64,000 nucleotides of DNA, taken from Candidatus Doolittlea endobia (GTDB lineage Bacteria; Pseudomonadota; Gammaproteobacteria; Enterobacterales; Enterobacteriaceae). Under the pieces are notes generated by a model, which saw nothing but the letters and a program-made list of their open reading frames with translations, did no database searches and was not told the origin of the DNA. A program made the position numbers and the translations under genes. Shown piece after piece: positions 1 to 64,000 of this stretch (its first letter is position 1; each line of letters begins with the position of its first letter). Location of the stretch: NCBI RefSeq assembly GCF_900039485.1, contig NZ_LN999833.1, positions 248,001-312,000 on the forward strand. Reading direction: 5' to 3'.

Positions 1-770
1 GGGTGACACAGCCGGCGTTACTAGCATCATCGATAGCTATTTGGCGGATCTGGCAGCAGAAAGGCGGGCGAGCTCCGGCACTTATGGCTGGCCATAGTCT
101 TGGCGAATATTCCGCATTGGTATGTGCAGGTAGTCTAGATTTTTCTGCGGCAATTGCGCTAGTGGCGCTGCGCGGCAAACTAATGCATGATGCAGTACCA
201 TCCGGTACTGGTGCGATGTCTGCTATTATCGGTCTAGATAACGAAGCCATCGTTGCCGCCTGTAAACAAGCGGCCAAAGGACAAGTAGTGTCGCCGGTTA
301 ATTTTAATTCACCGGGGCAAGTGGTTATCGCCGGACATAAAGAAGCAGTGGAGCGTGCCGGTCTGGTTTGTAAGGAAATAGGGGCTAAGCGCACTTTGCC
401 ACTGCAGATCAGCGTACCATCCCATTGTTTATTGATGAAACCTGCTGCGGAAAAATTGGCGAAAACACTAGAAACGGTAAGATTCTCCGGATTGCAAATT
501 CCGGTGATTAATAATGTAGATGTGCGCGCGGAGCAACAGCCGACGGCCATCCGTCAGGCGCTGGTGCGTCAACTGTACAGCCCGGTGCGCTGGTCTGAAA
601 GTGTAGAATATCTTGCATCCCAGGGCGTAGAGATATTGCTAGAAATCGGTCCAGGTCAAGTACTAACTAACCTAACTAAACGAATAAACGGCAACCTATC
701 TGGAGTGGCGGTAAATGATGTCGCTTCTCTGGCTGTTGCGATCGAAGACTACAATTGGAGTTACAGATGA
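1..770 (+). CDS. fabD: Malonyl-CoA:ACP transacylase FabD (5' end outside window)
   Basis: This enzyme moves the malonyl group from CoA to acyl carrier protein, supplying the extender unit for cytoplasmic type II fatty-acid synthesis. The first visible residues align with about residue 61 of E. coli FabD, so roughly 60 N-terminal residues lie before the window; the GTG at base 3 is an internal codon, not the start. The nucleophile motif GHSLGE (Ser32 of the visible part, equivalent to Ser92) and the active-site His in PSHC (visible His141, equivalent to His201) are both present. The stop overlaps the fabG start as ATGA, so the two are translationally coupled. The family assignment is secure. 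Confidence 0.97.
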   Translation, partial: VTQPALLASSIAIWRIWQQKGGRAPALMAGHSLGEYSALVCAGSLDFSAAIALVALRGKLMHDAVPSGTGAMSAIIGLDNEAIVAACKQAAKGQVVSPVNFNSPGQVVIAGHKEAVERAGLVCKEIGAKRTLPLQISVPSHCLLMKPAAEKLAKTLETVRFSGLQIPVINNVDVRAEQQPTAIRQALVRQLYSPVRWSESVEYLASQGVEILLEIGPGQVLTNLTKRINGNLSGVAVNDVASLAVAIEDYNWSYR

Positions 771-1510
771 ATTTAATGACTTTAAAAGGTAAAATCGCCC
801 TGGTGACTGGTGCTAGTCGTGGCATCGGCCGTGCAATCTCAGAAACGCTCGCAGATCGAGGGGCAACAGTAATTGGTACTGCAACCAGTAAATTGGGTGC
901 TGCAACCATCAGCGCTTATCTAGGCGACAGCGGCAAAGGCATGAAATTGGATGTTACTAACAACAATTCAATCGATGCTGTGTTAGAAAAAATACACGCA
1001 GAATTTGGTGATACAGATATTTTAGTGAATAATGTAGGTATTGCAAGTGATAATTTGTTGATGCGTATGAAAGAAGACGAATGGCAGTCTATTCTTGACA
1101 CTAATCTGACCTCCGTATTCCGCATGTCAAAAGCGATAATGAGGGGAATGATGAAAAAGCACTACGGCAGAATAATTACCATTGGTTCTATTGTAGGGTC
1201 CATGGGTAACGCCGGGCAGACAAATTATGCTGCCGCTAAGGCGGGCTTAGTGGGTTTTAGTAAATCGTTAGCTCGTGAGGTTGCTTCGCGTGGTATTACC
1301 GTCAATGTGGTAGCGCCGGGATTTATCGAAACCGATATGACCGAAGCGTTGACAGATGAGCACCGTGCGAGCATTTTGTCTCAGATTCCGGCGAATCGTC
1401 TTGGTTGTCCAAAAGACATTGCCAGTGCTGTCGCTTTTTTCGCTTCTGAAGAGACAACATATATTACCGGCGAAACGATACATGTCAATGGTGGCATGTA
1501 TATGCTATAA
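767..1510 (+). CDS. fabG: 3-oxoacyl-ACP reductase FabG
   Basis: This NADPH-dependent reductase carries out the first reduction of each fatty-acid elongation cycle. It is a short-chain dehydrogenase of 247 residues (E. coli 244). The nucleotide-binding GASRGIG is near residue 15, and the catalytic Ser141, Tyr154 and Lys158 are all visible. I chose the ATG at 767 because GGAG lies 7 nt upstream and it overlaps the fabD stop; an in-frame ATG at 755 is too early, and 776 is a weaker alternative. One oddity is that the usual NNAG motif reads NNVG (residues 88-91). It is co-transcribed with fabD and probably acpP. Confidence 0.97.
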   Translation: MNLMTLKGKIALVTGASRGIGRAISETLADRGATVIGTATSKLGAATISAYLGDSGKGMKLDVTNNNSIDAVLEKIHAEFGDTDILVNNVGIASDNLLMRMKEDEWQSILDTNLTSVFRMSKAIMRGMMKKHYGRIITIGSIVGSMGNAGQTNYAAAKAGLVGFSKSLAREVASRGITVNVVAPGFIETDMTEALTDEHRASILSQIPANRLGCPKDIASAVAFFASEETTYITGETIHVNGGMYML

Positions 1511-1661
1511 AAGTATGAAAATCATTTGCGTTATTTGTGGTAAAAGCCGCAGAATGGCATAAAATCGTGGTGCAGCTAGTCGGGTTTGAGTTGCGTCATT
1601 TCAGATTTATATACCACGAAAATCATCGCGTAAGCGAGTTTTGATAGGAAAATATACGAGT

Positions 1662-1895
1662 ATGAGCACTATCGAAGAGAGCGTTAAAGCAATCATCGCC
1701 GAGCAGTTGGGCGTCAAGAAAGAAGAAGTCGTTAATAATGCTTCTTTTGTTGACGACCTCGGAGCTGATTCTCTTGACACCGTTGAGTTAGTTATGGCGC
1801 TGGAAGAAAAGTTCGATACTGAAATTCCGGACGAGGAAGCTGAAAAAATCACTACTGTTCAAGCAGCAATTGATTTCATCCGAAAAAACCGATAG
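1662..1895 (+). CDS. acpP: Acyl carrier protein
   Basis: ACP carries the growing acyl chain on a phosphopantetheine arm in fatty-acid synthesis, and E. coli ACP also supplies acyl chains for lipid A and lipoate. The product is 77 residues, as is usual. It contains the DSL motif whose Ser (residue 37 with Met1) receives the prosthetic group, inside the near-invariant stretch [17 protein letters not shown] chose the ATG at 1662 because it begins the conserved MSTIEE; the in-frame ATG at 1641 would add seven residues not seen in the family. fabF, which follows acpP in E. coli, is missing here. Confidence 0.98.
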
Positions 1896-2929
1896 TAAGC
1901 GAACATGTTTGCATCGCTATTGTTATTTGAGTACGTTTGACGAAAATTAACCAGCAATGAGAAGAGCATCCTCTCTTGAGGAGCATCCAAGGTGGGTAGT
2001 TGACTTTTTTGCCTAAGAAACATGCTTAGTTCTGAAATCAGATTCAATTGAACAGCAGATAGCGATGTTATCGAATAAAATCACTTAAATTGAAGATATC
2101 TCTTCGGATGACTTACGTCGCTTCTATATTAAAGCTTATCTCGGTGATATAGTCTCGCCAACGATGCTCATCTCTGCAGGACCGTCAGTTCTACGTCTAA
2201 TTACTGATGCTTTTCACCGCACGTTTTCCAGTGGGTAGCGCCGCTAGTCGTGCCGTGAGTGCTTCTCTACGACTAAGGCAATCATCTCAGGTGGTCGACA
2301 ACATGATAACGGATAAAATATCCGGCTACATGCGACATAACCAAAAGTCTATAATTCCCCGTACGCCCTGTAAAACGCAAGTTTCGCTTGAGCAATACCC
2401 TCCCTCCCTCCCTATTAGGGTCAAAGGAGACAGGTAAAGCATGCTTCTCTATAGAAGGCAATTATAAATAATTTTGGTTTTATACGTCGCGTTAAAGCAG
2501 ATTACCACCAATAGAGTAGGGACTAATGCTGAAGTCGTCGGTCATTATCTGCTGTATGGTCTAATATAACCAGTTATGTAATAAGTAACATATATTTAAC
2601 GGATAAAGCGGCAAAATTGAAATCAATACTTAACAAAATTAAGTATACGATCACTAAAAAACTTCAGGAATAACATATTTAGAACCTACATTATGGTCAA
2701 TAGATTACCGGAACCATACTAGTTTGATCATCTAAATAGCCACCTTTCTCGTTTAAAAGAGAACAATTAGTGTGTCTTTACAAAAGAGTGATGAAACTTG
2801 CTCTTTGGTAAGAATACAGAGTTAATGTATTGCAACTTAAGTCGAAATCTTGTGACGGAGAGGTCTTTCGGGGGTTGTTTTCGGTAAAAATAATATAAAG
2901 TAGGTATAGGTTAAAATAAAAGACAAACA
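1896..2929. other. Gene desert after acpP
   Basis: No intact gene is visible where E. coli has fabF, pabC, mltG, tmk and holB. Around 2080-2230 the plus strand has about 45 codons that read like protein (EDISSDDLRRFYIKAYLG), but I could not assign them to a family. A partial copy of the second dispersed repeat family appears near 2570-2625. Confidence 0.5.
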
Positions 2930-3660
2930 CAGGTTCCGGTTTTGATTACCAACTCGGTGGAACCGGCACCGGACGAAGACAGTGCGTTACTTGCCAAATT
3001 TACAGGTCGAAGGCCATTAGTTGCGCTTCCATGAACTGTTTCGCTCCACCGTTGTCTGGAACGCGCCTCGACAAGCGATTTGCATGTTGAGAACTTGTGA
3101 ATAGCTTTCAGTGATGGTATTAAATGTTGCTTCCTTGAATCTTCCAGCACTGTACAGTGGAAAAGCGTCGATTCTAGCAGTTACAGACTACGACGCGTTG
3201 ATGGCTACGTTGCCTGCCCTTCCCCCTCCATGAAAGGGGATATAACCTGACACTTAACCCTTCTGGACCACGAAGGCTGCTGCCACTCTACGATCACTGG
3301 ACGTCACTAGTGTGAGCTGCCTTTCCGAAACCTTTACCTTATATCATGGGAGCATTTTCCTGCACCAGCGATATGTACTGACAGAGTTAGCCCTGATAGC
3401 AAATGCTGCGTATATCCATTAATCCTCTTGCCGGACAGGGGCTGTCTTGGCTTTCGCGATGTCAATGCACTCTATAGCTGAGGTCTTGCTTGTTTTACGC
3501 AACCGTGGCGAACATTGGGAATGCTGGCAGTGCACGTTATCAGTACTGTCAGTACAGCGATAATCTACTGATGCAGATGAAATGGATGCGTTCACGCAAC
3601 TTGGTGTCTTTAATGTTAGGCCTGCTTGTTGACGTCGAGCTATTAATTATAATCATAAAC
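2930..3660 (+). pseudogene. ubiF: Relic of UbiF/UbiI-type flavin hydroxylase
   Basis: This looks like a broken ubiquinone-biosynthesis monooxygenase. In shifting plus-strand frames one reads segments matching E. coli UbiF in order: NPSGPRRLLPLYDHWTSL (about 3248-3305), QRYVLTELALIANAAYI (about 3365-3415), INPLAGQGLS (about 3417-3450), and DNLLMQ followed by a tail like RNLGLML (about 3560-3620). The conserved NPLAGQG flavin motif survives just after a frameshift. The N-terminal part (2930-3200) is much less certain. UbiF is the best match by memory, but other members of the UbiH/UbiI/VisC family are possible. It cannot encode a working enzyme. Confidence 0.7.
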
Positions 3661-3717
3661 AGCTGAGATAAAACTCTTGTACATCAGTTTTACAGCAGAT
3701 AACGACTTCGCATTAAA

Positions 3718-3758
3718 GGTTGTCGTTATCCGTTAAAGACAAATCCTAGTTATTTTTA
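3718..3758 (+). repeat. Dispersed repeat R, copy A
   Basis: This is a degenerate copy of the repeat TTGTCGTTACGAGTTAAAGA, which continues with CAGGTGTTAGTTGTTCTTTT. It is preceded by GATAACGAC, which forms a 9-bp inverted repeat with GTCGTTATC (3697-3729). Confidence 0.65.
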
Positions 3759-3869
3759 AATGAAAATAAAAACATTTTAAGTCTGCGAGGCTATTTTGTA
3801 AAGCTTTGCAGCCTAATGTGCGGTGTGCTATGGCTTTTATGTTTGTGCGTTGTCTTACTAAAGAGAGAT

Positions 3870-3946
3870 TGGTCGGCATGAGAGGATTTGAACCTCTGAC
3901 CCCCGACACCCCATGACGGTGCGCTACCAGACTGCGCTACATGCCG
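3870..3946 (-). tRNA. proL: tRNA-Pro (anticodon GGG)
   Basis: The minus strand folds as a complete tRNA. The acceptor stem pairs CGGCATG with CATGCCG, the anticodon arm contains ATGGGGT with anticodon GGG, and the T-arm reads GGTTCAAATCC. The 3' CCA is encoded at 3870-3872. The sequence is almost identical to E. coli proL as I recall it. It decodes CCC and CCU. Confidence 0.95.
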
Positions 3947-4015
3947 AATTCATTGTCACTTATACTACCTGTTCTTGCTACGAATGCAATAGAAGATTTG
4001 AACGACTGCCTTAGG

Positions 4016-4056
4016 AATTGTCGTTATGCATTAAAGACAGGTATATGTTCTTATCC
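4016..4056 (+). repeat. Dispersed repeat R, copy B
   Basis: A good copy reading TTGTCGTTATGCATTAAAGA, then a CAGGTATATGTTCTTATCC tail. AACGAC at 4001-4006 and GTCGTT at 4020-4025 form an inverted repeat, as in copy A. Confidence 0.7.
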
Positions 4057-4089
4057 TAAGGAATGTTATGTTCTTATCCTAAGGAATGT
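4044..4089. repeat. 23-nt tandem duplication
   Basis: Two identical, directly adjacent 23-nt units (4044-4066 and 4067-4089), each containing GTTCTTATCCTAAGGAATGT. The first unit begins inside the tail of repeat R copy B, so the duplication probably arose from that repeat. Confidence 0.9.
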
Positions 4090-4106
4090 ATAGAAATTAT
4101 AGTCTA

Positions 4107-4326
4107 CATGACTTATATATAACCACCTTATAAGATTTTTTTAGATTCAAGCAGTCATGTAAGCGAAAATATATTTAGAAAATGGCACAGTACAACTTTA
4201 ATTTATGTATTTATATCAAATGTCTTACTCGTAAAATTCTTTGTTTTCAAAATTTAAACGTATGTTTGGTAAACGAAATATGTTGTGTCTTGGATAGGAT
4301 GTGCTTAGTACTAATATCTTACACGG
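4107..4326 (+). repeat. Dispersed AT-rich repeat H, copy 1
   Basis: This aligns by eye with 42602-42820 and 48876-49080. Shared landmarks in order are ACATGACT, an AAATATA segment, a block like CAAATGTCTTACTCGTAAAA followed by TTTGTTTTCAAAATT, and near the end a block like AGTACTAATATCTTACACGG. No coding potential was seen. Confidence 0.55.
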
Positions 4327-4821
4327 TGTTGTATTGCGGAGTTGATCACTGAAAATTTCCGTTTCTTCGATGAATAGAATCGCCCCATTACCGGGAAATT
4401 AGCCGATTTTGGAAGAGGCTTTTACTATTCAAAGTACTGTCGGTGCTATTGGTAGCACTAAAAAAGTATCATTTTGCAGCGCCATCGATACGTTAATTTG
4501 TCAATGCATTGATTTCTATCGTCTTATCTTTAAAGAATACATACAGTAAGATCTACATTGTTTGCTCTCATTATATAATGATGTAGTTTGATATAATGAA
4601 TGGCAAAGAAAGCTGAATGATATATTAAATAACAAACTAAAAGAAATCAACGATAATACACTTTACCGTTGAGATCGGAGGTATGCGTCATAGATCTATC
4701 TTTACATAAAGCTTAGGTTATGAGTATATATATTTGTCATTTGTTCATTCACCTATTAGGATGCAATGGAGTCCAAGACGTAAGGTTAACTAGCTTAATT
4801 ATAAATTATAAGGAGAAAGCA

Positions 4822-5256
4822 TTGGAATCACCATTAGGATCAGATTTGACGCGACTTGTTCGCGTGTGGCGCGCTTTAATTGACCACCGTTTAAAGCCTT
4901 TAGAACTTACACAGACGCATTGGATCACTTTACATAAGATCTGCCAGTTGCCGCCAGAGCGATCTCAAATTCAACTGGCAAAGGCTATCGGTATCGAACA
5001 GCCTTCATTGGTGCGAACGTTGGATCAGCTCGAAGAAAAAGGGTTTATCACCCGGCATATCTGCGCCAATGATCGCCGGGCGAAGCGGATCAAACTGACC
5101 GCATTGGCTGAACCTATTATCAAAGCAGTGAATAATGTTATCGATAGTACCAGAAATGAAATTCTTAATGGTATTAGCCAGGAAGAGATTAAAATACTGA
5201 GTAGTTTGATAGCTAAACTCGAAAAGAATATTCTTGAGCTTCATAACAAACCTTAA
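4822..5256 (+). CDS. slyA: Transcriptional regulator SlyA (MarR family)
   Basis: SlyA is a dimeric winged-helix DNA-binding protein that, in enteric bacteria, relieves H-NS silencing and controls envelope and stress genes. The protein is 144 residues, matching E. coli. The recognition region ([20 protein letters not shown]) and the wing with [10 protein letters not shown] are nearly unchanged. I chose the TTG at 4822 because AAGGAG (4810-4815) lies 6 nt upstream and the product then begins LESPLGSDL like known SlyA; the in-frame ATG at 4720 would add 34 unrelated residues. It converges on slyB, as in E. coli. It is a notable survivor given that ArcA, Cra and PdhR are all lost in this window. 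Confidence 0.95.
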
Positions 5257-5281
5257 TACGTACTTCTACAGCACTGATGTG

Positions 5282-5307
5282 AAAACCGGCCTTGTGGCCG
5301 GTTTTTT
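5282..5307. terminator. Bidirectional rho-independent terminator
   Basis: A 10-bp perfect stem (AAAACCGGCC, loop TTGT, GGCCGGTTTT) with T-runs on both strands. It sits between the convergent slyA and slyB and can end both transcripts. Confidence 0.93.
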
Positions 5308-5326
5308 GTGGCATGAAAACAGAGGA

Positions 5327-5794
5327 TTAACGCGGAGATACAGTAATAGTGCGGCCATTACTGACAAGCGCAACACGCTGCCCAACGCTAAAACGGGTAC
5401 GACTCTGTTTCTGTACAACTATAATTATATTACCGTCATCTTTACGTACTTCAAGCTCCACCCCTTGAGTCCGGTTCACCGCACTCTCAATGCTTGATCC
5501 AGCTACACTGCCGGCTACGGCGCCCGCCGTGCTTGCCAAACTGCTGCCGCTACCGCCCCCGATCGTGCTCCCCAGCACTCCGCCCAGCACTGCGCCGCTG
5601 ATAGCGCCAACGACATTTGAATCTTCATTGCCCTGGATTTGTACCGGGCGAATCCCCATAAGGGTGCCGTACGTCACGCTTTGAACCTGTTTGGCTTCCG
5701 AAGCAGAATAAACATCACTGGATAGTGTGCTATTATTGGCGCAACCCGCCACCGTCATACCGGTCAGGGCCACTACGATCAAACGTTTCATCAT
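5327..5794 (-). CDS. slyB: Outer-membrane lipoprotein SlyB
   Basis: SlyB is an outer-membrane lipoprotein that in enterics is induced by PhoP and helps keep the outer membrane stable. The 155 residues match the E. coli length. A signal peptide with lipobox VAGC (lipidated Cys18) is followed by a conserved region containing VYSASEAKQVQ, a glycine-zipper stretch (about residues 63-100) and the C-terminal QRVALVSNGRTITVSPR. I found no convincing PhoP box upstream. It is transcribed towards slyA and shares its terminator. Confidence 0.95.
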   Translation of the reverse strand: MMKRLIVVALTGMTVAGCANNSTLSSDVYSASEAKQVQSVTYGTLMGIRPVQIQGNEDSNVVGAISGAVLGGVLGSTIGGGSGSSLASTAGAVAGSVAGSSIESAVNRTQGVELEVRKDDGNIIIVVQKQSRTRFSVGQRVALVSNGRTITVSPR

Positions 5795-6472
5795 AAAAAC
5801 TCCAGTTAATATAGCCGTTCTGTACGGGTAATCCCGGACAGAATCGGATAGACGGTAAAATTTTATGCGCCGGTATAGGGAATCAAAGTGACCTGTGACG
5901 CACAGAGACCAGAGTTAATTGTATCGAAAAAAGTTAAACTGAGAATAAACAGATTAAGGTAGTTAGAAGATTAAATCGCACTTACACTCGGTGTAATCAT
6001 ATCATTACTAATGCGTAATATTCTAAAACATTGCTTAATTTTCGTGACTTCATCCAACAGCTTGACAGAATACGGCAATATCGCTTACGTTACTGTCGAA
6101 GCAAATCTTGCCGTTTATCAAGACGCTTGTCTTGGTGCTGTGATGTAAAAATAAAGTAACACAATCCTAATTCACACTAAATAGTGTGCTTGCACACGAG
6201 AACTCTGGAAATCGCTGAATAGCGACAAGCTCACGACTTTTACGATACACCCTATTCGAAATAGGCGGAATTAAGTTCCATTAACGTCAGCTCCATCGTC
6301 TGCTGGATTCGCGACAATAACAGAAGTCGTTCTTAAAGAGAATGTCATCACGAGGTTAAGATAGATATGCGTTGTTGCTTTTTAAGCAAAAAAAGCAAAT
6401 GAGATTTGATGATATCACGCATTTGGCTTGTTATCATCTTGTGATAATGGGCTGGGAATGCCAGACGTACAC
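5795..6472. other. Non-coding stretch between slyB and lpd
   Basis: No gene or recognisable relic. E. coli has acnB downstream of lpd; I looked for it here and saw no match. Confidence 0.5.
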
Positions 6473-6496
6473 AAAAAGGCAAATGCGTTTGCCTTT
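6473..6496 (-). terminator. Terminator of the aceEF-lpd operon
   Basis: On the minus strand, stem AAAGGCAAA, loop CGCA, stem TTTGCCTTT, then further T residues, about 20 nt after the lpd stop. Confidence 0.88.
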
Positions 6497-6516
6497 CCCC
6501 AAAAGATAAAGGAAGA

Positions 6517-7935
6517 TTATTTCTTTTTAACGTTAAGCAAATCAGTAATGGTGCCTGTATATACTTCCGCCGCTAGACCCACCGATTCATGTAGAGTAGG
6601 GTGCGCATGGATGGTCAATGCAATATCTTCTGCGTCGCAACCCATTTCAATTGCGAAACCAATTTCACCCAATAGCTCACCACCATTGGTGCCGACTACG
6701 GCGCCACCAATAATCCGATGGCTTTTTTTATCAAAAATCAGCTTAGTTATACCGTCCTTGTAATCTGAAGAAATAGCGCGCCCGGAGGCTGCCCAAGGAA
6801 ACGTAGCGACTTCATAGTTAATGTTTTGCACTTGTGCTTCTTTTTCTGTCAAGCCGACCCATGCCACTTCCGGCTCAGTATAAGCGATAGACGGAATGAC
6901 TTTAGGATTAAAATAGTGTTTCTTGCCAGCAATGACTTCCGCTGCCACGTGTCCTTCGTGTGTACCTTTGTGCGCTAACATCGGCTGGCCAATGATATCG
7001 CCGATAGCATAAATGTGCGAAACATTGGTGCGCATCTGTTTGTCGACGCGGATAAAGCCGCAATCAGTCACTTCGACCCCGGCCCGGCAGGCATCTAGAA
7101 GCTTACCGTTCGGGGAACGTCCGATGGCAACAAGCACGGCATCATAGCGTTGAGCTTCTGAAGGCGCTTGTTTCCCTTTCATGCTGACATACACGCCATC
7201 TTCCCGGGCTTCCACCGCAGTGACTTTAGTTTCTAGCATCAGGTTAAACTGTGAACTGATACGCTTAGTGAACACTTGTACCACATCTTTATCGGCAGTC
7301 GGGATAACCTGATCGAACATTTCCACCACGTCGATTTCTGAACGCAAGGCATGGTAAACGGTAGCCATTTCAAGACCTATAATTCCTCCACCCATCACCA
7401 ATAGCCGCTTTGGCACTGACGTCAGGGCGAGCGCATCAGTAGAATCCCATATGCGTGAATCAACATAGGGGATAAAAGGCAGCTGGATCGGGTGTGAGCC
7501 AGCTGCAATAATGGCATTGTCAAAAGTGACGATAGTGGTACTGTTTTCGCTTTCTACCTGAAGCGTATTAGTACTGGTGAATTTACCATAACCGTTTACC
7601 ACCTTTACCCTACGCGCTCTGGCCATACCGCATAGACCGCTTGTTAGCTGACTAACAACCTTTTCCTTCCATGTGCGCACTTTGTCGATATTGATTTGTG
7701 GTTCGCCAAAGACTATACCGTTTTTGTTCAACGCTTTAGCCTCTGTAATAACCTTAGCGATGTGTAATAATGCTTTGGAAGGAATACAGCCTACATTTAG
7801 ACAAGCTCCGCCAAGGGCGGAATAACGTTCCACCAGGAGAGTTTCTAGACCTAAATCTGCACAACGGAATGCTGCAGAATAACCTCCTGGGCCTGCCCCA
7901 AGTACCACGACTTGAGTTTTTATTTTAGTGCTCAT
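6517..7935 (-). CDS. lpd: Dihydrolipoamide dehydrogenase (E3)
   Basis: This FAD enzyme reoxidises lipoamide in pyruvate dehydrogenase and, where present, in 2-oxoglutarate dehydrogenase and the glycine cleavage system. It is 472 residues (E. coli 474). The FAD-binding GAGPGGYSAA starts near residue 13, the redox disulfide is GGACLNVGC (Cys45 and Cys50), the NAD-binding GGGIIGLE lies near residue 182, and the C-terminal HAHPTLHES holds the catalytic His445-Glu450 pair. It is the last gene of aceE-aceF-lpd, 153 nt after aceF, and is followed by a terminator. It appears fully functional. Confidence 0.98.
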   Translation of the reverse strand: MSTKIKTQVVVLGAGPGGYSAAFRCADLGLETLLVERYSALGGACLNVGCIPSKALLHIAKVITEAKALNKNGIVFGEPQINIDKVRTWKEKVVSQLTSGLCGMARARRVKVVNGYGKFTSTNTLQVESENSTTIVTFDNAIIAAGSHPIQLPFIPYVDSRIWDSTDALALTSVPKRLLVMGGGIIGLEMATVYHALRSEIDVVEMFDQVIPTADKDVVQVFTKRISSQFNLMLETKVTAVEAREDGVYVSMKGKQAPSEAQRYDAVLVAIGRSPNGKLLDACRAGVEVTDCGFIRVDKQMRTNVSHIYAIGDIIGQPMLAHKGTHEGHVAAEVIAGKKHYFNPKVIPSIAYTEPEVAWVGLTEKEAQVQNINYEVATFPWAASGRAISSDYKDGITKLIFDKKSHRIIGGAVVGTNGGELLGEIGFAIEMGCDAEDIALTIHAHPTLHESVGLAAEVYTGTITDLLNVKKK

Positions 7936-8088
7936 ATGACCTCTTAGCGAATTATCCGTTGTCTATTTTATCGTACATAATCCACCGTGTCACCTTGACA
8001 TTTCTATTTAGTTTGCATAAATATTAATAGAATAAGAGTATGTGATGTTATTAATTGATACTATCGACAACTCGCTGGTGACACCAGA

Positions 8089-9843
8089 CTACATCATTAA
8101 GAGGCGAATATCAGACAACATGTTATTAATACATCTGATAAAGCGCGCGCTATCAGCGCCGTCAATAACCCTGTGGTCATAGGACAGCGACAGCGGCAAC
8201 ATCAGCCGAGGTGAGAACTCTGTACCATTCCATATTGGTTTTGTTGACGATTTTGACACGCCGAGAATCGCTACTTCCGGCGCGTTGACGATAGGCGTGA
8301 ACGCTGTTCCGCCAATACCGCCCAAGCTGGAAATAGTGAAACAGCCTCCCTGCATATCTAACGCAGTTAGTTTCCCATCACGAGCCTTTTGGGAGATCGC
8401 TGTTAGCTCGTGCGACAGCTCTAGAATACCTTTTTTATGTACATCGCGAAACACAGGTACTACTAGGCCATTCGAGGTGTCAACTGCTACGCCGATATTG
8501 ATGTATTTCTTTAACGTCAGTTTTTGAGCATCCTCTGACAAGGAGCTGTTAAAACGCGGAAATTCTTCCAGTCCCTTGGCGACTGCTTTCATGATAAACA
8601 CCAGCGGTGTGATTTTCACATTCCGCTTCTTTTTCTCGGCTTCGGTGTTTTGCTGTTTACGAAAGGCTTCCATTTCGGTGATGTCGGCTTCGTCGAACTG
8701 GGTCACATGGGGGATCGTGACCCAGTTACGGAGCAGGTTGGCGCCGGAGATTTTTTGAATCCGGCTCAGATCTACCGTTTCAATATCGCCCAATTTGCTG
8801 AAGTCCATTTTTGGCCACGGCAATAGTCCGAGCAGCGGACTGACGCCGGTCACTGATGGCACGGTCTCGGCGCGTTTAATTACATCTTTGATGTAAGCCT
8901 GAATATCTTCACGCAAGATACGTTTTTTACGCCCGGTACCTTTTACTTTCTCTAAGTTAACACCGAACTCGCGCGCTAGACGGCGAATTACCGGAGTAGC
9001 ATGTATATAGGCGTCGTTCTCAGCAAATTCATTTTTGCCGTTAGGCGATAATGAAGCGAAAGTGGCAGTAGATGCGTTTTTTTTGACGTTTGATGTTATC
9101 GTCGGTGCCACGGTTGCAGTACTTTCCGCTTCAAACACCATCATTTTTGAACCAGTGCTAATCTTATCTCCGACGTTAATGTTAATTTCTTTAACGGTAC
9201 CATCGAACGGCGCCGGCACCTCCATTGATGTTTTATCGCCTTCCACAGTAATCAGCGACTGTTCGCTCTTAACCTTGTCGCCGACCTTGACCATGACCTC
9301 GGTGACCTCCAGTGCATTGCCACCGATATCTGGAACGTGCACATCTTTTTTATTGCCGATGGATTGAATCGATGGACTCTGCGGCAACGCCGTAGACGAA
9401 GCAGCTTCCTCGCAGATCATAATAAGCGATCCAGTATTCACTTTATCACCGATATTGACCTTTACTGCTTTAATCATGCCAGAGAACGGCGCCGGCACTT
9501 CCATTGATGTTTTGTCACCCTCAATGGTAATCAGCGACTGTTCGGCCTTGACCTTATCCCCGACCTTTACTAATATCTCGGTAACTTCTACCTCATCATC
9601 CCCGATATCAGGAACGTGAATTTCTTTATTTTCTGTTGCACAGCCATCGGTGGATACAGGTTGGATCGTCAGCGCGCTGTCGGTTGTCATTATCAGCGCC
9701 TGACGAGAGGACGTTTGTATGGAGGCTTTATCGCCTTCCACAGTAATCAGCGACTGTTCGGCCTTTACCTTATCGCCTTTGCTAACCGGGGCTTCAATAA
9801 TTTTATCTCTACAGATATTCGGTACGTTCATTTCATTATCCAT
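8089..9843 (-). CDS. aceF: Pyruvate dehydrogenase E2 (dihydrolipoyl acetyltransferase), first lipoyl domain eroded
   Basis: E2 forms the core of the complex and passes acetyl groups from lipoamide to CoA. It is 584 residues, against about 630 in E. coli. Two full lipoyl domains (about residues 75-147 and 168-238) carry GDKTS lysines at 111 and 204. The peripheral-subunit-binding domain is at about 278-318, and the catalytic domain ends in DHRVIDGA (His557, Asp561). The first lipoyl domain (residues 1-60) keeps GDKAS (Lys39) but has lost much of its first strand and about 20 residues after the lysine. It lies 15 nt after aceE. Confidence 0.97.
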
Positions 9844-9858
9844 AATCTATTTTACCTT

Positions 9859-12525
9859 TTACGCCAGACGCGGATTGATTTTATCAGCATCGATGCTAAA
9901 TGTGCTGATGGCTTGCGTTACTACATCAACGCCGATATTACCGCGTTTGACCAATTCACTTAGCGCCGCTACTACCACATAGCTGGCATTCACTTCAAAG
10001 TGACAACGCAGGTTTGCTCGACTGTCGGAACGACCGAAACCATCTGTGCCTAGAACGCGGAATTCGCTGGCGGGAATAAAGTTGCGGATCTGCTCGGCAA
10101 ATAGTTTTATATAATCAGTAGACGCTACCGTGGGCGCATCGTTTAGCACAGTGGTTACATATGGCACCCTCTGCGTTTCGGTCGGATGCAGCATATTCCA
10201 GCGTTCGCAATCCTGGCCGTCTCGAGCTAGCTCAGTAAACGAAGTCACACTGTACACATCGGAAGCGACATTATAGTCTTTCGACAAGATGTGCGCCGCT
10301 TCTCGTACGTGGCGCAGAATAGCGCCGGAGCCCATGAGTTGCACTTTACCTTTACCGCCTTCCAGTGTTTCTAGCTTGTAGATCCCCTTGAGAATACCTT
10401 TTTCCGCGCCTTTCGGCATGGCTGGCATAGCGTAATTTTCATTTAACGTAGTTAGATAGTAATAGACGTTTTCTGGCTTATCGCCATACATCCTGGTTAG
10501 ACCGTCATGTATAATAACCGCGACTTCATAGGCATAAGCCGGATCATAAGAGATGCAGTTTGGAATAGTCAGCGACTGAATATGGCTATGACCGTCTTCA
10601 TGCTGCAAGCCTTCACCATTTAGAGTTGTGCGTCCCGAGGTGCCGCCGATAAGGAAACCACGCGCCTGTTGATCGCCCGCCGCCCAACACAGATCTCCGA
10701 TTCTCTGAAAACCAAACATCGAATAATAAATGTAAAAAGGAATCATTGGTAAATTATTAGAGCTATAAGAGGTCGCCGCTGCTAACCAGGAAGAAGCCGC
10801 ACCAAGCTCGTTAATCCCTTCTTGCAGTACCTGTCCTTTTTCATCTTCGCGGTAATAGGCAACCTGCTCGCGGTCCTGCGGCGTATACTGCTGACCGCTA
10901 GGATTGTAAATACCTATCTGCCGGAATAGACCTTCCATACCAAAGGTACGGGCTTCATCAGCAATAATCGGGACCAAGCGATCTTTAATCGTTTTGTTCT
11001 TCAACATCACGTTCAATACGCGGACAAAAGCGATGGTGGTGGAGATTTCTTTCTTCTGTTCTTTCAAAAGCGATGCAAAATCCTCAAGAGTCGGCAAGTC
11101 CAACGGTTCGGTGAAATCTTTCAAGCGACTCGGCAAATAACCATGAAGTGATTTTCGGCGCTCATGTAAATAAGTGTGTTCTTCGGACCCTTCTGCAAAA
11201 GTGATATAAGGCAGCGTTTCAATCTTGTCGTCTGTAATGACGCTCAAGTTGAAGCGATCGCGGAAATAACGTACTCCTTCCATGTTCATTTTTTTTACTT
11301 GGTGCGCGATATTCATACCTTCTGCAGTCACACCCATTCCGTAGCCTTTAATGGTGTGCGCTAAAATTACTACAGGCTTTCCGGTGGTTTTTTTGGCCTT
11401 TTGCAGAGCGGCATAGATCTTTTTTGGATCGTGGCCACCGCGGTCGAGCTCCCAAATCTCGTCGTCGCTCATGTTTTTCACCAGCGCAGCGGTTTCTGAG
11501 TATTTACCAAAGAAATGCTCACGTACGTAGGCGCCGTTTTTCGATTTAAAGGTCTGATAGTCACCGTCGACAGTTTCGTTCATTAGTTGAATTAGCTTGC
11601 CAGAAGTATCTTTGCGTAGCAGTTTATCCCAGCGGCTTCCCCAGACTACCTTAATTACTTCCCATCCGGCGCCGCTAAATACGCCTTCTAATTCGCTAAT
11701 GATCTTGCCATTACCGTTAACGGGACCGTCTAAACGCTGAAGGTTACAATTAACGATGAATATCAAGTTGTCCAGCTGCGCGCGAGTCGCAACAGTGATA
11801 GCGCCTTTAGATTCCGGCTCATCCATTTCACCATCGCCTAGAAATGAGTACACAGTCTGATTACTAGTGTTTTTCAGTCCCCGGTGGTGCAGATATTTTA
11901 AAAATTTTGCTTGATAGATGGCGCTTATCGGACCGAGGCCCATCGATACTGTCGGAAATTGCCAGAAATCTGGCATCAGCTTCGGATGCGGGTAAGATGA
12001 TAACCCCTTGCTATGTACTTCCTGGCGGAAATTGTTCATTTGATCTTCGCTTAGACGGCCTTCAAGGAAGGCACGAGCGTATATACCTGGAGAAATATGC
12101 CCCTGGAAATAAACCAGATCGCCGCCGTCTTTGTCATTACGCGCGCGAAAGAAATGGTTAAAGCATACTTCATAAATGGTGGCAGACGACTGAAATGACG
12201 CGATATGTCCGCCTAGTTCTACATTTTTCTTCGATGCGTGCAGAACTGTCATTACAGCGTTCCAGCGAATAGCAGAACGAATGCGGCGCTCTAATTCTAA
12301 ATTGCCAGGATACGTAGGCTCTTCCTCAACTGGAATCGTGTTGATGTAGTTTTGCCCATCAGCGCCTTGCGCAAGGCTGACCCCACTTTTACGCGCTTTA
12401 TCCATCACTTGCTCAATTAGGAATTGAGCGCGTTCAATACCTTCTTCACGGATAACCGATTCGATCCCCTGGAGCCAGTCACGTGTTTCGATCGGATCCA
12501 CGTCATTATAAAAACGTTTTGACAT
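9859..12525 (-). CDS. aceE: Pyruvate dehydrogenase E1 (homodimeric)
   Basis: E1 decarboxylates pyruvate with thiamine diphosphate and acetylates the lipoyl domains of AceF. It is 888 residues (E. coli 887) and conserved along its length. The thiamine-diphosphate motif runs from GDGEMDEPES (near residue 230) to NCNLQRLDGP. The N-terminal segment that docks on E2 is intact (SKRFYNDVDPIETRDWLQ). It is the first gene of the operon. pdhR, which precedes aceE in E. coli and represses this operon, is absent upstream; a pdhR-like relic lies at about 39.5 kb instead. Confidence 0.98.
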   Translation of the reverse strand: MSKRFYNDVDPIETRDWLQGIESVIREEGIERAQFLIEQVMDKARKSGVSLAQGADGQNYINTIPVEEEPTYPGNLELERRIRSAIRWNAVMTVLHASKKNVELGGHIASFQSSATIYEVCFNHFFRARNDKDGGDLVYFQGHISPGIYARAFLEGRLSEDQMNNFRQEVHSKGLSSYPHPKLMPDFWQFPTVSMGLGPISAIYQAKFLKYLHHRGLKNTSNQTVYSFLGDGEMDEPESKGAITVATRAQLDNLIFIVNCNLQRLDGPVNGNGKIISELEGVFSGAGWEVIKVVWGSRWDKLLRKDTSGKLIQLMNETVDGDYQTFKSKNGAYVREHFFGKYSETAALVKNMSDDEIWELDRGGHDPKKIYAALQKAKKTTGKPVVILAHTIKGYGMGVTAEGMNIAHQVKKMNMEGVRYFRDRFNLSVITDDKIETLPYITFAEGSEEHTYLHERRKSLHGYLPSRLKDFTEPLDLPTLEDFASLLKEQKKEISTTIAFVRVLNVMLKNKTIKDRLVPIIADEARTFGMEGLFRQIGIYNPSGQQYTPQDREQVAYYREDEKGQVLQEGINELGAASSWLAAATSYSSNNLPMIPFYIYYSMFGFQRIGDLCWAAGDQQARGFLIGGTSGRTTLNGEGLQHEDGHSHIQSLTIPNCISYDPAYAYEVAVIIHDGLTRMYGDKPENVYYYLTTLNENYAMPAMPKGAEKGILKGIYKLETLEGGKGKVQLMGSGAILRHVREAAHILSKDYNVASDVYSVTSFTELARDGQDCERWNMLHPTETQRVPYVTTVLNDAPTVASTDYIKLFAEQIRNFIPASEFRVLGTDGFGRSDSRANLRCHFEVNASYVVVAALSELVKRGNIGVDVVTQAISTFSIDADKINPRLA

Positions 12526-14184
12526 GGTGGTGTTCCTTATCTATCTTTAATGTTGGTTTAGTTAGCACCTATATGTTTTGTCCATCATAACATACGAAGA
12601 CAGGCTTATAGATTCTCCCAGCGTCTGGCTATTATTCCATGAGGTTTAATCCGCGTTCTTGGAAATGTCGAAGCAATCGTTTTAGCTGGCTAAATTCCTG
12701 GATAAGGCCAGGAATATTTTCGTTTTCACCTTGCTGACACAGCCGCTGTCCTTTAATTTTCAATCACTAGAGGTTTTCTGTAGTGAGGAGTTGATAGGTC
12801 AGTTAGAACTCGTTAGGCAGTTTTGTTGGGCGCAGTATTCCTTGCGGGATTAAATATTCCAACTACTATGACATCCAATAACTAGGTTAACACAGAGCTC
12901 TGCTAATCTTCTCAGCGGATAGCGAATGATTAATTGGTAATACAAATTTTGTTTATACGATACTAAAAGAAGCAGAGTATTCAATTTATATCCGTTATGA
13001 CTTTGACTTAAGTCATCAAATTTCACGCATTTTTATAAAATCTTTATACCTGTCCTGCATTAGGTTCGGTCTTTCAGCAGTATTTTACACTACAAAAAGG
13101 TTCTTAGGTGTTGTCGTCACGAGCTAAAGACAAGCATTAGATTAGTTGTTCTTTTGTAATATCTAATCTTGTTGCCGATTGTATAGTCGTTTGAAGCTTT
13201 AGTAGGTCTTATTGAACTCAGCCACCTTCTTGTGTTTTGATTTTGAAAACACATGGTCACATGAGCAATGTGGGTACGTAAATTCAAGTGATGCCACTCT
13301 ATCCACTAAATATGCTTTCCTTGCTACTATACAATAGGTCAAGTTCCCAACAAGGCCTTATAAACAAACATACATCAATCATGTTAACGCGGCGATCACC
13401 TATGTAGCTGTCGAGTACGGGTGGAATTGTTTTTAGAGATGCGCAAGCTATCACTATCGTGAATCTTCGTAAGAAACCACCGACGAAGCTAGCTCGTGGG
13501 ATAACGCGGCATTTGTTGGGTAAGCCGATTGGCTAGCCAGGCAACGCGCTTAGTGCTACCCTATTCCACCACACTGATCAAATTAGAGAGCATTGTGCGG
13601 TTCTCGAACAGATAGTCAGTCGTTTACAGTGATGCGTAACATTAACTCGGAGGGGCGCATCGCCGAGGCTTGTTGCTACTATTAAGCCAATCAGTTTTAT
13701 TCTAAACATGACAGTGTTGTTGTAGAATATTAAATTGGTTCCTAGCTATCCGAAACTAGGCATTCTATTTTTCAATATTATTTAGCCAACTCGCGTTATT
13801 GAATAATTTTTTTCGCGAAGCCAACTGTAAGACTCGGCACAAAAGCGCGTAGATTATTGTTTAGCACAGTGGTTACGTTAGTGTTGAGCTGAGATTTGTT
13901 CCAATGTGCAATTCAGGCAAGATGCTGCGTGAAACTATTAGTGAATACTGAAGTATCCAGCGATAAAGTGCCAATGGATAATATTCCACTAGCCATAAGC
14001 GATCTATTTGCGCTACAGTGAGACTGACGCGGAGGCTCAGTCGGCAGGATGTTTTGTCTTTATTATCACAGTATTAGCGTAGCTAGTTATAGCTAGTATT
14101 CTTCTCAGGTTGCTGTTAAGTATTCGTGAGACGGTGCGTAGTTGTGTTAATATAGTTGCGTTTTCCTAACATAAATTTTGACTC
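12526..14184. other. Gene desert between aceE and dnaX
   Basis: No intact gene. Neither pdhR nor aroP (aceE side) nor apt (dnaX side) could be read in any frame. The minus strand near 12640-12760 has about 35 codons resembling a protein C-terminus (IPGLIQEFSQLKRLL) that I cannot assign. Repeat R copy C is at 13103-13158. Promoters for the divergent aceE and dnaX must lie within this stretch. Confidence 0.5.
13103..13158 (+). repeat. Dispersed repeat R, copy C
   Basis: Reads CTTAGGTGTTGTCGTCACGA, then GCTAAAGACAAGC and, after a short insertion, TTAGTTGTTCTTTT, matching the consensus in order. Confidence 0.7.
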
Positions 14185-16473
14185 ATGAGCTACCAGGTTC
14201 TTGCCCGTAAGTGGCGTCCGCAAACATTTATCGATATAGTAGGCCAGGAGCATATCCTAGCGGCGCTAGCAAACAGCTTTTCATTGGGTAGGATTCATCA
14301 CGCCTATCTTTTCTCTGGTACTCGCGGTGTGGGTAAGACTACGATTGGCCGTCTTTTGGCTAAAGGGCTAAACTGCCACACAGGTATCACTGCAACCCCT
14401 TGCAGACAATGCGACAACTGCCGGGAAATCGAGCAGGGCCGCTTTGTCGATTTAATTGAAATTGATGCTGCCTCGCGTACTAAAGTTGAAGATACCCGCG
14501 AGCTGCTGGATAACGTTCAATATATTCCGGCACGCGGCCGATTTAAGGTCTATCTGATCGACGAAGTACATATGCTATCCTGCTACAGCTTTAATGCTTT
14601 ACTGAAAACCCTTGAGGAACCGCCAGCGCATGTCAAGTTTTTACTGGCTACTACCAATCCGCAAAAACTTCCGGTGACTATCCTGTCCCGCTGTCTGCAA
14701 TTCCATTTAAAGGCTCTTGACGTTAAACAAATCCGTAATCATCTGTCCTACGTCTTGCAGAAAGAACAGATCATGGCCGAACCTCATGCGCTACAAATGT
14801 TAGCCAGTGCTGCTGATGGTAGTATGCGAGACGCTCTCAGTCTAACCGACCAAGCCATCGCCACAGGTCTAGGGGAGGTAAGCGATGAAGCGGTCAGTCT
14901 AATGCTCGGGACACTCAATACAGAGCAGCCGCTGGCGCTTATCGAAGCATTGGCCGAGGCCGACGGTGGCGCGATAATGGCGACACTCGCGCAATGCGCT
15001 GCTCGCGGTATGGACTGGGACAATCTGCTTGTTGAGATGCTTTCTTTACTACATCGCCTTGCGTTGGGACAGTTAGCGCCTGACCAGTTAAATTCTGAAG
15101 ACAACCCGGCTAGCAAACTGCGTTTGCGCGACCTGGCCCGGCGTTTACCGCCTTCCGATCTGCAACTATACTACCAGGCTCTAATTATCGGACGCAAAGA
15201 GCTGCCTTTTTCACCGGATCCACGGATAGGAGTGGAAATGACTCTGCTGCGCGCGCTGGCGTTTCGTCCTTCCGCTGTAGAAAAAATGACCACTGTCGCT
15301 AGCATGGAAAAAAAAACGGCTGAATTCGACGAAAACAGACACTGCGACAGCAGTGCTACCGGTGCGTCTGGCGCCAAACGGGCACTGACGCAATTAAAGC
15401 TTGATAATACCAGACGCGCCGGGGCAAATATAGCGACGCCAGCGCAAGACGTACCAAAATCGTCTTCTTTTTCCAGTGGAGTCAATGTTGGCAAGCGCCT
15501 GATAACGGTGAAGAAGCAAAATACGCTTACTGCTCCGGTATCAGGATCGTGGACTGATTGGCAGACCACGTTGCCTAGCTGTCCTCAGTCTAGCTGGATC
15601 GATATAGATAAAGAGCATTTTAGGCTAATTTATACTGGTAGCGACTGTAATGATGAAAAAGCAGAGAGCGATAGGCAAGACATCGTGTTGAAGTCTGAAC
15701 AAGAAGCATCTCGAGCACTTTTTTTACCATCTTCAAGTAGTGATAGTCCGCTTCCGGATGCGACTACGCAATTTTTGCAGGCTCGCATTGCCCTGTTAAA
15801 GTGGCAAAAGATTAAAAAAACAAAAAAGTGCGGACAGGCACCGGCACGGCAGAAGACTACTGTTCCTTCGCTAGAACGGCCGGCTAGTGCGAGCGAACGT
15901 ACGAAGCAGCAACACGATGACGCTGGAAAGAAAGAGCCGATGAAAACCCCGCGACCGGAGGTGTATGGTTGGCGTGTCACTCAACAACCAGAGGTAGCCT
16001 CGAAGCCGGTGACGACCACGAAATCGCTGCGTACAGCGCTAGAGCATGCAAAAACATCAAAGTTAGCATTGTGCTTAGCCGAAGAGTCGCTGACGCGCGA
16101 TCCTTGGGCAGCGCAAGTAAATCGTTTGGTGGTGCCCAAAGTAGCACAACAACTAGCTTTAAACGCCTGGAAAGAGGATTTGGCTCCAGGCAAAATTTGT
16201 TTGCACCTGCGCGCCTCTCAGCGTCATTTAAATTCGGCTTCAGCGCAAAGCGCTCTGTGCACCGCGTTGAGCGACGTCTTTGGCGCGTCGATTGACTTGA
16301 CCATAGTGGAAGATGATAATCTGACAATGAAAACGCCATTAGAATGGCGACAGGAAATTTATGAAGAGAAGCTGATTCGGGCCAAGAAAGCGATTTTGCA
16401 TGATGCTCACATTCAAGTGCTACAAAGTTTTTTCGATGCCGAGCTAGATGAAGATAGCATCCGACCCGTATAA
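14185..16473 (+). CDS. dnaX: DNA polymerase III tau/gamma subunits
   Basis: DnaX is the clamp-loader ATPase; full-length tau also couples the polymerases to DnaB helicase. It is 762 residues, longer than E. coli tau (643). Walker [10 protein letters not shown] is near residue 45, zinc cysteines are in CRQCDNC, and the Walker B-like DEVHML is near residue 126. The extra length lies in the poorly conserved linker (about 360-540). The C-terminal polymerase-binding domain ends [11 protein letters not shown] as in E. coli. Slippery heptamer A AAA AAG is at 15822-15828, at nearly the same distance from the C-terminus as in E. coli. It is followed by ybaB. Confidence 0.98.
15822..15828 (+). promoter_or_regulatory. 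dnaX: dnaX programmed -1 frameshift heptamer
   Basis: A AAA AAG is positioned so that the zero-frame codons are ACA AAA AAG (codons 546-548). A -1 slip leads through 19 further codons to TAG at 15885-15887, giving a gamma-like product of about 567 residues. In E. coli gamma ends two codons after the slip, so the tail here is longer. I saw no clear upstream Shine-Dalgarno-like stimulator. Confidence 0.75.
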
Positions 16474-16532
16474 CCCGTCGAATTGCGGAAGGATATCATA
16501 AATGCAGTTCGATTCAACTAGGGGGAAAGATT

Positions 16533-16862
16533 ATGTTTGGTAAAGGCGGAATGGGTAACCTGACGAAACAAGCTCAGCAAATGCAAGAAAAATTACAGCG
16601 GACGCAAGAAGAGATCGCGAAGCTGGAAGTGACTGGGGAGTCTGGTGCTGGCTTGGTCAAGATCACGATTAATGGCGCACATAATTGCCGGCGTGTTGAA
16701 GTCGATTCCAACTTGCTGGAAAATGACAAAGATATGCTGGAAGATCTGATCGCCGCAGCGTTTAATGATGCTATCCGCCGTATTGCTAAAACTCAGAAGG
16801 AAAAGATGGCCTCTGTTTCCAGCGGCATGTCGCTTCCTCCTGGTTTTAAAATGCCGTTCTAA
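16533..16862 (+). CDS. ybaB: Nucleoid-associated protein YbaB/EbfC
   Basis: This small homodimeric protein binds DNA and nucleoid; its exact role is still unclear. At 109 residues it matches E. coli in length and closely in sequence ([54 protein letters not shown]). A Shine-Dalgarno-like GGGGGAAAG precedes the ATG. Its stop overlaps the old recR start (TAATG), preserving the dnaX-ybaB-recR operon outline although recR is dead. Confidence 0.96.
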
Positions 16863-16995
16863 TGCAAATCAATCCAGTATTAGAAGTACAGCAAAAGGTT
16901 TTGTTCTACAGGCGGCAATCGAGCCAAATCTGTGTGGTGGTAAGCCTAATACGCTGATTATCGACATGATCGGCTATAGGAACGTTAATCTTGCA
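16862..16995 (+). pseudogene. recR: Remnant of recR
   Basis: RecR works with RecFO in loading RecA at gaps. The start is still readable: ATG at 16862 overlaps the ybaB stop and gives MQINPVL, like MQTSPLL of E. coli RecR. Shortly after comes RRQSSQICVVVSLI, matching the RecR segment RRQENGQICVVESP. Everything between (including the Cys4 zinc finger) has been deleted, and the C-terminal part is not recognisable. Confidence 0.65.
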
Positions 16996-17749
16996 CTCTA
17001 TGTAGCTCTTCCACCGTTAGGTAAATTCTGCTGTACTACGCTAATAGTTTCTACACAGAACGCTGATGCTTACAAATTGTACTGTACGAACCGCACTCGT
17101 AATTGAAAGCAATGTTGGCCTGCCATGCAGCCAATGGACGGTCTCAGTAAATGGAAGAAACGCGTCAATATGGCTTTGCTCACTACCGCTATGAGGTGAG
17201 TCATGGAAATTTTTCGCGACTACATCATGCTTAATCTTCCCGATCCTTATCGCGTCAATCAAGACATCTATGAACTGTCGGAATGGAAGGAAGCGACTCG
17301 CAAATCGTCCAGTTAATAATTCTACTTGTCTGTTATCCTGTCGTCGTCTCACAGCTGGCAATTAAACCTTTAAGTCGAGAGTAAATTACTACATGGCTGA
17401 CAACCAGTGTATCCGATGATTAACGCAATCAACGTAGTCAAGTGTACTGGCACCAAAGTCGGAGTTAGGCACACCTTTTTGCGATACCGATTATAAAATT
17501 CGGGAAGAATATTTAATCGCAGTCACCGCTAAAGATAATCCACTAAAGTGGCAGTAGAAGTAGGTGCAGCGCACTAATATCTTGTTTTGATTTTACGTAA
17601 AGCTAACCTTATATTACGACCTGGCAGATGGGATCTGTATCCATAGGATGCTTTCTTTTTCTTTTAGCAAGTTCTGCATAGGAGTAATGCAATCAAGTGT
17701 TAACGTGCAATAAAATTGCTCTGCGTATCCGCGCCTTGGGCCACTGCGC
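16996..17749. other. Non-coding stretch between recR and purL relics
   Basis: No gene assigned. A short plus-strand frame at 17203-17316 (MEIFRDYIMLNLPDPYRVNQ at its start) looks protein-like but matches nothing I know. Confidence 0.4.
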
Positions 17750-20700
17750 CTATGAATAGTCAAACCACACACTTGCGACACGCCCATCCTGTCTACATTT
17801 CACATTAATAAGCTGCTAGTTCGTTGTCGAACTGCTCGACTAGTGGTCTATGATATCTATGTTAAATGCATCCACTTCACTGACGTCAGCGCTACGCTCA
17901 ACAAAGATGCGTTAAGGCGACTGCAGCAGCTGTTGGAACACAGTCCTCTTTTAGCAACCGATATTCAGCTGTGGACTTAGATAAAACGTCTACCTCAATT
18001 ACGTAAGCCGAAGTGGTAGAGAGAACTTTCTGTCCTATTGCACGACAGAATGATAAAAACAGTGTTCACCATTGAGCTATATATGTTTGCTCAAGCTAAC
18101 TCTGAGCATTGCCGCCATAAAATTTTCAACGCCGATTGGGTGATCGATGGTGCATCTATAAGCCAAGTTGCTATTCAATATGATTCAAAACACCTTCTAG
18201 TAAACTTCAGACTATATGTTATCGGCCTATAAGGACAATGCTGCGGTGATGAAGGGAGAAGTAGTAGGGCGCTTCCCAACGCGCAAACAGTGAAGTACAA
18301 CTTCCATTAGGAAGCAGCGCATATTTTAATGAAAGTCGAAACCTATAATCATCCGGCCGTCATCTCATCTTGGCCAGGCGCAGCTACTGGTTCCGGTAGT
18401 GAAATCCGTGATGAAGATAATACCGGCCGTGGCGCTAAACCGAAAGCTTCTGGTCGGAAGCTCCGTTACGTATTCCTGGCTTTGACAAGCCTGGGAAGAA
18501 GATTTTAGTTGGCCACCTAGGATGTCTTGTCAGCGCATTAAATATCATGACCAACGGCTCTTTGTGAAGATCAGCGTACAATAATTAATTTAGCCATCCC
18601 GTTTTGACTGGCTATTTTCGCATCTATGAAGAGCGCGTAGATAGTCATAACGGCATGGAGTTGCACGGTTACCATAAGCACCATTGTGCTAGTTGGCAGC
18701 ATTGGTAATATTCGTGCATCGACGTCAAAAAAAGCAAAATTAGCGTGGGCGATAAGTTTATAGTTTTTGGCGGTCCAACGATGAAGATCAGCCTTGGCGC
18801 CGGCACAGCCTCGTCGAGAATTTCCGGTCAGCTCGATAACGATTTAGATTTTGCATCTGTGCAGCGCACCAATCCTGAAATGGCACGACGCTGTCAAGCA
18901 GTCATCGATCGAGGTGAAGATAGCCCGATTCTATTTATCCATGACGTGGTGTCGGCGGTTTGGCAAACGCCATGCCGGCGCTGATCATCGACGACAAACG
19001 CGACGGACGTTTCCAACTGCGCGAGATCCCTAATGACGAGACTGGTATGAGTCCGTTGAAAATCTAGTGTAATGAATCACAAGAACGTCACTTTATAGCA
19101 ATTTCCCCTGAGCGGTTGGAAGAATTTGACGCTCTTTGCCACCGTGAGCGCGCTCTTTACGCGGTGATAGGCGAAGCGACAGAGGCGCTGCATCTCAAAG
19201 TAGACGACGCGTATTATATAGCAACAGGCCGATTGATTTGCCGCTTAATGTTTTTTGAAAAGACGCCAAAGATGCATTGGGTAGCCGTAAGCCTACAGGC
19301 TGCCGGCTACTCGCGTAATCACAATGGAATTATGCCTACCGAGGCGATTAACCGCGTATTGTATTTGCCAGCAGTTTCGGAAAACCTTCCTTCTTACCAT
19401 CAGTGCGTAGTATAACCGGAAATGGTCGCGCGTGATCAAATGATCAGCGCGTGGTAAGTGCCGAGACGGACTGCGCCGTGACAACCGCTAATTTTGACAG
19501 TTATTATGGCAAAGCGATGTCGCTAGGTAACGATCGCCAGTCGCGCTGCTAAATTGCCGCTTCCTCACGCCTAGTAGTAGGCGAGGCATTGACTAATCTG
19601 GCTGCTACATATATCGGTGATATCAGACGGGTAAATTTTCCTCCAACTGAATGGATGTCCGGGTCATCCTGGTGAAGATGCCGGCCTGTATCAGGCACTG
19701 AAAACAGTAGGCGGAAAGCTTTGCCCCGGCGCTGGGCTCAGTGCAAAGCCGAATCACGGGAAATGACGGCACCGCTGTCACTGGTCGCTCACTGTTTTCG
19801 CCAGCGTGGAAGACGTACGTGCTACCGTGACGCTACAATTACAGCCGGAACGAGATAATACATTGTTGCTTATCGATCTAGGCGCCGGTTATCAAGCTTT
19901 AGGAGCTACTGCACTGGCACAAGTGTATCCATCAGCTCGGGGGATAAAACTACTAATGTGCGCGACGTTTGTCAGTTATCCGCCTTTTCCCGCGTCATAC
20001 AATAACTAGTAGCGCGAAGGAAACTGTTACCTATCATGACCGTTCCAACGGCGGCTTGTTAGTAACACTGGCAGAAATAACGTTTGCTGGTCACTGCAGT
20101 ATCAATGTTGATATTGGTCCGCTAGGAGAGTGGTTAACTGCCCTCTTTGATGAAGAGCTGGGAGCAGTGATACAAATCGAAAAAGCTGATCGGGACGCGA
20201 TCGCAGCGCTTTTCCATCAAGAAGCTCTAACGAGCCGCTTACATTATCTTGGCTCAGGTCCAGCCCGGAGACCGTTTTATTCTGCGCGCCGGAAAGAGTG
20301 TGCTTATATAATGAAAGCTATACAACCCAGAGAATCTGGCGGCAGAAACTAGCCGGCAAATGCAGCGACTACGTGATAATCCTGAAAGTGCCATCAGGAA
20401 CACACTTCTCATCAAGATCCCAACGATCTTGGATCGGTAGCCTTAAGCTGTGATCTTAATGATGATATCGCTGCACTATTTATCGCCAAAGTCGTACGAC
20501 CGAAGATTGTCGTACTACGGGAACAAGTCGCAAACTTCCATATAGAGATGGAAGCCGATTTTCATCGCGCTGAGTTTGAGACTATCGATATGAATATGAA
20601 CGATCTGCTTATCGGAGAGAAAACCCTTAAGGATTTTCATACGCTGGTAGCTTGTGGCGGCTTCTCCTATGGCGATGTGTTGGGTGTTGGAGAAAGATGG

Positions 20701-21195
20701 CGGAGTCAATTTATTGAACCAGCGCGTGCGCAATATGTTTGAGGCTTTCCCGTCGTCCACAAGCCTTAGCGCTCTGGATTCGCAATGGATGTCAAATGAT
20801 GTCCAATTTACACGACGTACATAATAAATCCGAGCGATTTGAAGCGCGATTCAGCCTGGTAGAGGTAACGCAGTATCCGTCGCTACTGTTACATGGCATG
20901 ACCTACCTATCGCTGTTTCTCACGGAGAAGGGCAGGTAGAAGCGCGCAATACGTCGCATTTAGCAGAGATTGGGAATGCATGCCTGGTGTCTCTACGCTA
21001 CGCTATGTAGACAATTATAGTAAGGTTACTGAAAACTATCCCGCTAACCTAAATGGCTCACTTAACGGGAGAGCTATCATGATCATGCCACAATTCTGAA
21101 CGTGTTTTCCTCACAATTAGCCACTTTTGGCACCCTGCTGGGTGAGACAAATATGAGCATGGATGCAGCTGTTTCGCAATGCACGTAAGCAATTT
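17750..21195 (+). pseudogene. purL: Disrupted purL (FGAM synthase)
   Basis: PurL converts FGAR to FGAM in de novo purine synthesis. Nearly the whole gene can be followed in shifting plus-strand frames. Examples are INKLL (about 17807), [20 protein letters not shown] (about 18070), [10 protein letters not shown] (about 18330), [19 protein letters not shown] (about 18845), [18 protein letters not shown] (about 19880), YHDRSNGGLLVTLAEITFAG (about 20035), LVACGGFSYGDVLG (about 20645) and FRNARKQF at the end (about 21175). Many frameshifts and stops break it, although its length is close to the original. It is certainly inactive. Confidence 0.95.
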
Positions 21196-21449
21196 ATCTA
21201 ACTCCGAAGATTAGTTTTCGCCGGTTTATAGTTAGAGTAAAGCTCAAAGTAGATTCTATTATACTGCGAGAAATGCGCCGAGATTATGTTATGCGTCGCT
21301 TGTGCCAAGCCAGCGACTAGAGGTCAATCAGCAACAATAATGCAAACATATGTCACTCATATACTTCTATCCAAAAAAGCGCTTGAAAGCTCTCTCTCAT
21401 TAGAGAATGTTGTTCTTAAGCCTCTTTTTTGTTGTATAGATTTGTGCAC
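21196..21449. other. Short non-coding stretch
   Basis: Nothing recognised between the purL and arcA relics. Confidence 0.4.
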
Positions 21450-22065
21450 TGACTCTTTCAAATCGTCGCAGAAACAATAATCTTCCTCAATAGTGTCTAT
21501 TTTCGGCGTATCTGGTGTAAATTCAAGATACTTGCGTATGTGCCTGTATTTTCTCAAAAGTGCAGCATAGCGCGAAATTCGCTGCGGGGCAATTTGTAGC
21601 TCTCGCCTTTAAGACTCAGAAAAAACGGCTTATTAATATAGAGATACCAACCGTTAAATTGGTAACTTTCTACTAGTTTTCAAGAGTAACGTTCAGAGAC
21701 ATAGTGCGAAATAGTAGGTTAAGCACACGGATAGTAGGTTCACGCAGGTTGAACGGTTTGGTAATATAATCCGTCGGCTCCAATTTCCAGTCCAAAGATT
21801 TTATCCACTTCGTTATTGCGGCAGGTAAGAAACATTAAGGCGACGCTGGTAAGTTTACGAAACTTTCTTGCTAGTAACAAGCCATTTTTACCCGGTAGGT
21901 TAATATCTATGATAAGTGAATTAATATCATGTTCCAACAGCACTCAGTGCATCTACGCGTCGTCGGTAGCTGCATAAACTATATAGCCTTATCTTCAAAA
22001 ATCCTTTTAAGGATATTACAAATGACCAACTCATTTTCAACGACAAGGATTTGCGGCATCTGCAT
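21450..22065 (-). pseudogene. arcA: Disrupted arcA (redox response regulator)
   Basis: ArcA is the response regulator that represses aerobic metabolism at low oxygen. Minus-strand frames read MQMPQILVVENEL from 22065, [19 protein letters not shown] (about 21930), [20 protein letters not shown] (about 21840) and, near the end, IRKYLEFTPDTPK with a final FCDDL. These match E. coli ArcA in order ([33 protein letters not shown]). The DNA-binding domain is largely destroyed and several frameshifts interrupt the gene. The receiver aspartate position survives, but no working protein is possible. Confidence 0.92.
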
Positions 22066-22326
22066 GTTTACTACCTAAAGTGACTAATATCACTAAAAGA
22101 GGAGATGCTCAAGATCTGAAAGCTGTTTTGGAAGCATTCTAACTGCATTCAAAACTTGACCAAAACCTTCGCATAGTCGAAGGTGTTGCCACCAGCACCC
22201 CTAATGTATCTTAACTATGAGGTCTGCGTTCACCATCACGCATACACTACGTATCGATGTAGGCTGGGAAAGCACTGTGGCCTTTTATCGACAGGCAGAC
22301 GAACTCAAATACGTTACTAGCAAACC
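22066..22326. other. Short non-coding stretch
   Basis: A plus-strand frame around 22218-22329 (DVGWESTVAFYRQADELKYV) looks coding-like but is short and unassigned. Confidence 0.35.
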
Positions 22327-23121
22327 CTAATGATCTCTAAAGCGCTGACTCTCAACGCCTGGCACACAGCGAGGCGATTCTTTCTGTAGACACAGGCGTT
22401 GCCTCACAGCTTCAAACAGACACACTCCAGCAGCAACCGACACATTGAGTGACGAAACCGTGCCTGCCATGGGAATGCTGATAAGCTCATCGCAGTATTT
22501 TCGCGTCAGGTGACGCATGCCATCACCTTCTGAGCCCATGACTATTGCCAACGACCCAGTTAATTTACTTTGATAAATATGATGATCTGCTTCACCGACA
22601 GTGCCAACTATCCGGACATTATGTTCTTGCAGCAGACGCTGCGTACGCGCTAGATTGATCACGCGGATGAGTGGCACAGTTTCCCCAGCGCCGCTAGCCA
22701 CTTTTTTAGCGGTAGCGTTAAGCGGCGCTGTGCGATCACGCGGTACGATCACCGCATGCACTCCGGCGGCATCAGCGCAGCGTAGGCATGCGCCTAGATT
22801 ATGTGGATCGGTAACGCCATCAAGCACTAGTAGAAAAGGTGCAACTTGTTGCTTCAGAAACGCCGGGAGATTGCTTTCTTGGCATTGCCACACTTCCCGC
22901 ACGCGGGCGACGATGCCTTGATGAACGGCACCTTTCACTTTCTCGTTCAGCCACTGGCGACTCACCATCTGAATAGCGATATCCGCACTTTCCAATCGCT
23001 GAACTAGCGACTGCAAACGACGGTCATCACGTCCTTTGAGAAGATACACATCTAAGAAACGCCGATGATCACACTCCAGCAAAGCTTGTATAGCATGAAT
23101 TCCGTAAATAATTTCACTCAT
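22327..23121 (-). CDS. rlmB: 23S rRNA (Gm2251) 2'-O-methyltransferase RlmB
   Basis: RlmB methylates G2251 in the peptidyl-transferase P-loop of 23S rRNA using S-adenosylmethionine. It is a 264-residue SPOUT (TrmH) family protein; E. coli's is 243, so there is a short C-terminal extension. The SPOUT motifs are visible: [16 protein letters not shown] (about 106-121), MGSEGDGMR and [17 protein letters not shown]. It follows rnr on the same strand, as in E. coli. Confidence 0.96.
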
Positions 23122-23369
23122 GATCGTCTTTCATCGTTAATAGATTTAGCTAATTCATTTGCTATATTAGTTAATAGCACTTATCGACACTCAACTTTCT
23201 GAACGGCGTAATGCTCTGTCCTTGGGCGGTTTATTAAGAAAATGCTTCTTTAACGATTAATTTTTCGTTACCTTTTTAGCGCGCTTCCGCCGTCGAGACT
23301 GCTGGGGATCGTCTTCGATTTGTTTATTCCGCCTACAGTGTCCATCTTCGGGCTTGTTACCTTCGTTTC

Positions 23370-25715
23370 TTATCTCTCCGTTGGTCGAGATGCACTATTA
23401 TGCTTTAAATTAGCGAGCTGTTTATCACTACGGTGACGTTGTGATAGTTTGCCTTCGTTGCCGCCGTAGATCGTCTGCTGCTGACGCTGACGTTGTCGAA
23501 TCGTTTTGCCTACGCCTCGCGACTGACGACAGCTAGAAATTAAAGAAAAATCAATTTTTCGATCGTCCATATGTACGGCTTCGACTCGAATACTGACAGT
23601 ATCGCCGAGCTGGTACACTCTACCGCTAGACTCCCCTATCAACTTCTGGCTGATATTGTCATAACGATAATAGTCATTATTCAATGATGAAATGTGCACA
23701 AGACCATCGATAAACAGTTTATCAAGACGTACGAAAAAACCAAAAGTAGCTACACTGGTGATAAGTCCGCTAAACACCTCACCAATATGATCCTGTATAA
23801 AATCACACTTCAACCAATCTGCCACATCGCGGCTTGCTTCATCGGCACGACGCTCATTCAGCGAACATTGCTGGCCCAATCGCAACATATCTTTTAACTC
23901 AAAATGCCAACCGCCGGTCGGGGTAGCGCGGCCGTTAATTTCACCGGTTTGCTGGCTAAGCAGATATTTAATTGCCCGATGCAACGCCAGATCCGGATAA
24001 CGCCGAATCGGCGAAGTAAAATGAGCATAGGTTTGTAGAGCTAACCCGAAATGGCCGCGGTTTTCTGGATCGTAAATCGCCTGTTTCATTGATCGCAACA
24101 GTATGGTTTGCAGCATTTCGTGATCCGGCCAGCTCGCAACCAGATTCATCATATCAGCATAATCCTTCGGTGCAGGTTTATCGCCGCCGCCAAGAGTCAG
24201 TCCTAGCTTGCCCAATACCGTGCGCAACGATGTGATGTGGTCCTTACTTGGCCTATCATGTACACGATAAAGCGCTGGTTCTTTGTACTTTTCAACAAAA
24301 CGTGCCGCGGCAATATTCGCCAAGATCATGCACTCTTCGAGCAGTTTATGAGCATCATTGCGCTTTACCGCTTCGATACGTTCAATACGGTGCTTTGTGT
24401 TAAAAATGAACTTGGCCTCCTCAGTTTCAAAAAAGATCCCGCCGCGCTGAACTCTGGCCTGCTCTAGCATTTGATACATTTCATGTAATTGCGTCAAAGA
24501 CTTGACGAACGGCGCGTATTGGGTGCGCAATTCCTGCTGCCCCTGCAGTGTCTGCCAAACCTTGTTATAGGTGAGACGAGCATGAGAGTGCATTACCGCT
24601 TCATAAAATTTATAACATGAAAGGCGTCCCTGAGCAGAAATGGCCATCTCGCAGACTATGCATAACCTGTCTACATGTGGATTTAACGAACATAATCCGT
24701 TGGACAGCACTTCTGGAAGCATTGGGATCACCTGTGAAGGAAAATACACTGAGGTGGCACGCCAGCTAGCTTCCTGATCGAGCGGTGTATTCGGGCGGAC
24801 GTAATAGCTGACATCAGCGATTGCCACCCATAATCGCCAACCCCCACTGCGTTTTTTCTCGCAGTATACAGCATCGTCGAAATCACGTGCATCCTCGTCG
24901 TCAATGGTTACCAGCGGTAGTGCACGTAAATCGACACGCCCACGCTTGGCTTCTTCCGGTACTTCTTCTTGTAAATTCGCAAGCTGCTGTTCGACTTCTG
25001 GCGGCCAAACATAGGGAATATCGTGCGTACGCAACGCAATATCTACCGCCATACCGGTACCCATATTATCGCCGAGCACTTCTACCACCTTACCTGTGGC
25101 TTTAGTACGCCGAGTCGGGCGCTGCGTCAATTCCACCATTACCACGCTCCCCATACAGGCGTTCTTGGTTTCTTCTGGTGGAATCAGAATATCGAAACTG
25201 AGGCGACTGTCATCCGGCACAACAAATGCGTTGTCTGCATCGGTGAAAAAACGGCCGACGATCTGGTTGGTTTTCGGTACTATTACTTGTACAATGCGGG
25301 CTTCTCGACGGCCTTTACGGTCTACACTCTGAGGCTGCGCCATGACTACATCGCCGTGAATAGCCATTTTCATCTGTTCAGAAGACAAATAATAGTCATC
25401 CTTGCTGCCTTCGATACGCAAAAAACCAAACCCGTCACGATGACCGATGACTGTGCCGCGCAATAAATCCAGGCGTTTTGGGAGCGCATAACACTGGCGC
25501 CTGGTAAAAATCAATTGTCCATCCCGCTCCATGGCGCGCAGGCGTCGACGTAAACCTTCTAGTTGGTTTTTGCTGCTGATGTTCAACTCTTGTGCTAATT
25601 CCTCTCGGCTAGTGGGCTTTCCCCGCTTAGCTAAGCAAGTGAGGATAAATTCTCGGCTGGGAATCGAGAATACGTATTTCTCTATCTCTTTTTCTAGAAA
25701 AGGATCTTGTGACAT
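23370..25715 (-). CDS. rnr: Ribonuclease R
   Basis: RNase R is a 3'-5' exoribonuclease that degrades structured RNA and takes part in rRNA quality control. It is 781 residues (E. coli 813). There is an N-terminal helix-turn-helix (about 20-80), cold-shock domains, the RNB catalytic domain with [15 protein letters not shown] (about 270-285) holding the metal-binding aspartates, and an S1 domain followed by a basic tail (about 655-781). The tail is shorter than in E. coli. In E. coli the order is purA-nsrR-rnr-rlmB; here nsrR is unrecognisable and purA is a relic. Confidence 0.97.
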
Positions 25716-26084
25716 CGTGTTACCTCCATCATAATGTCAAACAGGTTGCCGTGCTGCCAGTAGGTACGCGCACATCTATGTGGCGCGGCGGTTAGACAAT
25801 AATGCAAACAAGGCTCGAAGTAATGCAAAACTATTATGGGCGCCTACGGCAACGCCTGTTTGTAATGGCAAATATCAACCTTATATCCCACACTACTAGA
25901 CAGCGCGTAACACGCCGACTTTACAACCTCACCAAACTCTAGCGGAGTTAACTGTATCGATAAAAAGGGAACATACACAATAAGTTATAAGACTTGTTGA
26001 GTATAAATGAGGACATGCGCGGTAATGGCAAGATAAGCTATTTTGTGTATTTTAACGCATCAGGCGTCAAACGGGTCGTGTGAA
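25716..26084. other. Non-coding stretch at the nsrR position
   Basis: E. coli has nsrR between purA and rnr. I searched both strands for NsrR motifs and found none, so the gene seems erased. Confidence 0.45.
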
Positions 26085-26870
26085 ATCATGGTTTCACTTC
26101 GGTTAGGCCCGGTCGATACGATCTTCGATACACTTGATGACCTGCTTCGGGAGGCTTATTGAACGTCTTCGTAGGCTCTTTCCAGTTTTCGCCAGCGGCG
26201 TATTTGTCATCGTGAAACCATCAGGTAAGCAATAAGCGATGCATACCTGCACTTCCTGCAGACCGTCAAGCACGTCAAATTTAGTGAGGCAAAAACCGGG
26301 AAGTGAGTTGACCTGCACCAACAATCCAGTGCGACAGTGTTGGCTGTGGTATTCGATGAGGTGACGTAAGGATAGGTGCCTTGATCGATATCAAGCAGCG
26401 TGTCCTGAGCACCTTACCTTACCTTCAGCGTTTACGGCATTACGTCGGATATCATCAGGATGCTACCAGTACCGTTTTGTAATCTACCGAATTGGCCTAA
26501 TAATGTATTAGCTGAAAGCTGTAGTAGTGCATAATTTCTTTTAACTTATCAGGAAAATGACAGGCAAGAATTAAAAGGCACGACTCGGATATTATCATAC
26601 GTCTACGTACTAGAATCCCCTGTACCTCTAGCTCACTTATTTCTTTCATTAACTCTTCTGGTGACAAAAGAACGCTGTTGGCGATAACGCTGATAACGTT
26701 TCACGCAGGATGACCGTTAATAACTAAAGTGCGATCAGCATTATGGCCACCTTATTATGGCCACTTTGATCGCGTACAACATATTTTAGCCAGTTCAGTC
26801 AGCAGGTTAACAACCTTACCTTTACTTTGTCACCCCATTGAGCGCCCAGTACGATAACGCATCTCTTTAT
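26085..26870 (-). pseudogene. purA: Disrupted purA (adenylosuccinate synthetase)
   Basis: PurA makes adenylosuccinate from IMP, the first step to AMP. Minus-strand frames give VIVLGAQWGD (about 26850) followed by YVVRDQ, then [20 protein letters not shown] (about 26350-26410), and [20 protein letters not shown] with VAYCLPDG-like sequence (about 26215-26320). These match E. coli PurA in order. The relic spans about 790 bp instead of about 1,300, so roughly 500 bp are deleted, and frameshifts join the pieces. It lies between hflC and rnr, its E. coli position. Confidence 0.93.
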
Positions 26871-26965
26871 TTCACCAGATTCCTTAAAAATGGATTCTAC
26901 CATCCGCATTCCACGATTTTCAGTGCTTCTTATAGGTGATGCAGATGGCGAATCGACGCAAAAGC

Positions 26966-27970
26966 CTATCTAGTAGTACCTTTTGGCGATTTCATGAAGC
27001 GGAAAAAATCACTTTCCGGACTCAACACTATCATATCATTATTATTGAAACTATTCTCATATGCACGCAGACTACGAATAAAAGCATAAAATGCTGGGTC
27101 TTTGTTGAACGCATCGGCGTACAGCTTAGTGGTTTCCGCATCCGCTTCACCTCGGATAATCAAAGCTTGACGCTTAGCTTCAGACAACGTTCGAGTTACT
27201 TTGTAATCCGCTGCTGCGCGTAGCTTTTCGGCTTCTTCCAAGCCTTGTGAACGGTGGCGACGAGCGACGGCTTCACGTTCGGCGCGCATACGCTGATAAA
27301 TAGCGTCGGACACTTCCGTTGGCAAGTTGATTTGTTTGATACGTACGTCAACTACTTTGATTCCCAGTGCTGCCATACTATTAGGATTCACCGATGGCTG
27401 AGGGCCGCCGTTGGTCTCACGCTCCACCCGCGCGACGACGGAAGCGATAGCGTTATCAGCAGTGTTTGTTTGCAACTCTTCATCGCTACCAGACGTTCCG
27501 TTGTTTAGTGCTTCGCGCACATCAGTCATCAGACGATTTCGGGAATCAGTGACAATCCCTTTGACATCTAACCGACCAAGCTCCGAACGTAGACGATCGG
27601 AAAACTTCCGTTTCAACAATACTTCCGCCTGAGACACATCACCGCCACCGGTCGCTAGATAATAACGGCTGAAATCGCTAATACGCCATTTAATATAGGA
27701 ATCGACAATAAGGTCTTTCTTTTCCATGGTGACAAAACGATCTGCCTGGTTTTCCATCGTCTGAATGCGTGCATCAAGATTTTTTACTGTTTCGATAAAC
27801 GGTATTTTTATGTGTAGACCTGGATTGTAAATCAACGGCTTTTTATCGTCGTCGCGAAGTACTTTGCCAAATCGCAAAACAATACCACGTTGGCCTTCCT
27901 TCACAACAAACAGTGACGCACACATCACCACCAAAGTTACGACCATAATAAGAAATAAAGGCTTACGCAT
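26966..27970 (-). CDS. hflC: FtsH modulator HflC
   Basis: HflC pairs with HflK in an inner-membrane complex on the periplasmic face that surrounds and modulates the FtsH protease. It is 334 residues, identical in length to E. coli. One N-terminal membrane segment (about 4-22) is followed by an SPFH/band-7 domain (VKEGQRGIVLRFGK onwards) and a long helical region containing RMRAEREAVARRHRSQG. Only 3 nt separate it from hflK, so the two are co-translated. Confidence 0.97.
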   Translation of the reverse strand: MRKPLFLIMVVTLVVMCASLFVVKEGQRGIVLRFGKVLRDDDKKPLIYNPGLHIKIPFIETVKNLDARIQTMENQADRFVTMEKKDLIVDSYIKWRISDFSRYYLATGGGDVSQAEVLLKRKFSDRLRSELGRLDVKGIVTDSRNRLMTDVREALNNGTSGSDEELQTNTADNAIASVVARVERETNGGPQPSVNPNSMAALGIKVVDVRIKQINLPTEVSDAIYQRMRAEREAVARRHRSQGLEEAEKLRAAADYKVTRTLSEAKRQALIIRGEADAETTKLYADAFNKDPAFYAFIRSLRAYENSFNNNDMIVLSPESDFFRFMKSPKGTTR

Positions 27971-27973
27971 CCG

Positions 27974-29215
27974 TTATTCTCTCCTTTCGCGCGTGGTATC
28001 AGTACGTTGTACATTGGCATGTCGTTGATCTATGATTGTTCCACTGACGTTGCTACCTACAGCAGGTGTGGTCGCGGTACCGCCGGAGATGCCAGAAGGC
28101 AACTGCGGCAAATTAAGGGTATCGTCGCCCAAGCTAGTCTTAGTATTGCCGGTTGACGCGTTGCGCAACATCTGGTCAAGCGGCAGTACCATCAAATTAT
28201 TGCTGTCCTTGTTATTGACTAAAATTTTGCAAGTTTTACTCAGCATGCGCTCCATGGAATCAATATACATACGTTCACGGGTCATTCCCGGAGCTACTTT
28301 ATATTCCGGAAGTACTTTGGCGAACCGCTGGACTTCCCCCTGCGCTTCCATCACCGTACGGGCTTTATATGCGCGTCCTTCTTCAAGGATACGCTGCGCC
28401 TGACCGTTAGCACGAGGCTGGACTTCGTTTGAGTACGCTTCGGCTTCACGAATATATTGCTGTTCATTTTCCCGCGCAGCAATAGCGTCATCAAACGCCG
28501 CCTTTACCTCTTCCGGTGGCCTGGCGGCCTGGAAGTTAACGTCCAGAAGAGTAATGCCCATGTTATATGGCTGAATAGTATCTTCCAGAACGTGCTGAGT
28601 GTCACTGCGCACCACAGTGCGGCCTTCAGTTAGAATACGATCCATAGTATATTTACCGATAACGCCTCGTAAGGCGCTGTCAGTGGCCTGTCGCAGGCTT
28701 TCATCGGCGCTGGTTACACTGAATAGATAGAGCTTAGGGTCGGTCACGCGGTATTGCACGTTCATTTCTACTCGTACAACATTTTCATCAGCAGTTAACA
28801 TTACACCTGAGGCCGCTAGCTCCCGTACCGACTCCACATTGACCGTAGTTACGGTGTCGATGAAAACTGGTTTCCAGTTCAGGCCTGGCTGAACAAGATG
28901 GTCAAATTTCCCGAAACGCAACACTACGCCGCGTTCCGCTTCCTTGATTGTATAAAAGCCACTGCCCGCCCAAACGGCTATGATGACCGCGACTACTAGA
29001 CCGATATAATGACCGCTTCTGCTTGGCGTGCCGTTGCTGCCTTTTTTACCAAACTCGCCCAGTTTGCGGCTGAATTTATGGTAGATATCATCTAGATCGA
29101 GCGAGCTTTGTTCATGTCCACCTTTATTGTCATTGCCGTCAATGTTGTCTTTATGATCGCTATTTCCCCACGGATCACGGTCATGTCCGTGATTACCAGG
29201 CTTATTCCATGCCAT
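27974..29215 (-). CDS. hflK: FtsH modulator HflK
   Basis: HflK is the partner of HflC in the FtsH-regulating complex. It is 413 residues (E. coli 419). The cytoplasmic N-terminus is rich in Asn, Gly and Asp, a single membrane segment (about 68-88, IGLVVAVIIAVWAGSGFYTI) follows, then the SPFH domain (EAERGVVLRFGKF) and a C-terminal helical region with a low-complexity tail. The upstream hflX is a relic, so hflKC now probably has its own promoter or depends on read-through from hfq. Confidence 0.97.
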   Translation of the reverse strand: MAWNKPGNHGHDRDPWGNSDHKDNIDGNDNKGGHEQSSLDLDDIYHKFSRKLGEFGKKGSNGTPSRSGHYIGLVVAVIIAVWAGSGFYTIKEAERGVVLRFGKFDHLVQPGLNWKPVFIDTVTTVNVESVRELAASGVMLTADENVVRVEMNVQYRVTDPKLYLFSVTSADESLRQATDSALRGVIGKYTMDRILTEGRTVVRSDTQHVLEDTIQPYNMGITLLDVNFQAARPPEEVKAAFDDAIAARENEQQYIREAEAYSNEVQPRANGQAQRILEEGRAYKARTVMEAQGEVQRFAKVLPEYKVAPGMTRERMYIDSMERMLSKTCKILVNNKDSNNLMVLPLDQMLRNASTGNTKTSLGDDTLNLPQLPSGISGGTATTPAVGSNVSGTIIDQRHANVQRTDTTRERRE

Positions 29216-29339
29216 AATTTTAGCTCCACTTTACTTCCATTAGTATTCTTCAACTAAGAAAAGTATCTAGTCGGTTACGCAACCATACGGGTTAGTCTCA
29301 AGCTTGCGTAACCCCGAGTGCTTTCTTCCACTCAAGATA

Positions 29340-29640
29340 CGTTTAGCTACGTATAAAACATGTGACAAGATGATGCGGTTGAGCCAGATCTCCTTGCAGT
29401 ATTACTCTCATGTGCATGCTGAACCTGGTAACACATCGAGGCTTAATCCTGTACGATCGATCACGGCACTTACAAAGTGTGTAGGATTACACCCCTAGAC
29501 AGAAAGTTAAACTTTTAACGATCTCTGCGATCTTTTCTTTTTTACTCACTGATATTTTGGATACGACATCTTTTGATTGCCGATCACGGCATACAGGAAT
29601 GCTATTCCTGTAGTACACGCCTGTTTGTTCGACAAACCGA
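29340..29640 (-). pseudogene. hflX: Remnant of hflX (ribosome-splitting GTPase)
   Basis: Between hfq and hflK, exactly where E. coli has hflX, minus-strand frames read VIGNQKMSYPKY (about 29550-29590; E. coli VITGSRKAPHPKY), SAVIDRTGLSLDVL (about 29430-29470; E. coli CRVIDRTGLILDIF) and LQGDLAQPHHLVT (about 29372-29402; E. coli LQVELAQLRHLAT). The GTPase domain and C-terminus are gone. About 300 of the original 1,280 bp remain. Confidence 0.82.
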
Positions 29641-29740
29641 TCTCTTAACAGTCAGACAAGCGTACAACATCTCATACGAGTTATAACTACACTATATGCT
29701 AAAGCGCTATGAAATGAGCAAGAAGCAAAAAAATGTTGCT

Positions 29741-30046
29741 TCATTCGAAGTTCTCACTTACCGGCTGAGACGGTTGAAAAGCAGAGGCGCTGCTATGATG
29801 ATAACTACTGGAACCGCCACTTGGATTGTTATTATAATGTGATACAGGGCGAGCCGGTACAACAGTAGAAATAGCATGTTTGTAAACCATCTGACTGACA
29901 GTGCTTTTCAATAAAATGACAAATTGATCAAAAGATTCAATTTGGCCCTGTAATTTAATACCGTTTACCAAATAAATAGAAACCGGAACACGTTCCCGAC
30001 GCAATGCGTTTAAAAACGGGTCTTGCAAAGATTGCCCCTTCGCCAT
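29741..30046 (-). CDS. hfq: RNA chaperone Hfq
   Basis: Hfq is a hexameric Sm-like protein that pairs small RNAs with mRNAs. It is 101 residues, close to E. coli's 102. The N-terminal Sm fold is almost unchanged ([40 protein letters not shown]), while the C-terminal tail is rich in Ser, Asn and His. It is flanked by miaA and the hflX relic, the usual arrangement. Confidence 0.98.
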
Positions 30047-30164
30047 TCTGTCGTTTCCTTATGCGCTTCTTGTTTATAAGAAGAACCATGTATTTCTAAA
30101 CAAAATAATCGTTGTAAAAAGTACGTTCAGTACCGTCAATTGCACACATCACCTAATCTAGGCG

Positions 30165-30211
30165 CTAAGGGCTGTCGTTACGAGTTAAAACAGACATGAG
30201 TTATTCTTTTT
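30165..30211 (+). repeat. Dispersed repeat R, copy D
   Basis: Reads GCTGTCGTTACGAGTTAAAA, then CAGACATGAGTTATTCTTTT. It lies in the 238-nt gap between hfq and miaA, opposite to their transcription. Confidence 0.75.
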
Positions 30212-30284
30212 GGTACAAAAATAAAAGTGGCGTATATCTTAGTTTGGATTGAATCACTTATCATCCTGATGGGATGAATTTTAA

Positions 30285-31271
30285 TCACAATCTAGATCTT
30301 AAGTATATCGGGTATTTTATCTTTTGACGATAACTTCTAACAACCTGTAAAATCCTATCGAGAGAAGCAGCGGGTGCATTGCTATCCAGCCAATGAATAT
30401 TGCACCACCTTCGAAGCCAAGTCATTTGGCGCTTGGCAAGGTGCCGTGTCGCAGAAATTCCACTAAACACCATGTCATCATAATCGGTTCTATTGGCTAA
30501 ATACGACCACATCTGTCGGTAGCCGACGCAACGCATAGATGGCATATCCTTATGAAGATCATTTCGCTTAAAAAGCGCACTAACCTCGTGTTCGAAGCCA
30601 GCGACTAACATCTGATGAAAGCGCTGCGTAATACGCTGATTCAGCAAAGCACGGTCAAGGGGTGCGATGGCGAATTGATGCACCAGATACTTCAATGTTT
30701 CACCTGAAATTTTCATTAGTTCCGTTAGAGTGTGACCTGAAATGAAAAAGACTTCTAGTGCCCGTGACAGTCTCTGCAGATCATTAGGATGAATGCGATT
30801 TGCTGCAATCGGATCAATCTGTTGTAATTTTCGGTGCAACGCCTGCCATCCTACTGTTTCCGCTTCGCGCTCAATATGAGCACGTACTTCAGGATCTGCT
30901 GAGGGCAAGGGAGAGAGTCCTTCCAGCAGCACCTTGAAATAAAGCATGGTCCCGCCTACCAGCAATGGTATACGACCAGCGTTGGTAATCTCTTTCATTG
31001 CCTTAAGCGCATCAAGGCGAAAATCCTCCGCTGAATAAACTTCCGACGGATCGCGGATATTTATTAGGCGATGTGGCACCCGCGCTAGCTCGTTGGCGCT
31101 AGGCTTCGCCGTGCCGATATCCATACCGCGATAGATCAATGCAGAATCGACGCTGATGATCTCTACTGGCAGATGTTGATGCGACACTATCGCTAGCGCG
31201 GTTTTGCCAGAAGCGGTTGGTCCCATAAGAAAAATGGCTTGGGGCCGGCTAGAAAATGTCGGCTTATTCAT
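30285..31271 (-). CDS. miaA: tRNA dimethylallyltransferase MiaA
   Basis: MiaA adds the dimethylallyl group to A37 of tRNAs that read codons starting with U. It is 328 residues (E. coli 316). The P-loop GPTASGKT is near residue 17, the catalytic Asp is in [17 protein letters not shown], and the RQMTWLRRW tRNA-contact segment is near residue 278. The C-terminus is slightly extended. Its start overlaps the end of the mutL relic as in E. coli, where mutL-miaA-hfq form a superoperon. Confidence 0.97.
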
Positions 31272-33312
31272 TGTTCAGAGCTTTAAGGTGACCTTAAAAT
31301 TTAATATTATCAGAAGTTCGTATAGTTGTGCTTACACCAATTTCGGACACAATCGCTCCAACTCGGAAAGTAATTGCATGGCCTGAGAATGACTCTAGGC
31401 GACTGACTCGCGCTGAAACCAACGAGCAAGCCAGACAATAAAGTGGTGATAAGTTACTAACGTTTTACTTCCAGGTATCTTAACAGGTTTGGAATCAAAT
31501 TTTGTAAATTCTGGCATTGTAATGATAAAAGTACCACATTTAATATCGCATGATGTAAATGTGTCGTAGCACAATACCCATTGTCTGTAAGAGCGGTTGA
31601 TGACGTTTCAATGCTACAATCTCCGCATCGTGCAGTGTTATACGTAATAGCATCAGCAGAGACTGAACTCGTAGCGTCTCACTTTTTAATATTAGTTAGC
31701 GTTCAGTCAGGCAATGTTCAGCAATCGACAAAGAGAGTAATGCAAGAGTGCTTGCCGATTTCATCGGCGCGTAGCAAGGCGGTACTAAGGTCAACACTCC
31801 GCCTATGCGGATTTTTCACGACGCGTTCTCTTTAGCGTTGACGTGACAGCAACCGCTACAAGGGCCAATGCGCAGGTAGGCATTTTCGGTATCTGCTTCA
31901 ACAGAGTTGACGCTCTTGTTCCGTTTTGTCGACGTAACGTCGATTGAGTCAATTTCACGACTCAGAGATAATTGAGCCTTTTCACTTTGTCCATGATGAG
32001 CCTGACTTGCCCCAGCGTGTCCCGTGTCGTCAGAAGAAGAGATCTCATGAGAAGACGACCTGGTAGTCTTTTCCGGCCGACGCTTAGTGAGTATATCCAC
32101 TGCATTGTTTGTGCTCCTTGCTGAAACGCCACTGTCTGCATACGTAGCCGGTATGCCTGGCTACCGTAAACATTATTATACTGACGCGATAACCTTGTTT
32201 TTTCACTCACATCCCCTCTGATCTTTTCCTTCGTCGCTCCGCCTCAGCGCTGGTATCTGCTGAAAGCAGCTGCTTTGATGCAGCAAGATCCACCGGTGAT
32301 AGTGTACGCGTCAGCGGCCTTCCCTCACTCATCAGGCCAGAAGCCGTGCTTTGCCGCAGAACAGTCATTGCCGCCTGATAAATAAAATCATGTACCAACC
32401 GTGCTTTGTGAAACCGCACTTCGTGCTTAGCAGGATGGACATTAATATCGACCTGATGAGGCGCTACGTTAAGAAAAACTACAAATTCCGTCTGTTGCAT
32501 TTCTGCCAGCTGTTCCTGATACGCCGGATGACGTGATTGATTAATTTATCGCGTATCGTACGACGATTAACATAACTGTATTGCATCTCGGACAATGCTT
32601 TTCTCGACGGAGTTGATACTCAGCCATGAATAGCTAAATCGCCATGCTGCCAGGAAACACTAAGGACCTGCTCAATGAAAGCTGATCCGCATAGCAAACC
32701 TGACCCGTGCAAATACTGGCCGTTCTGACTAATTGCTTTGTATTGGCGAACTATTTTCCGTTGCACTGTAAAATAAACGTCGCGTTGGATCGTGACAGTG
32801 CAACACAGTTGATAATTTCATCAATATGAGTAAATTCGGTTTTTTCGGTACGTATAAACTTGCGTCGGGTTGGCGTGTTATAGAATAGATCTAACACCTC
32901 CACCGTCGTTCCCGCTAGATGAGCTGCAGGTTTCAATGTAATCTCTAAACCGCAACCATCGGAATATGATTGCCAGACCTCGCTTTGTGCATTAGTACGC
33001 GAGGTCAACGTTAGGCATAATACGCCTAATACTGACCAGCGCCTCTCCGCGAAAACCCATACTAGTAATAGTTTCGAGGTCGTCCAGACTAGCAATTTTG
33101 TTAACTGCGTGTCTGGCTAGCGCTAATACAAGCTCAATCCCAGGATACTGGTGCACCTAGTACCACCGCGTTCAACATCAATTTGAATGTCGCACTGGCG
33201 ACAAAATTATTTTCGACAAACTCCTTTAGAACCGACGCTAGACGTTCTACTAATTCACTGGCAGCGATTTCATTAACAAGTTGTGCGGCAATATTTGTAT
33301 CAATGGCCTTTG
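31264..33312 (-). pseudogene. mutL: Disrupted mutL (mismatch repair)
   Basis: MutL links MutS mismatch recognition to MutH cutting. The relic is near full length between amiB and miaA. Minus-strand frames read IAAQLVNEIAASELVERLAS (about 33285), [15 protein letters not shown] (about 33000), [20 protein letters not shown] (about 32920), [20 protein letters not shown] (about 32455), YGSQAYRLRMQTVAFQQGAQ (about 32160), LLSELERLCPKLV then a stop (about 31335-31380), and finally LKALNNE overlapping the miaA start. The ATP-binding motif region near DNGCGI is lost, and several frameshifts and stops are present. Confidence 0.95.
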
Positions 33313-33316
33313 GGGC

Positions 33317-34870
33317 TTAAACAAGCGGTATAGTTAACATCTGTCCTAGCATAACGTTATTGGACATCATATGATTTGCTCGTTTAACGGCACCGGTGGA
33401 CACCCCATAACGTATGGCAATTGCGGTCAACGTATCGCCACGTACGACTCGATGCCGACGTGGCGCAATTTTGGGTAACGCCTTGTTCTGAAAATTGCTT
33501 CTGGCGGGAATACGCAGCCGCTGTCCTATCCAAATATTGTCTTTTTTCAGCGCATTCAGCGTCCGCATCGCTGCTATGTTTAGCCCGTACTGGCGGGAGA
33601 TAGAAAATAGGGTCTCACCACGTTTAACGATATGACAACCGGCGGCGACCTGAGTGACCCTTGCATTGACATCGACGTTAATGTTCTTCGGCGGGTTTTC
33701 AATTTTTGGGACGGTTTGCAGTGGATGCGCCAGAAAATACGCGCGTAAGCCTAGATACAAAGCGTTAGCGACCTTATCCTGGTATACTCTGCTGCCGAGT
33801 AATCGTTCCTCACGGGCATTACTAATAAACCCAGTTTCTACTAGTAGCGATGGAACATCCGGCGACCGTAGGACGCCGAGACTTGCGTGTTCCGGACGAT
33901 GCTTATGCAATGCACCTACCTGCTGCAATTGATCCAACACCTTTACTGCAATGCCATACCCTACCCGTTGTGAGTGGCCGAACTGAAGATCTAACACTAC
34001 TTGACTAAAATAAGGATCCGATTGGCTGTTGGCAAGCAAATCGCCTGCGCCACCAAGCAGCTCAGACTGTTTCTCATGCTGCTCTAACCAATGTGCCATT
34101 TCACTATTAGCTCGCCGGTTGGAGAGAACCCATACTGAAGCCCCGCTGGCGCTACGATTCGGCACAGCATCCGCGTGAATGGAAACTAGCACATTAGCGC
34201 CCTTCTTACGTGCGACATCAGAGCGGCCAATTACTGAAATAAACTCATCACTATCACGAGTCAATGCCGATTTAAACATGGCGTCCATGTCGAGTAACGT
34301 TTTCAGTTTTCGGGCGATGGCGATAGTCACATGTTTCTCATGCAGACCGTTTGGACCCGTCGCTCCTGGATCCTGACCACCATGGCCAGCGTCGATAGCT
34401 ACTACTACTGGCTCGGCACTCAACGACAACCAACCGCGAGATGTCGGTATTCTAGATATAACAGCAGCCGATTTCTGGCTGTTTATAGTTAGAATAACAT
34501 TATAACGCCCTCTGACTTTCCGTGTTGTAACCTGTGCGCAGGATTGGTGAGTCAACTCGAAAACCAGACGTAAACTCTGCTTATCGACTGGCGTACTAGT
34601 ACGAATGCGTTTAATGACATTCTTGTCGCTAAACTCAATGGGCAATCCCTGGGCCGGGCCACTTTTGTGAAAATCTATCACTATCCGTTCAGGATTATGC
34701 AACGAGAAAAAGGCATATACTGGTTGTCGGTTAAACCCGAGTGTTACAGTTGCTTGGCTGGCGTTATTCGCAACGTTGATATCACCGAGTGTCGCAGTCT
34801 TCGCCACTGCCTGCTCCATCGTTAAAGACACCACTAACACTGCTAGCATGATCCTGAATTTTAGCATCAT
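33317..34870 (-). CDS. amiB: N-acetylmuramoyl-L-alanine amidase AmiB
   Basis: AmiB is a periplasmic zinc amidase that splits septal peptidoglycan during division, activated by EnvC in E. coli. I start it at the ATG at 34870, which overlaps the tsaE stop (ATGA) and gives a signal peptide ending AVA at about residue 22; earlier in-frame codons lie inside tsaE. The product is 517 residues. An AMIN domain (about 28-125) is followed by an amidase domain with zinc ligands in [19 protein letters not shown] and VSIHADA and the catalytic Glu in LLVETGF. Two C-terminal LysM repeats follow (about 415-517), one more than in E. coli. Confidence 0.96.
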
Positions 34871-35352
34871 GAAAGTGTACCTTGTAACAGTGCCGGCGCC
34901 AAACGGACCAAAATTTGCTCGCCGATGACGCTTAAGGCTTGCGCTATCGCTTGCCTGCCGTCGTCTTGATACTGCAGCGTTAGCACGATATCCGCTTTTG
35001 GCAAAATACCCTCCCCTCGTTGTGGCCATTCCACCAAACACAGGGCGGTGTCATCAAAATAGTCCCGCACTCCAATAAACTCAAGCTCCTCAGGATCTGC
35101 CAGACGATAAAGGTCAAAATGATATACTGTCCAGTGCAACAACACGTAAGCCTCGATCAGAGTATAAGTTGGACTTTTTACGTTCCCAGCGTATCCTAAC
35201 GCGCGCAGAAAACCACGGCAAAATGTGGTTTTCCCAGTGCCGAGATCGCCGTAAAGGTAAATCACGGATGCTTGCTGACAAGCTGCGGCCACCGCAGCGC
35301 CCAGTGCGACGTTTGCCGTCTCATGCCGCAAGGATATTACACGTTCTTCCAT
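34867..35352 (-). CDS. tsaE: tRNA threonylcarbamoyladenosine biosynthesis ATPase TsaE
   Basis: TsaE is the ATPase that works with TsaB and TsaD to make t6A37 on ANN-decoding tRNAs. It is 161 residues (E. coli 153). The Walker A motif [13 protein letters not shown] (about 36-48) and the motifs [10 protein letters not shown] and VEWPQRGEG are present. It overlaps amiB by 4 nt. The gene before it in E. coli, yjeF (nnr), remains only as a relic. Confidence 0.97.
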
Positions 35353-35380
35353 GTCTGGTTTCTATGTAGAAAATTAAAGA

Positions 35381-35700
35381 TTAACAAATGGATACAATAC
35401 TGGAAACGAATCTATGGATAACATTATCGCGCGCATTTTCCGGCACTAGATAGTAAACGGTGGTGTGCTTATAGAGCACACAGCCAACACATATTACATC
35501 ATATAGCGACAGCTTTTGTGTGGGCAAACCGTCAATGATATCGAACAAGACATTCATACCCTCCCGGGGCCAATATCCGCATTCCCGATATTGGCAACAG
35601 TATCATCTTCGATAACGAATATAAGGTCATACCAGTTGACGAGCTATATAACCGGAAAATTGCCAATATTGTCATTTTAATAAGGAGACTGAACCGTTCC
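35381..35700 (-). pseudogene. nnr: C-terminal remnant of nnr (yjeF)
   Basis: Nnr repairs hydrated NAD(P)H. Directly upstream of tsaE, minus-strand frames read IGNADIGPG (about 35575-35600), NVLFDIIDGLPTQKLSLYDV followed by CVGCV (about 35485-35560), and a tail ending VSSIVSIC before a stop at 35381. These match the E. coli YjeF C-terminus (AGNAGMASGGMGDVLSGIIG; LLGQKLSPYDAACAGCV). The rest of the gene is not recognisable. Confidence 0.75.
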
Positions 35701-36779
35701 TAAGTTCCTTATCCAAGGCGCATCACCACTTAATTTAGCCTTTTCTGCGACGTGTCGTAGGTTATCGTGCCATTACGAACTACAGCAGGGCGTCAACAAA
35801 GGAGAGAATTCTTTTTATTCGTGAGCACGCAAACTAGCCCAGCTCACAGAGCAATGTGCTTTTCTAGTCATACGTATGCATCAGTAACAATGAATGTTAT
35901 TTTCTAATGAGTAGTTGAAAAGTATTTGGAATTAGCCTCTAGATTATTCTAGAGCCTTTAAAAATTTACTAAAGTAAAGCGTGGAGCTTCATGCTGCGTG
36001 TCATTCATTACCTTCTGTCAAGCAGATAAAATGGTCGTGTATAAGTAATTAAAGATAATTTTCTCTGGTTGTTTGACGTTTATGAACGCATAAGAACATG
36101 ACCCCGTATTTATATTTTAAACTCAGAAATGCATAAATGCCACAGATCGAGATTCAACCCGTCGTGTTGGACGATATATAACCATGCAATAAATTCATCC
36201 AGCATCATATCAGAATAGGTAATTTATCACATTTGTTTTTCTTGAAAATTATAACCAGTGCCTATCTTTGACTCGCAAAGACACCTCCTAGGTTTGGTTA
36301 AATTACTTATCATAATGATACGGTTTTAGATAAATATCATCGACACAATATTTCCGATCGTTACTAGAAAACTCTTGCGCCTGGTAGGAAAAGTAAATAG
36401 GGCAACGTCGCATAGTAGGGATGCACACTCTTGAATGCGCATTAACACAGATTCTTGAAAATTTTACTGAGAAGTAGATATAGCATATCGGATGCACATG
36501 ATATGTCAATCAGAGTAATTTTAAGATCTAGTACTGTTGCTAGAGTTGTTCCAAATTTTCTCAAAAAAATTTACTGTAGCCTATTTGCTAGCTAATCGAG
36601 GCTGTGATAGTAAAATCATCAAATAAGATAAAAACAAGAGATACAGCTTCTCTACAAAAATCACTATGTTGTTAATTTCCGCGCTAGCGTGCTATGTGTG
36701 TTAACAAGTTGCAGAACAATTTGGAATCTGGCTAAAACCTACAGTACAGTTTATTAGCGTCTTAGGCAAGGTAAATGCA
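35701..36779. other. Gene desert upstream of birA
   Basis: No gene or assignable relic; probably the eroded body of nnr and whatever followed it. The birA promoter must lie in its last part. Confidence 0.45.
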
Positions 36780-37748
36780 ATGAATAACATGAGAAACATA
36801 ACAATCCCCCTTAAACTAATTAGTTTGTTGGCCGACGGCGAGTACCATTCCAGTAAACAATTCGGTGCAATACTAGGAATGAGCCGTACTGCTATCAACA
36901 AACACCTTCAAACAATTCGCTATTGGGGTGTGGAAGTTTTCACGGCGCCTGGAAAAGGCTATCGTTTATATGCGCCGTTGCAATTACTGGACGAAAGCGT
37001 CATCCACGCGCGCCTACCAGCTAGTCGACTAGCAGTGCTATCGGTAATTGATTCCACGAATCAGTATTTAATCGGACGTATTGGTACTACAAAACCTGGC
37101 GATGCCTGCGTAGCAGAATATCAAACACAAGGGCGCGGTAGACGAGGTCGGCAGTGGGTGTCGACGTTCGGTAATAATTTGTATTTGTCATTATATTGGC
37201 GTTTTGAGAAAGGGCTGGCGGCAGCAGGAGGTCTTAGTCTGATGGTTGGCATTGTCATAGCAGAAGTATTGCAACGCCTTGGCGCAGAAGAGGTTCGCGT
37301 AAAATGGCCGAACGATCTCTACCTAAACGACCGAAAATTGGCTGGGATCCTAGTGGAACTTTCCGGCAAGGTTAGTGACGTCGCTCATGTCGTTATAGGC
37401 GCTGGAATCAATTTGGCGATGCGCGAAAGCACAGTGGGTAAAATCGACCAAGAGTGGATTAACTTACAGGCAGCAGGTATCACCATCGACCGTAACACAC
37501 TAGCCACCGAATTAACTGACACGTTGCGACAGGCGTTGCAACAATTTGAGCGCAATGGGCTCGCACCGTTTGTCTCCCGATGGCAGGCACTGGACAACTT
37601 TTTTGGCCGACCTGTAAAATTACTTACTGAAGAGCAGGAAATTAAAGGGATTTCGCGTGGCATTGATGCACAAGGGGTCTTGCTATTGGAGCAAGAAGGC
37701 ACACTGCATGCTTATTTGGACGGAGAGATATCGCTACGTGGCCAGTAG
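36780..37748 (+). CDS. birA: Biotin ligase / biotin operon repressor BirA
   Basis: BirA attaches biotin to the acetyl-CoA carboxylase carrier protein and, in E. coli, represses the biotin operon. It is 322 residues (E. coli 321). There is an N-terminal winged helix-turn-helix (about 8-60), the biotin-binding loop GRGRRGRQW (about 119-127) and the catalytic KWPNDLYLNDRKLAGIL segment (about 181-197), then the C-terminal SH3-like domain. AAGG upstream supports the ATG at 36780; the ATG at 36789 is an alternative. Both the ligase and DNA-binding regions look intact. Confidence 0.97.
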   Translation: MNNMRNITIPLKLISLLADGEYHSSKQFGAILGMSRTAINKHLQTIRYWGVEVFTAPGKGYRLYAPLQLLDESVIHARLPASRLAVLSVIDSTNQYLIGRIGTTKPGDACVAEYQTQGRGRRGRQWVSTFGNNLYLSLYWRFEKGLAAAGGLSLMVGIVIAEVLQRLGAEEVRVKWPNDLYLNDRKLAGILVELSGKVSDVAHVVIGAGINLAMRESTVGKIDQEWINLQAAGITIDRNTLATELTDTLRQALQQFERNGLAPFVSRWQALDNFFGRPVKLLTEEQEIKGISRGIDAQGVLLLEQEGTLHAYLDGEISLRGQ

Positions 37749-37849
37749 ATGTGACGCTTTTCCCGCTGAGCAGACATCACTCAGCTTTATTGCGCAAGAC
37801 GCTCAATTAAATATTGATTAGTAACCGTAGTATTCGGATAACCTTGAAA

Positions 37850-37950
37850 CTTTCTAACGCGCCATGATGTTGCTCGTTTATCTGTCAAGATTAGTCCAGC
37901 TAGCCAGGTCTAATCACGTTCATCCAACAAACAGAGTATATACACGGCTC
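37850..37950 (-). pseudogene. coaA: 3' remnant of coaA (pantothenate kinase)
   Basis: Convergent with birA, as in E. coli, the minus strand reads NILCLLDERD and, shortly after, LAGLILTDKRATSWRVRK. The E. coli CoaA C-terminus reads NILPTRERASLILT and ends in VRLRK. Only about 100 bp is recognisable. The short match lowers certainty, but the position supports it. Confidence 0.55.
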
Positions 37951-38216
37951 TCAGAAGAATCGATGTACGGGCGAAGTTAAATCGGACATTTTTGACTGTT
38001 GTCGTTATAGTAAAATACTTATCGTAGTTTATTCAACTATCTAACGCAAAATAGTAAATACATAAATGCTAGTATTTTCTTTTTAAGAAAAAATAAATGG
38101 ATAAAGATAGTCGAATACACTGGTGGAATATCATCACAATAATGTAAAGGTAAAAATCTTGGTATTATGTTGCTGAATCGACCAATGCACACACGACAGT
38201 TGAATAGTCATGTCTT
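37951..38216. other. Non-coding stretch with weak repeat R copy
   Basis: No gene. A weak repeat R copy (GTTGTCGTTATAGTAAAATA) is at about 37993-38034. Confidence 0.45.
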
Positions 38217-39251
38217 TTATGTTATTGCTTTCACCGCATTCACCTCGCCAAAGGCACCAATAAAACGCACTTCTGGCTCTAGCCAGACCCCAAACCGTTT
38301 TGCAACCTGTTGACGTACATAACGCGCTAGCGCGGAAATATCCTCGCCAGTCGCATTATTAACGTTGACTAAAACCAGCGCCTGTTTATCATGTACTGCT
38401 GCATTGCCAAGACGATAGCCTTTAAGTCCACATCGATCGATTAGCCAACCTGCTGCTAGTTTCACTCTGCCTTCCGACTGAGGATAGTGAGGAGCATCAG
38501 GATAGCGGCTTAGAAGTTGTGTTGCTTTTAATGCATCAACAACCGGATTTTTAAAAAAACTACCGGCGTTGCCCTGAAAAATAGGGTCAGGAATTTTCGT
38601 GCGACGCATCGTGCAAACCATATCATAAATCAACCGAGGAGTAACTCGCTGCGGATTCAGGCGAGCTAAATCACCATAAGTCAACACCGGTTGCCAGGCT
38701 TTGGCAAGACGAAGACCAACAGCAACAATGGCGTAGCGTTCGCGCAACACGTGCTTAAAGACACTATCTCGGTAACCAAATTGACATTCAGTTGCATTCA
38801 AGCGAAGTAAAGTGCCGTTTACTAACTGCAACACATCGACATAGTTACAAAACTGACGCAGTTCGACGCCATAAGCGCCAATATTCTGAATCGGCGCAGC
38901 ACCAACGCAACCGGGGATAAGTGCTAAATTTTCTAAACCAGGCATATCTTGTTCAAGACAAGTACGCACTAGGTCATGCCACATTTCTCCGGCACTGACG
39001 TGTAAATGCCAAGCGTCAGGATGCTCTTCGATTGTTAGACCTTCAATCCGATTTAGCAATACGGTGCCAACATAATTTTCTAAAAATAACACATTACTAC
39101 CACTACCTAACACCAGTGCCGGTGTAGCGTTATCTGCAGCTTGACGCCATAGCTTGAACAGCTTGGTTTTCGTATGCGCTGTGATTACGCGCCGTGCGCG
39201 CACATCAATAGAAAAGCTATTAAATGGCTTTAATACTCTATGATTATTCAT
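38217..39251 (-). CDS. murB: UDP-N-acetylenolpyruvoylglucosamine reductase MurB
   Basis: MurB is the flavoenzyme that reduces enolpyruvyl-UDP-GlcNAc to UDP-MurNAc for peptidoglycan synthesis. It is 344 residues (E. coli 342). FAD-binding segments [10 protein letters not shown] and [19 protein letters not shown] are present, as are the catalytic Ser in [10 protein letters not shown] and the catalytic Glu in LEPEVRFIG. In E. coli murB lies directly before birA on the same strand. Here it points towards birA from the other side, which marks an inversion breakpoint nearby. Confidence 0.97.
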
Positions 39252-39479
39252 TATTACATAGCCTACCTTTACTTTTGTTGCATTAGTTTACTCGCTCACA
39301 CTAGAAAAAAATGAATGCATTTTATGATACGGAATAATATCGATGCTAGACTGCACGCCGAACACTTTATAATTGACAATGTGCTGTTGTTTAATATCAG
39401 GTAAATATTTTTACTTTCACATTATATACTATAAACTATTGATATTTTAAATTAAAGTTATTGGATCTCATAGAATAAC

Positions 39480-39843
39480 AGTTGAAATATTTCTCCTTTT
39501 TATGAAGGAGACCATCCGTCAATTAAAAACTACAGGTCTGCTGCTGAGCAGACAGGTTGAAGGGATGTTTGTGCAAAGTAATTTATGAAACGCTTTAGTG
39601 AGCTGCTGACTTGAAGTATTAACGAAGCATTTTGAATCGCAAGATACCTATGAAAATAGATCTTTTCTTGAAGGAATGACACCTATTAATGTGCTACGCG
39701 GTAGCAAGTAGGATTTCAAGCATCTCCGTGAATGCCATCAGGAAATTGCGGTAGCACATCTCCATTTGGAGTTCATTGAGAAAATATTGTTGAACTTAAG
39801 CTGAGAATATAATCATCAACGTCTTTCGCAACACAAGAATTAA
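39480..39843 (+). pseudogene. pdhR: Truncated pdhR-like GntR regulator relic
   Basis: PdhR is the pyruvate-sensing repressor of the aceEF-lpd operon. One plus-strand frame from 39502 reads KETIRQLKTTGLLLSRQ, then GMFVQSNL before an in-frame TGA (39586-39588), RSFLEGMTPINVLRGS, LRECHQEIA and finally AHLHLEFIEKILLNLS. These match E. coli PdhR (REAIQRLEAKGLLLRRQ; GTFVQSSLW; ALEGIAAYYAALRST; SHRHLAFIEEILLDRS) in the same order. The first TGA replaces a conserved Trp codon. A large in-frame internal deletion and several stops remain in one frame. Another GntR/FadR-family member cannot be fully excluded. Confidence 0.75.
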
Positions 39844-40665
39844 CCTTCCTGAAACGGCGGTCACGCGGCAATAGAAGCTATAAGCCTGTCTTCGTGTCTT
39901 CTGACAAACCAAGCATAGAAGGAAAAGCGGTTTTCACTAAACCAAGATAAATCAGGAACACAAGAATATGGTTTCGATCGAAACACGCGCTTGGCTACAG
40001 ACACATCTTGTAATGACAGTTCTTGCTTATTGTTTAAAACGCACCTTTTCTAGCATATACACCTACGTTTCTTTCGTCCGAAGCTGATGCCGGAGCTCTG
40101 AAGTTTCCGAAGGTGTCCGATAAGTCTCGCCAGATAAGTATTATTTATTCAGGAAAAGTTCCTAAAATATTTTCCCCACTAAGTACCGAATCCCGATCCC
40201 CAATGTGACTCAAAAGTATTACCCTAGTAAAGGGTGACAGTTCGTTGCCGGCGGACGCTCGGAAACTGACGTTGCAGAAGAATATCCAGGCATAACGATT
40301 AATATTACGAACAACATAATAGTTTCAGCGTTTCGCGATGTGAATTAAGACATATCTTGTCGAGCTATCGCACAAGCGAACGGTGTTTTTTTAAAAGCCC
40401 TGTGCCAATACGCTGACTGTACCGATGGTACCGATACATTGGTAGGGAAAATGTTTCAGGTGGAAAGATACATGAAAAGATCGTTTGCTAGAATATGACT
40501 GTACACTACTATCAGTAAATCTAAGTCATGACTTTATCTATTCAGTATCTTGTCATATATGGAATCGGATAACATAAATAATTACTTCTGAGTATACTTA
40601 AAATCAGAGAGTAATGGCAATGAAGAAACTGCGCCTTTTCCCGCTTGAAATAAGCAATTCTGCAC
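39844..40665. other. Gene desert upstream of rplU
   Basis: No gene. ispB, which is divergent from rplU in E. coli, is not visible. A partial copy of repeat H is near 40500-40530 (CAGTAAATCTAAGTCATGAC). Confidence 0.5.
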
Positions 40666-40694
40666 TTGTCTTTAGTGAAAATCTTGTGTATAAT
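40666..40694 (+). promoter_or_regulatory. Likely sigma-70 promoter of rplU
   Basis: -35 TTGTCT (40666-40671), a 17-nt spacer and a perfect -10 TATAAT (40689-40694), about 75 nt before the rplU start. Confidence 0.75.
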
Positions 40695-40768
40695 TCGAAT
40701 TCTTTCGTAAATATTTATAGCATGCTCCAAACAATTATAAGTTAAGCGTGCGGAAAGCGGAGTTTGTT

Positions 40769-41080
40769 ATGTATGCTGTTTTCCAAAGTGGTGGTAAACA
40801 ACATCGGGTAAGCGAAGGTCAAATCATTCGTCTCGAAAAGCTAGATGTCATAGCGGGTGAAACAGTTAGATTTGAACAAATTATCTTGATTGCTAGTAGC
40901 GAAAGCATTCAGATCGGAAGTCCTTTCGTGAACGGCGGTAAGGTCACGGCAAAAGTCATGGCTCACGGTCGCGGTGATAAAGTAATGATTGTCAAAGTTC
41001 GACGCCGTAAGCACTTCCGTAAACATCAAGGCCACCGTCAAGGGTTCACTGACGTTAAAATCACCAGTATTTGTGCTTAA
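40769..41080 (+). CDS. rplU: 50S ribosomal protein L21
   Basis: L21 binds 23S rRNA in the large subunit. At 103 residues it has the E. coli length, starts [18 protein letters not shown] and ends in a basic [17 protein letters not shown] segment. I chose the ATG at 40769 because GGAG lies 6 nt upstream; the in-frame GTG at 40748 adds unrelated residues. rpmA (L27), which follows rplU in most bacteria, is not next to it here, nor are yhbE and obgE. Confidence 0.97.
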
Positions 41081-41680
41081 CATGCGACTTTACACATAAA
41101 AAAACTACTTAATCAAAAGTGAAGTTCCGTTCGTCATCGTTTTTCATGGCTTAAAGAAACGGCTCCTATCTTCCTTTCCTAATAAATTTTTCCGTTTTCA
41201 TTACCAAAGAGAAGCTCCGCAAATAGGTTCGGAGATTTTACTTTTAGAACGCACTCCTAAGTGCCATGAAGCGAAGCATTGTCATTCAGCTGTCGTCGAT
41301 ATGACTATAATTTTAAGTTTACATATTGGACTGTGACAGACTCCAAAATTCAACACAATTGCATTAATAAATTTTCCTTATAATGTGACATCCCTAGGTA
41401 CTGCCAAAGACCTGCTGAAACAGCAGGAGACATTGTACAACCGTAAACTGGAATGTCACGCAGTTGGGGCCGAGTTTACCGAATGCAAAAACCACTGTTC
41501 TTTTCTTTCAGGGCCCAGGCGAATAATCAATAGATTATTTTACAACCATGCCACACTGATTCACCTTCTCTGTCCGAGTAACCCTGCACGTTTCTCATAC
41601 CTGTATGCTGCCATAGTTCTCATCAAACCAGTCACAACTGATTTGCCTGTAAACCAAGGTAGCTAATATAGTCCAGACCG
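41081..41680. other. Non-coding stretch between rplU and ispF
   Basis: No rpmA is visible. A plus-strand frame at 41385-41520 (LLKQQETLYNRKLE) is coding-like but unassigned. A truD relic on the minus strand (truD follows ispF in E. coli) is possible but not convincing. Confidence 0.45.
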
Positions 41681-42160
41681 TCAGTCATGAAGTCTGACTA
41701 GTAACGCCACCGCCTCGCAGGCAATGCCTTCACCGCGACCGATAAAGCCTAATAGTTCAGTAGTAATCGCTTTGACATTGACGTCATCTATACAGCAATT
41801 AAGATCTTTTGAGATATTCACGCGCATTTTCGGAATGTGCGGCGCCATCTTTGGTGCTTGGGCAATAATGGTAATATCCAGATTACCCAAACGATAGCCT
41901 GTAGAAGCGATCCGGCGCCAGGTTGTGCGCAATAATGCGCGACTATCGGCTCCTTTGAAAACCGGATCGGTATCTGGAAACAATGTGCCAATATCGCCCA
42001 GCGCAGCAGCACCAACTAAGGCATCGGTGACAGCATGCAGGACAACGTCAGCATCGGAATGCGACAGCAAACCTTGTGGGTAAGGGATACACACGCCGCC
42101 GATGATCAGCGGGCCTGCGCGGCCAAATTTATGCACGTCAAAGCCATGTCCGATGCGCAT
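41681..42160 (-). CDS. ispF: 2-C-methyl-D-erythritol 2,4-cyclodiphosphate synthase IspF
   Basis: IspF cyclises the CDP-methylerythritol phosphate intermediate in the MEP isoprenoid pathway. It is 159 residues, the normal length. Metal ligands Asp8 and His10 (GFDVHKF) and the [15 protein letters not shown] segment, with [12 protein letters not shown] following, are present. The C-terminus has the [17 protein letters not shown] motif. ispD, normally directly upstream, is absent and an IS1-type relic lies there instead. Confidence 0.97.
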
Positions 42161-42239
42161 TCACTCGCTCCTTGTATTAAAGTCTATCATTACAAGATGG
42201 AAAATATTGTTATTGATGTTATTTATCTTTGTTGTAGTG

Positions 42240-42420
42240 GAGGCCAATGAAATTCGACGTGATAGTCATACGGCATCGGGCGATCAACGCTACATTTGTA
42301 AACTCTGTTCAAAAACGTTCCGCTGCATTTATGTTGTCGAGGTGTTCAGCCAGATTATCGTCGCTATGGCAATGAATAATTTCGAATATAAAAATACCGT
42401 ATGAGTATTAAAGATTCTTA
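42240..42420 (+). mobile_element. Remnant of an IS1-family element (insA)
   Basis: The plus-strand frame reads SHTASGDQRYICKLCSKTF (about 42262-42320), matching the InsA zinc-ribbon segment TAGHQRYLCSHCRKTW, and then IIVAMAMNN followed by KNTV, a stop and VLKI. InsA has IIDMAMNG and, later, a conserved helix-turn-helix. Cys residues are kept but the reading frame is broken and no terminal repeats or insB are visible. It is a fossil of a transposase near the ispF start. Confidence 0.6.
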
Positions 42421-42972
42421 TATATATCAATTACCCTAAACAAATCGCCGACGGACTTAATGCTAAAAGCAATTAGATACTATACAGAATATAGACACCC
42501 TACTAGTACATTTTATGCTTAAAATCACATAAAAACAAACTTTTACTCAATCCACAGATGCTACAAAAATTATTAATATTGTTCAGTGCATTTAGCATAT
42601 AACATGACTTTACTGATGTTTAGCCAATTTATACAATCTTGTCAAAATACACTTAGTGGATAGAGCAATATTTACTGGAAGTGACGCGTTCATCTCAAAC
42701 GTTTTGCTCGTAAACTATTTGCTTTCAAAATTATAAACGATACGCGACAAGAGCATCAGTTGGCACTAGATCATAATGTGAGTCTTAAATATACCATTAT
42801 TAGTATTTTATATCATGACGACATCACTTCAATAAGAAATACTCCATCACGGTCCTTGTTTTTGGCCGAACGGATAAGTAAAATCGTGCGTCATTTTTCG
42901 ACTTATACTCCTTGCTTCCATGGGCTGTGTTAACCATGACAGGAAGCTGAATAATCCGTAAGGAGCAACTCT
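42421..42972. other. Non-coding stretch before rpsF
   Basis: No gene. Contains repeat H copy 2 (42602-42820). The rpsF promoter lies in the last part but was not resolved. Confidence 0.5.
42602..42820 (+). repeat. Dispersed AT-rich repeat H, copy 2
   Basis: Shares ordered blocks with 4107-4326 and 48876-49080: ACATGACTTTACTGAT, CACTTAGTGGATAGAG, CAAACGTTTTGCTCGTAAAC and TATTTGCTTTCAAAATTATA, then a weak end block near 42800. Confidence 0.55.
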
Positions 42973-43368
42973 ATGCGTCATTACGAAATTGTTTTTATAG
43001 TTCACCCTGATCAAAGCGAACAGGTTGCTAGCATGATTGAACGTTACAGCGCTTTGATTACTGATGCTAAAGGCCAAATTCATCGCCTGGAAGACTGGGG
43101 ACGTCGTCAGCTAGCTTACCCGATTAATAAGCTGCACAAAGCACACTATGTGTTAATGAACATAGAAGCACCAAAAAAAGTGATTGATGATCTGGAAATA
43201 GCTTTCCGCTTTAATGACGCAGTTATCCGTAACATGATTATGCGTGTTAAGCACGCGGTAACTGAACCATCTCCGATGGTTAAAACAAAAGATGAACGTC
43301 ATGAACACCGTGAAGATTTCGCTACTGAAACTAATGAAGATGTTGATGCTGGAGATATTGAAGAGTAA
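42973..43368 (+). CDS. rpsF: 30S ribosomal protein S6
   Basis: S6 binds the central domain of 16S rRNA together with S18. It is 131 residues (E. coli 131 before glutamate tailing). The fold segment [18 protein letters not shown] and [18 protein letters not shown] are conserved, and the tail is acidic. AAGGAG precedes the ATG. It starts the rpsF-priB-rpsR cluster, which normally also includes rplI. Confidence 0.98.
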
Positions 43369-43371
43369 TCG

Positions 43372-43924
<553 letters not shown>

Positions 43925-44406
43925 TCGGTCAGTGTATACCAGAAAATTTGCTCACAAGATATAGGGCTATAATATTTTCGTCAATACGATAGCTACGTAG
44001 TGATTTTGGAGGCAAGAACAGGTTTGGCAAGATCTGCCGCTCAACGTGTTGTATTAGATAAGCTGATGGCCAGTGGTCATTATAATTGAATTTAAAGATC
44101 AGCATCGGCTGCTTGATGGCTTCGGATAATCGGCATAATAAACACTGATTGTATTGTATTGCCTAGACAAAACAGAACGAGGCTTTATCAACGCATTAGC
44201 GTTTATAAATTAAACTGCTAATTTCCACTACTCGCAATTGCCACAATGCACAATGAATGTTAGAGCTGTTGTCAAAAGGTCAAGACAAGTGTTAGTTGTT
44301 CTTTTTTATAAAACAAAAAGAACCGCATAGTTTAAGTTTAATGAACTGTTCTTAAAAATTTTATTTTATGACGACAGAACTTCTAAGTCGTTGAGAGGAT
44401 AAGATA
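43925..44406. other. Expanded gap between rpsR and rplI
   Basis: No gene. A plus-strand frame at about 44020-44090 (ARSAAQRVVLDKLMASGHYN) is coding-like but unassigned. Repeat R copy E is at 44262-44323. This separates rplI from the normally tight operon. Confidence 0.5.
44262..44323 (+). repeat. Dispersed repeat R, copy E, with terminal hairpin
   Basis: Reads AGCTGTTGTCAAAAGGTCAA, then GACAAGTGTTAGTTGTTCTTTT. The tail forms a perfect 9-bp inverted repeat (GTTCTTTTT at 44298-44306 with AAAAAGAAC at 44315-44323). Confidence 0.7.
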
Positions 44407-44856
44407 ATGCAAGTTATTCTACTTGATAAAGTTGCCAACTTGGGTAGGCTAGGTGATCAAGTTAACGTAAAGTCAGGTTATGCTCGTAACTTCCTGTTAC
44501 CGAAAGGTAAAGCTGTGCTGGCTACCAAGGAAAACGTGGAATGTTTCGAAGCGCGACGCGCTGCATTGACAGCTAAGTTAGCGGAACTTCAGGCTGAGGC
44601 AGAAGCGCGCGCCGAGAAAATAAATCAACTAGGCAGCGTCATCATTACGTCTAAAGCAGGCGACGAAGGTAAGCTATTCGGCTCTATTGGCGCTCGCGAC
44701 ATTGCTGGTGCGATCACTGCCGCTGGCGTTAACGTCGCTAAAAGCGAAGTACGTTTAAATGGTGTTCTGCGCACGACCGGTAACCATAATGTTAGTATTC
44801 AGGTGCACAGCGATGTTTTCGCTACCCTGAAAGTGGTAATTATTACAGAAACTTAA
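44407..44856 (+). CDS. rplI: 50S ribosomal protein L9
   Basis: L9 bridges the L1 stalk region and helps keep the reading frame. It is 149 residues, as in E. coli. The N-terminal domain ([20 protein letters not shown]), the long connecting helix rich in Ala, Glu and Lys, and the C-terminal rRNA-binding domain are complete. AGAGGA upstream gives a good ribosome-binding site. It probably has its own promoter because of the expanded gap behind rpsR. Confidence 0.98.
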
Positions 44857-45200
44857 TTATATAATTATGTGAACCGCTTAGTCGTTTGACTATCCTAGAT
44901 ACGAGCAAGAACGGAGACGCTTTTATCAAGGTACTCAACTACAGGCATGGATCAATCTATCGTCTCGACGATATAGCAACGTAGGTTCTGGGTGCAAAGA
45001 CGCAATTTTGGTGTCGACCTTTAGTATATAGCTGAAGTTATTATCCGATGTGAAATAAGTAACGAGCCCTTGCGCCTCTTTTGAGGCGGCAATATAGCAA
45101 GATATCTTTTTCGTTTTCTTGACTACCTGATTAACGGTACAATTTCCCATATGCTATCATACTATACCTGTTAGATGTAGTGTTGTCCAAGCAACTGTTA
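44857..45200. other. Non-coding stretch between rplI and speG
   Basis: Nothing recognised on either strand. Confidence 0.4.
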
Positions 45201-45806
45201 TCATGTCCGCTCGGACATTGTGTGACCGGCATCTCTGTCATGTCCGGACTCAAGCTCACGCGCCGCAGCAAGAGCGTTTTGATATTCGTGTTGGAATAGG
45301 CACATCCGCAACGTATTGCGATATTGGCCATTGATAAAAAACTCTTGCAGCAAAACCCCTTCTTGCTTGAAGCCCATCTTAGTATAGATGTGGATGGCTT
45401 TCGTATTTTCTTCGTCAACAATTAAATACAATTTATGCAGATTAAGAACCATAAAACCGAAATTCAGCGCTAAATGCGTTGCAACGCTAGCGTAGCCTTT
45501 ACCCTGATGCTCAGGTGCCACTAAAATGGAAAACTCGGCACGCCGATGAATATGATAAATATCTACCAGCTCGACCAGTCCAACGCTTACGCCTAGTTTG
45601 TCAATGATAAACCGGCGCTCGCTAGTATTATGAATATTTTTTTGATAAAGATCTTTTAATTCTACATACGCTTCATGCGGCTCTTCAAACCAGTACCGCA
45701 TCATCATTTCATTATTATTTAGTTGATGAATAAAATACAGATCCTCACGTTCTAATGGACGGAGTTTAATATGATGATCCTCTGAATCTTGTCTTGATGG
45801 TTTCAT
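45201..45806 (-). CDS. speG: Spermidine N-acetyltransferase SpeG
   Basis: SpeG acetylates spermidine (and spermine) with acetyl-CoA, preventing polyamine toxicity. It is a 201-residue GNAT family protein (E. coli 186), with short extensions at both ends. The start of the core reads [20 protein letters not shown], the acetyl-CoA-binding segment is [14 protein letters not shown], and the conserved [17 protein letters not shown] and [10 protein letters not shown] follow. The C-terminal 20 residues have no counterpart. All core motifs are present. Confidence 0.95.
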
Positions 45807-45865
45807 TTTGCATTCTCGAATACTTAAATTAAAACATAATAAGATTAATCAATATTCAGTTGTTT

Positions 45866-46135
45866 TTATAAAAGATTAACAATTATAACGCTAACAATAA
45901 TACCAGCGATACCAAACATTACTACGGCATCTAACCATTGTCCATATAAGAAAGCATTCACGATGACGATAAAAATGATTCCTGACCCGGACTAGCTAGC
46001 ATAAGCGATACCCACGGGTATGGGTTTTGAGGGCCATCGATAATAAAGATAAATGAGATAGCATAGTCCAACTATAACTAAAAGGAAGATATCAGTTTGC
46101 TAAAGTTCATCGAAGCCTTGAAATAAAAACATATC
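45866..46135 (-). pseudogene. Relic of an SMR-family multidrug efflux pump
   Basis: The minus-strand frame reads KPIPVGIAYAS, a stop, SGSGIIFIVIVNAFLYGQWL, then DAVVMFGIAGIIVSVIIVNL. This matches the small multidrug resistance family (EmrE: IPTGIAYAIWSGVG, FFGQRLDLPAIIGMMLI, INLL). The TAG stop falls where the conserved Trp of the WSG motif should be. The N-terminal helix with the proton-binding Glu is not readable. It could have been emrE or one of mdtI/mdtJ. Confidence 0.75.
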
Positions 46136-46344
46136 ACAGACGATCCTGAATAGGATACTTAAGCACCGAGATTAACACTTTTCTTTAATAAACAAAATAG
46201 TATATCTAATAAACATTGTTAGTATGGCATAATTGACAGCAGCATGTCTCATATACTTAAAGACTCTCACCATGAGTTAACGATAGGAACTGGTTGTCTT
46301 CTATTTTCGCTGAAAGCAGGAGCGGTTTCGAATAGCACCGAAAT

Positions 46345-46458
46345 AGGTGGAGGCTCTGTCAGCGACATCCCAACACACACGTCTCTTGCTGCAGCTGCTT
46401 CCTTCCGGACCTGACCGAGTTCACAAGGTAGTGTTGCGAGAGCACCCACGAAGCCTCC
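46345..46458 (-). ncRNA. ffs: 4.5S RNA of the signal recognition particle
   Basis: On the minus strand this 114-nt gene has the exact length of E. coli 4.5S RNA. It contains the invariant Ffh-binding core GGTCAGGTCCGGAAGGAAGC, and its ends (GGAGGC and GAGCCTCC) pair. Together with Ffh it directs inner-membrane protein targeting. Confidence 0.96.
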
Positions 46459-46610
46459 GTTGATAGCTCATTTCAACGAGCGAAGGTTATTATCAATTAA
46501 GGCTTCGGTAATTGCAAATTAGGACGATTCAAAAGTCGTTTTTCTATTATTGTATACCTAAGATTTTAGCGAAAACGCTCTATGACAAGGCGAACTGAAT
46601 ATAACGCTGA

Positions 46611-46660
46611 TTTAGAGATTGTAGTTACGAGTTAAAGGCAGGTGTTGATTGTTCTTATTT
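46611..46660 (+). repeat. Dispersed repeat R, copy F
   Basis: Reads GATTGTAGTTACGAGTTAAA, then GGCAGGTGTTGATTGTTCTT. It is one of the best-preserved copies. Confidence 0.72.
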
Positions 46661-47063
46661 AGGCAAAATGGAAGAGGTAGTTGTACATCGATTTGCTTAG
46701 ATATGCTGATATGATGTAGGGTAAGTTTTAATCAAAAAAATTTGTGCTATAAAGCAAACCAACAATGCTATGTTATGTATAATAAGAACGGTCCCGTTGC
46801 TGTTTTATGCTTAACATATCTTTTACGTGACTACCTCGTTGTTTATCAAGCCTTGTTTTATATCATCAGACGTAATACCATGCAACTTTGCAGTTGATGT
46901 TCTTTTATAGCAAAACCTATAATGACTGTATTGCTTTTCTATTCTATATATTATTTTTTCTCCGAAAACAGCAGATGCTGGTCAAAAGCGTCAGCATTGG
47001 TTCTCATCCATCTTAGTCGATATTCCAGTTTCTATCGGTTTTAGTGTGTGCGGTTCATGGTAC

Positions 47064-47089
47064 CATGACCGACAGTACTGTCGGTCATG
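47064..47089. repeat. 26-nt perfect palindrome
   Basis: The 13-nt arm CATGACCGACAGT is followed directly by its exact reverse complement. A second near-palindrome centred on CATGGTACCATG adjoins it on the left, so alternative hairpins are possible. There is no T-run, so it is not a typical terminator. Confidence 0.9.
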
Positions 47090-47862
47090 TACTGATTATC
47101 GCGTCGACTACAACTTGACTGTCCTGTCCACTAGTTAATCTACATTGAACCAAAAATGCCTCACCTTTACTATGACGGGTATGCTTACTGATTAAATGCT
47201 ATTAGTCTTAGCCACATCCTTGTCTTATGACAAGGAAAGAGATGCGTCCCATCGCTATCGTGGTATTTATCCGTAATGCAGCTTAAAACATCAGTAGCTG
47301 ATCTGCCATACACTACAATCTGAGCGCTCATAATTCCTCTTTAGATTGAGCAAAGCCTACAATAGCAGCACCATCTATCAGGCAAGCCATTTTTCTTCTT
47401 GCATCCAGTACAAGTAATAAAAGCCATGCAGCGGTATGGTAATACTCAGTGTGTCGGCTTACCGCTCCAAGCACCGGTACATAGCGATAAACAGCAGAGA
47501 AATAAAGACTTCTCTATCCTTTTTGCTCACTACATAATCGGTTATGTCCAACAACCCAAAGACCATGCATCAGTTATAAGGAATTATTTTTTATGCAATC
47601 ATCAATAGGCTTTGATATGCCCTAAAAAAGGGAGTCACAACTACAGCTATTTCGACAAATCTTTGTTGTCTAATAGAAAAACCAATATTGCAAGAGTGTT
47701 TCAAATCCTACGGTGAGCATTGCCAACTTAGTGCTGCCTTTATCGCGTTAGCAGTTTTCACTGTTCGAGATATGCCCATAGGGCGTGAAAAGCGCTAACG
47801 TTACATATGCTATTAATGCAAAAAAGTGCAGTTTATTGCATCACACCACAACATAAAATTGA

Positions 47863-47936
47863 TCGGTGAGAGAGGATTTGAACCTCCGACCCATACGTCC
47901 CGAACGTATTGCGCTACCAAGCTGCGCCACTCACCG
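47863..47936 (-). tRNA. proK: tRNA-Pro (anticodon CGG), CCA not encoded
   Basis: The minus strand gives a full cloverleaf: acceptor CGGTGAG with CTCACCG, anticodon loop TTCGGGA (anticodon CGG) and a GGTTCAAATCC T-arm. The discriminator A is followed by TCA rather than CCA, so the tail must be added by nucleotidyltransferase. It reads CCG and resembles E. coli proK. Confidence 0.94.
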
Positions 47937-49177
47937 TAATGCGAGCGCATAGTACTTCACCACGTTAGTCAATCTATTTTAAGAGATGTCATCAACTTAT
48001 AACCCCATCAGGCACATTTAACTGTGATAGCCGACAGTAATACAAAGAACTTTTAGTACCAGTTCGCTTTGAACTGCCGTCAGGCGACTTAGTATGTAAC
48101 TCAAACATACTATTAGTGTAACATATGCTATACCTCGTCGCCAGCAAATCTAAGTCCACCGGCATAATTTTTCCAGACAGTGAGGTATTAGACCCTAACG
48201 GAAGAGAAAGTTTCTCCTTTACTGGTAGAATCGTCACAAACATAGCGATAGTATTAAAGATCGGTCTTCAACATCAGTCCAGAATACTCTAAGTCAGAGC
48301 TACTAATTTTCACGCCTCTCGTTTGCGATTATCCTGTTTAAATCGTTGACATTGCTTACACTTGTTATACAAAATTTTAACTTTAAGAAGAAAATAGTTG
48401 TATGAGAAAACGTCTAATGTAAATACATAAGTTTAAAGCATACTGCTCTATTTATTGAGAATATATTGCTTACTATGTGATCAGTTGTGTCTAATAAGAA
48501 CTTATAATAAAACAGTCATGTTCAGTCATGTAAAAGTTATGTTGAATTTGATCAATAGTCTTGCGCTCTGACAGATGAGAAAGCTCATTTTTTACATGAT
48601 CATAAACATAACGTAACTAACGAGAATTGTCCTTGTGACTATAAACTATTGTGCGTCTGCTACATCGATAGATAACGACTACAACATGCAGCCAAATGCT
48701 ATTAGCATTTCGATTGGATATAACGTTTTAAATCTACTAGTATTGAAGCTAATATTAAACATAGTGACGCTATTTTAGACTCGAGTATATGCTTTTTAAA
48801 AATTAGAAGATAACCAATCAGTAAAATGTTTAGTGTTATTGTTAGGTAGTAACTGATATTGGATGATAGTGGTTACATGACTAGTACATGCCCGTTTATA
48901 AAGTTTTAGCTATGTAGTGAACATAAATATACTCAACGGATAGAATAAGAAGACCTTGAATTTACGTACTTACATTAAACGTCTTTCTTGTAAAACTGTT
49001 TGCTTTTTAAAATTAGCGATAATACATGATACGTTCATTTAATGAATATATACGCTATTACCAGTAATCTAAGTCACGGTCAATGAATCTATTTTAATAA
49101 AGCGCAGCCGATTGAAAAGCAGAGAGTTCGTCGCTCATATTCTAGTTACTACCAGTTAGGAAACAAGGAACTTCGTC
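47937..49177. other. Gene desert upstream of hinT
   Basis: No gene assigned. A minus-strand open frame at 47992-48243 (83 codons) has no recognisable relative. Repeat H copy 3 lies at 48876-49080, with partial copies at 48521-48565 and 48790-48825. Confidence 0.45.
48876..49080 (+). repeat. Dispersed AT-rich repeat H, copy 3
   Basis: Ordered blocks are ACATGACTAGTACATG, ATACTCAACGGATAGAATAA, AAACGTCTTTCTTGTAAAAC, TGTTTGCTTTTTAAAATTAG and CCAGTAATCTAAGTCACGG. All correspond to blocks in copies 1 and 2. Confidence 0.55.
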
Positions 49178-49525
49178 ATGACCGAAGAAACTATTTTCAG
49201 TAAAATTGTCAGACGGGAGATTCCCGCTGAGATTCTTTATCAGGACGATTTAGTTACCTCTTTTCGCGATATCAGACCTAAGGCACCTAGTCATATTTTA
49301 ATTGTCACAAACATACCTATCCCCACTGTTAATGATATCACCGCTGATCATGAAGCAGGACTTGGACGTTTGTTTACTGTCGCGGCAAAAATCGCCAGAC
49401 AAGAAGGCATCGCCGAAAAGGGCTACCGGTTGATCGTAAATTGCAACCACCATGGTGGTCAAGAAGTTTTTCATTTGCATATGCATCTTTTAGGAGGCAA
49501 ACCGCTTGGACCTCTGGTAACCTGA
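49178..49525 (+). CDS. hinT: Purine nucleoside phosphoramidase HinT
   Basis: HinT is a HIT-family hydrolase of AMP-phosphoramidates. It is 115 residues (E. coli 119). It begins [17 protein letters not shown] and carries the histidine-triad HLHMHLLGG near the C-terminus (about 98-106). The last few residues found in E. coli are missing. AACAAGGAA before the ATG is an adequate ribosome-binding site. It is followed, after an erased ycfL, by lpoB, as in E. coli. Confidence 0.96.
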
Positions 49526-49854
49526 TGTGCTGGGGAAACATGTGTTTAATATCTTGATATGGCGCTGTCGCTGTTTCCAGTTTGTAGTAGAGTTAACGGT
49601 GATTTCGCCCCTTATTATCAATATGCAGCAATTATCAAGTATGAATCCGGAGTGTTTACAAAGACTATAGTCCCTTAATGAGGTTATATTATCATGTTTA
49701 CTGATATGATGTGCAAAGATTGAATACTTTTCCTTTCGCTTTTATCGAAACATCTAACAGCAAAGAGAAATATAAGCGGTGAATAATAATCCGTAGTTGA
49801 AACGCATACGTGTTCTATTTATTTTTGCAATAAAGAATCAACGCCGAGTTTTTA
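49526..49854. other. Non-coding stretch at the ycfL position
   Basis: E. coli has ycfL between hinT and lpoB. Nothing recognisable remains here. Confidence 0.45.
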
Positions 49855-50436
49855 GTGAAAAAGAGAGCTTCAGTTGTCCTCGCAGCGCTGGTATTAGTTA
49901 GCTGCGCCTCCAGACAGCCTGCGCCGTCCACAACATTTATCGAATCTGTTTCTCCACAGATTTCAGTTCCGATACATCCGCCGCCAGCCACTAGCGAACC
50001 GATGCCTATACTACCGAAAATCAATACCGTAGACTGGAAGTCTAGTTTGTTACCTCTAGTACAGAAAATGTTTGCGGTAGAAGGAATCAATGACGGTAGC
50101 GTGCTGCTAGTCAACACTATGCACAATACCACACAAGGTAGCATGCAGACTAGTAAAGCTACGGCAGCGCTCACCAATCTTATTGAGAACGGCGGCGAAA
50201 AATTTCGTGTTATCGACGCTAATCAATTAAACACGGCACGTCAGACGTTAGGACTTTCCGCTAACGATAATCTGGAATCACGTAGCAAAGCGGTAGGGCT
50301 GGCCCGCTACCTCAACGCGAAATATGTGCTTTATAGCGCCGCTGTCGGCGACGTGAAACAGCCGACGCTCAATTTGCAACTGATATTAGTGCAAACCGGC
50401 GAGATTCTTTGGTCCAGTACAGGTCGAGAGGACTGA
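49855..50436 (+). CDS. lpoB: Outer-membrane lipoprotein LpoB, activator of PBP1b
   Basis: LpoB reaches from the outer membrane through the peptidoglycan to stimulate PBP1b. It is 193 residues (E. coli 213). The GTG start at 49855 gives a signal peptide with lipobox LVSC (lipidated Cys17), then a Pro/Ser-rich flexible stretch (about 23-60, shorter than in E. coli) and the globular domain with NTMHNTTQG and VLYSAAVGD. It implies that PBP1b (mrcB) is kept elsewhere in the genome. Confidence 0.94.
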   Translation: MKKRASVVLAALVLVSCASRQPAPSTTFIESVSPQISVPIHPPPATSEPMPILPKINTVDWKSSLLPLVQKMFAVEGINDGSVLLVNTMHNTTQGSMQTSKATAALTNLIENGGEKFRVIDANQLNTARQTLGLSANDNLESRSKAVGLARYLNAKYVLYSAAVGDVKQPTLNLQLILVQTGEILWSSTGRED

Positions 50437-51633
50437 TGCCGACTTACGGTTAAAATAGGCACATGCCTGCCGCCACCCTGATAGAGTAGGGCTACTATCA
50501 ATAGGTCAGCACCTTGACAGAAACACCGATGAACGCCAATAGGTATCGAAAGTGCTGTTTGCTTCGTGCGTTAAACGGAAAAGCCTTTCGGCGCGTACGT
50601 AGAGGTGCTCGCTCGCATCAACTAGCTGCTAGCGAACAGGCTAGTTTTGTACACTCAAGATTGCCAGCGCGTGATGAAGGTGAGCACCTTCGATGCTTTC
50701 AACTCTTTCTTAACGCCGGCGCAGCGACTATTTGTTAAATCTAGAGCCACAATTAAGCACAGCGTTCTCTGATAATCAATTCTGCGTGAGGTGTTATTAC
50801 ATATAAATTTACATTAAGCAAATGTGTTGTAGCAGACGGACGTATCTTCATCGAAGATCGATTGAGGGTACCTATGAGATGTAGCCTTGTTGTTTTGCGG
50901 CAATTAGCTTTTGCTACTAGTCCATGAATTGGTGTTGACCAAACTATGTGTGGGAACACATTGAATCTTGCTAACTGTCATTTGTGTGGCAGGTTAACGT
51001 TTTGGATTAATTATTTAACATGCTATGGCATGAAACGCGTTGGTCTTAGGGTAGTAATCACAATTTATTGTTACCCTGCCATCTTCAGCTTATCGGAAAA
51101 TCCTGATACGGGGTATTTGCCCAGCAACAGCTCGATAAATAAAAATTAAGAAAATTGTGAAAGTATAGCAAGCACTAGCTTGCTCACTTAACGCAAAACG
51201 GCAAAGGATATCACATGTTAGCACGATTCCAACAACCAACTAAAGAGCATTAGTCTAGGCCCGCTTATGGTGTAATACATTGAAGTTCAGCGCCGTCAAG
51301 CAATAATCTCGCTGTTTGTATAGTATATATATCATAGCATATATGATTAGTGTGGCGAGCAAGGTCAGTTTGCCAAACTAATGGCAATTCTCTTCGCTTA
51401 AAAACAACCACAGTCGGCGAAGAGACAATCACTGCTACCGGAAATTAAAAAATCATCAACAGCCAGTCAGATTGACAGTTAGAAAAATATACCCAGTGAA
51501 AAGAGCAGTGATATGTAAAGGCATGCTTATCTTTAACTTATGACGACATTCTCTAGCAAACAACGTCGGCATGAAGATGCCTCTATTATTCTTTATCTAT
51601 TTCTAACGTGCACTAATCATTACAACACTTACT
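50437..51633. other. Gene desert after lpoB
   Basis: thiK, nagZ and ycfP, which follow in E. coli, are not recognisable. One plus-strand frame at about 50600-50770 (VMKVSTFDAFNSFLTPAQRL) reads like a real protein but I cannot name it. Confidence 0.45.
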
Positions 51634-51706
51634 TGACTATTAGCTCAATGGTTAGAGCAGGTGACGTATAATTGCCTGGTTACTGATTAAAGCCTAGCAG
51701 AGGAGG
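51634..51706 (+). pseudogene. Pseudo-tRNA-Ile2 (ancestral anticodon CAT)
   Basis: It aligns throughout with E. coli ileX. The D-arm reads TTAGCTCAATGGTTAGAGCA, the anticodon stem GGTGA pairs with TTGCC, and the variable and T regions follow in register. The anticodon loop reads CGTATAA (anticodon TAT) where ileX has CTCATAA. The acceptor arms (TGACTAT and AGAGGAG) no longer pair, and the T-stem has two mismatches, so it should not make a working tRNA. Confidence 0.75.
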
Positions 51707-51888
51707 ATTCTCTTTTCCGCATGAGAAGTTATCGCAAAGATTTAGTGGTACTATTTCCACTTGTTTAATTTCGCAAAGACCACTCAGTAACAGGAAAGTG
51801 CATACGTGGTTTTGTGTAACTTGTATCCCCTCTTGCGTGTATTATACAAATATCATCACCGTCATAACCGAAAACACACTCAGAAATT

Positions 51889-52448
<560 letters not shown>

Positions 52449-54179
52449 CTAGTATAATTCTATAGGATGATGATAGTAATAATAATGTCCGCGAAGCGCC
52501 ATTAACGTCTGATGGCTGCCCTGTTCGATAAGAGTGCCGCGATCTAGAATACAAATGCGGTCCAAACGTTCTAATCCTTGTAATCGATGTGTGACAATAA
52601 CTACTGTCCGTCCTTGGCCGAGTGTGCTAAGCAAGTGAAGTATTTTTTGTGCGGTAACAGCATCCAGCCCCTCTGTTGGCTCGTCGAGCAGCCACAACGG
52701 GGCATCGCGCAGCAGTGCGCGAGCAATACCTATACGACGTTGTTCACCGCCGGAAAGAGCCCGCCCACCTTCGCCGTACCAGGCATTAAGCCCATCACCT
52801 TTCAGAAGTTTATCAAGACCTACTTGCCGTATTACGAAGTGCAGTTGTTCATCGTCGGCGTTCTTTGCTGCCAAACGGAGATTATCGCGTAACGTGGCGC
52901 TAAAAATATAGACGCGTTGCCCTACCACGGCAGTCATCACGCGCAGCGCGCTTTCGCTCCACTTATGCAACGGCACGTCATTAAGCAAAATTTCCCCATT
53001 ATTGGGATCCCAAGCGCGGGTTAATAATTGCAAGAAAGTTGATTTTCCGCTGCCCGTATGGCCAAGGAGAACAATATGTTCGCCGGCAGTGACTGTTATG
53101 GTTAAGTCGTTAATAGCGGCTACGATTTGATGAGGATAGCAAAACCGTAGCCGACGGACGCTGAGAGAAACACTCGCTGCTGGCGAAGGGCCAGCTTCGG
53201 GGAAGAACACTACTGGCGTCTGTTGGACAAGGTTGTTTAGGCGCACGGTGCAGGCAATGACTTGTCCAAGATGTTGAAACGTACCAGCTACCGGATTCAA
53301 TGCCTCGAACAATGCAAGTGTTGAAAAAACAAATAAAGCTACTAGCGGACCAGCCGAACCATCGCCTTCTATGTTATCGGCGATTAGCCATAGTATACCG
53401 GTTGATGTTAGGCCGGTTATCATCAGCAATAAACATTGCGCGCCAGCACCTAGGCTGCTTTGACGACGCTGTTGCGTCTGCCAGCATTTTTCAATAGCCG
53501 TAAGTTGGCAGCGGTAGCGTTCAGCGGCGCCGTATAAAGTGAGTTCGGCATTTCCGGAAAGCCAAGTAGTAAGCTGTAAACGATAATCTGTGCGTAGAGC
53601 GGTCAGAACTTCCCCTATCGGTTTGCCAGCGAGGTAAAATAACGGCGGAAATAAAGTCAAAACAACTAACATTATCGTGCTAAGGATCAAGCTTGCTCGA
53701 GGGTTCAATAGATAAAGTCCGACGCCTACGGTCAGCGTGACGAGCAGTGCTCCTAGCAAAGGAGAAATAACTCGCAAATAAAGATGATCCAGCGTATCTA
53801 CATCTGCTACTAGGCGATTAAGCAGTTCTCCCTTGCGCAAATCGGCGGTTGTGCCAGGTGCAAGAGGAAGAATACGGGTGAAAATATAAAGCCGCAGATG
53901 TTGTAATATACGGAAGGTAGCATCGTGGCTGACTACTCGCTCCGCCCAGCGGCCGACAGTGCGGATAATTGCCGCGCTGCGTACGCCGGCGGCAGGTAGC
54001 ATATAGTTAAAGTTGTACAGGCTGGCGGTGCCCACAGTCGCCGCGCTGGCAAGGAACCAGCTGGAGAGCATCATCAGACCAATGCTAGCTAACAATGTAC
54101 TGATGGTGAGCAGGACGCCAAAGGCAAGTTGTCCTCTGTGACGACGATAGAGGGCCAAATAGGGTAATAATGCACGCAT
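52449..54179 (-). CDS. cydC: Cysteine/glutathione exporter subunit CydC
   Basis: CydC pairs with CydD in an inner-membrane ABC exporter of glutathione and cysteine (also reported to bind haem) needed to assemble cytochrome bd. It is 576 residues (E. coli 573). A six-helix membrane domain (about 1-310) precedes the ATPase domain with Walker A LLGHTGSGKSTF, signature ALSGGEQRRIGIARAL and Walker B LWLLDEPTEGLD. It starts 2 nt after cydD. Its presence implies that cydAB is, or recently was, in use. Confidence 0.96.
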   Translation of the reverse strand: MRALLPYLALYRRHRGQLAFGVLLTISTLLASIGLMMLSSWFLASAATVGTASLYNFNYMLPAAGVRSAAIIRTVGRWAERVVSHDATFRILQHLRLYIFTRILPLAPGTTADLRKGELLNRLVADVDTLDHLYLRVISPLLGALLVTLTVGVGLYLLNPRASLILSTIMLVVLTLFPPLFYLAGKPIGEVLTALRTDYRLQLTTWLSGNAELTLYGAAERYRCQLTAIEKCWQTQQRRQSSLGAGAQCLLLMITGLTSTGILWLIADNIEGDGSAGPLVALFVFSTLALFEALNPVAGTFQHLGQVIACTVRLNNLVQQTPVVFFPEAGPSPAASVSLSVRRLRFCYPHQIVAAINDLTITVTAGEHIVLLGHTGSGKSTFLQLLTRAWDPNNGEILLNDVPLHKWSESALRVMTAVVGQRVYIFSATLRDNLRLAAKNADDEQLHFVIRQVGLDKLLKGDGLNAWYGEGGRALSGGEQRRIGIARALLRDAPLWLLDEPTEGLDAVTAQKILHLLSTLGQGRTVVIVTHRLQGLERLDRICILDRGTLIEQGSHQTLMALRGHYYYYHHPIELY

Positions 54180-54181
54180 AG

Positions 54182-55945
54182 CTACAGTTCCTGCGCTCGA
54201 AAAGTAATCAAATCGGCCAATGGCCCATCACTAACGGCAAGGTCGGCGTAAGAGCCTTGTTGAGCGATAGTGCCTTCATGCATCACCCAGACCACGTCGA
54301 AATCTGTAATGGCCTGTAATTGATGCGTTACTAATAACGTGGTCTGACGCCGCTTGGCGCTTTTCAGAACATGCATCACTAATCTCTTGCTGTGTATATC
54401 TAGACTGGCGGTAGGTTCATCAAGTAACAGCAGGTCTGGGGTCCGGATCAGTGCACGAGCCAAGGCAACACGCTGCGCCTGACCCACGGAAAGCAGACCG
54501 GCGTCTTCGCCAACGGCGCTATCCAGTCCCTTTGGCAGTACAGAAAGAAATTCTGCTATATAGGCATCATTCACCACCTGCATCAATTGAGCATTGTCTG
54601 CAGATGGTGCGCCCAGCAAAATATTGTCGCGCAATGTTGCCACTGGCAGCGACGGATTCTGGCTAATCCAACTTAATCGTTCACGCCACTGACTTGGCGC
54701 GAGCGCGCGCAGCTCTCGGCCGTTGATTTTAAGCGAACCACGATAGGGCAGAAATCCAAGCAATACGTTAAGAATAGAACTTTTGCCCGCGCCGCTGGCG
54801 CCGACAATAGCTACTTGCTGACCCGCTGGAAGAAAAAAGTTCAGCGGTCCGGCGAGTTCGCTACCGTCAGGCGCCAGCACCCATAAATCGCAAGCGAGTA
54901 AACTCACTGGTCCTGGTGCTAGCGTTTCGCTACCGGCCCCTTGGGCTTCATCGTCATGTTCTAAAAAAGAGACTAAAGATTCCGCGGCGCCTACCGCTTT
55001 GGCTTTGGCGTGATAGAACATTCCAAGATCACGTAACGGCTGGAAAAATTCCAGCGATAGGATCAAGACCAGAAAACCGGAGAAAAGCGTAACGCCGGTT
55101 CCATAGCTGCCGAAATGTAGCTCTTGCAGGTAGGAGAAGCCGAAATACACTGCTGCTATAGCAATGGAGATCGAGGTAAAGAACTCCAATATTCCAGAGG
55201 AAAGAAAGGCTAGTCGTAATACTTCCATAGTACGCTGACGAAATAACTCGGTTGCATGGCGGAGCTCTTGCGTTTCAGCTTCGGCGAGAAAGAAGAGCCG
55301 AAGAGTGTCTAGCCCGCGTAACCGGTCTAAAAAGTAGCCCGACAGGCGCGCCAGTGCTAAAAAATTGCGTCGGTTGGCGTCAGCCGCACCCATTCCGACC
55401 AGTGTCATGAATAGCGGAATCAGCGGCGCGGTTAACAATAAAATCAGCCCAGCGGCCCAGTTGATGAAAAACACTACAATCAGGATCATCAGCGGTACCA
55501 GCACCGCCAGCGACACTTGTGGCAAATAGCGGGCGTAAAAGTCGTGCATATCTTCGATTTGCTCAAACAGCATACTGCTCCAGCTTCCAGCTGGCTTTCC
55601 GCGGATCCAGGCCGGCCCTAAACGCGCGAGGCGATCTAGCACTTGGGTACGAATTTGACGGCGCAAAAAACTACCGGCGATAAATCCTACCTGTTCACGG
55701 ATATAGTTAACCACTGCGCGCAGCGCAAATAACGACGCTAGAACAACAAAGCTACCGGTTAAAGTAGTGCGCGGGGCGTCATCCATGATTAACGCCTGTA
55801 ACACACTAGCTAGTACCCAGGCTTGTATAACGATAATAACAGCGCTTATTAGGCCAAGAAGACGGGAAAGGTTCAGCCAGCGGTTTATCCACTTACTTTG
55901 CGATCCTAGCCAACGTACCAAGATTTGTTGTCGATTCTTATTCAT
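54182..55945 (-). CDS. cydD: Cysteine/glutathione exporter subunit CydD
   Basis: CydD is the partner of CydC in the heterodimeric exporter. It is 587 residues (E. coli 588). The membrane domain (about 1-320) is followed by Walker A IVGASGAGKSSILNVLL, a slightly divergent signature LLSVGQAQRVALARAL (LSVGQ, as in E. coli CydD) and Walker B LLLLDEPTASLD. trxB, the next gene in E. coli, is not recognisable upstream, so cydD is preceded by a long desert. Confidence 0.96.
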   Translation of the reverse strand: MNKNRQQILVRWLGSQSKWINRWLNLSRLLGLISAVIIVIQAWVLASVLQALIMDDAPRTTLTGSFVVLASLFALRAVVNYIREQVGFIAGSFLRRQIRTQVLDRLARLGPAWIRGKPAGSWSSMLFEQIEDMHDFYARYLPQVSLAVLVPLMILIVVFFINWAAGLILLLTAPLIPLFMTLVGMGAADANRRNFLALARLSGYFLDRLRGLDTLRLFFLAEAETQELRHATELFRQRTMEVLRLAFLSSGILEFFTSISIAIAAVYFGFSYLQELHFGSYGTGVTLFSGFLVLILSLEFFQPLRDLGMFYHAKAKAVGAAESLVSFLEHDDEAQGAGSETLAPGPVSLLACDLWVLAPDGSELAGPLNFFLPAGQQVAIVGASGAGKSSILNVLLGFLPYRGSLKINGRELRALAPSQWRERLSWISQNPSLPVATLRDNILLGAPSADNAQLMQVVNDAYIAEFLSVLPKGLDSAVGEDAGLLSVGQAQRVALARALIRTPDLLLLDEPTASLDIHSKRLVMHVLKSAKRRQTTLLVTHQLQAITDFDVVWVMHEGTIAQQGSYADLAVSDGPLADLITFRAQEL

Positions 55946-58232
55946 TGAAAGCTTGTTCCAGCAAGAACGGCATAAAGTTGGGAATCCATGTTAAGTAACG
56001 AGATCGGAATGTTCTGCAGCGAAAGTACACTGACATATTATCCTGTTGTAGGCAAAGTGAAAATCATTGGGCTAATATTAAAAGAACCATTGTTACAAGA
56101 TTTCGACCTGGATCGTACATCGAATCGCAATGCTTGCAAGAAAAGGATATTTTGCAGTGTTTCGTCCATGCCTGCCATGAACTCGCGACGACAGTCTCTA
56201 GCTCTATAACTACTTGTCCGATAATTTCAAGCCTTAAAGAGATAGTGTAAATTGGTCACGAAAGACTGATGTCAGTGTACGATCCTGCTGGTGTGCTTTG
56301 CGTTCGCTAATTAGCATACTAAAGTTCTTTATCAAACGCTGAAGCAGCGCTGTCTCTGTCATAGGATTTATCAGTAACGCCTAGGCCAATTCATTGGCCT
56401 CGACGGTAAAGCGAGACAGAATTAACACACTGGGACGTAATATATCTTTAGCCACCTAATTTCCCGTCTCGTAACGGCGTTATTAACTCCATCTCACAAT
56501 GACGGCGTCTTTTCTGACTTTGAAAAAGGGTCGTTGATACGATCGGATTCGGTTTCCAGCTTGTGCAAGGATATCCTTGATACGCTTGTACATCGTCTTG
56601 TAACATTGGCGCAATTGAAATTGCGGGTATTACCGCGACGCGTCTTATAGGTCTGAAAGCGCTCTGATAACCCTTTAGGGTAATTGAGACGATCAACATC
56701 TCATCGTACAGATGCGCAAGTTTTGGCAGCAATAACTTTTCTACTAATTTATTGAATATTCCCTAGCTCAACGCTTATAAGGTAAATCTACGCTTGTAGT
56801 TTTCGAGACGATCACCATCCAGCTTTTGTGGTCACTAACGCTAAATTTTCAATGAATTCCTAACAAAAGTTAATTCGAAAAGCTTTGTCAACAGCTCTTT
56901 ACGCCGGGCAACACATTAAAACTCTTAGAAATAGGAAAAGGAATATGTAAGAAAAACCAATTCAGTTTTCTATGTCTCACTTATGTGACAAGCGCTGGAA
57001 AATGGCAATAAATGATAATCGTGTATCCAAAGAATATCATTTCTATTTACTAGCGACTTTAAATATTCGACAACATTGTATTAACTAATCATCAGAATCT
57101 TTACGTTAATATTACATCAAGTCAAGACATCATGATAGGCGGACCAGATAACAGTGTAAAATTGAGATAATATTAATCATATTACTTTGCTTTAGAACAA
57201 ACGCCGCAAAAGCATCTATAATGCTAACGGACAAACCGTTGGCTTTTCTTTTTTTACTTTCAATAGCTGCTATCCTATTTGATTCAATTATTAGAAGGCT
57301 CATAAACTTTTCCAATCTTTATCCGTAAGATCGTTAGCAACGAATAACAGCGTACGTCCAGAAAAAGGCGCTTCTTGCGCAAATACAGCTCTATAACTTC
57401 TGCGCCTTGCCACACTGGCAGGCTCTACATATTTACTGGGCCGTAGAACCAGTTTGGAATAACATTTTCCATAGCAGTTATTAAAAGTCATAATAGCCGC
57501 TTCAACTCCTGCGACAATTCAGTCATATGTGATACTGTGAATTCCTGTTGGTTTCACCCCGCTCTTCGGCATGCACTCCGGAGGCAAATCCGCGAAACGG
57601 TGTAAGCTCAGTATATTTACTGTGATAGCCGATCTGGTATCAAAGCTAGAGCGCTGTTAGAGGTATCATAAAGCTCGCATGCAATTCTGATTGTATTCCA
57701 ATACCGGCGTTCCTTATATTATGATCCCGACGTTAGGGTGCTTTGACATATTATCGTGCAAGTAGAGATCTAAGGAGTGTAAGAACATAAAGAGGATCCC
57801 GATTTTATTATATCCTTAGCTTTCTTTGTTCTTAAGCTGTTCTTGGAATCACCTAAGCTAAAGGGGGGTGAGGGTAGCGAAAATAAATATTGCCCAGGCA
57901 ATCCTACACTATTGTAACTATAACATAAAAATTAATGGTTTACACTTTTGCCAGAACGAGCAAAATTTATTTTACTAGTAAATACAACTATTTTTACACT
58001 GCAATTAGCATTCTAATTTTTTATTCTTTGATTTTAAAAGGTGCAGCAAAACCTGTGGTGTAATCGATTATTCGGCTGAACTGTACATGCGCTGGATGTG
58101 CATCGTCTGAAAGTGCATAAAGCAACTAGCCACGTTGATTGGCTTCAACGTGCATTCCAAGCCTGGTCAACGTATCGTTAACCGCCACTGACCATTGATT
58201 AAGACGGCTCGTCGACACTTCCCGGCGAAAAA
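55946..58232. other. Large gene desert between cydD and pgl
   Basis: About 2.3 kb without an intact gene. trxB and lrp, expected from E. coli order, could not be read. Several minus-strand frames look like decayed coding sequence (56448-56732, 56220-56440, 57300-57491 ending VANDLTDKDWKSL), but none could be assigned. No repeat R or H copy was seen. Confidence 0.45.
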
Positions 58233-59282
58233 CTATGACTTAAGCTTGGACCTAGGTGCAGTGGGTCGCGAAGCGAGTGGCAATGCGCCCAAGATGGACA
58301 CCCACACCGGCCCTTGTCCCACCACATAGCGCGCCAATGGTATCAGCGCGCCGGATTGCGTATTGATAGCGTAAACCATGATATGGTGTGATTTCTGCCC
58401 GGCTGCCACTAAAAACCGGCCCTGGCTATCGATATTGAAACCACGTGGCTGAGTTTCTGTTGCCTGATGACCCAACGGAAGCAAATTTTCGCCGTTTTTA
58501 GATACCGCAAAGTAGCTGATGATACTGGCGGTGCGATCGCAGCAATAGAGCCAGCGACCGTCTGGCGTGATATGGATATCTGCTGCCCAGCATTTGGCTC
58601 TAAAACCAGCTGGTATAATATCTAGTGTTTGCACGATGTGTGAACTGACGCCTATAGAATCTATAGCAATTACGTTGACCGTACCGTTTAGTTCATTAAT
58701 TACATAAGCGTAATCGCCGCCATGGTGAAAGGCCATATGCCGTGGCCCGGCACCGGATACGCTGTCTAATGCTTCTGGTGTATGGGGCATCAAATAACCA
58801 GATTTACCAATGGTATAAAGCCGGATGCGATCTTCTTTCAGGCAAGGTATCCAAAGTACCTGATTTGTGGTGTCAACATTAGCAGAGTGGCAATGGGTTA
58901 GACCTTTTAAGGTCTGCGTCGGTTTGCCAGCAATGCCCTGTTCGTCGATGGGACTTACGTCGAGACAACTGCCGCTATAAGAAACACTGTACAGAGTTTT
59001 GCCATGCAAATCAGTGGTCAGTTGGGTCGGACTACCCGACAGCGGGGCTATGCCGGTTTCGGTTATCAACCCTTGTTCATTAATCTGATAGCTAACTACA
59101 CTAAAAGACGGACGAACGCTGACGCCAATGTAGAGGTAGGTGTTTGCCGGATGGATGACCATTGATTTCCCCTGCCCAGGAGTATTTATAACTTGCAGTA
59201 AAGTTAGCGTACCTTGGTGATCCATTTTCCAGACATGTATCTGCTGACTCTCTGGGCTAGTAACATAGATAATCTGATTCAT
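58233..59282 (-). CDS. pgl: 6-phosphogluconolactonase Pgl
   Basis: Pgl hydrolyses 6-phosphogluconolactone in the oxidative pentose phosphate pathway. It is a seven-bladed beta-propeller (YbhE type) of 349 residues (E. coli 331), with about 15 extra residues at the C-terminus. I chose the ATG at 59282, giving MNQIIYVTSPESQQIHVW like E. coli; an in-frame ATG at 59321 would add 13 residues. Conserved blocks include GAGPRHMAFH, WAADIHITPDGRWLY, TETQPRGFNID and AAGQKSHHI. Confidence 0.95.
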   Translation of the reverse strand: MNQIIYVTSPESQQIHVWKMDHQGTLTLLQVINTPGQGKSMVIHPANTYLYIGVSVRPSFSVVSYQINEQGLITETGIAPLSGSPTQLTTDLHGKTLYSVSYSGSCLDVSPIDEQGIAGKPTQTLKGLTHCHSANVDTTNQVLWIPCLKEDRIRLYTIGKSGYLMPHTPEALDSVSGAGPRHMAFHHGGDYAYVINELNGTVNVIAIDSIGVSSHIVQTLDIIPAGFRAKCWAADIHITPDGRWLYCCDRTASIISYFAVSKNGENLLPLGHQATETQPRGFNIDSQGRFLVAAGQKSHHIMVYAINTQSGALIPLARYVVGQGPVWVSILGALPLASRPTAPRSKLKS

Positions 59283-59782
59283 GTATTTTCTTAAAATCAT
59301 TTTTGACAGGTATACGTCCATTTTTAACGGTTAAGTGAATTATTGAAATAATAGATGTTAACGATATATTTCTGACCCGTCACAATATACACAGTTATAT
59401 TGTCGGAATTAGTTGCACTTTAAAAACCAGTCTGCAAGTCATGCTGATCGCTGAACGTCAGTATATCGCTATTCCCCTTTGCTTGTATGCTCTCGGAATA
59501 GACACATAAGATCTAAACGCTTACAACATCGTCTAGGCTAGCATCACGTATCCTGGCCTGGTCGGAGACCTTACCGCCGACAACGGCTAAGCTCGTATAG
59601 GCGAGCAGATAAAACTAGAGCTTGAGTTGATCTGCCAATAGTTCTGAGCGATCAAGTGGATATTGGGCTGGCATAGTCACGAAAGGATGCAGGATGGATA
59701 AAGTAATCATTTTGATGATAATTTCGTTAATTCTATCTTCCAGCGACTGCTTGTTTGAGTTAATAAATATATAGTCATGGTT
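59283..59782. other. Non-coding stretch between pgl and ddlA
   Basis: No gene or relic recognised. Confidence 0.45.
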
Positions 59783-60892
59783 TCAGCGTTCTATCTGGTT
59801 TAGGCTAGTCGTAGTGGCGCGGGCTAGTGCTAGCCCGATCAGGCGATCGACTAAATCGGGATAATCTAACCCACTAGCTTTCCACAACTTAGGATACATG
59901 CTGATTGAGGTAAAACCTGGCAAGGTATTAACTTCATTTAGTAAGATTTTGCCTTGGTCGCTTAAAAAGAAATCTACCCGTGCCATCACACTACAGCCGA
60001 GCGCCTGATAAGCCTCCCGTGCCATTGTCCGGAGAGTATTAGCGACGGACACTGACAGTGCTGCTGGAATAACTAGACCTGCTTGCGCTTCATTGAGATA
60101 CTTAGCGTGATAGGCATAAAATTCGTCGTTGACAAGGATCTCACCGCAGACGCTAACATCAGGAGAATTGTTTCCCAGCACAGCGATTTCGATTTCTCGA
60201 CCGTTTATCCCCTGTTCCACTAGCACTTTAGTGCCATAACGGAAGGCCAGTGCCAATGCTGCTTCAAAATCGGCGCGGGTTATCACCTTGCTCACACCTA
60301 TGGAAGAACCTTGACTAGCGGGTTTAATAAACAGTGGAAGACCCAGCTGGCTGATGATAGCGCCGATATCCGGCGCAACATCGACATTACGTAGCAGCGT
60401 CACCGAGGGTGTCACCGGCACCCCGGCGTCGCGTAAAACGCGTTTAGTCATGTCTTTGTCCATACATACCGCCGAGCCCAATATATCTGCCCCAGCGTAG
60501 GGAATGTTGAGTGCCCGCAACAGGCCTTGTACCGACCCGTCCTCTCCGCTAGCGCCGTGCAATACAGAGAAAGCGACATCAATCTGCGGCAATGGCTGAG
60601 CATTAGCGGCATCAATCAGCTGCGCCCCAAATTGACCGGGCACCACAGCTAGGTAGCGCTGCGGTGGTGCCAAACGGATGGCGGCTGGATCGTCCGCATT
60701 GCACAGATAGGCCTGTCTATCGCACAACGTCCAGCGTCCATGTTTATCTACTCCGATAAGAGTTAAATCGTATTTTTTTTGGTCTATGGCACAAATAAGA
60801 TTCACTGATGAGCGCAACGACACTTCATGCTCAGTGGACTGGCCACCGAATAGCACCGCGACTCGTTTTTTGCCGTTTTCCCGTGATTCCAT
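59783..60892 (-). CDS. ddlA: D-alanine--D-alanine ligase A
   Basis: This enzyme makes the D-Ala-D-Ala dipeptide for peptidoglycan precursors. It is 369 residues (E. coli DdlA 364) and clearly the A type from its long N-terminal region and sequence. The ATP-grasp features are visible: GGQSTEHEVSLRS near the start, LHGASGEDGSVQG, KPASQGSSIGVSKV, and the metal-binding NEVNTLPGFTSISMYPKLW near the C-terminus. It stands alone, with deserts on both sides. Confidence 0.97.
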   Translation of the reverse strand: MESRENGKKRVAVLFGGQSTEHEVSLRSSVNLICAIDQKKYDLTLIGVDKHGRWTLCDRQAYLCNADDPAAIRLAPPQRYLAVVPGQFGAQLIDAANAQPLPQIDVAFSVLHGASGEDGSVQGLLRALNIPYAGADILGSAVCMDKDMTKRVLRDAGVPVTPSVTLLRNVDVAPDIGAIISQLGLPLFIKPASQGSSIGVSKVITRADFEAALALAFRYGTKVLVEQGINGREIEIAVLGNNSPDVSVCGEILVNDEFYAYHAKYLNEAQAGLVIPAALSVSVANTLRTMAREAYQALGCSVMARVDFFLSDQGKILLNEVNTLPGFTSISMYPKLWKASGLDYPDLVDRLIGLALARATTTSLNQIER

Positions 60893-61409
60893 AACTTCCT
60901 CGTTGATTATTAAAATAACTAGAGGTTGTTACGAGTTCAAGAAAATATAGTTACATATTTTAGATTTAGTTGAATCATGCATCTATCACGTCGGCATAGT
61001 TCTAAGAAAATTTCAATCATACTTTGAGTCTTAAATATATATAGTGGCGAAAAACCATGTATAGCCATCTTTTCTACATACTGTGTGTCTAAAATATATA
61101 AATTTAAGTTATGTTATTTTATCTGTTATTTTGCTTACTACATGACTATTCTAGTCTAACTAGATACTATAAATAGATCATACATCAGTTATGTAAAATT
61201 CTCTGTTGAATTTGCTTAACGATAGCAATTGCTGCTATTGCGAGTGCCGGCAATCGCGATCAATGAAATTATGGCTTGGCTGTTTGAACTATATTGCAGC
61301 ATGATAGTGTAATCTTGGATTATTGTTAGATTGTTTTCATTACTCTAGCTGAGTCAACCTCCCTCACAGCCCGAGGCAGAGTTAATTTCGGCTGATATAG
61401 CTAAGCTGA
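60893..61409. other. Non-coding stretch downstream of the cra relic
   Basis: No gene. A weak repeat R copy is at about 60920-60946 (TAGAGGTTGTTACGAGTTCA). A stretch at 61184-61225 resembles 48521-48565. Confidence 0.45.
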
Positions 61410-62207
61410 CTGCGCTGGAATAAGCTAAAGAGCGAATACACGTCTGACCCAGCTTAGGCTGGTGTACTCATTGATGGCTAGCAAGCACCAGCTCCAGCGC
61501 TCACGTTGCTGCTTCTTTATGTCGCTGTACAACCCCCATAACCGGACATTCTAGAAAATCCAGAAGTTCATTTCGCCAAAAGTAGCGATATCCAGAGAAG
61601 TTGGCAATTATCTATTGCGTCTCAATGTAACATCAATCATCCCTGAAAGGGTGGATAACAAACATCATAGCGCCAGTGCTACCGCCAAACGCTCATGGCT
61701 AGCATAGAAAAAATCCGGCTTACGCGGTTTCTTCTCCCAGTCTCGCCGAAATCTCTATGTGCGTCAGTAAGTTTGCTGACAACTCCAGTAATGCTTAAGA
61801 TACAGCACGTGCCTTCCCAGGAAATTGACTCAGTTCCTTGGATAAGATTTCCGCATCTTTCTCATCTACGTCAACAAAACTTATGAAGCGCGCGCTGATC
61901 TAGAGCACGGCCAAGGTCAATAACGTCATTGATCCAGCGCTAAACGGACGCGTCAGCGGCAAGGCAGCAGAGATAATAATCTCTGTGCCTCTGGAGAGAT
62001 TCTCCACATAGCACGTCTCATTTATCCGACTGTTCTTCCAGACAGGTGATAAATAGCTGATAGCGCACCGACGTGTCTGGCATTCAAGATAGTTAACGAT
62101 ACGGGTGTATTGATCTTTTCCATATCAGAGATGACCAGGCCAATGGAACGAGTACGCAAGCGCATAAGCCGTTTAACATTAAGCCAGGCGATTTTATCCA
62201 GTTTCAC
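61410..62207 (-). pseudogene. cra: Disrupted cra (fruR), catabolite repressor/activator
   Basis: Cra controls carbon flow between glycolysis and gluconeogenesis. From the old GTG start (62205-62207) the minus strand reads VKLDKIAWLN, then after a deletion of most of the helix-turn-helix [17 protein letters not shown], a shifted YQLFITCLEEQSDK, LDQRALHK, DAEILSKELSQFPGKA (about 61800-61850) and, near the end, LECPV with ALELVLASHQ. These match E. coli Cra in order ([57 protein letters not shown]). It has multiple frameshifts and is certainly dead. Confidence 0.92.
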
Positions 62208-62763
62208 ATAGGTCTCTTTATGCTTGTCAATTAACCGTTTTCCCGAATGTCCATAATTGCAACAAAGGAACTGAACTTTAATAGTCGTTAAGCTTCTAAG
62301 CCTATATTGAATTTGCCGAATAGCGTTAATCATCTCTATAGCATCTGTAGATTTCTTGCTTCAAACCCATCCTTACATCTTATCGTGATATCACATAAAG
62401 ATGTACTGATTGATGTTTAAAAAAAAGGACAAACCACCCTTGTCTTTAACTCATAACGAGATTATCAGCTACCGTGTCCCTGCATCCAAAACTATTTATT
62501 ACCATGTCGCATTGTGCTCTCGATGCCGAATGATCATTGCATCGAATTCCATTTCTTGTACTATAATGGAGGAAGATCACAAGCAATTTTGGTATATGCA
62601 TTTTGAAAATAAAAGGATATACATAAATATGTGTTTCACACATAACTTTTATTTTAATTGCCTATTGAAGATTATCATGTAGTTGCAATCAGAGTAAATT
62701 TAATTAGCGCAGTGTTGTATCTACTGAAGATTCAGCGGAATAAAAAGCCAAGTAATATTGACA
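62208..62763. other. Non-coding stretch between the cra relic and mnmE
   Basis: No gene. Contains an inverted copy of repeat R (62417-62468). Confidence 0.5.
62417..62468 (-). repeat. Dispersed repeat R, copy G (inverted)
   Basis: On the minus strand it reads CTCGTTATGAGTTAAAGACA, then AGGGTGGTTTGTCCTTTTTT. It is the only clear copy found in this orientation. Confidence 0.7.
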
Positions 62764-64000
62764 TCATTTCCCGATGCAAAAACTGGAAAAAATTCTGCTG
62801 AGTAGGTCATCTGAACTGAATGCTCCAGTTATTTCGTTCAGAAACTGCTGTGCCAAACGTAGTTCCTCTGTCAGCAGCTCGTTAGCATAAGCAGTCACTA
62901 ACTGTGCTTTTCCATGTTGTAAATGGGTCGCTGCGGTCTCTAGCGCGTTAAGATGACGCCTGCGGGCCAAAAAGCGCCCTTCGGTGCCGCCGGTAAAACT
63001 TATTCTCTGTTTCAAATGGGTGCGCAGCAGATCCATATCTACGCCAGACTTGGCGGAGAGTGTAATAACTGAATAGCCGCTTACTTCGCTAATAGCGACG
63101 CTTTCTCCTGTCAGATCGGCTTTGTTGCGCACCACAGTAACCTGCATCTCAGGTGGGAAATGGTTAATAAATTCCGGGCACAACATATCAGGGTCGTCAG
63201 GGGAGATAGTGGTGCCGTCTACTATGAATAGTACATGGTCTGCTTGTTCGATTTCGCGCCAGGCGCGTTCGACACCAATACGTTCTACTTCGTCACTAGC
63301 GTCACGCAGTCCGGCAGTGTCGATAATATGTAGTGGCATACCGTCTATGCAGATATGTTCACGCAACACGTCTCGAGTCGTGCCTGCAATATCAGTAACG
63401 ATCGCTACTTCGCGTCTCGCCAGTGCATTAAGCAAACTGGATTTACCGGCGTTCGGTTTACCAGCAATCACTACTGTCATCCCTTCTCGTAGAAGTCTGC
63501 CCTGGCGCGCTTCGGTGCGTACCTGTTCTAAATTTTCGATAATATCGTTTAGGCTCGCTTCAATTACATCCTTAGAGAGGAGATCAATATTTTCATCGGG
63601 AAAATCGATAATTGCTTCGATATAGACACGTAGTTTGATAAGCGCTTCCACTAATTCATGAATGCGCTTTGAAAACGCGCCTTGTAGCGAATTGGTCGCT
63701 GAGCGTGCGGCCTGGGCAGAGCTAGCGTCGATGAGATCGGCGATAGCTTCTGCCTGGGTCAAATCTATTTTCTCGTTAAGAAAAGCGCGTTCTGAAAACT
63801 CGCCTGGGCGCGCAATGCGCACGCCTGGTATTGCGATGATACGCTGTAGCAATAAATCTAATATGACTGGGCCGCCATGGCCTTGCAATTCTAAGACATC
63901 TTCGCCGGTAAAAGAGTGAGGACCGGGAAAAAACAACGCGATGCCTTGATCAAGTGACACGCCGTCGTCGTCGAGAAAAGGAAGATATTCAGCCTGACGC
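62764..64000 (-). CDS. mnmE: tRNA modification GTPase MnmE (5' end outside window)
   Basis: MnmE works with MnmG to place the carboxymethylaminomethyl group on U34 of tRNAs. The reading frame continues past base 64000; the GTG at 63960 is internal, since E. coli MnmE has about 57 residues before the equivalent point and the upstream codons ([10 protein letters not shown]) match. GTPase motifs are present: [23 protein letters not shown] and NKAD. The C-terminus is the catalytic FCIGK. The visible part is about 411 of about 454 residues and looks intact. Confidence 0.97.

Follow-up and report, generated by a model that had tools for sequence, protein, structure and literature searches.

Probable in-frame loss of the first of three lipoyl domains of AceF in a genome-reduced, Sodalis-related bacterium

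The window, by which we mean the whole 64,000-nucleotide stretch of DNA that was analysed, carries aceF flanked by aceE and lpd on its minus strand, to which all coordinates of these genes and their domains refer. The aceF gene (8089–9843) encodes dihydrolipoyllysine-residue acetyltransferase (PDH E2) in a reading frame that is uninterrupted from ATG to stop and specifies 584 amino acids. The product scores 798.5 bits against NF008814 (cut-off 722) and 784.7 bits against a second E2 profile (cut-off 552.1), which places it among the PRK11854/TIGR01348 PDH E2 proteins, and it possesses both a peripheral subunit-binding (E3-binding) domain (PF02817; residues 280–315, 8899–9006) and an acetyltransferase catalytic domain (PF00198; residues 353–584, 8092–8787). 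Immediately upstream lies aceE (PDH E1; 888 amino acids, 9859–12525; profile match), and downstream is lpd (E3, dihydrolipoyl dehydrogenase; 472 amino acids, 6517–7935), which scores 485.6 bits against TIGR01350 (cut-off 408.8). The genome amounts to 846,562 bases in two contigs, one of them of 834,734 bases, and belongs to a Sodalis-related bacterium whose genome is small and resembles those of insect symbionts. Since LipA and LipB are encoded in it along with E1, E2 and E3, the pathway has been kept. The AceF query returned a single match in its own genome, and so gave no sign of another E2 such as SucB; PF00364 there recognised three stretches of AceF and one further frame of 155 amino acids, probably AccB. 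In this genome aceF is presumably essential.

The N-terminal portion of AceF comprises two complete lipoyl domains (LDs) and what is left of a third. LD2 (residues 73–150, 9394–9627) and LD3 (residues 166–244, 9112–9348) match PF00364 over almost the full profile, at 78.8 and 75.9 bits, and are complete by alignment also, as the earlier note on this DNA had described them. The LD1 remnant (residues 1–52, 9688–9843) scores 30 bits in the profile search of its own genome, above the cut-off of 22.1, and the match covers only profile positions 15–49 of 73 and is not one to a whole domain. Its recognisable part ends at residue 52, with the motif LIM, and not at residue 60, where the earlier note had placed its limit. 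Beyond it, a shortened linker (residues 53–72, 9628–9687) leads to LD2. In the protein and codon alignments with the homolog L002 (genome G004), two residues are missing after Asp13 (Asp13/Lys14 junction, 9804/9805) and 18 between Ala49 and Leu50 (9696/9697), and the linker is shorter. An in-frame loss of about 20 residues after the lysine had been claimed; the loss is there, with a count of 18 codons (54 bp), and single and multiple events cannot be told apart. Lys39 (codon 9727–9729), which aligns with the lysine column and so occupies the lipoyl-acceptor position, is retained within EGDKAS, as claimed, and with it the hairpin motif. The missing stretch makes up much of the domain's second half, and the sandwich should for this reason not close. 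Over the same columns, LD1 has changed more than LD2 and LD3 together (P = 0.017, 0.028 and 0.029 in Fisher tests with three relatives that are not mutually independent), a difference that chance drift along AceF alone probably does not explain.

Residues 4–52 can be aligned to the first LD of E. coli AceF (chain 7b9k_A of PDB 7b9k; lipoyl domain 1qjo). As the earlier note had proposed, the structure of the N-terminus was predicted. In an AlphaFold2 model of residues 1–150, built on 11 aligned sequences, ten-residue blocks across residues 1–70 had pLDDT values of 42–46, as compared with 89–94 in the blocks of LD2, the last of which had 81. Residues 1–73 alone gave a mean pLDDT of 41.3 and a pTM of 0.20; this model is the weaker evidence, because its input alignment misplaced the LIM of the remnant against the GVV of the relatives. 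The LD1 remnant is thus not predicted to fold into a beta-sandwich (LD2 stands at about 90). Neither model gave LD1 a confident lipoyl fold.

A search of 392 genomes of the taxonomic family gave a match in 380 at E 1e-70 or better. From these we chose 91 AceF sequences whose genomes are no larger than 2.4 Mb, the window included (61 + 30); by our count 23 other small genomes that gave a match, often congeners of the sampled ones, lie outside this sample, and L183 (G162, 3.1 Mb) lies outside both it and the large-genome sample. Three intact LDs occur in none of the 91; two are present in 13 and one in 78. Eleven sequences carry one or more recognisable degraded LDs, 12 copies altogether, a copy being called degraded if it spans fewer than 65 of the 82 model positions or has no lysine at the lysine column, with domains of 3 bits or less left uncounted. 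Nine of the 12 copies have no lysine in the column (five of these span 73–77 positions) and three have it (the window, L143 and L207), although the definition itself contributes to the number of lost lysines, since full-length copies are called degraded only when they lack the lysine. Scored as intact were L138, in which Ns cover the lysine of LD1, and the second LDs of L145 (KGYKEL) and L212 (IDQKNI, 41 bits), both with a lysine in a poor motif. The 42 AceF sequences from large genomes, a biased sample consisting mostly of the best-scoring matches, have three LDs in 38 cases and two in four.

In a tree of the subunit-binding and catalytic domains, the window falls within a group (SH-aLRT 81) that we take to be Sodalis-like. 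Little is resolved inside it. Two members, L116 and L137, from genomes of 4.3 and 4.5 Mb, are among the large-genome sequences with two LDs each, so that the number of LDs varies in this group even at such genome sizes. Compared with the two intact and one degraded LDs of the window, L002, L111 and L112 all possess three intact LDs, which makes three the likely ancestral state. The best-scoring match to the window's AceF among 40 genomes searched was in G004 (5.2 Mb), at 77% identity; the genus of the window's genome and that of G004 are represented by one genome each in the comparison set. The nearest parallel to the window's LD1 is in L143 (G165, 0.9 Mb), the first LD of which is likewise a remnant that lacks the second half and keeps the lysine, but there only 9 of the 19 hairpin residues survive and a single intact LD follows. 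L140 (G049, 0.4 Mb) also has three LDs of which the first is degraded, yet in the reverse manner: its LD1 (residues 4–79) has a full-length scaffold and has lost the lysine (KGILPS). The earlier note had also called for a comparison of aceF across relatives, and no short LD1 form identical to that of the window, and common to other lineages, was found among the AceF sequences examined.

Other stages of decay were seen in this survey. In L161 (G150), residues 97–233 hold a degraded LD2 and LD3, both without lysine, behind an intact LD1, an order of loss opposite to that in the window. In three members of one genus, L172 (G226), L174 (G117) and L207 (G299), the second LD is strongly diverged (12–13 bits) and has no proper lysine motif, although in one of the three a lysine stands in the column. 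By eye it shows the hydrophobic pattern, which would fit the persistence of a spacer that is not lipoylated. L153 has 74 residues ahead of its only intact LD which the profile did not detect and which by eye resemble another remnant.

L002, L111 and L112, whose genomes measure 5.2, 3.1 and 3.7 Mb (81% and 85% complete in the latter two), served as references for dN/dS. Against these three relatives the LD1 flanks gave 0.57–0.88, versus 0.04–0.12 in LD2, LD3 and the subunit-binding plus catalytic domains; these ratios are rough, dS being saturated or nearly so in LD2. The flanks of LD1 evolve near neutrality. The lysine hairpin (residues 23–41, 9721–9777), with a dN/dS of 0.05–0.07, retains 18 of 19 residues as in the three relatives, and the hairpins of the window's own LD2 and LD3 retain 16 of 19 each. 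Relaxed selection on the extra copy, which the earlier note had suggested as a possibility, would fit the flanks; it does not describe the hairpin, whose conservation equals that seen in functional domains. If the hairpin changed as the flanks do, at most one change in 19 residues would have P = 3e-6; under a milder assumption, which discounts the divergence that flanks ordinarily show in intact domains, P = 0.006. The ratio of hairpin to flank change is 0.09 in the window's LD1, as against 0.84–1.29 in five other degraded LDs of the Sodalis-like group, itself loosely supported (L140 LD1, L143 LD1, L149 LD2, L161 LD2 and L161 LD3), where hairpin and flanks decay alike. Intact LDs of other group members range from 0.00 (L139 LD1 and L152) up to 2.19 (L147).

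Judged from their codons, exchange between the repeats at the hairpin is likely. At column 25 of the codon alignment all three window LDs have AAG, where the relatives have GAC, GAA, GAG or AGC; ACT at column 32 is found in LD1 and LD3 only; and LD2 holds LD3-like states (CTG ATT, GGT GAC). GGC GAT at columns 35–36 is common to LD1 and LD3, and since it is also present in LD1 of L116 and LD2 of L002 and L111, the donor and the direction of exchange are not settled. LD1 codons 38–39 (GCC TCC) are still of the LD1 type. In a synonymous test, with amino acids fixed, the gene's own synonymous change rates and the per-column consensus of three relatives as ancestor, the LD1 and LD3 hairpins had identical codons at 14 of 17 same-residue columns with 7.7 expected (P = 0.0015, the best of six comparisons; about 0.01 corrected). 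For LD1–LD2 and LD2–LD3 the hairpin values were P = 0.063 and 0.061, and none of the three flank comparisons showed a significant excess of identical codons (P = 0.08–0.93). An earlier pair of gene-conversion tests returned very small P values, but control regions gave P = 0.017 in one and 0.12 and 0.21 in the other. Their null treated base changes as blind to the protein, the ancestors again being the per-column consensus of three relatives. Given this looser null and the control value of 0.017, we rely on the stricter synonymous test, in which only LD1–LD3 is clear among the six. Elsewhere, LD1 and LD2 of L144 (G399) are identical at 58 of 60 bases around the lysine, and LD2 and LD3 of L140 at 59 of 60, which suggests that exchange or recent duplication occurs in other lineages too. 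A literature search for gene conversion in lipoyl domains matched only a review on antibodies.

Loss of LDs from the AceF of symbionts has been known since 2016. Manzano-Marin and Latorre (2016, PMC5013485) report the loss of one or two lipoyl domains from AceF in every Serratia symbiotica that they studied; they describe most gene diminutions in their list as common in small genomes and state, with reference to Guest et al. 1985, that one lipoyl domain is enough in E. coli. According to PMC8421416, the three LDs of E. coli E2, to be compared with the two complete domains and one remnant of the window, are able to act redundantly. Domain lengths are given as more variable in symbiont proteins in PMC4007534, the main text of which does not mention aceF. 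The window shares with the symbionts of PMC5013485 the protein and the kind of domain that is lost in genome-reduced relatives, and the explanation offered there is relaxed constraint on non-essential domains. We regard the aceF of the window as an ordinary case of a known process. As far as the available portion of that paper goes, domains are described as lost and not as half-deleted, whereas here a half-deleted domain keeps an intact lysine motif and hairpin, and it is this that is unusual.

The reading that we favour, and consider very probable, is that the first of three redundant LDs is being lost from the AceF of a genome-reduced, Sodalis-related bacterium. The claim that AceF is losing this domain and has reached an intermediate stage is borne out by the in-frame gaps, the partial PF00364 match, the near-neutral flanks and the lack of a predicted fold. 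Eighteen codons from the second half of LD1 and two from the first are gone, all in frame, since a frameshift or stop there would cost the cell the remainder of an enzyme still being maintained. LD2 and LD3 would carry acetyl transfer, and LD1 would now be a disordered N-terminal tail, probably not lipoylated. The point that runs counter to this reading is that the hairpin, with one change in 19, is not decaying. Its integrity may be due to exchange, given the codons in common with LD3 and, less clearly, LD2, or to residual selection; exchange is perhaps a partial reason and need not be the whole one. It is a real possibility, though on balance a doubtful one, that gene conversion from LD2 and LD3 alone preserved the hairpin and that LD1 is neutral overall. 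The shared AAG and ACT codons, the LD3-like state of LD2, the LD1–LD3 excess of synonymous identity and the near-identical repeats of L144 and L140 would fit; the weaker values of the other two LD pairs and the wide distribution of GGC GAT speak against it. We think that exchange has happened, but that it was the keeper of the LD1 hairpin is less certain from the sequence, because codons 38–39 are still of the LD1 type. Unlikely, in our view, is a minimal lipoyl arm, in which the scaffold has been lost and a selected hairpin is still octanoylated and lipoylated via LipB and LipA as a short flexible carrier. The low dN/dS of the hairpin amid its flanks, the hairpin-to-flank ratio relative to the five degraded LDs and the presence of lipA and lipB are consistent with such an arm, and E. 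coli LplA can accept a short designed peptide as its substrate; but natural lipoylation normally needs a folded domain and none is predicted here, the hairpin of L143 has decayed, equally low ratios are part of ordinary variation in intact domains, and exchange between repeats could yield the same pattern.

Two further readings were also weighed. Translation might start at Met52, just after the remnant, where an in-frame ATG (9688–9690) has AGG eight bases before it; the remnant would then be an untranslated leader and LD1 already absent from the protein. This is very improbable, since the upstream ATG, itself preceded by AAGG at 11 bases, lies 15 bases past the stop codon of aceE, and the hairpin is conserved as protein. 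Still less credible is an error of assembly or sequencing, which three repeated LDs might invite: codons of the LD1 type flank the gap on both sides, including CTG ATA ATG as in L111, there are many point changes outside the gap, and the frame is open.

Gradual loss of LD1 would offer a snapshot of redundant domains leaving a maintained multidomain enzyme in frame, piecemeal and in a lineage-specific order: elsewhere the lysine has gone from a full-length scaffold, while in the window the scaffold has gone and the lysine is kept. The series of 91 small-genome sequences gives a means of asking which is lost earlier, the functional residue or the fold, and whether decay is slowed when repeats exchange sequence. 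What deserves closer attention is the conserved hairpin inside a domain that has collapsed. We suggest, quite tentatively, that the tandem LDs of symbiont AceF undergo concerted evolution at the hairpin, and that an LD whose scaffold is destroyed may keep, exchange and possibly use it. If so, LD1 of the window would not be simple debris: it would serve as a minimal lipoyl arm or as a living template for the neighbouring LDs.

Two other regions of the window attracted attention. The dnaX gene (14185–16473; NF005942, 845.5 bits, cut-off 613) specifies 762 amino acids and is longer than the 655-position model, in contrast to Serratia symbiotica, for which PMC5013485 names dnaX as one of the shortened genes. 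Across about 13 kb (39252–52448) there is a single open reading frame of at least 200 amino acids (45201–45806). Rfam matches in this region are an RpsF leader (42890–42975), a small SRP RNA (46354–46450) and a tRNA (47863–47936), from which we conclude that the remainder consists of short genes or decayed sequence.
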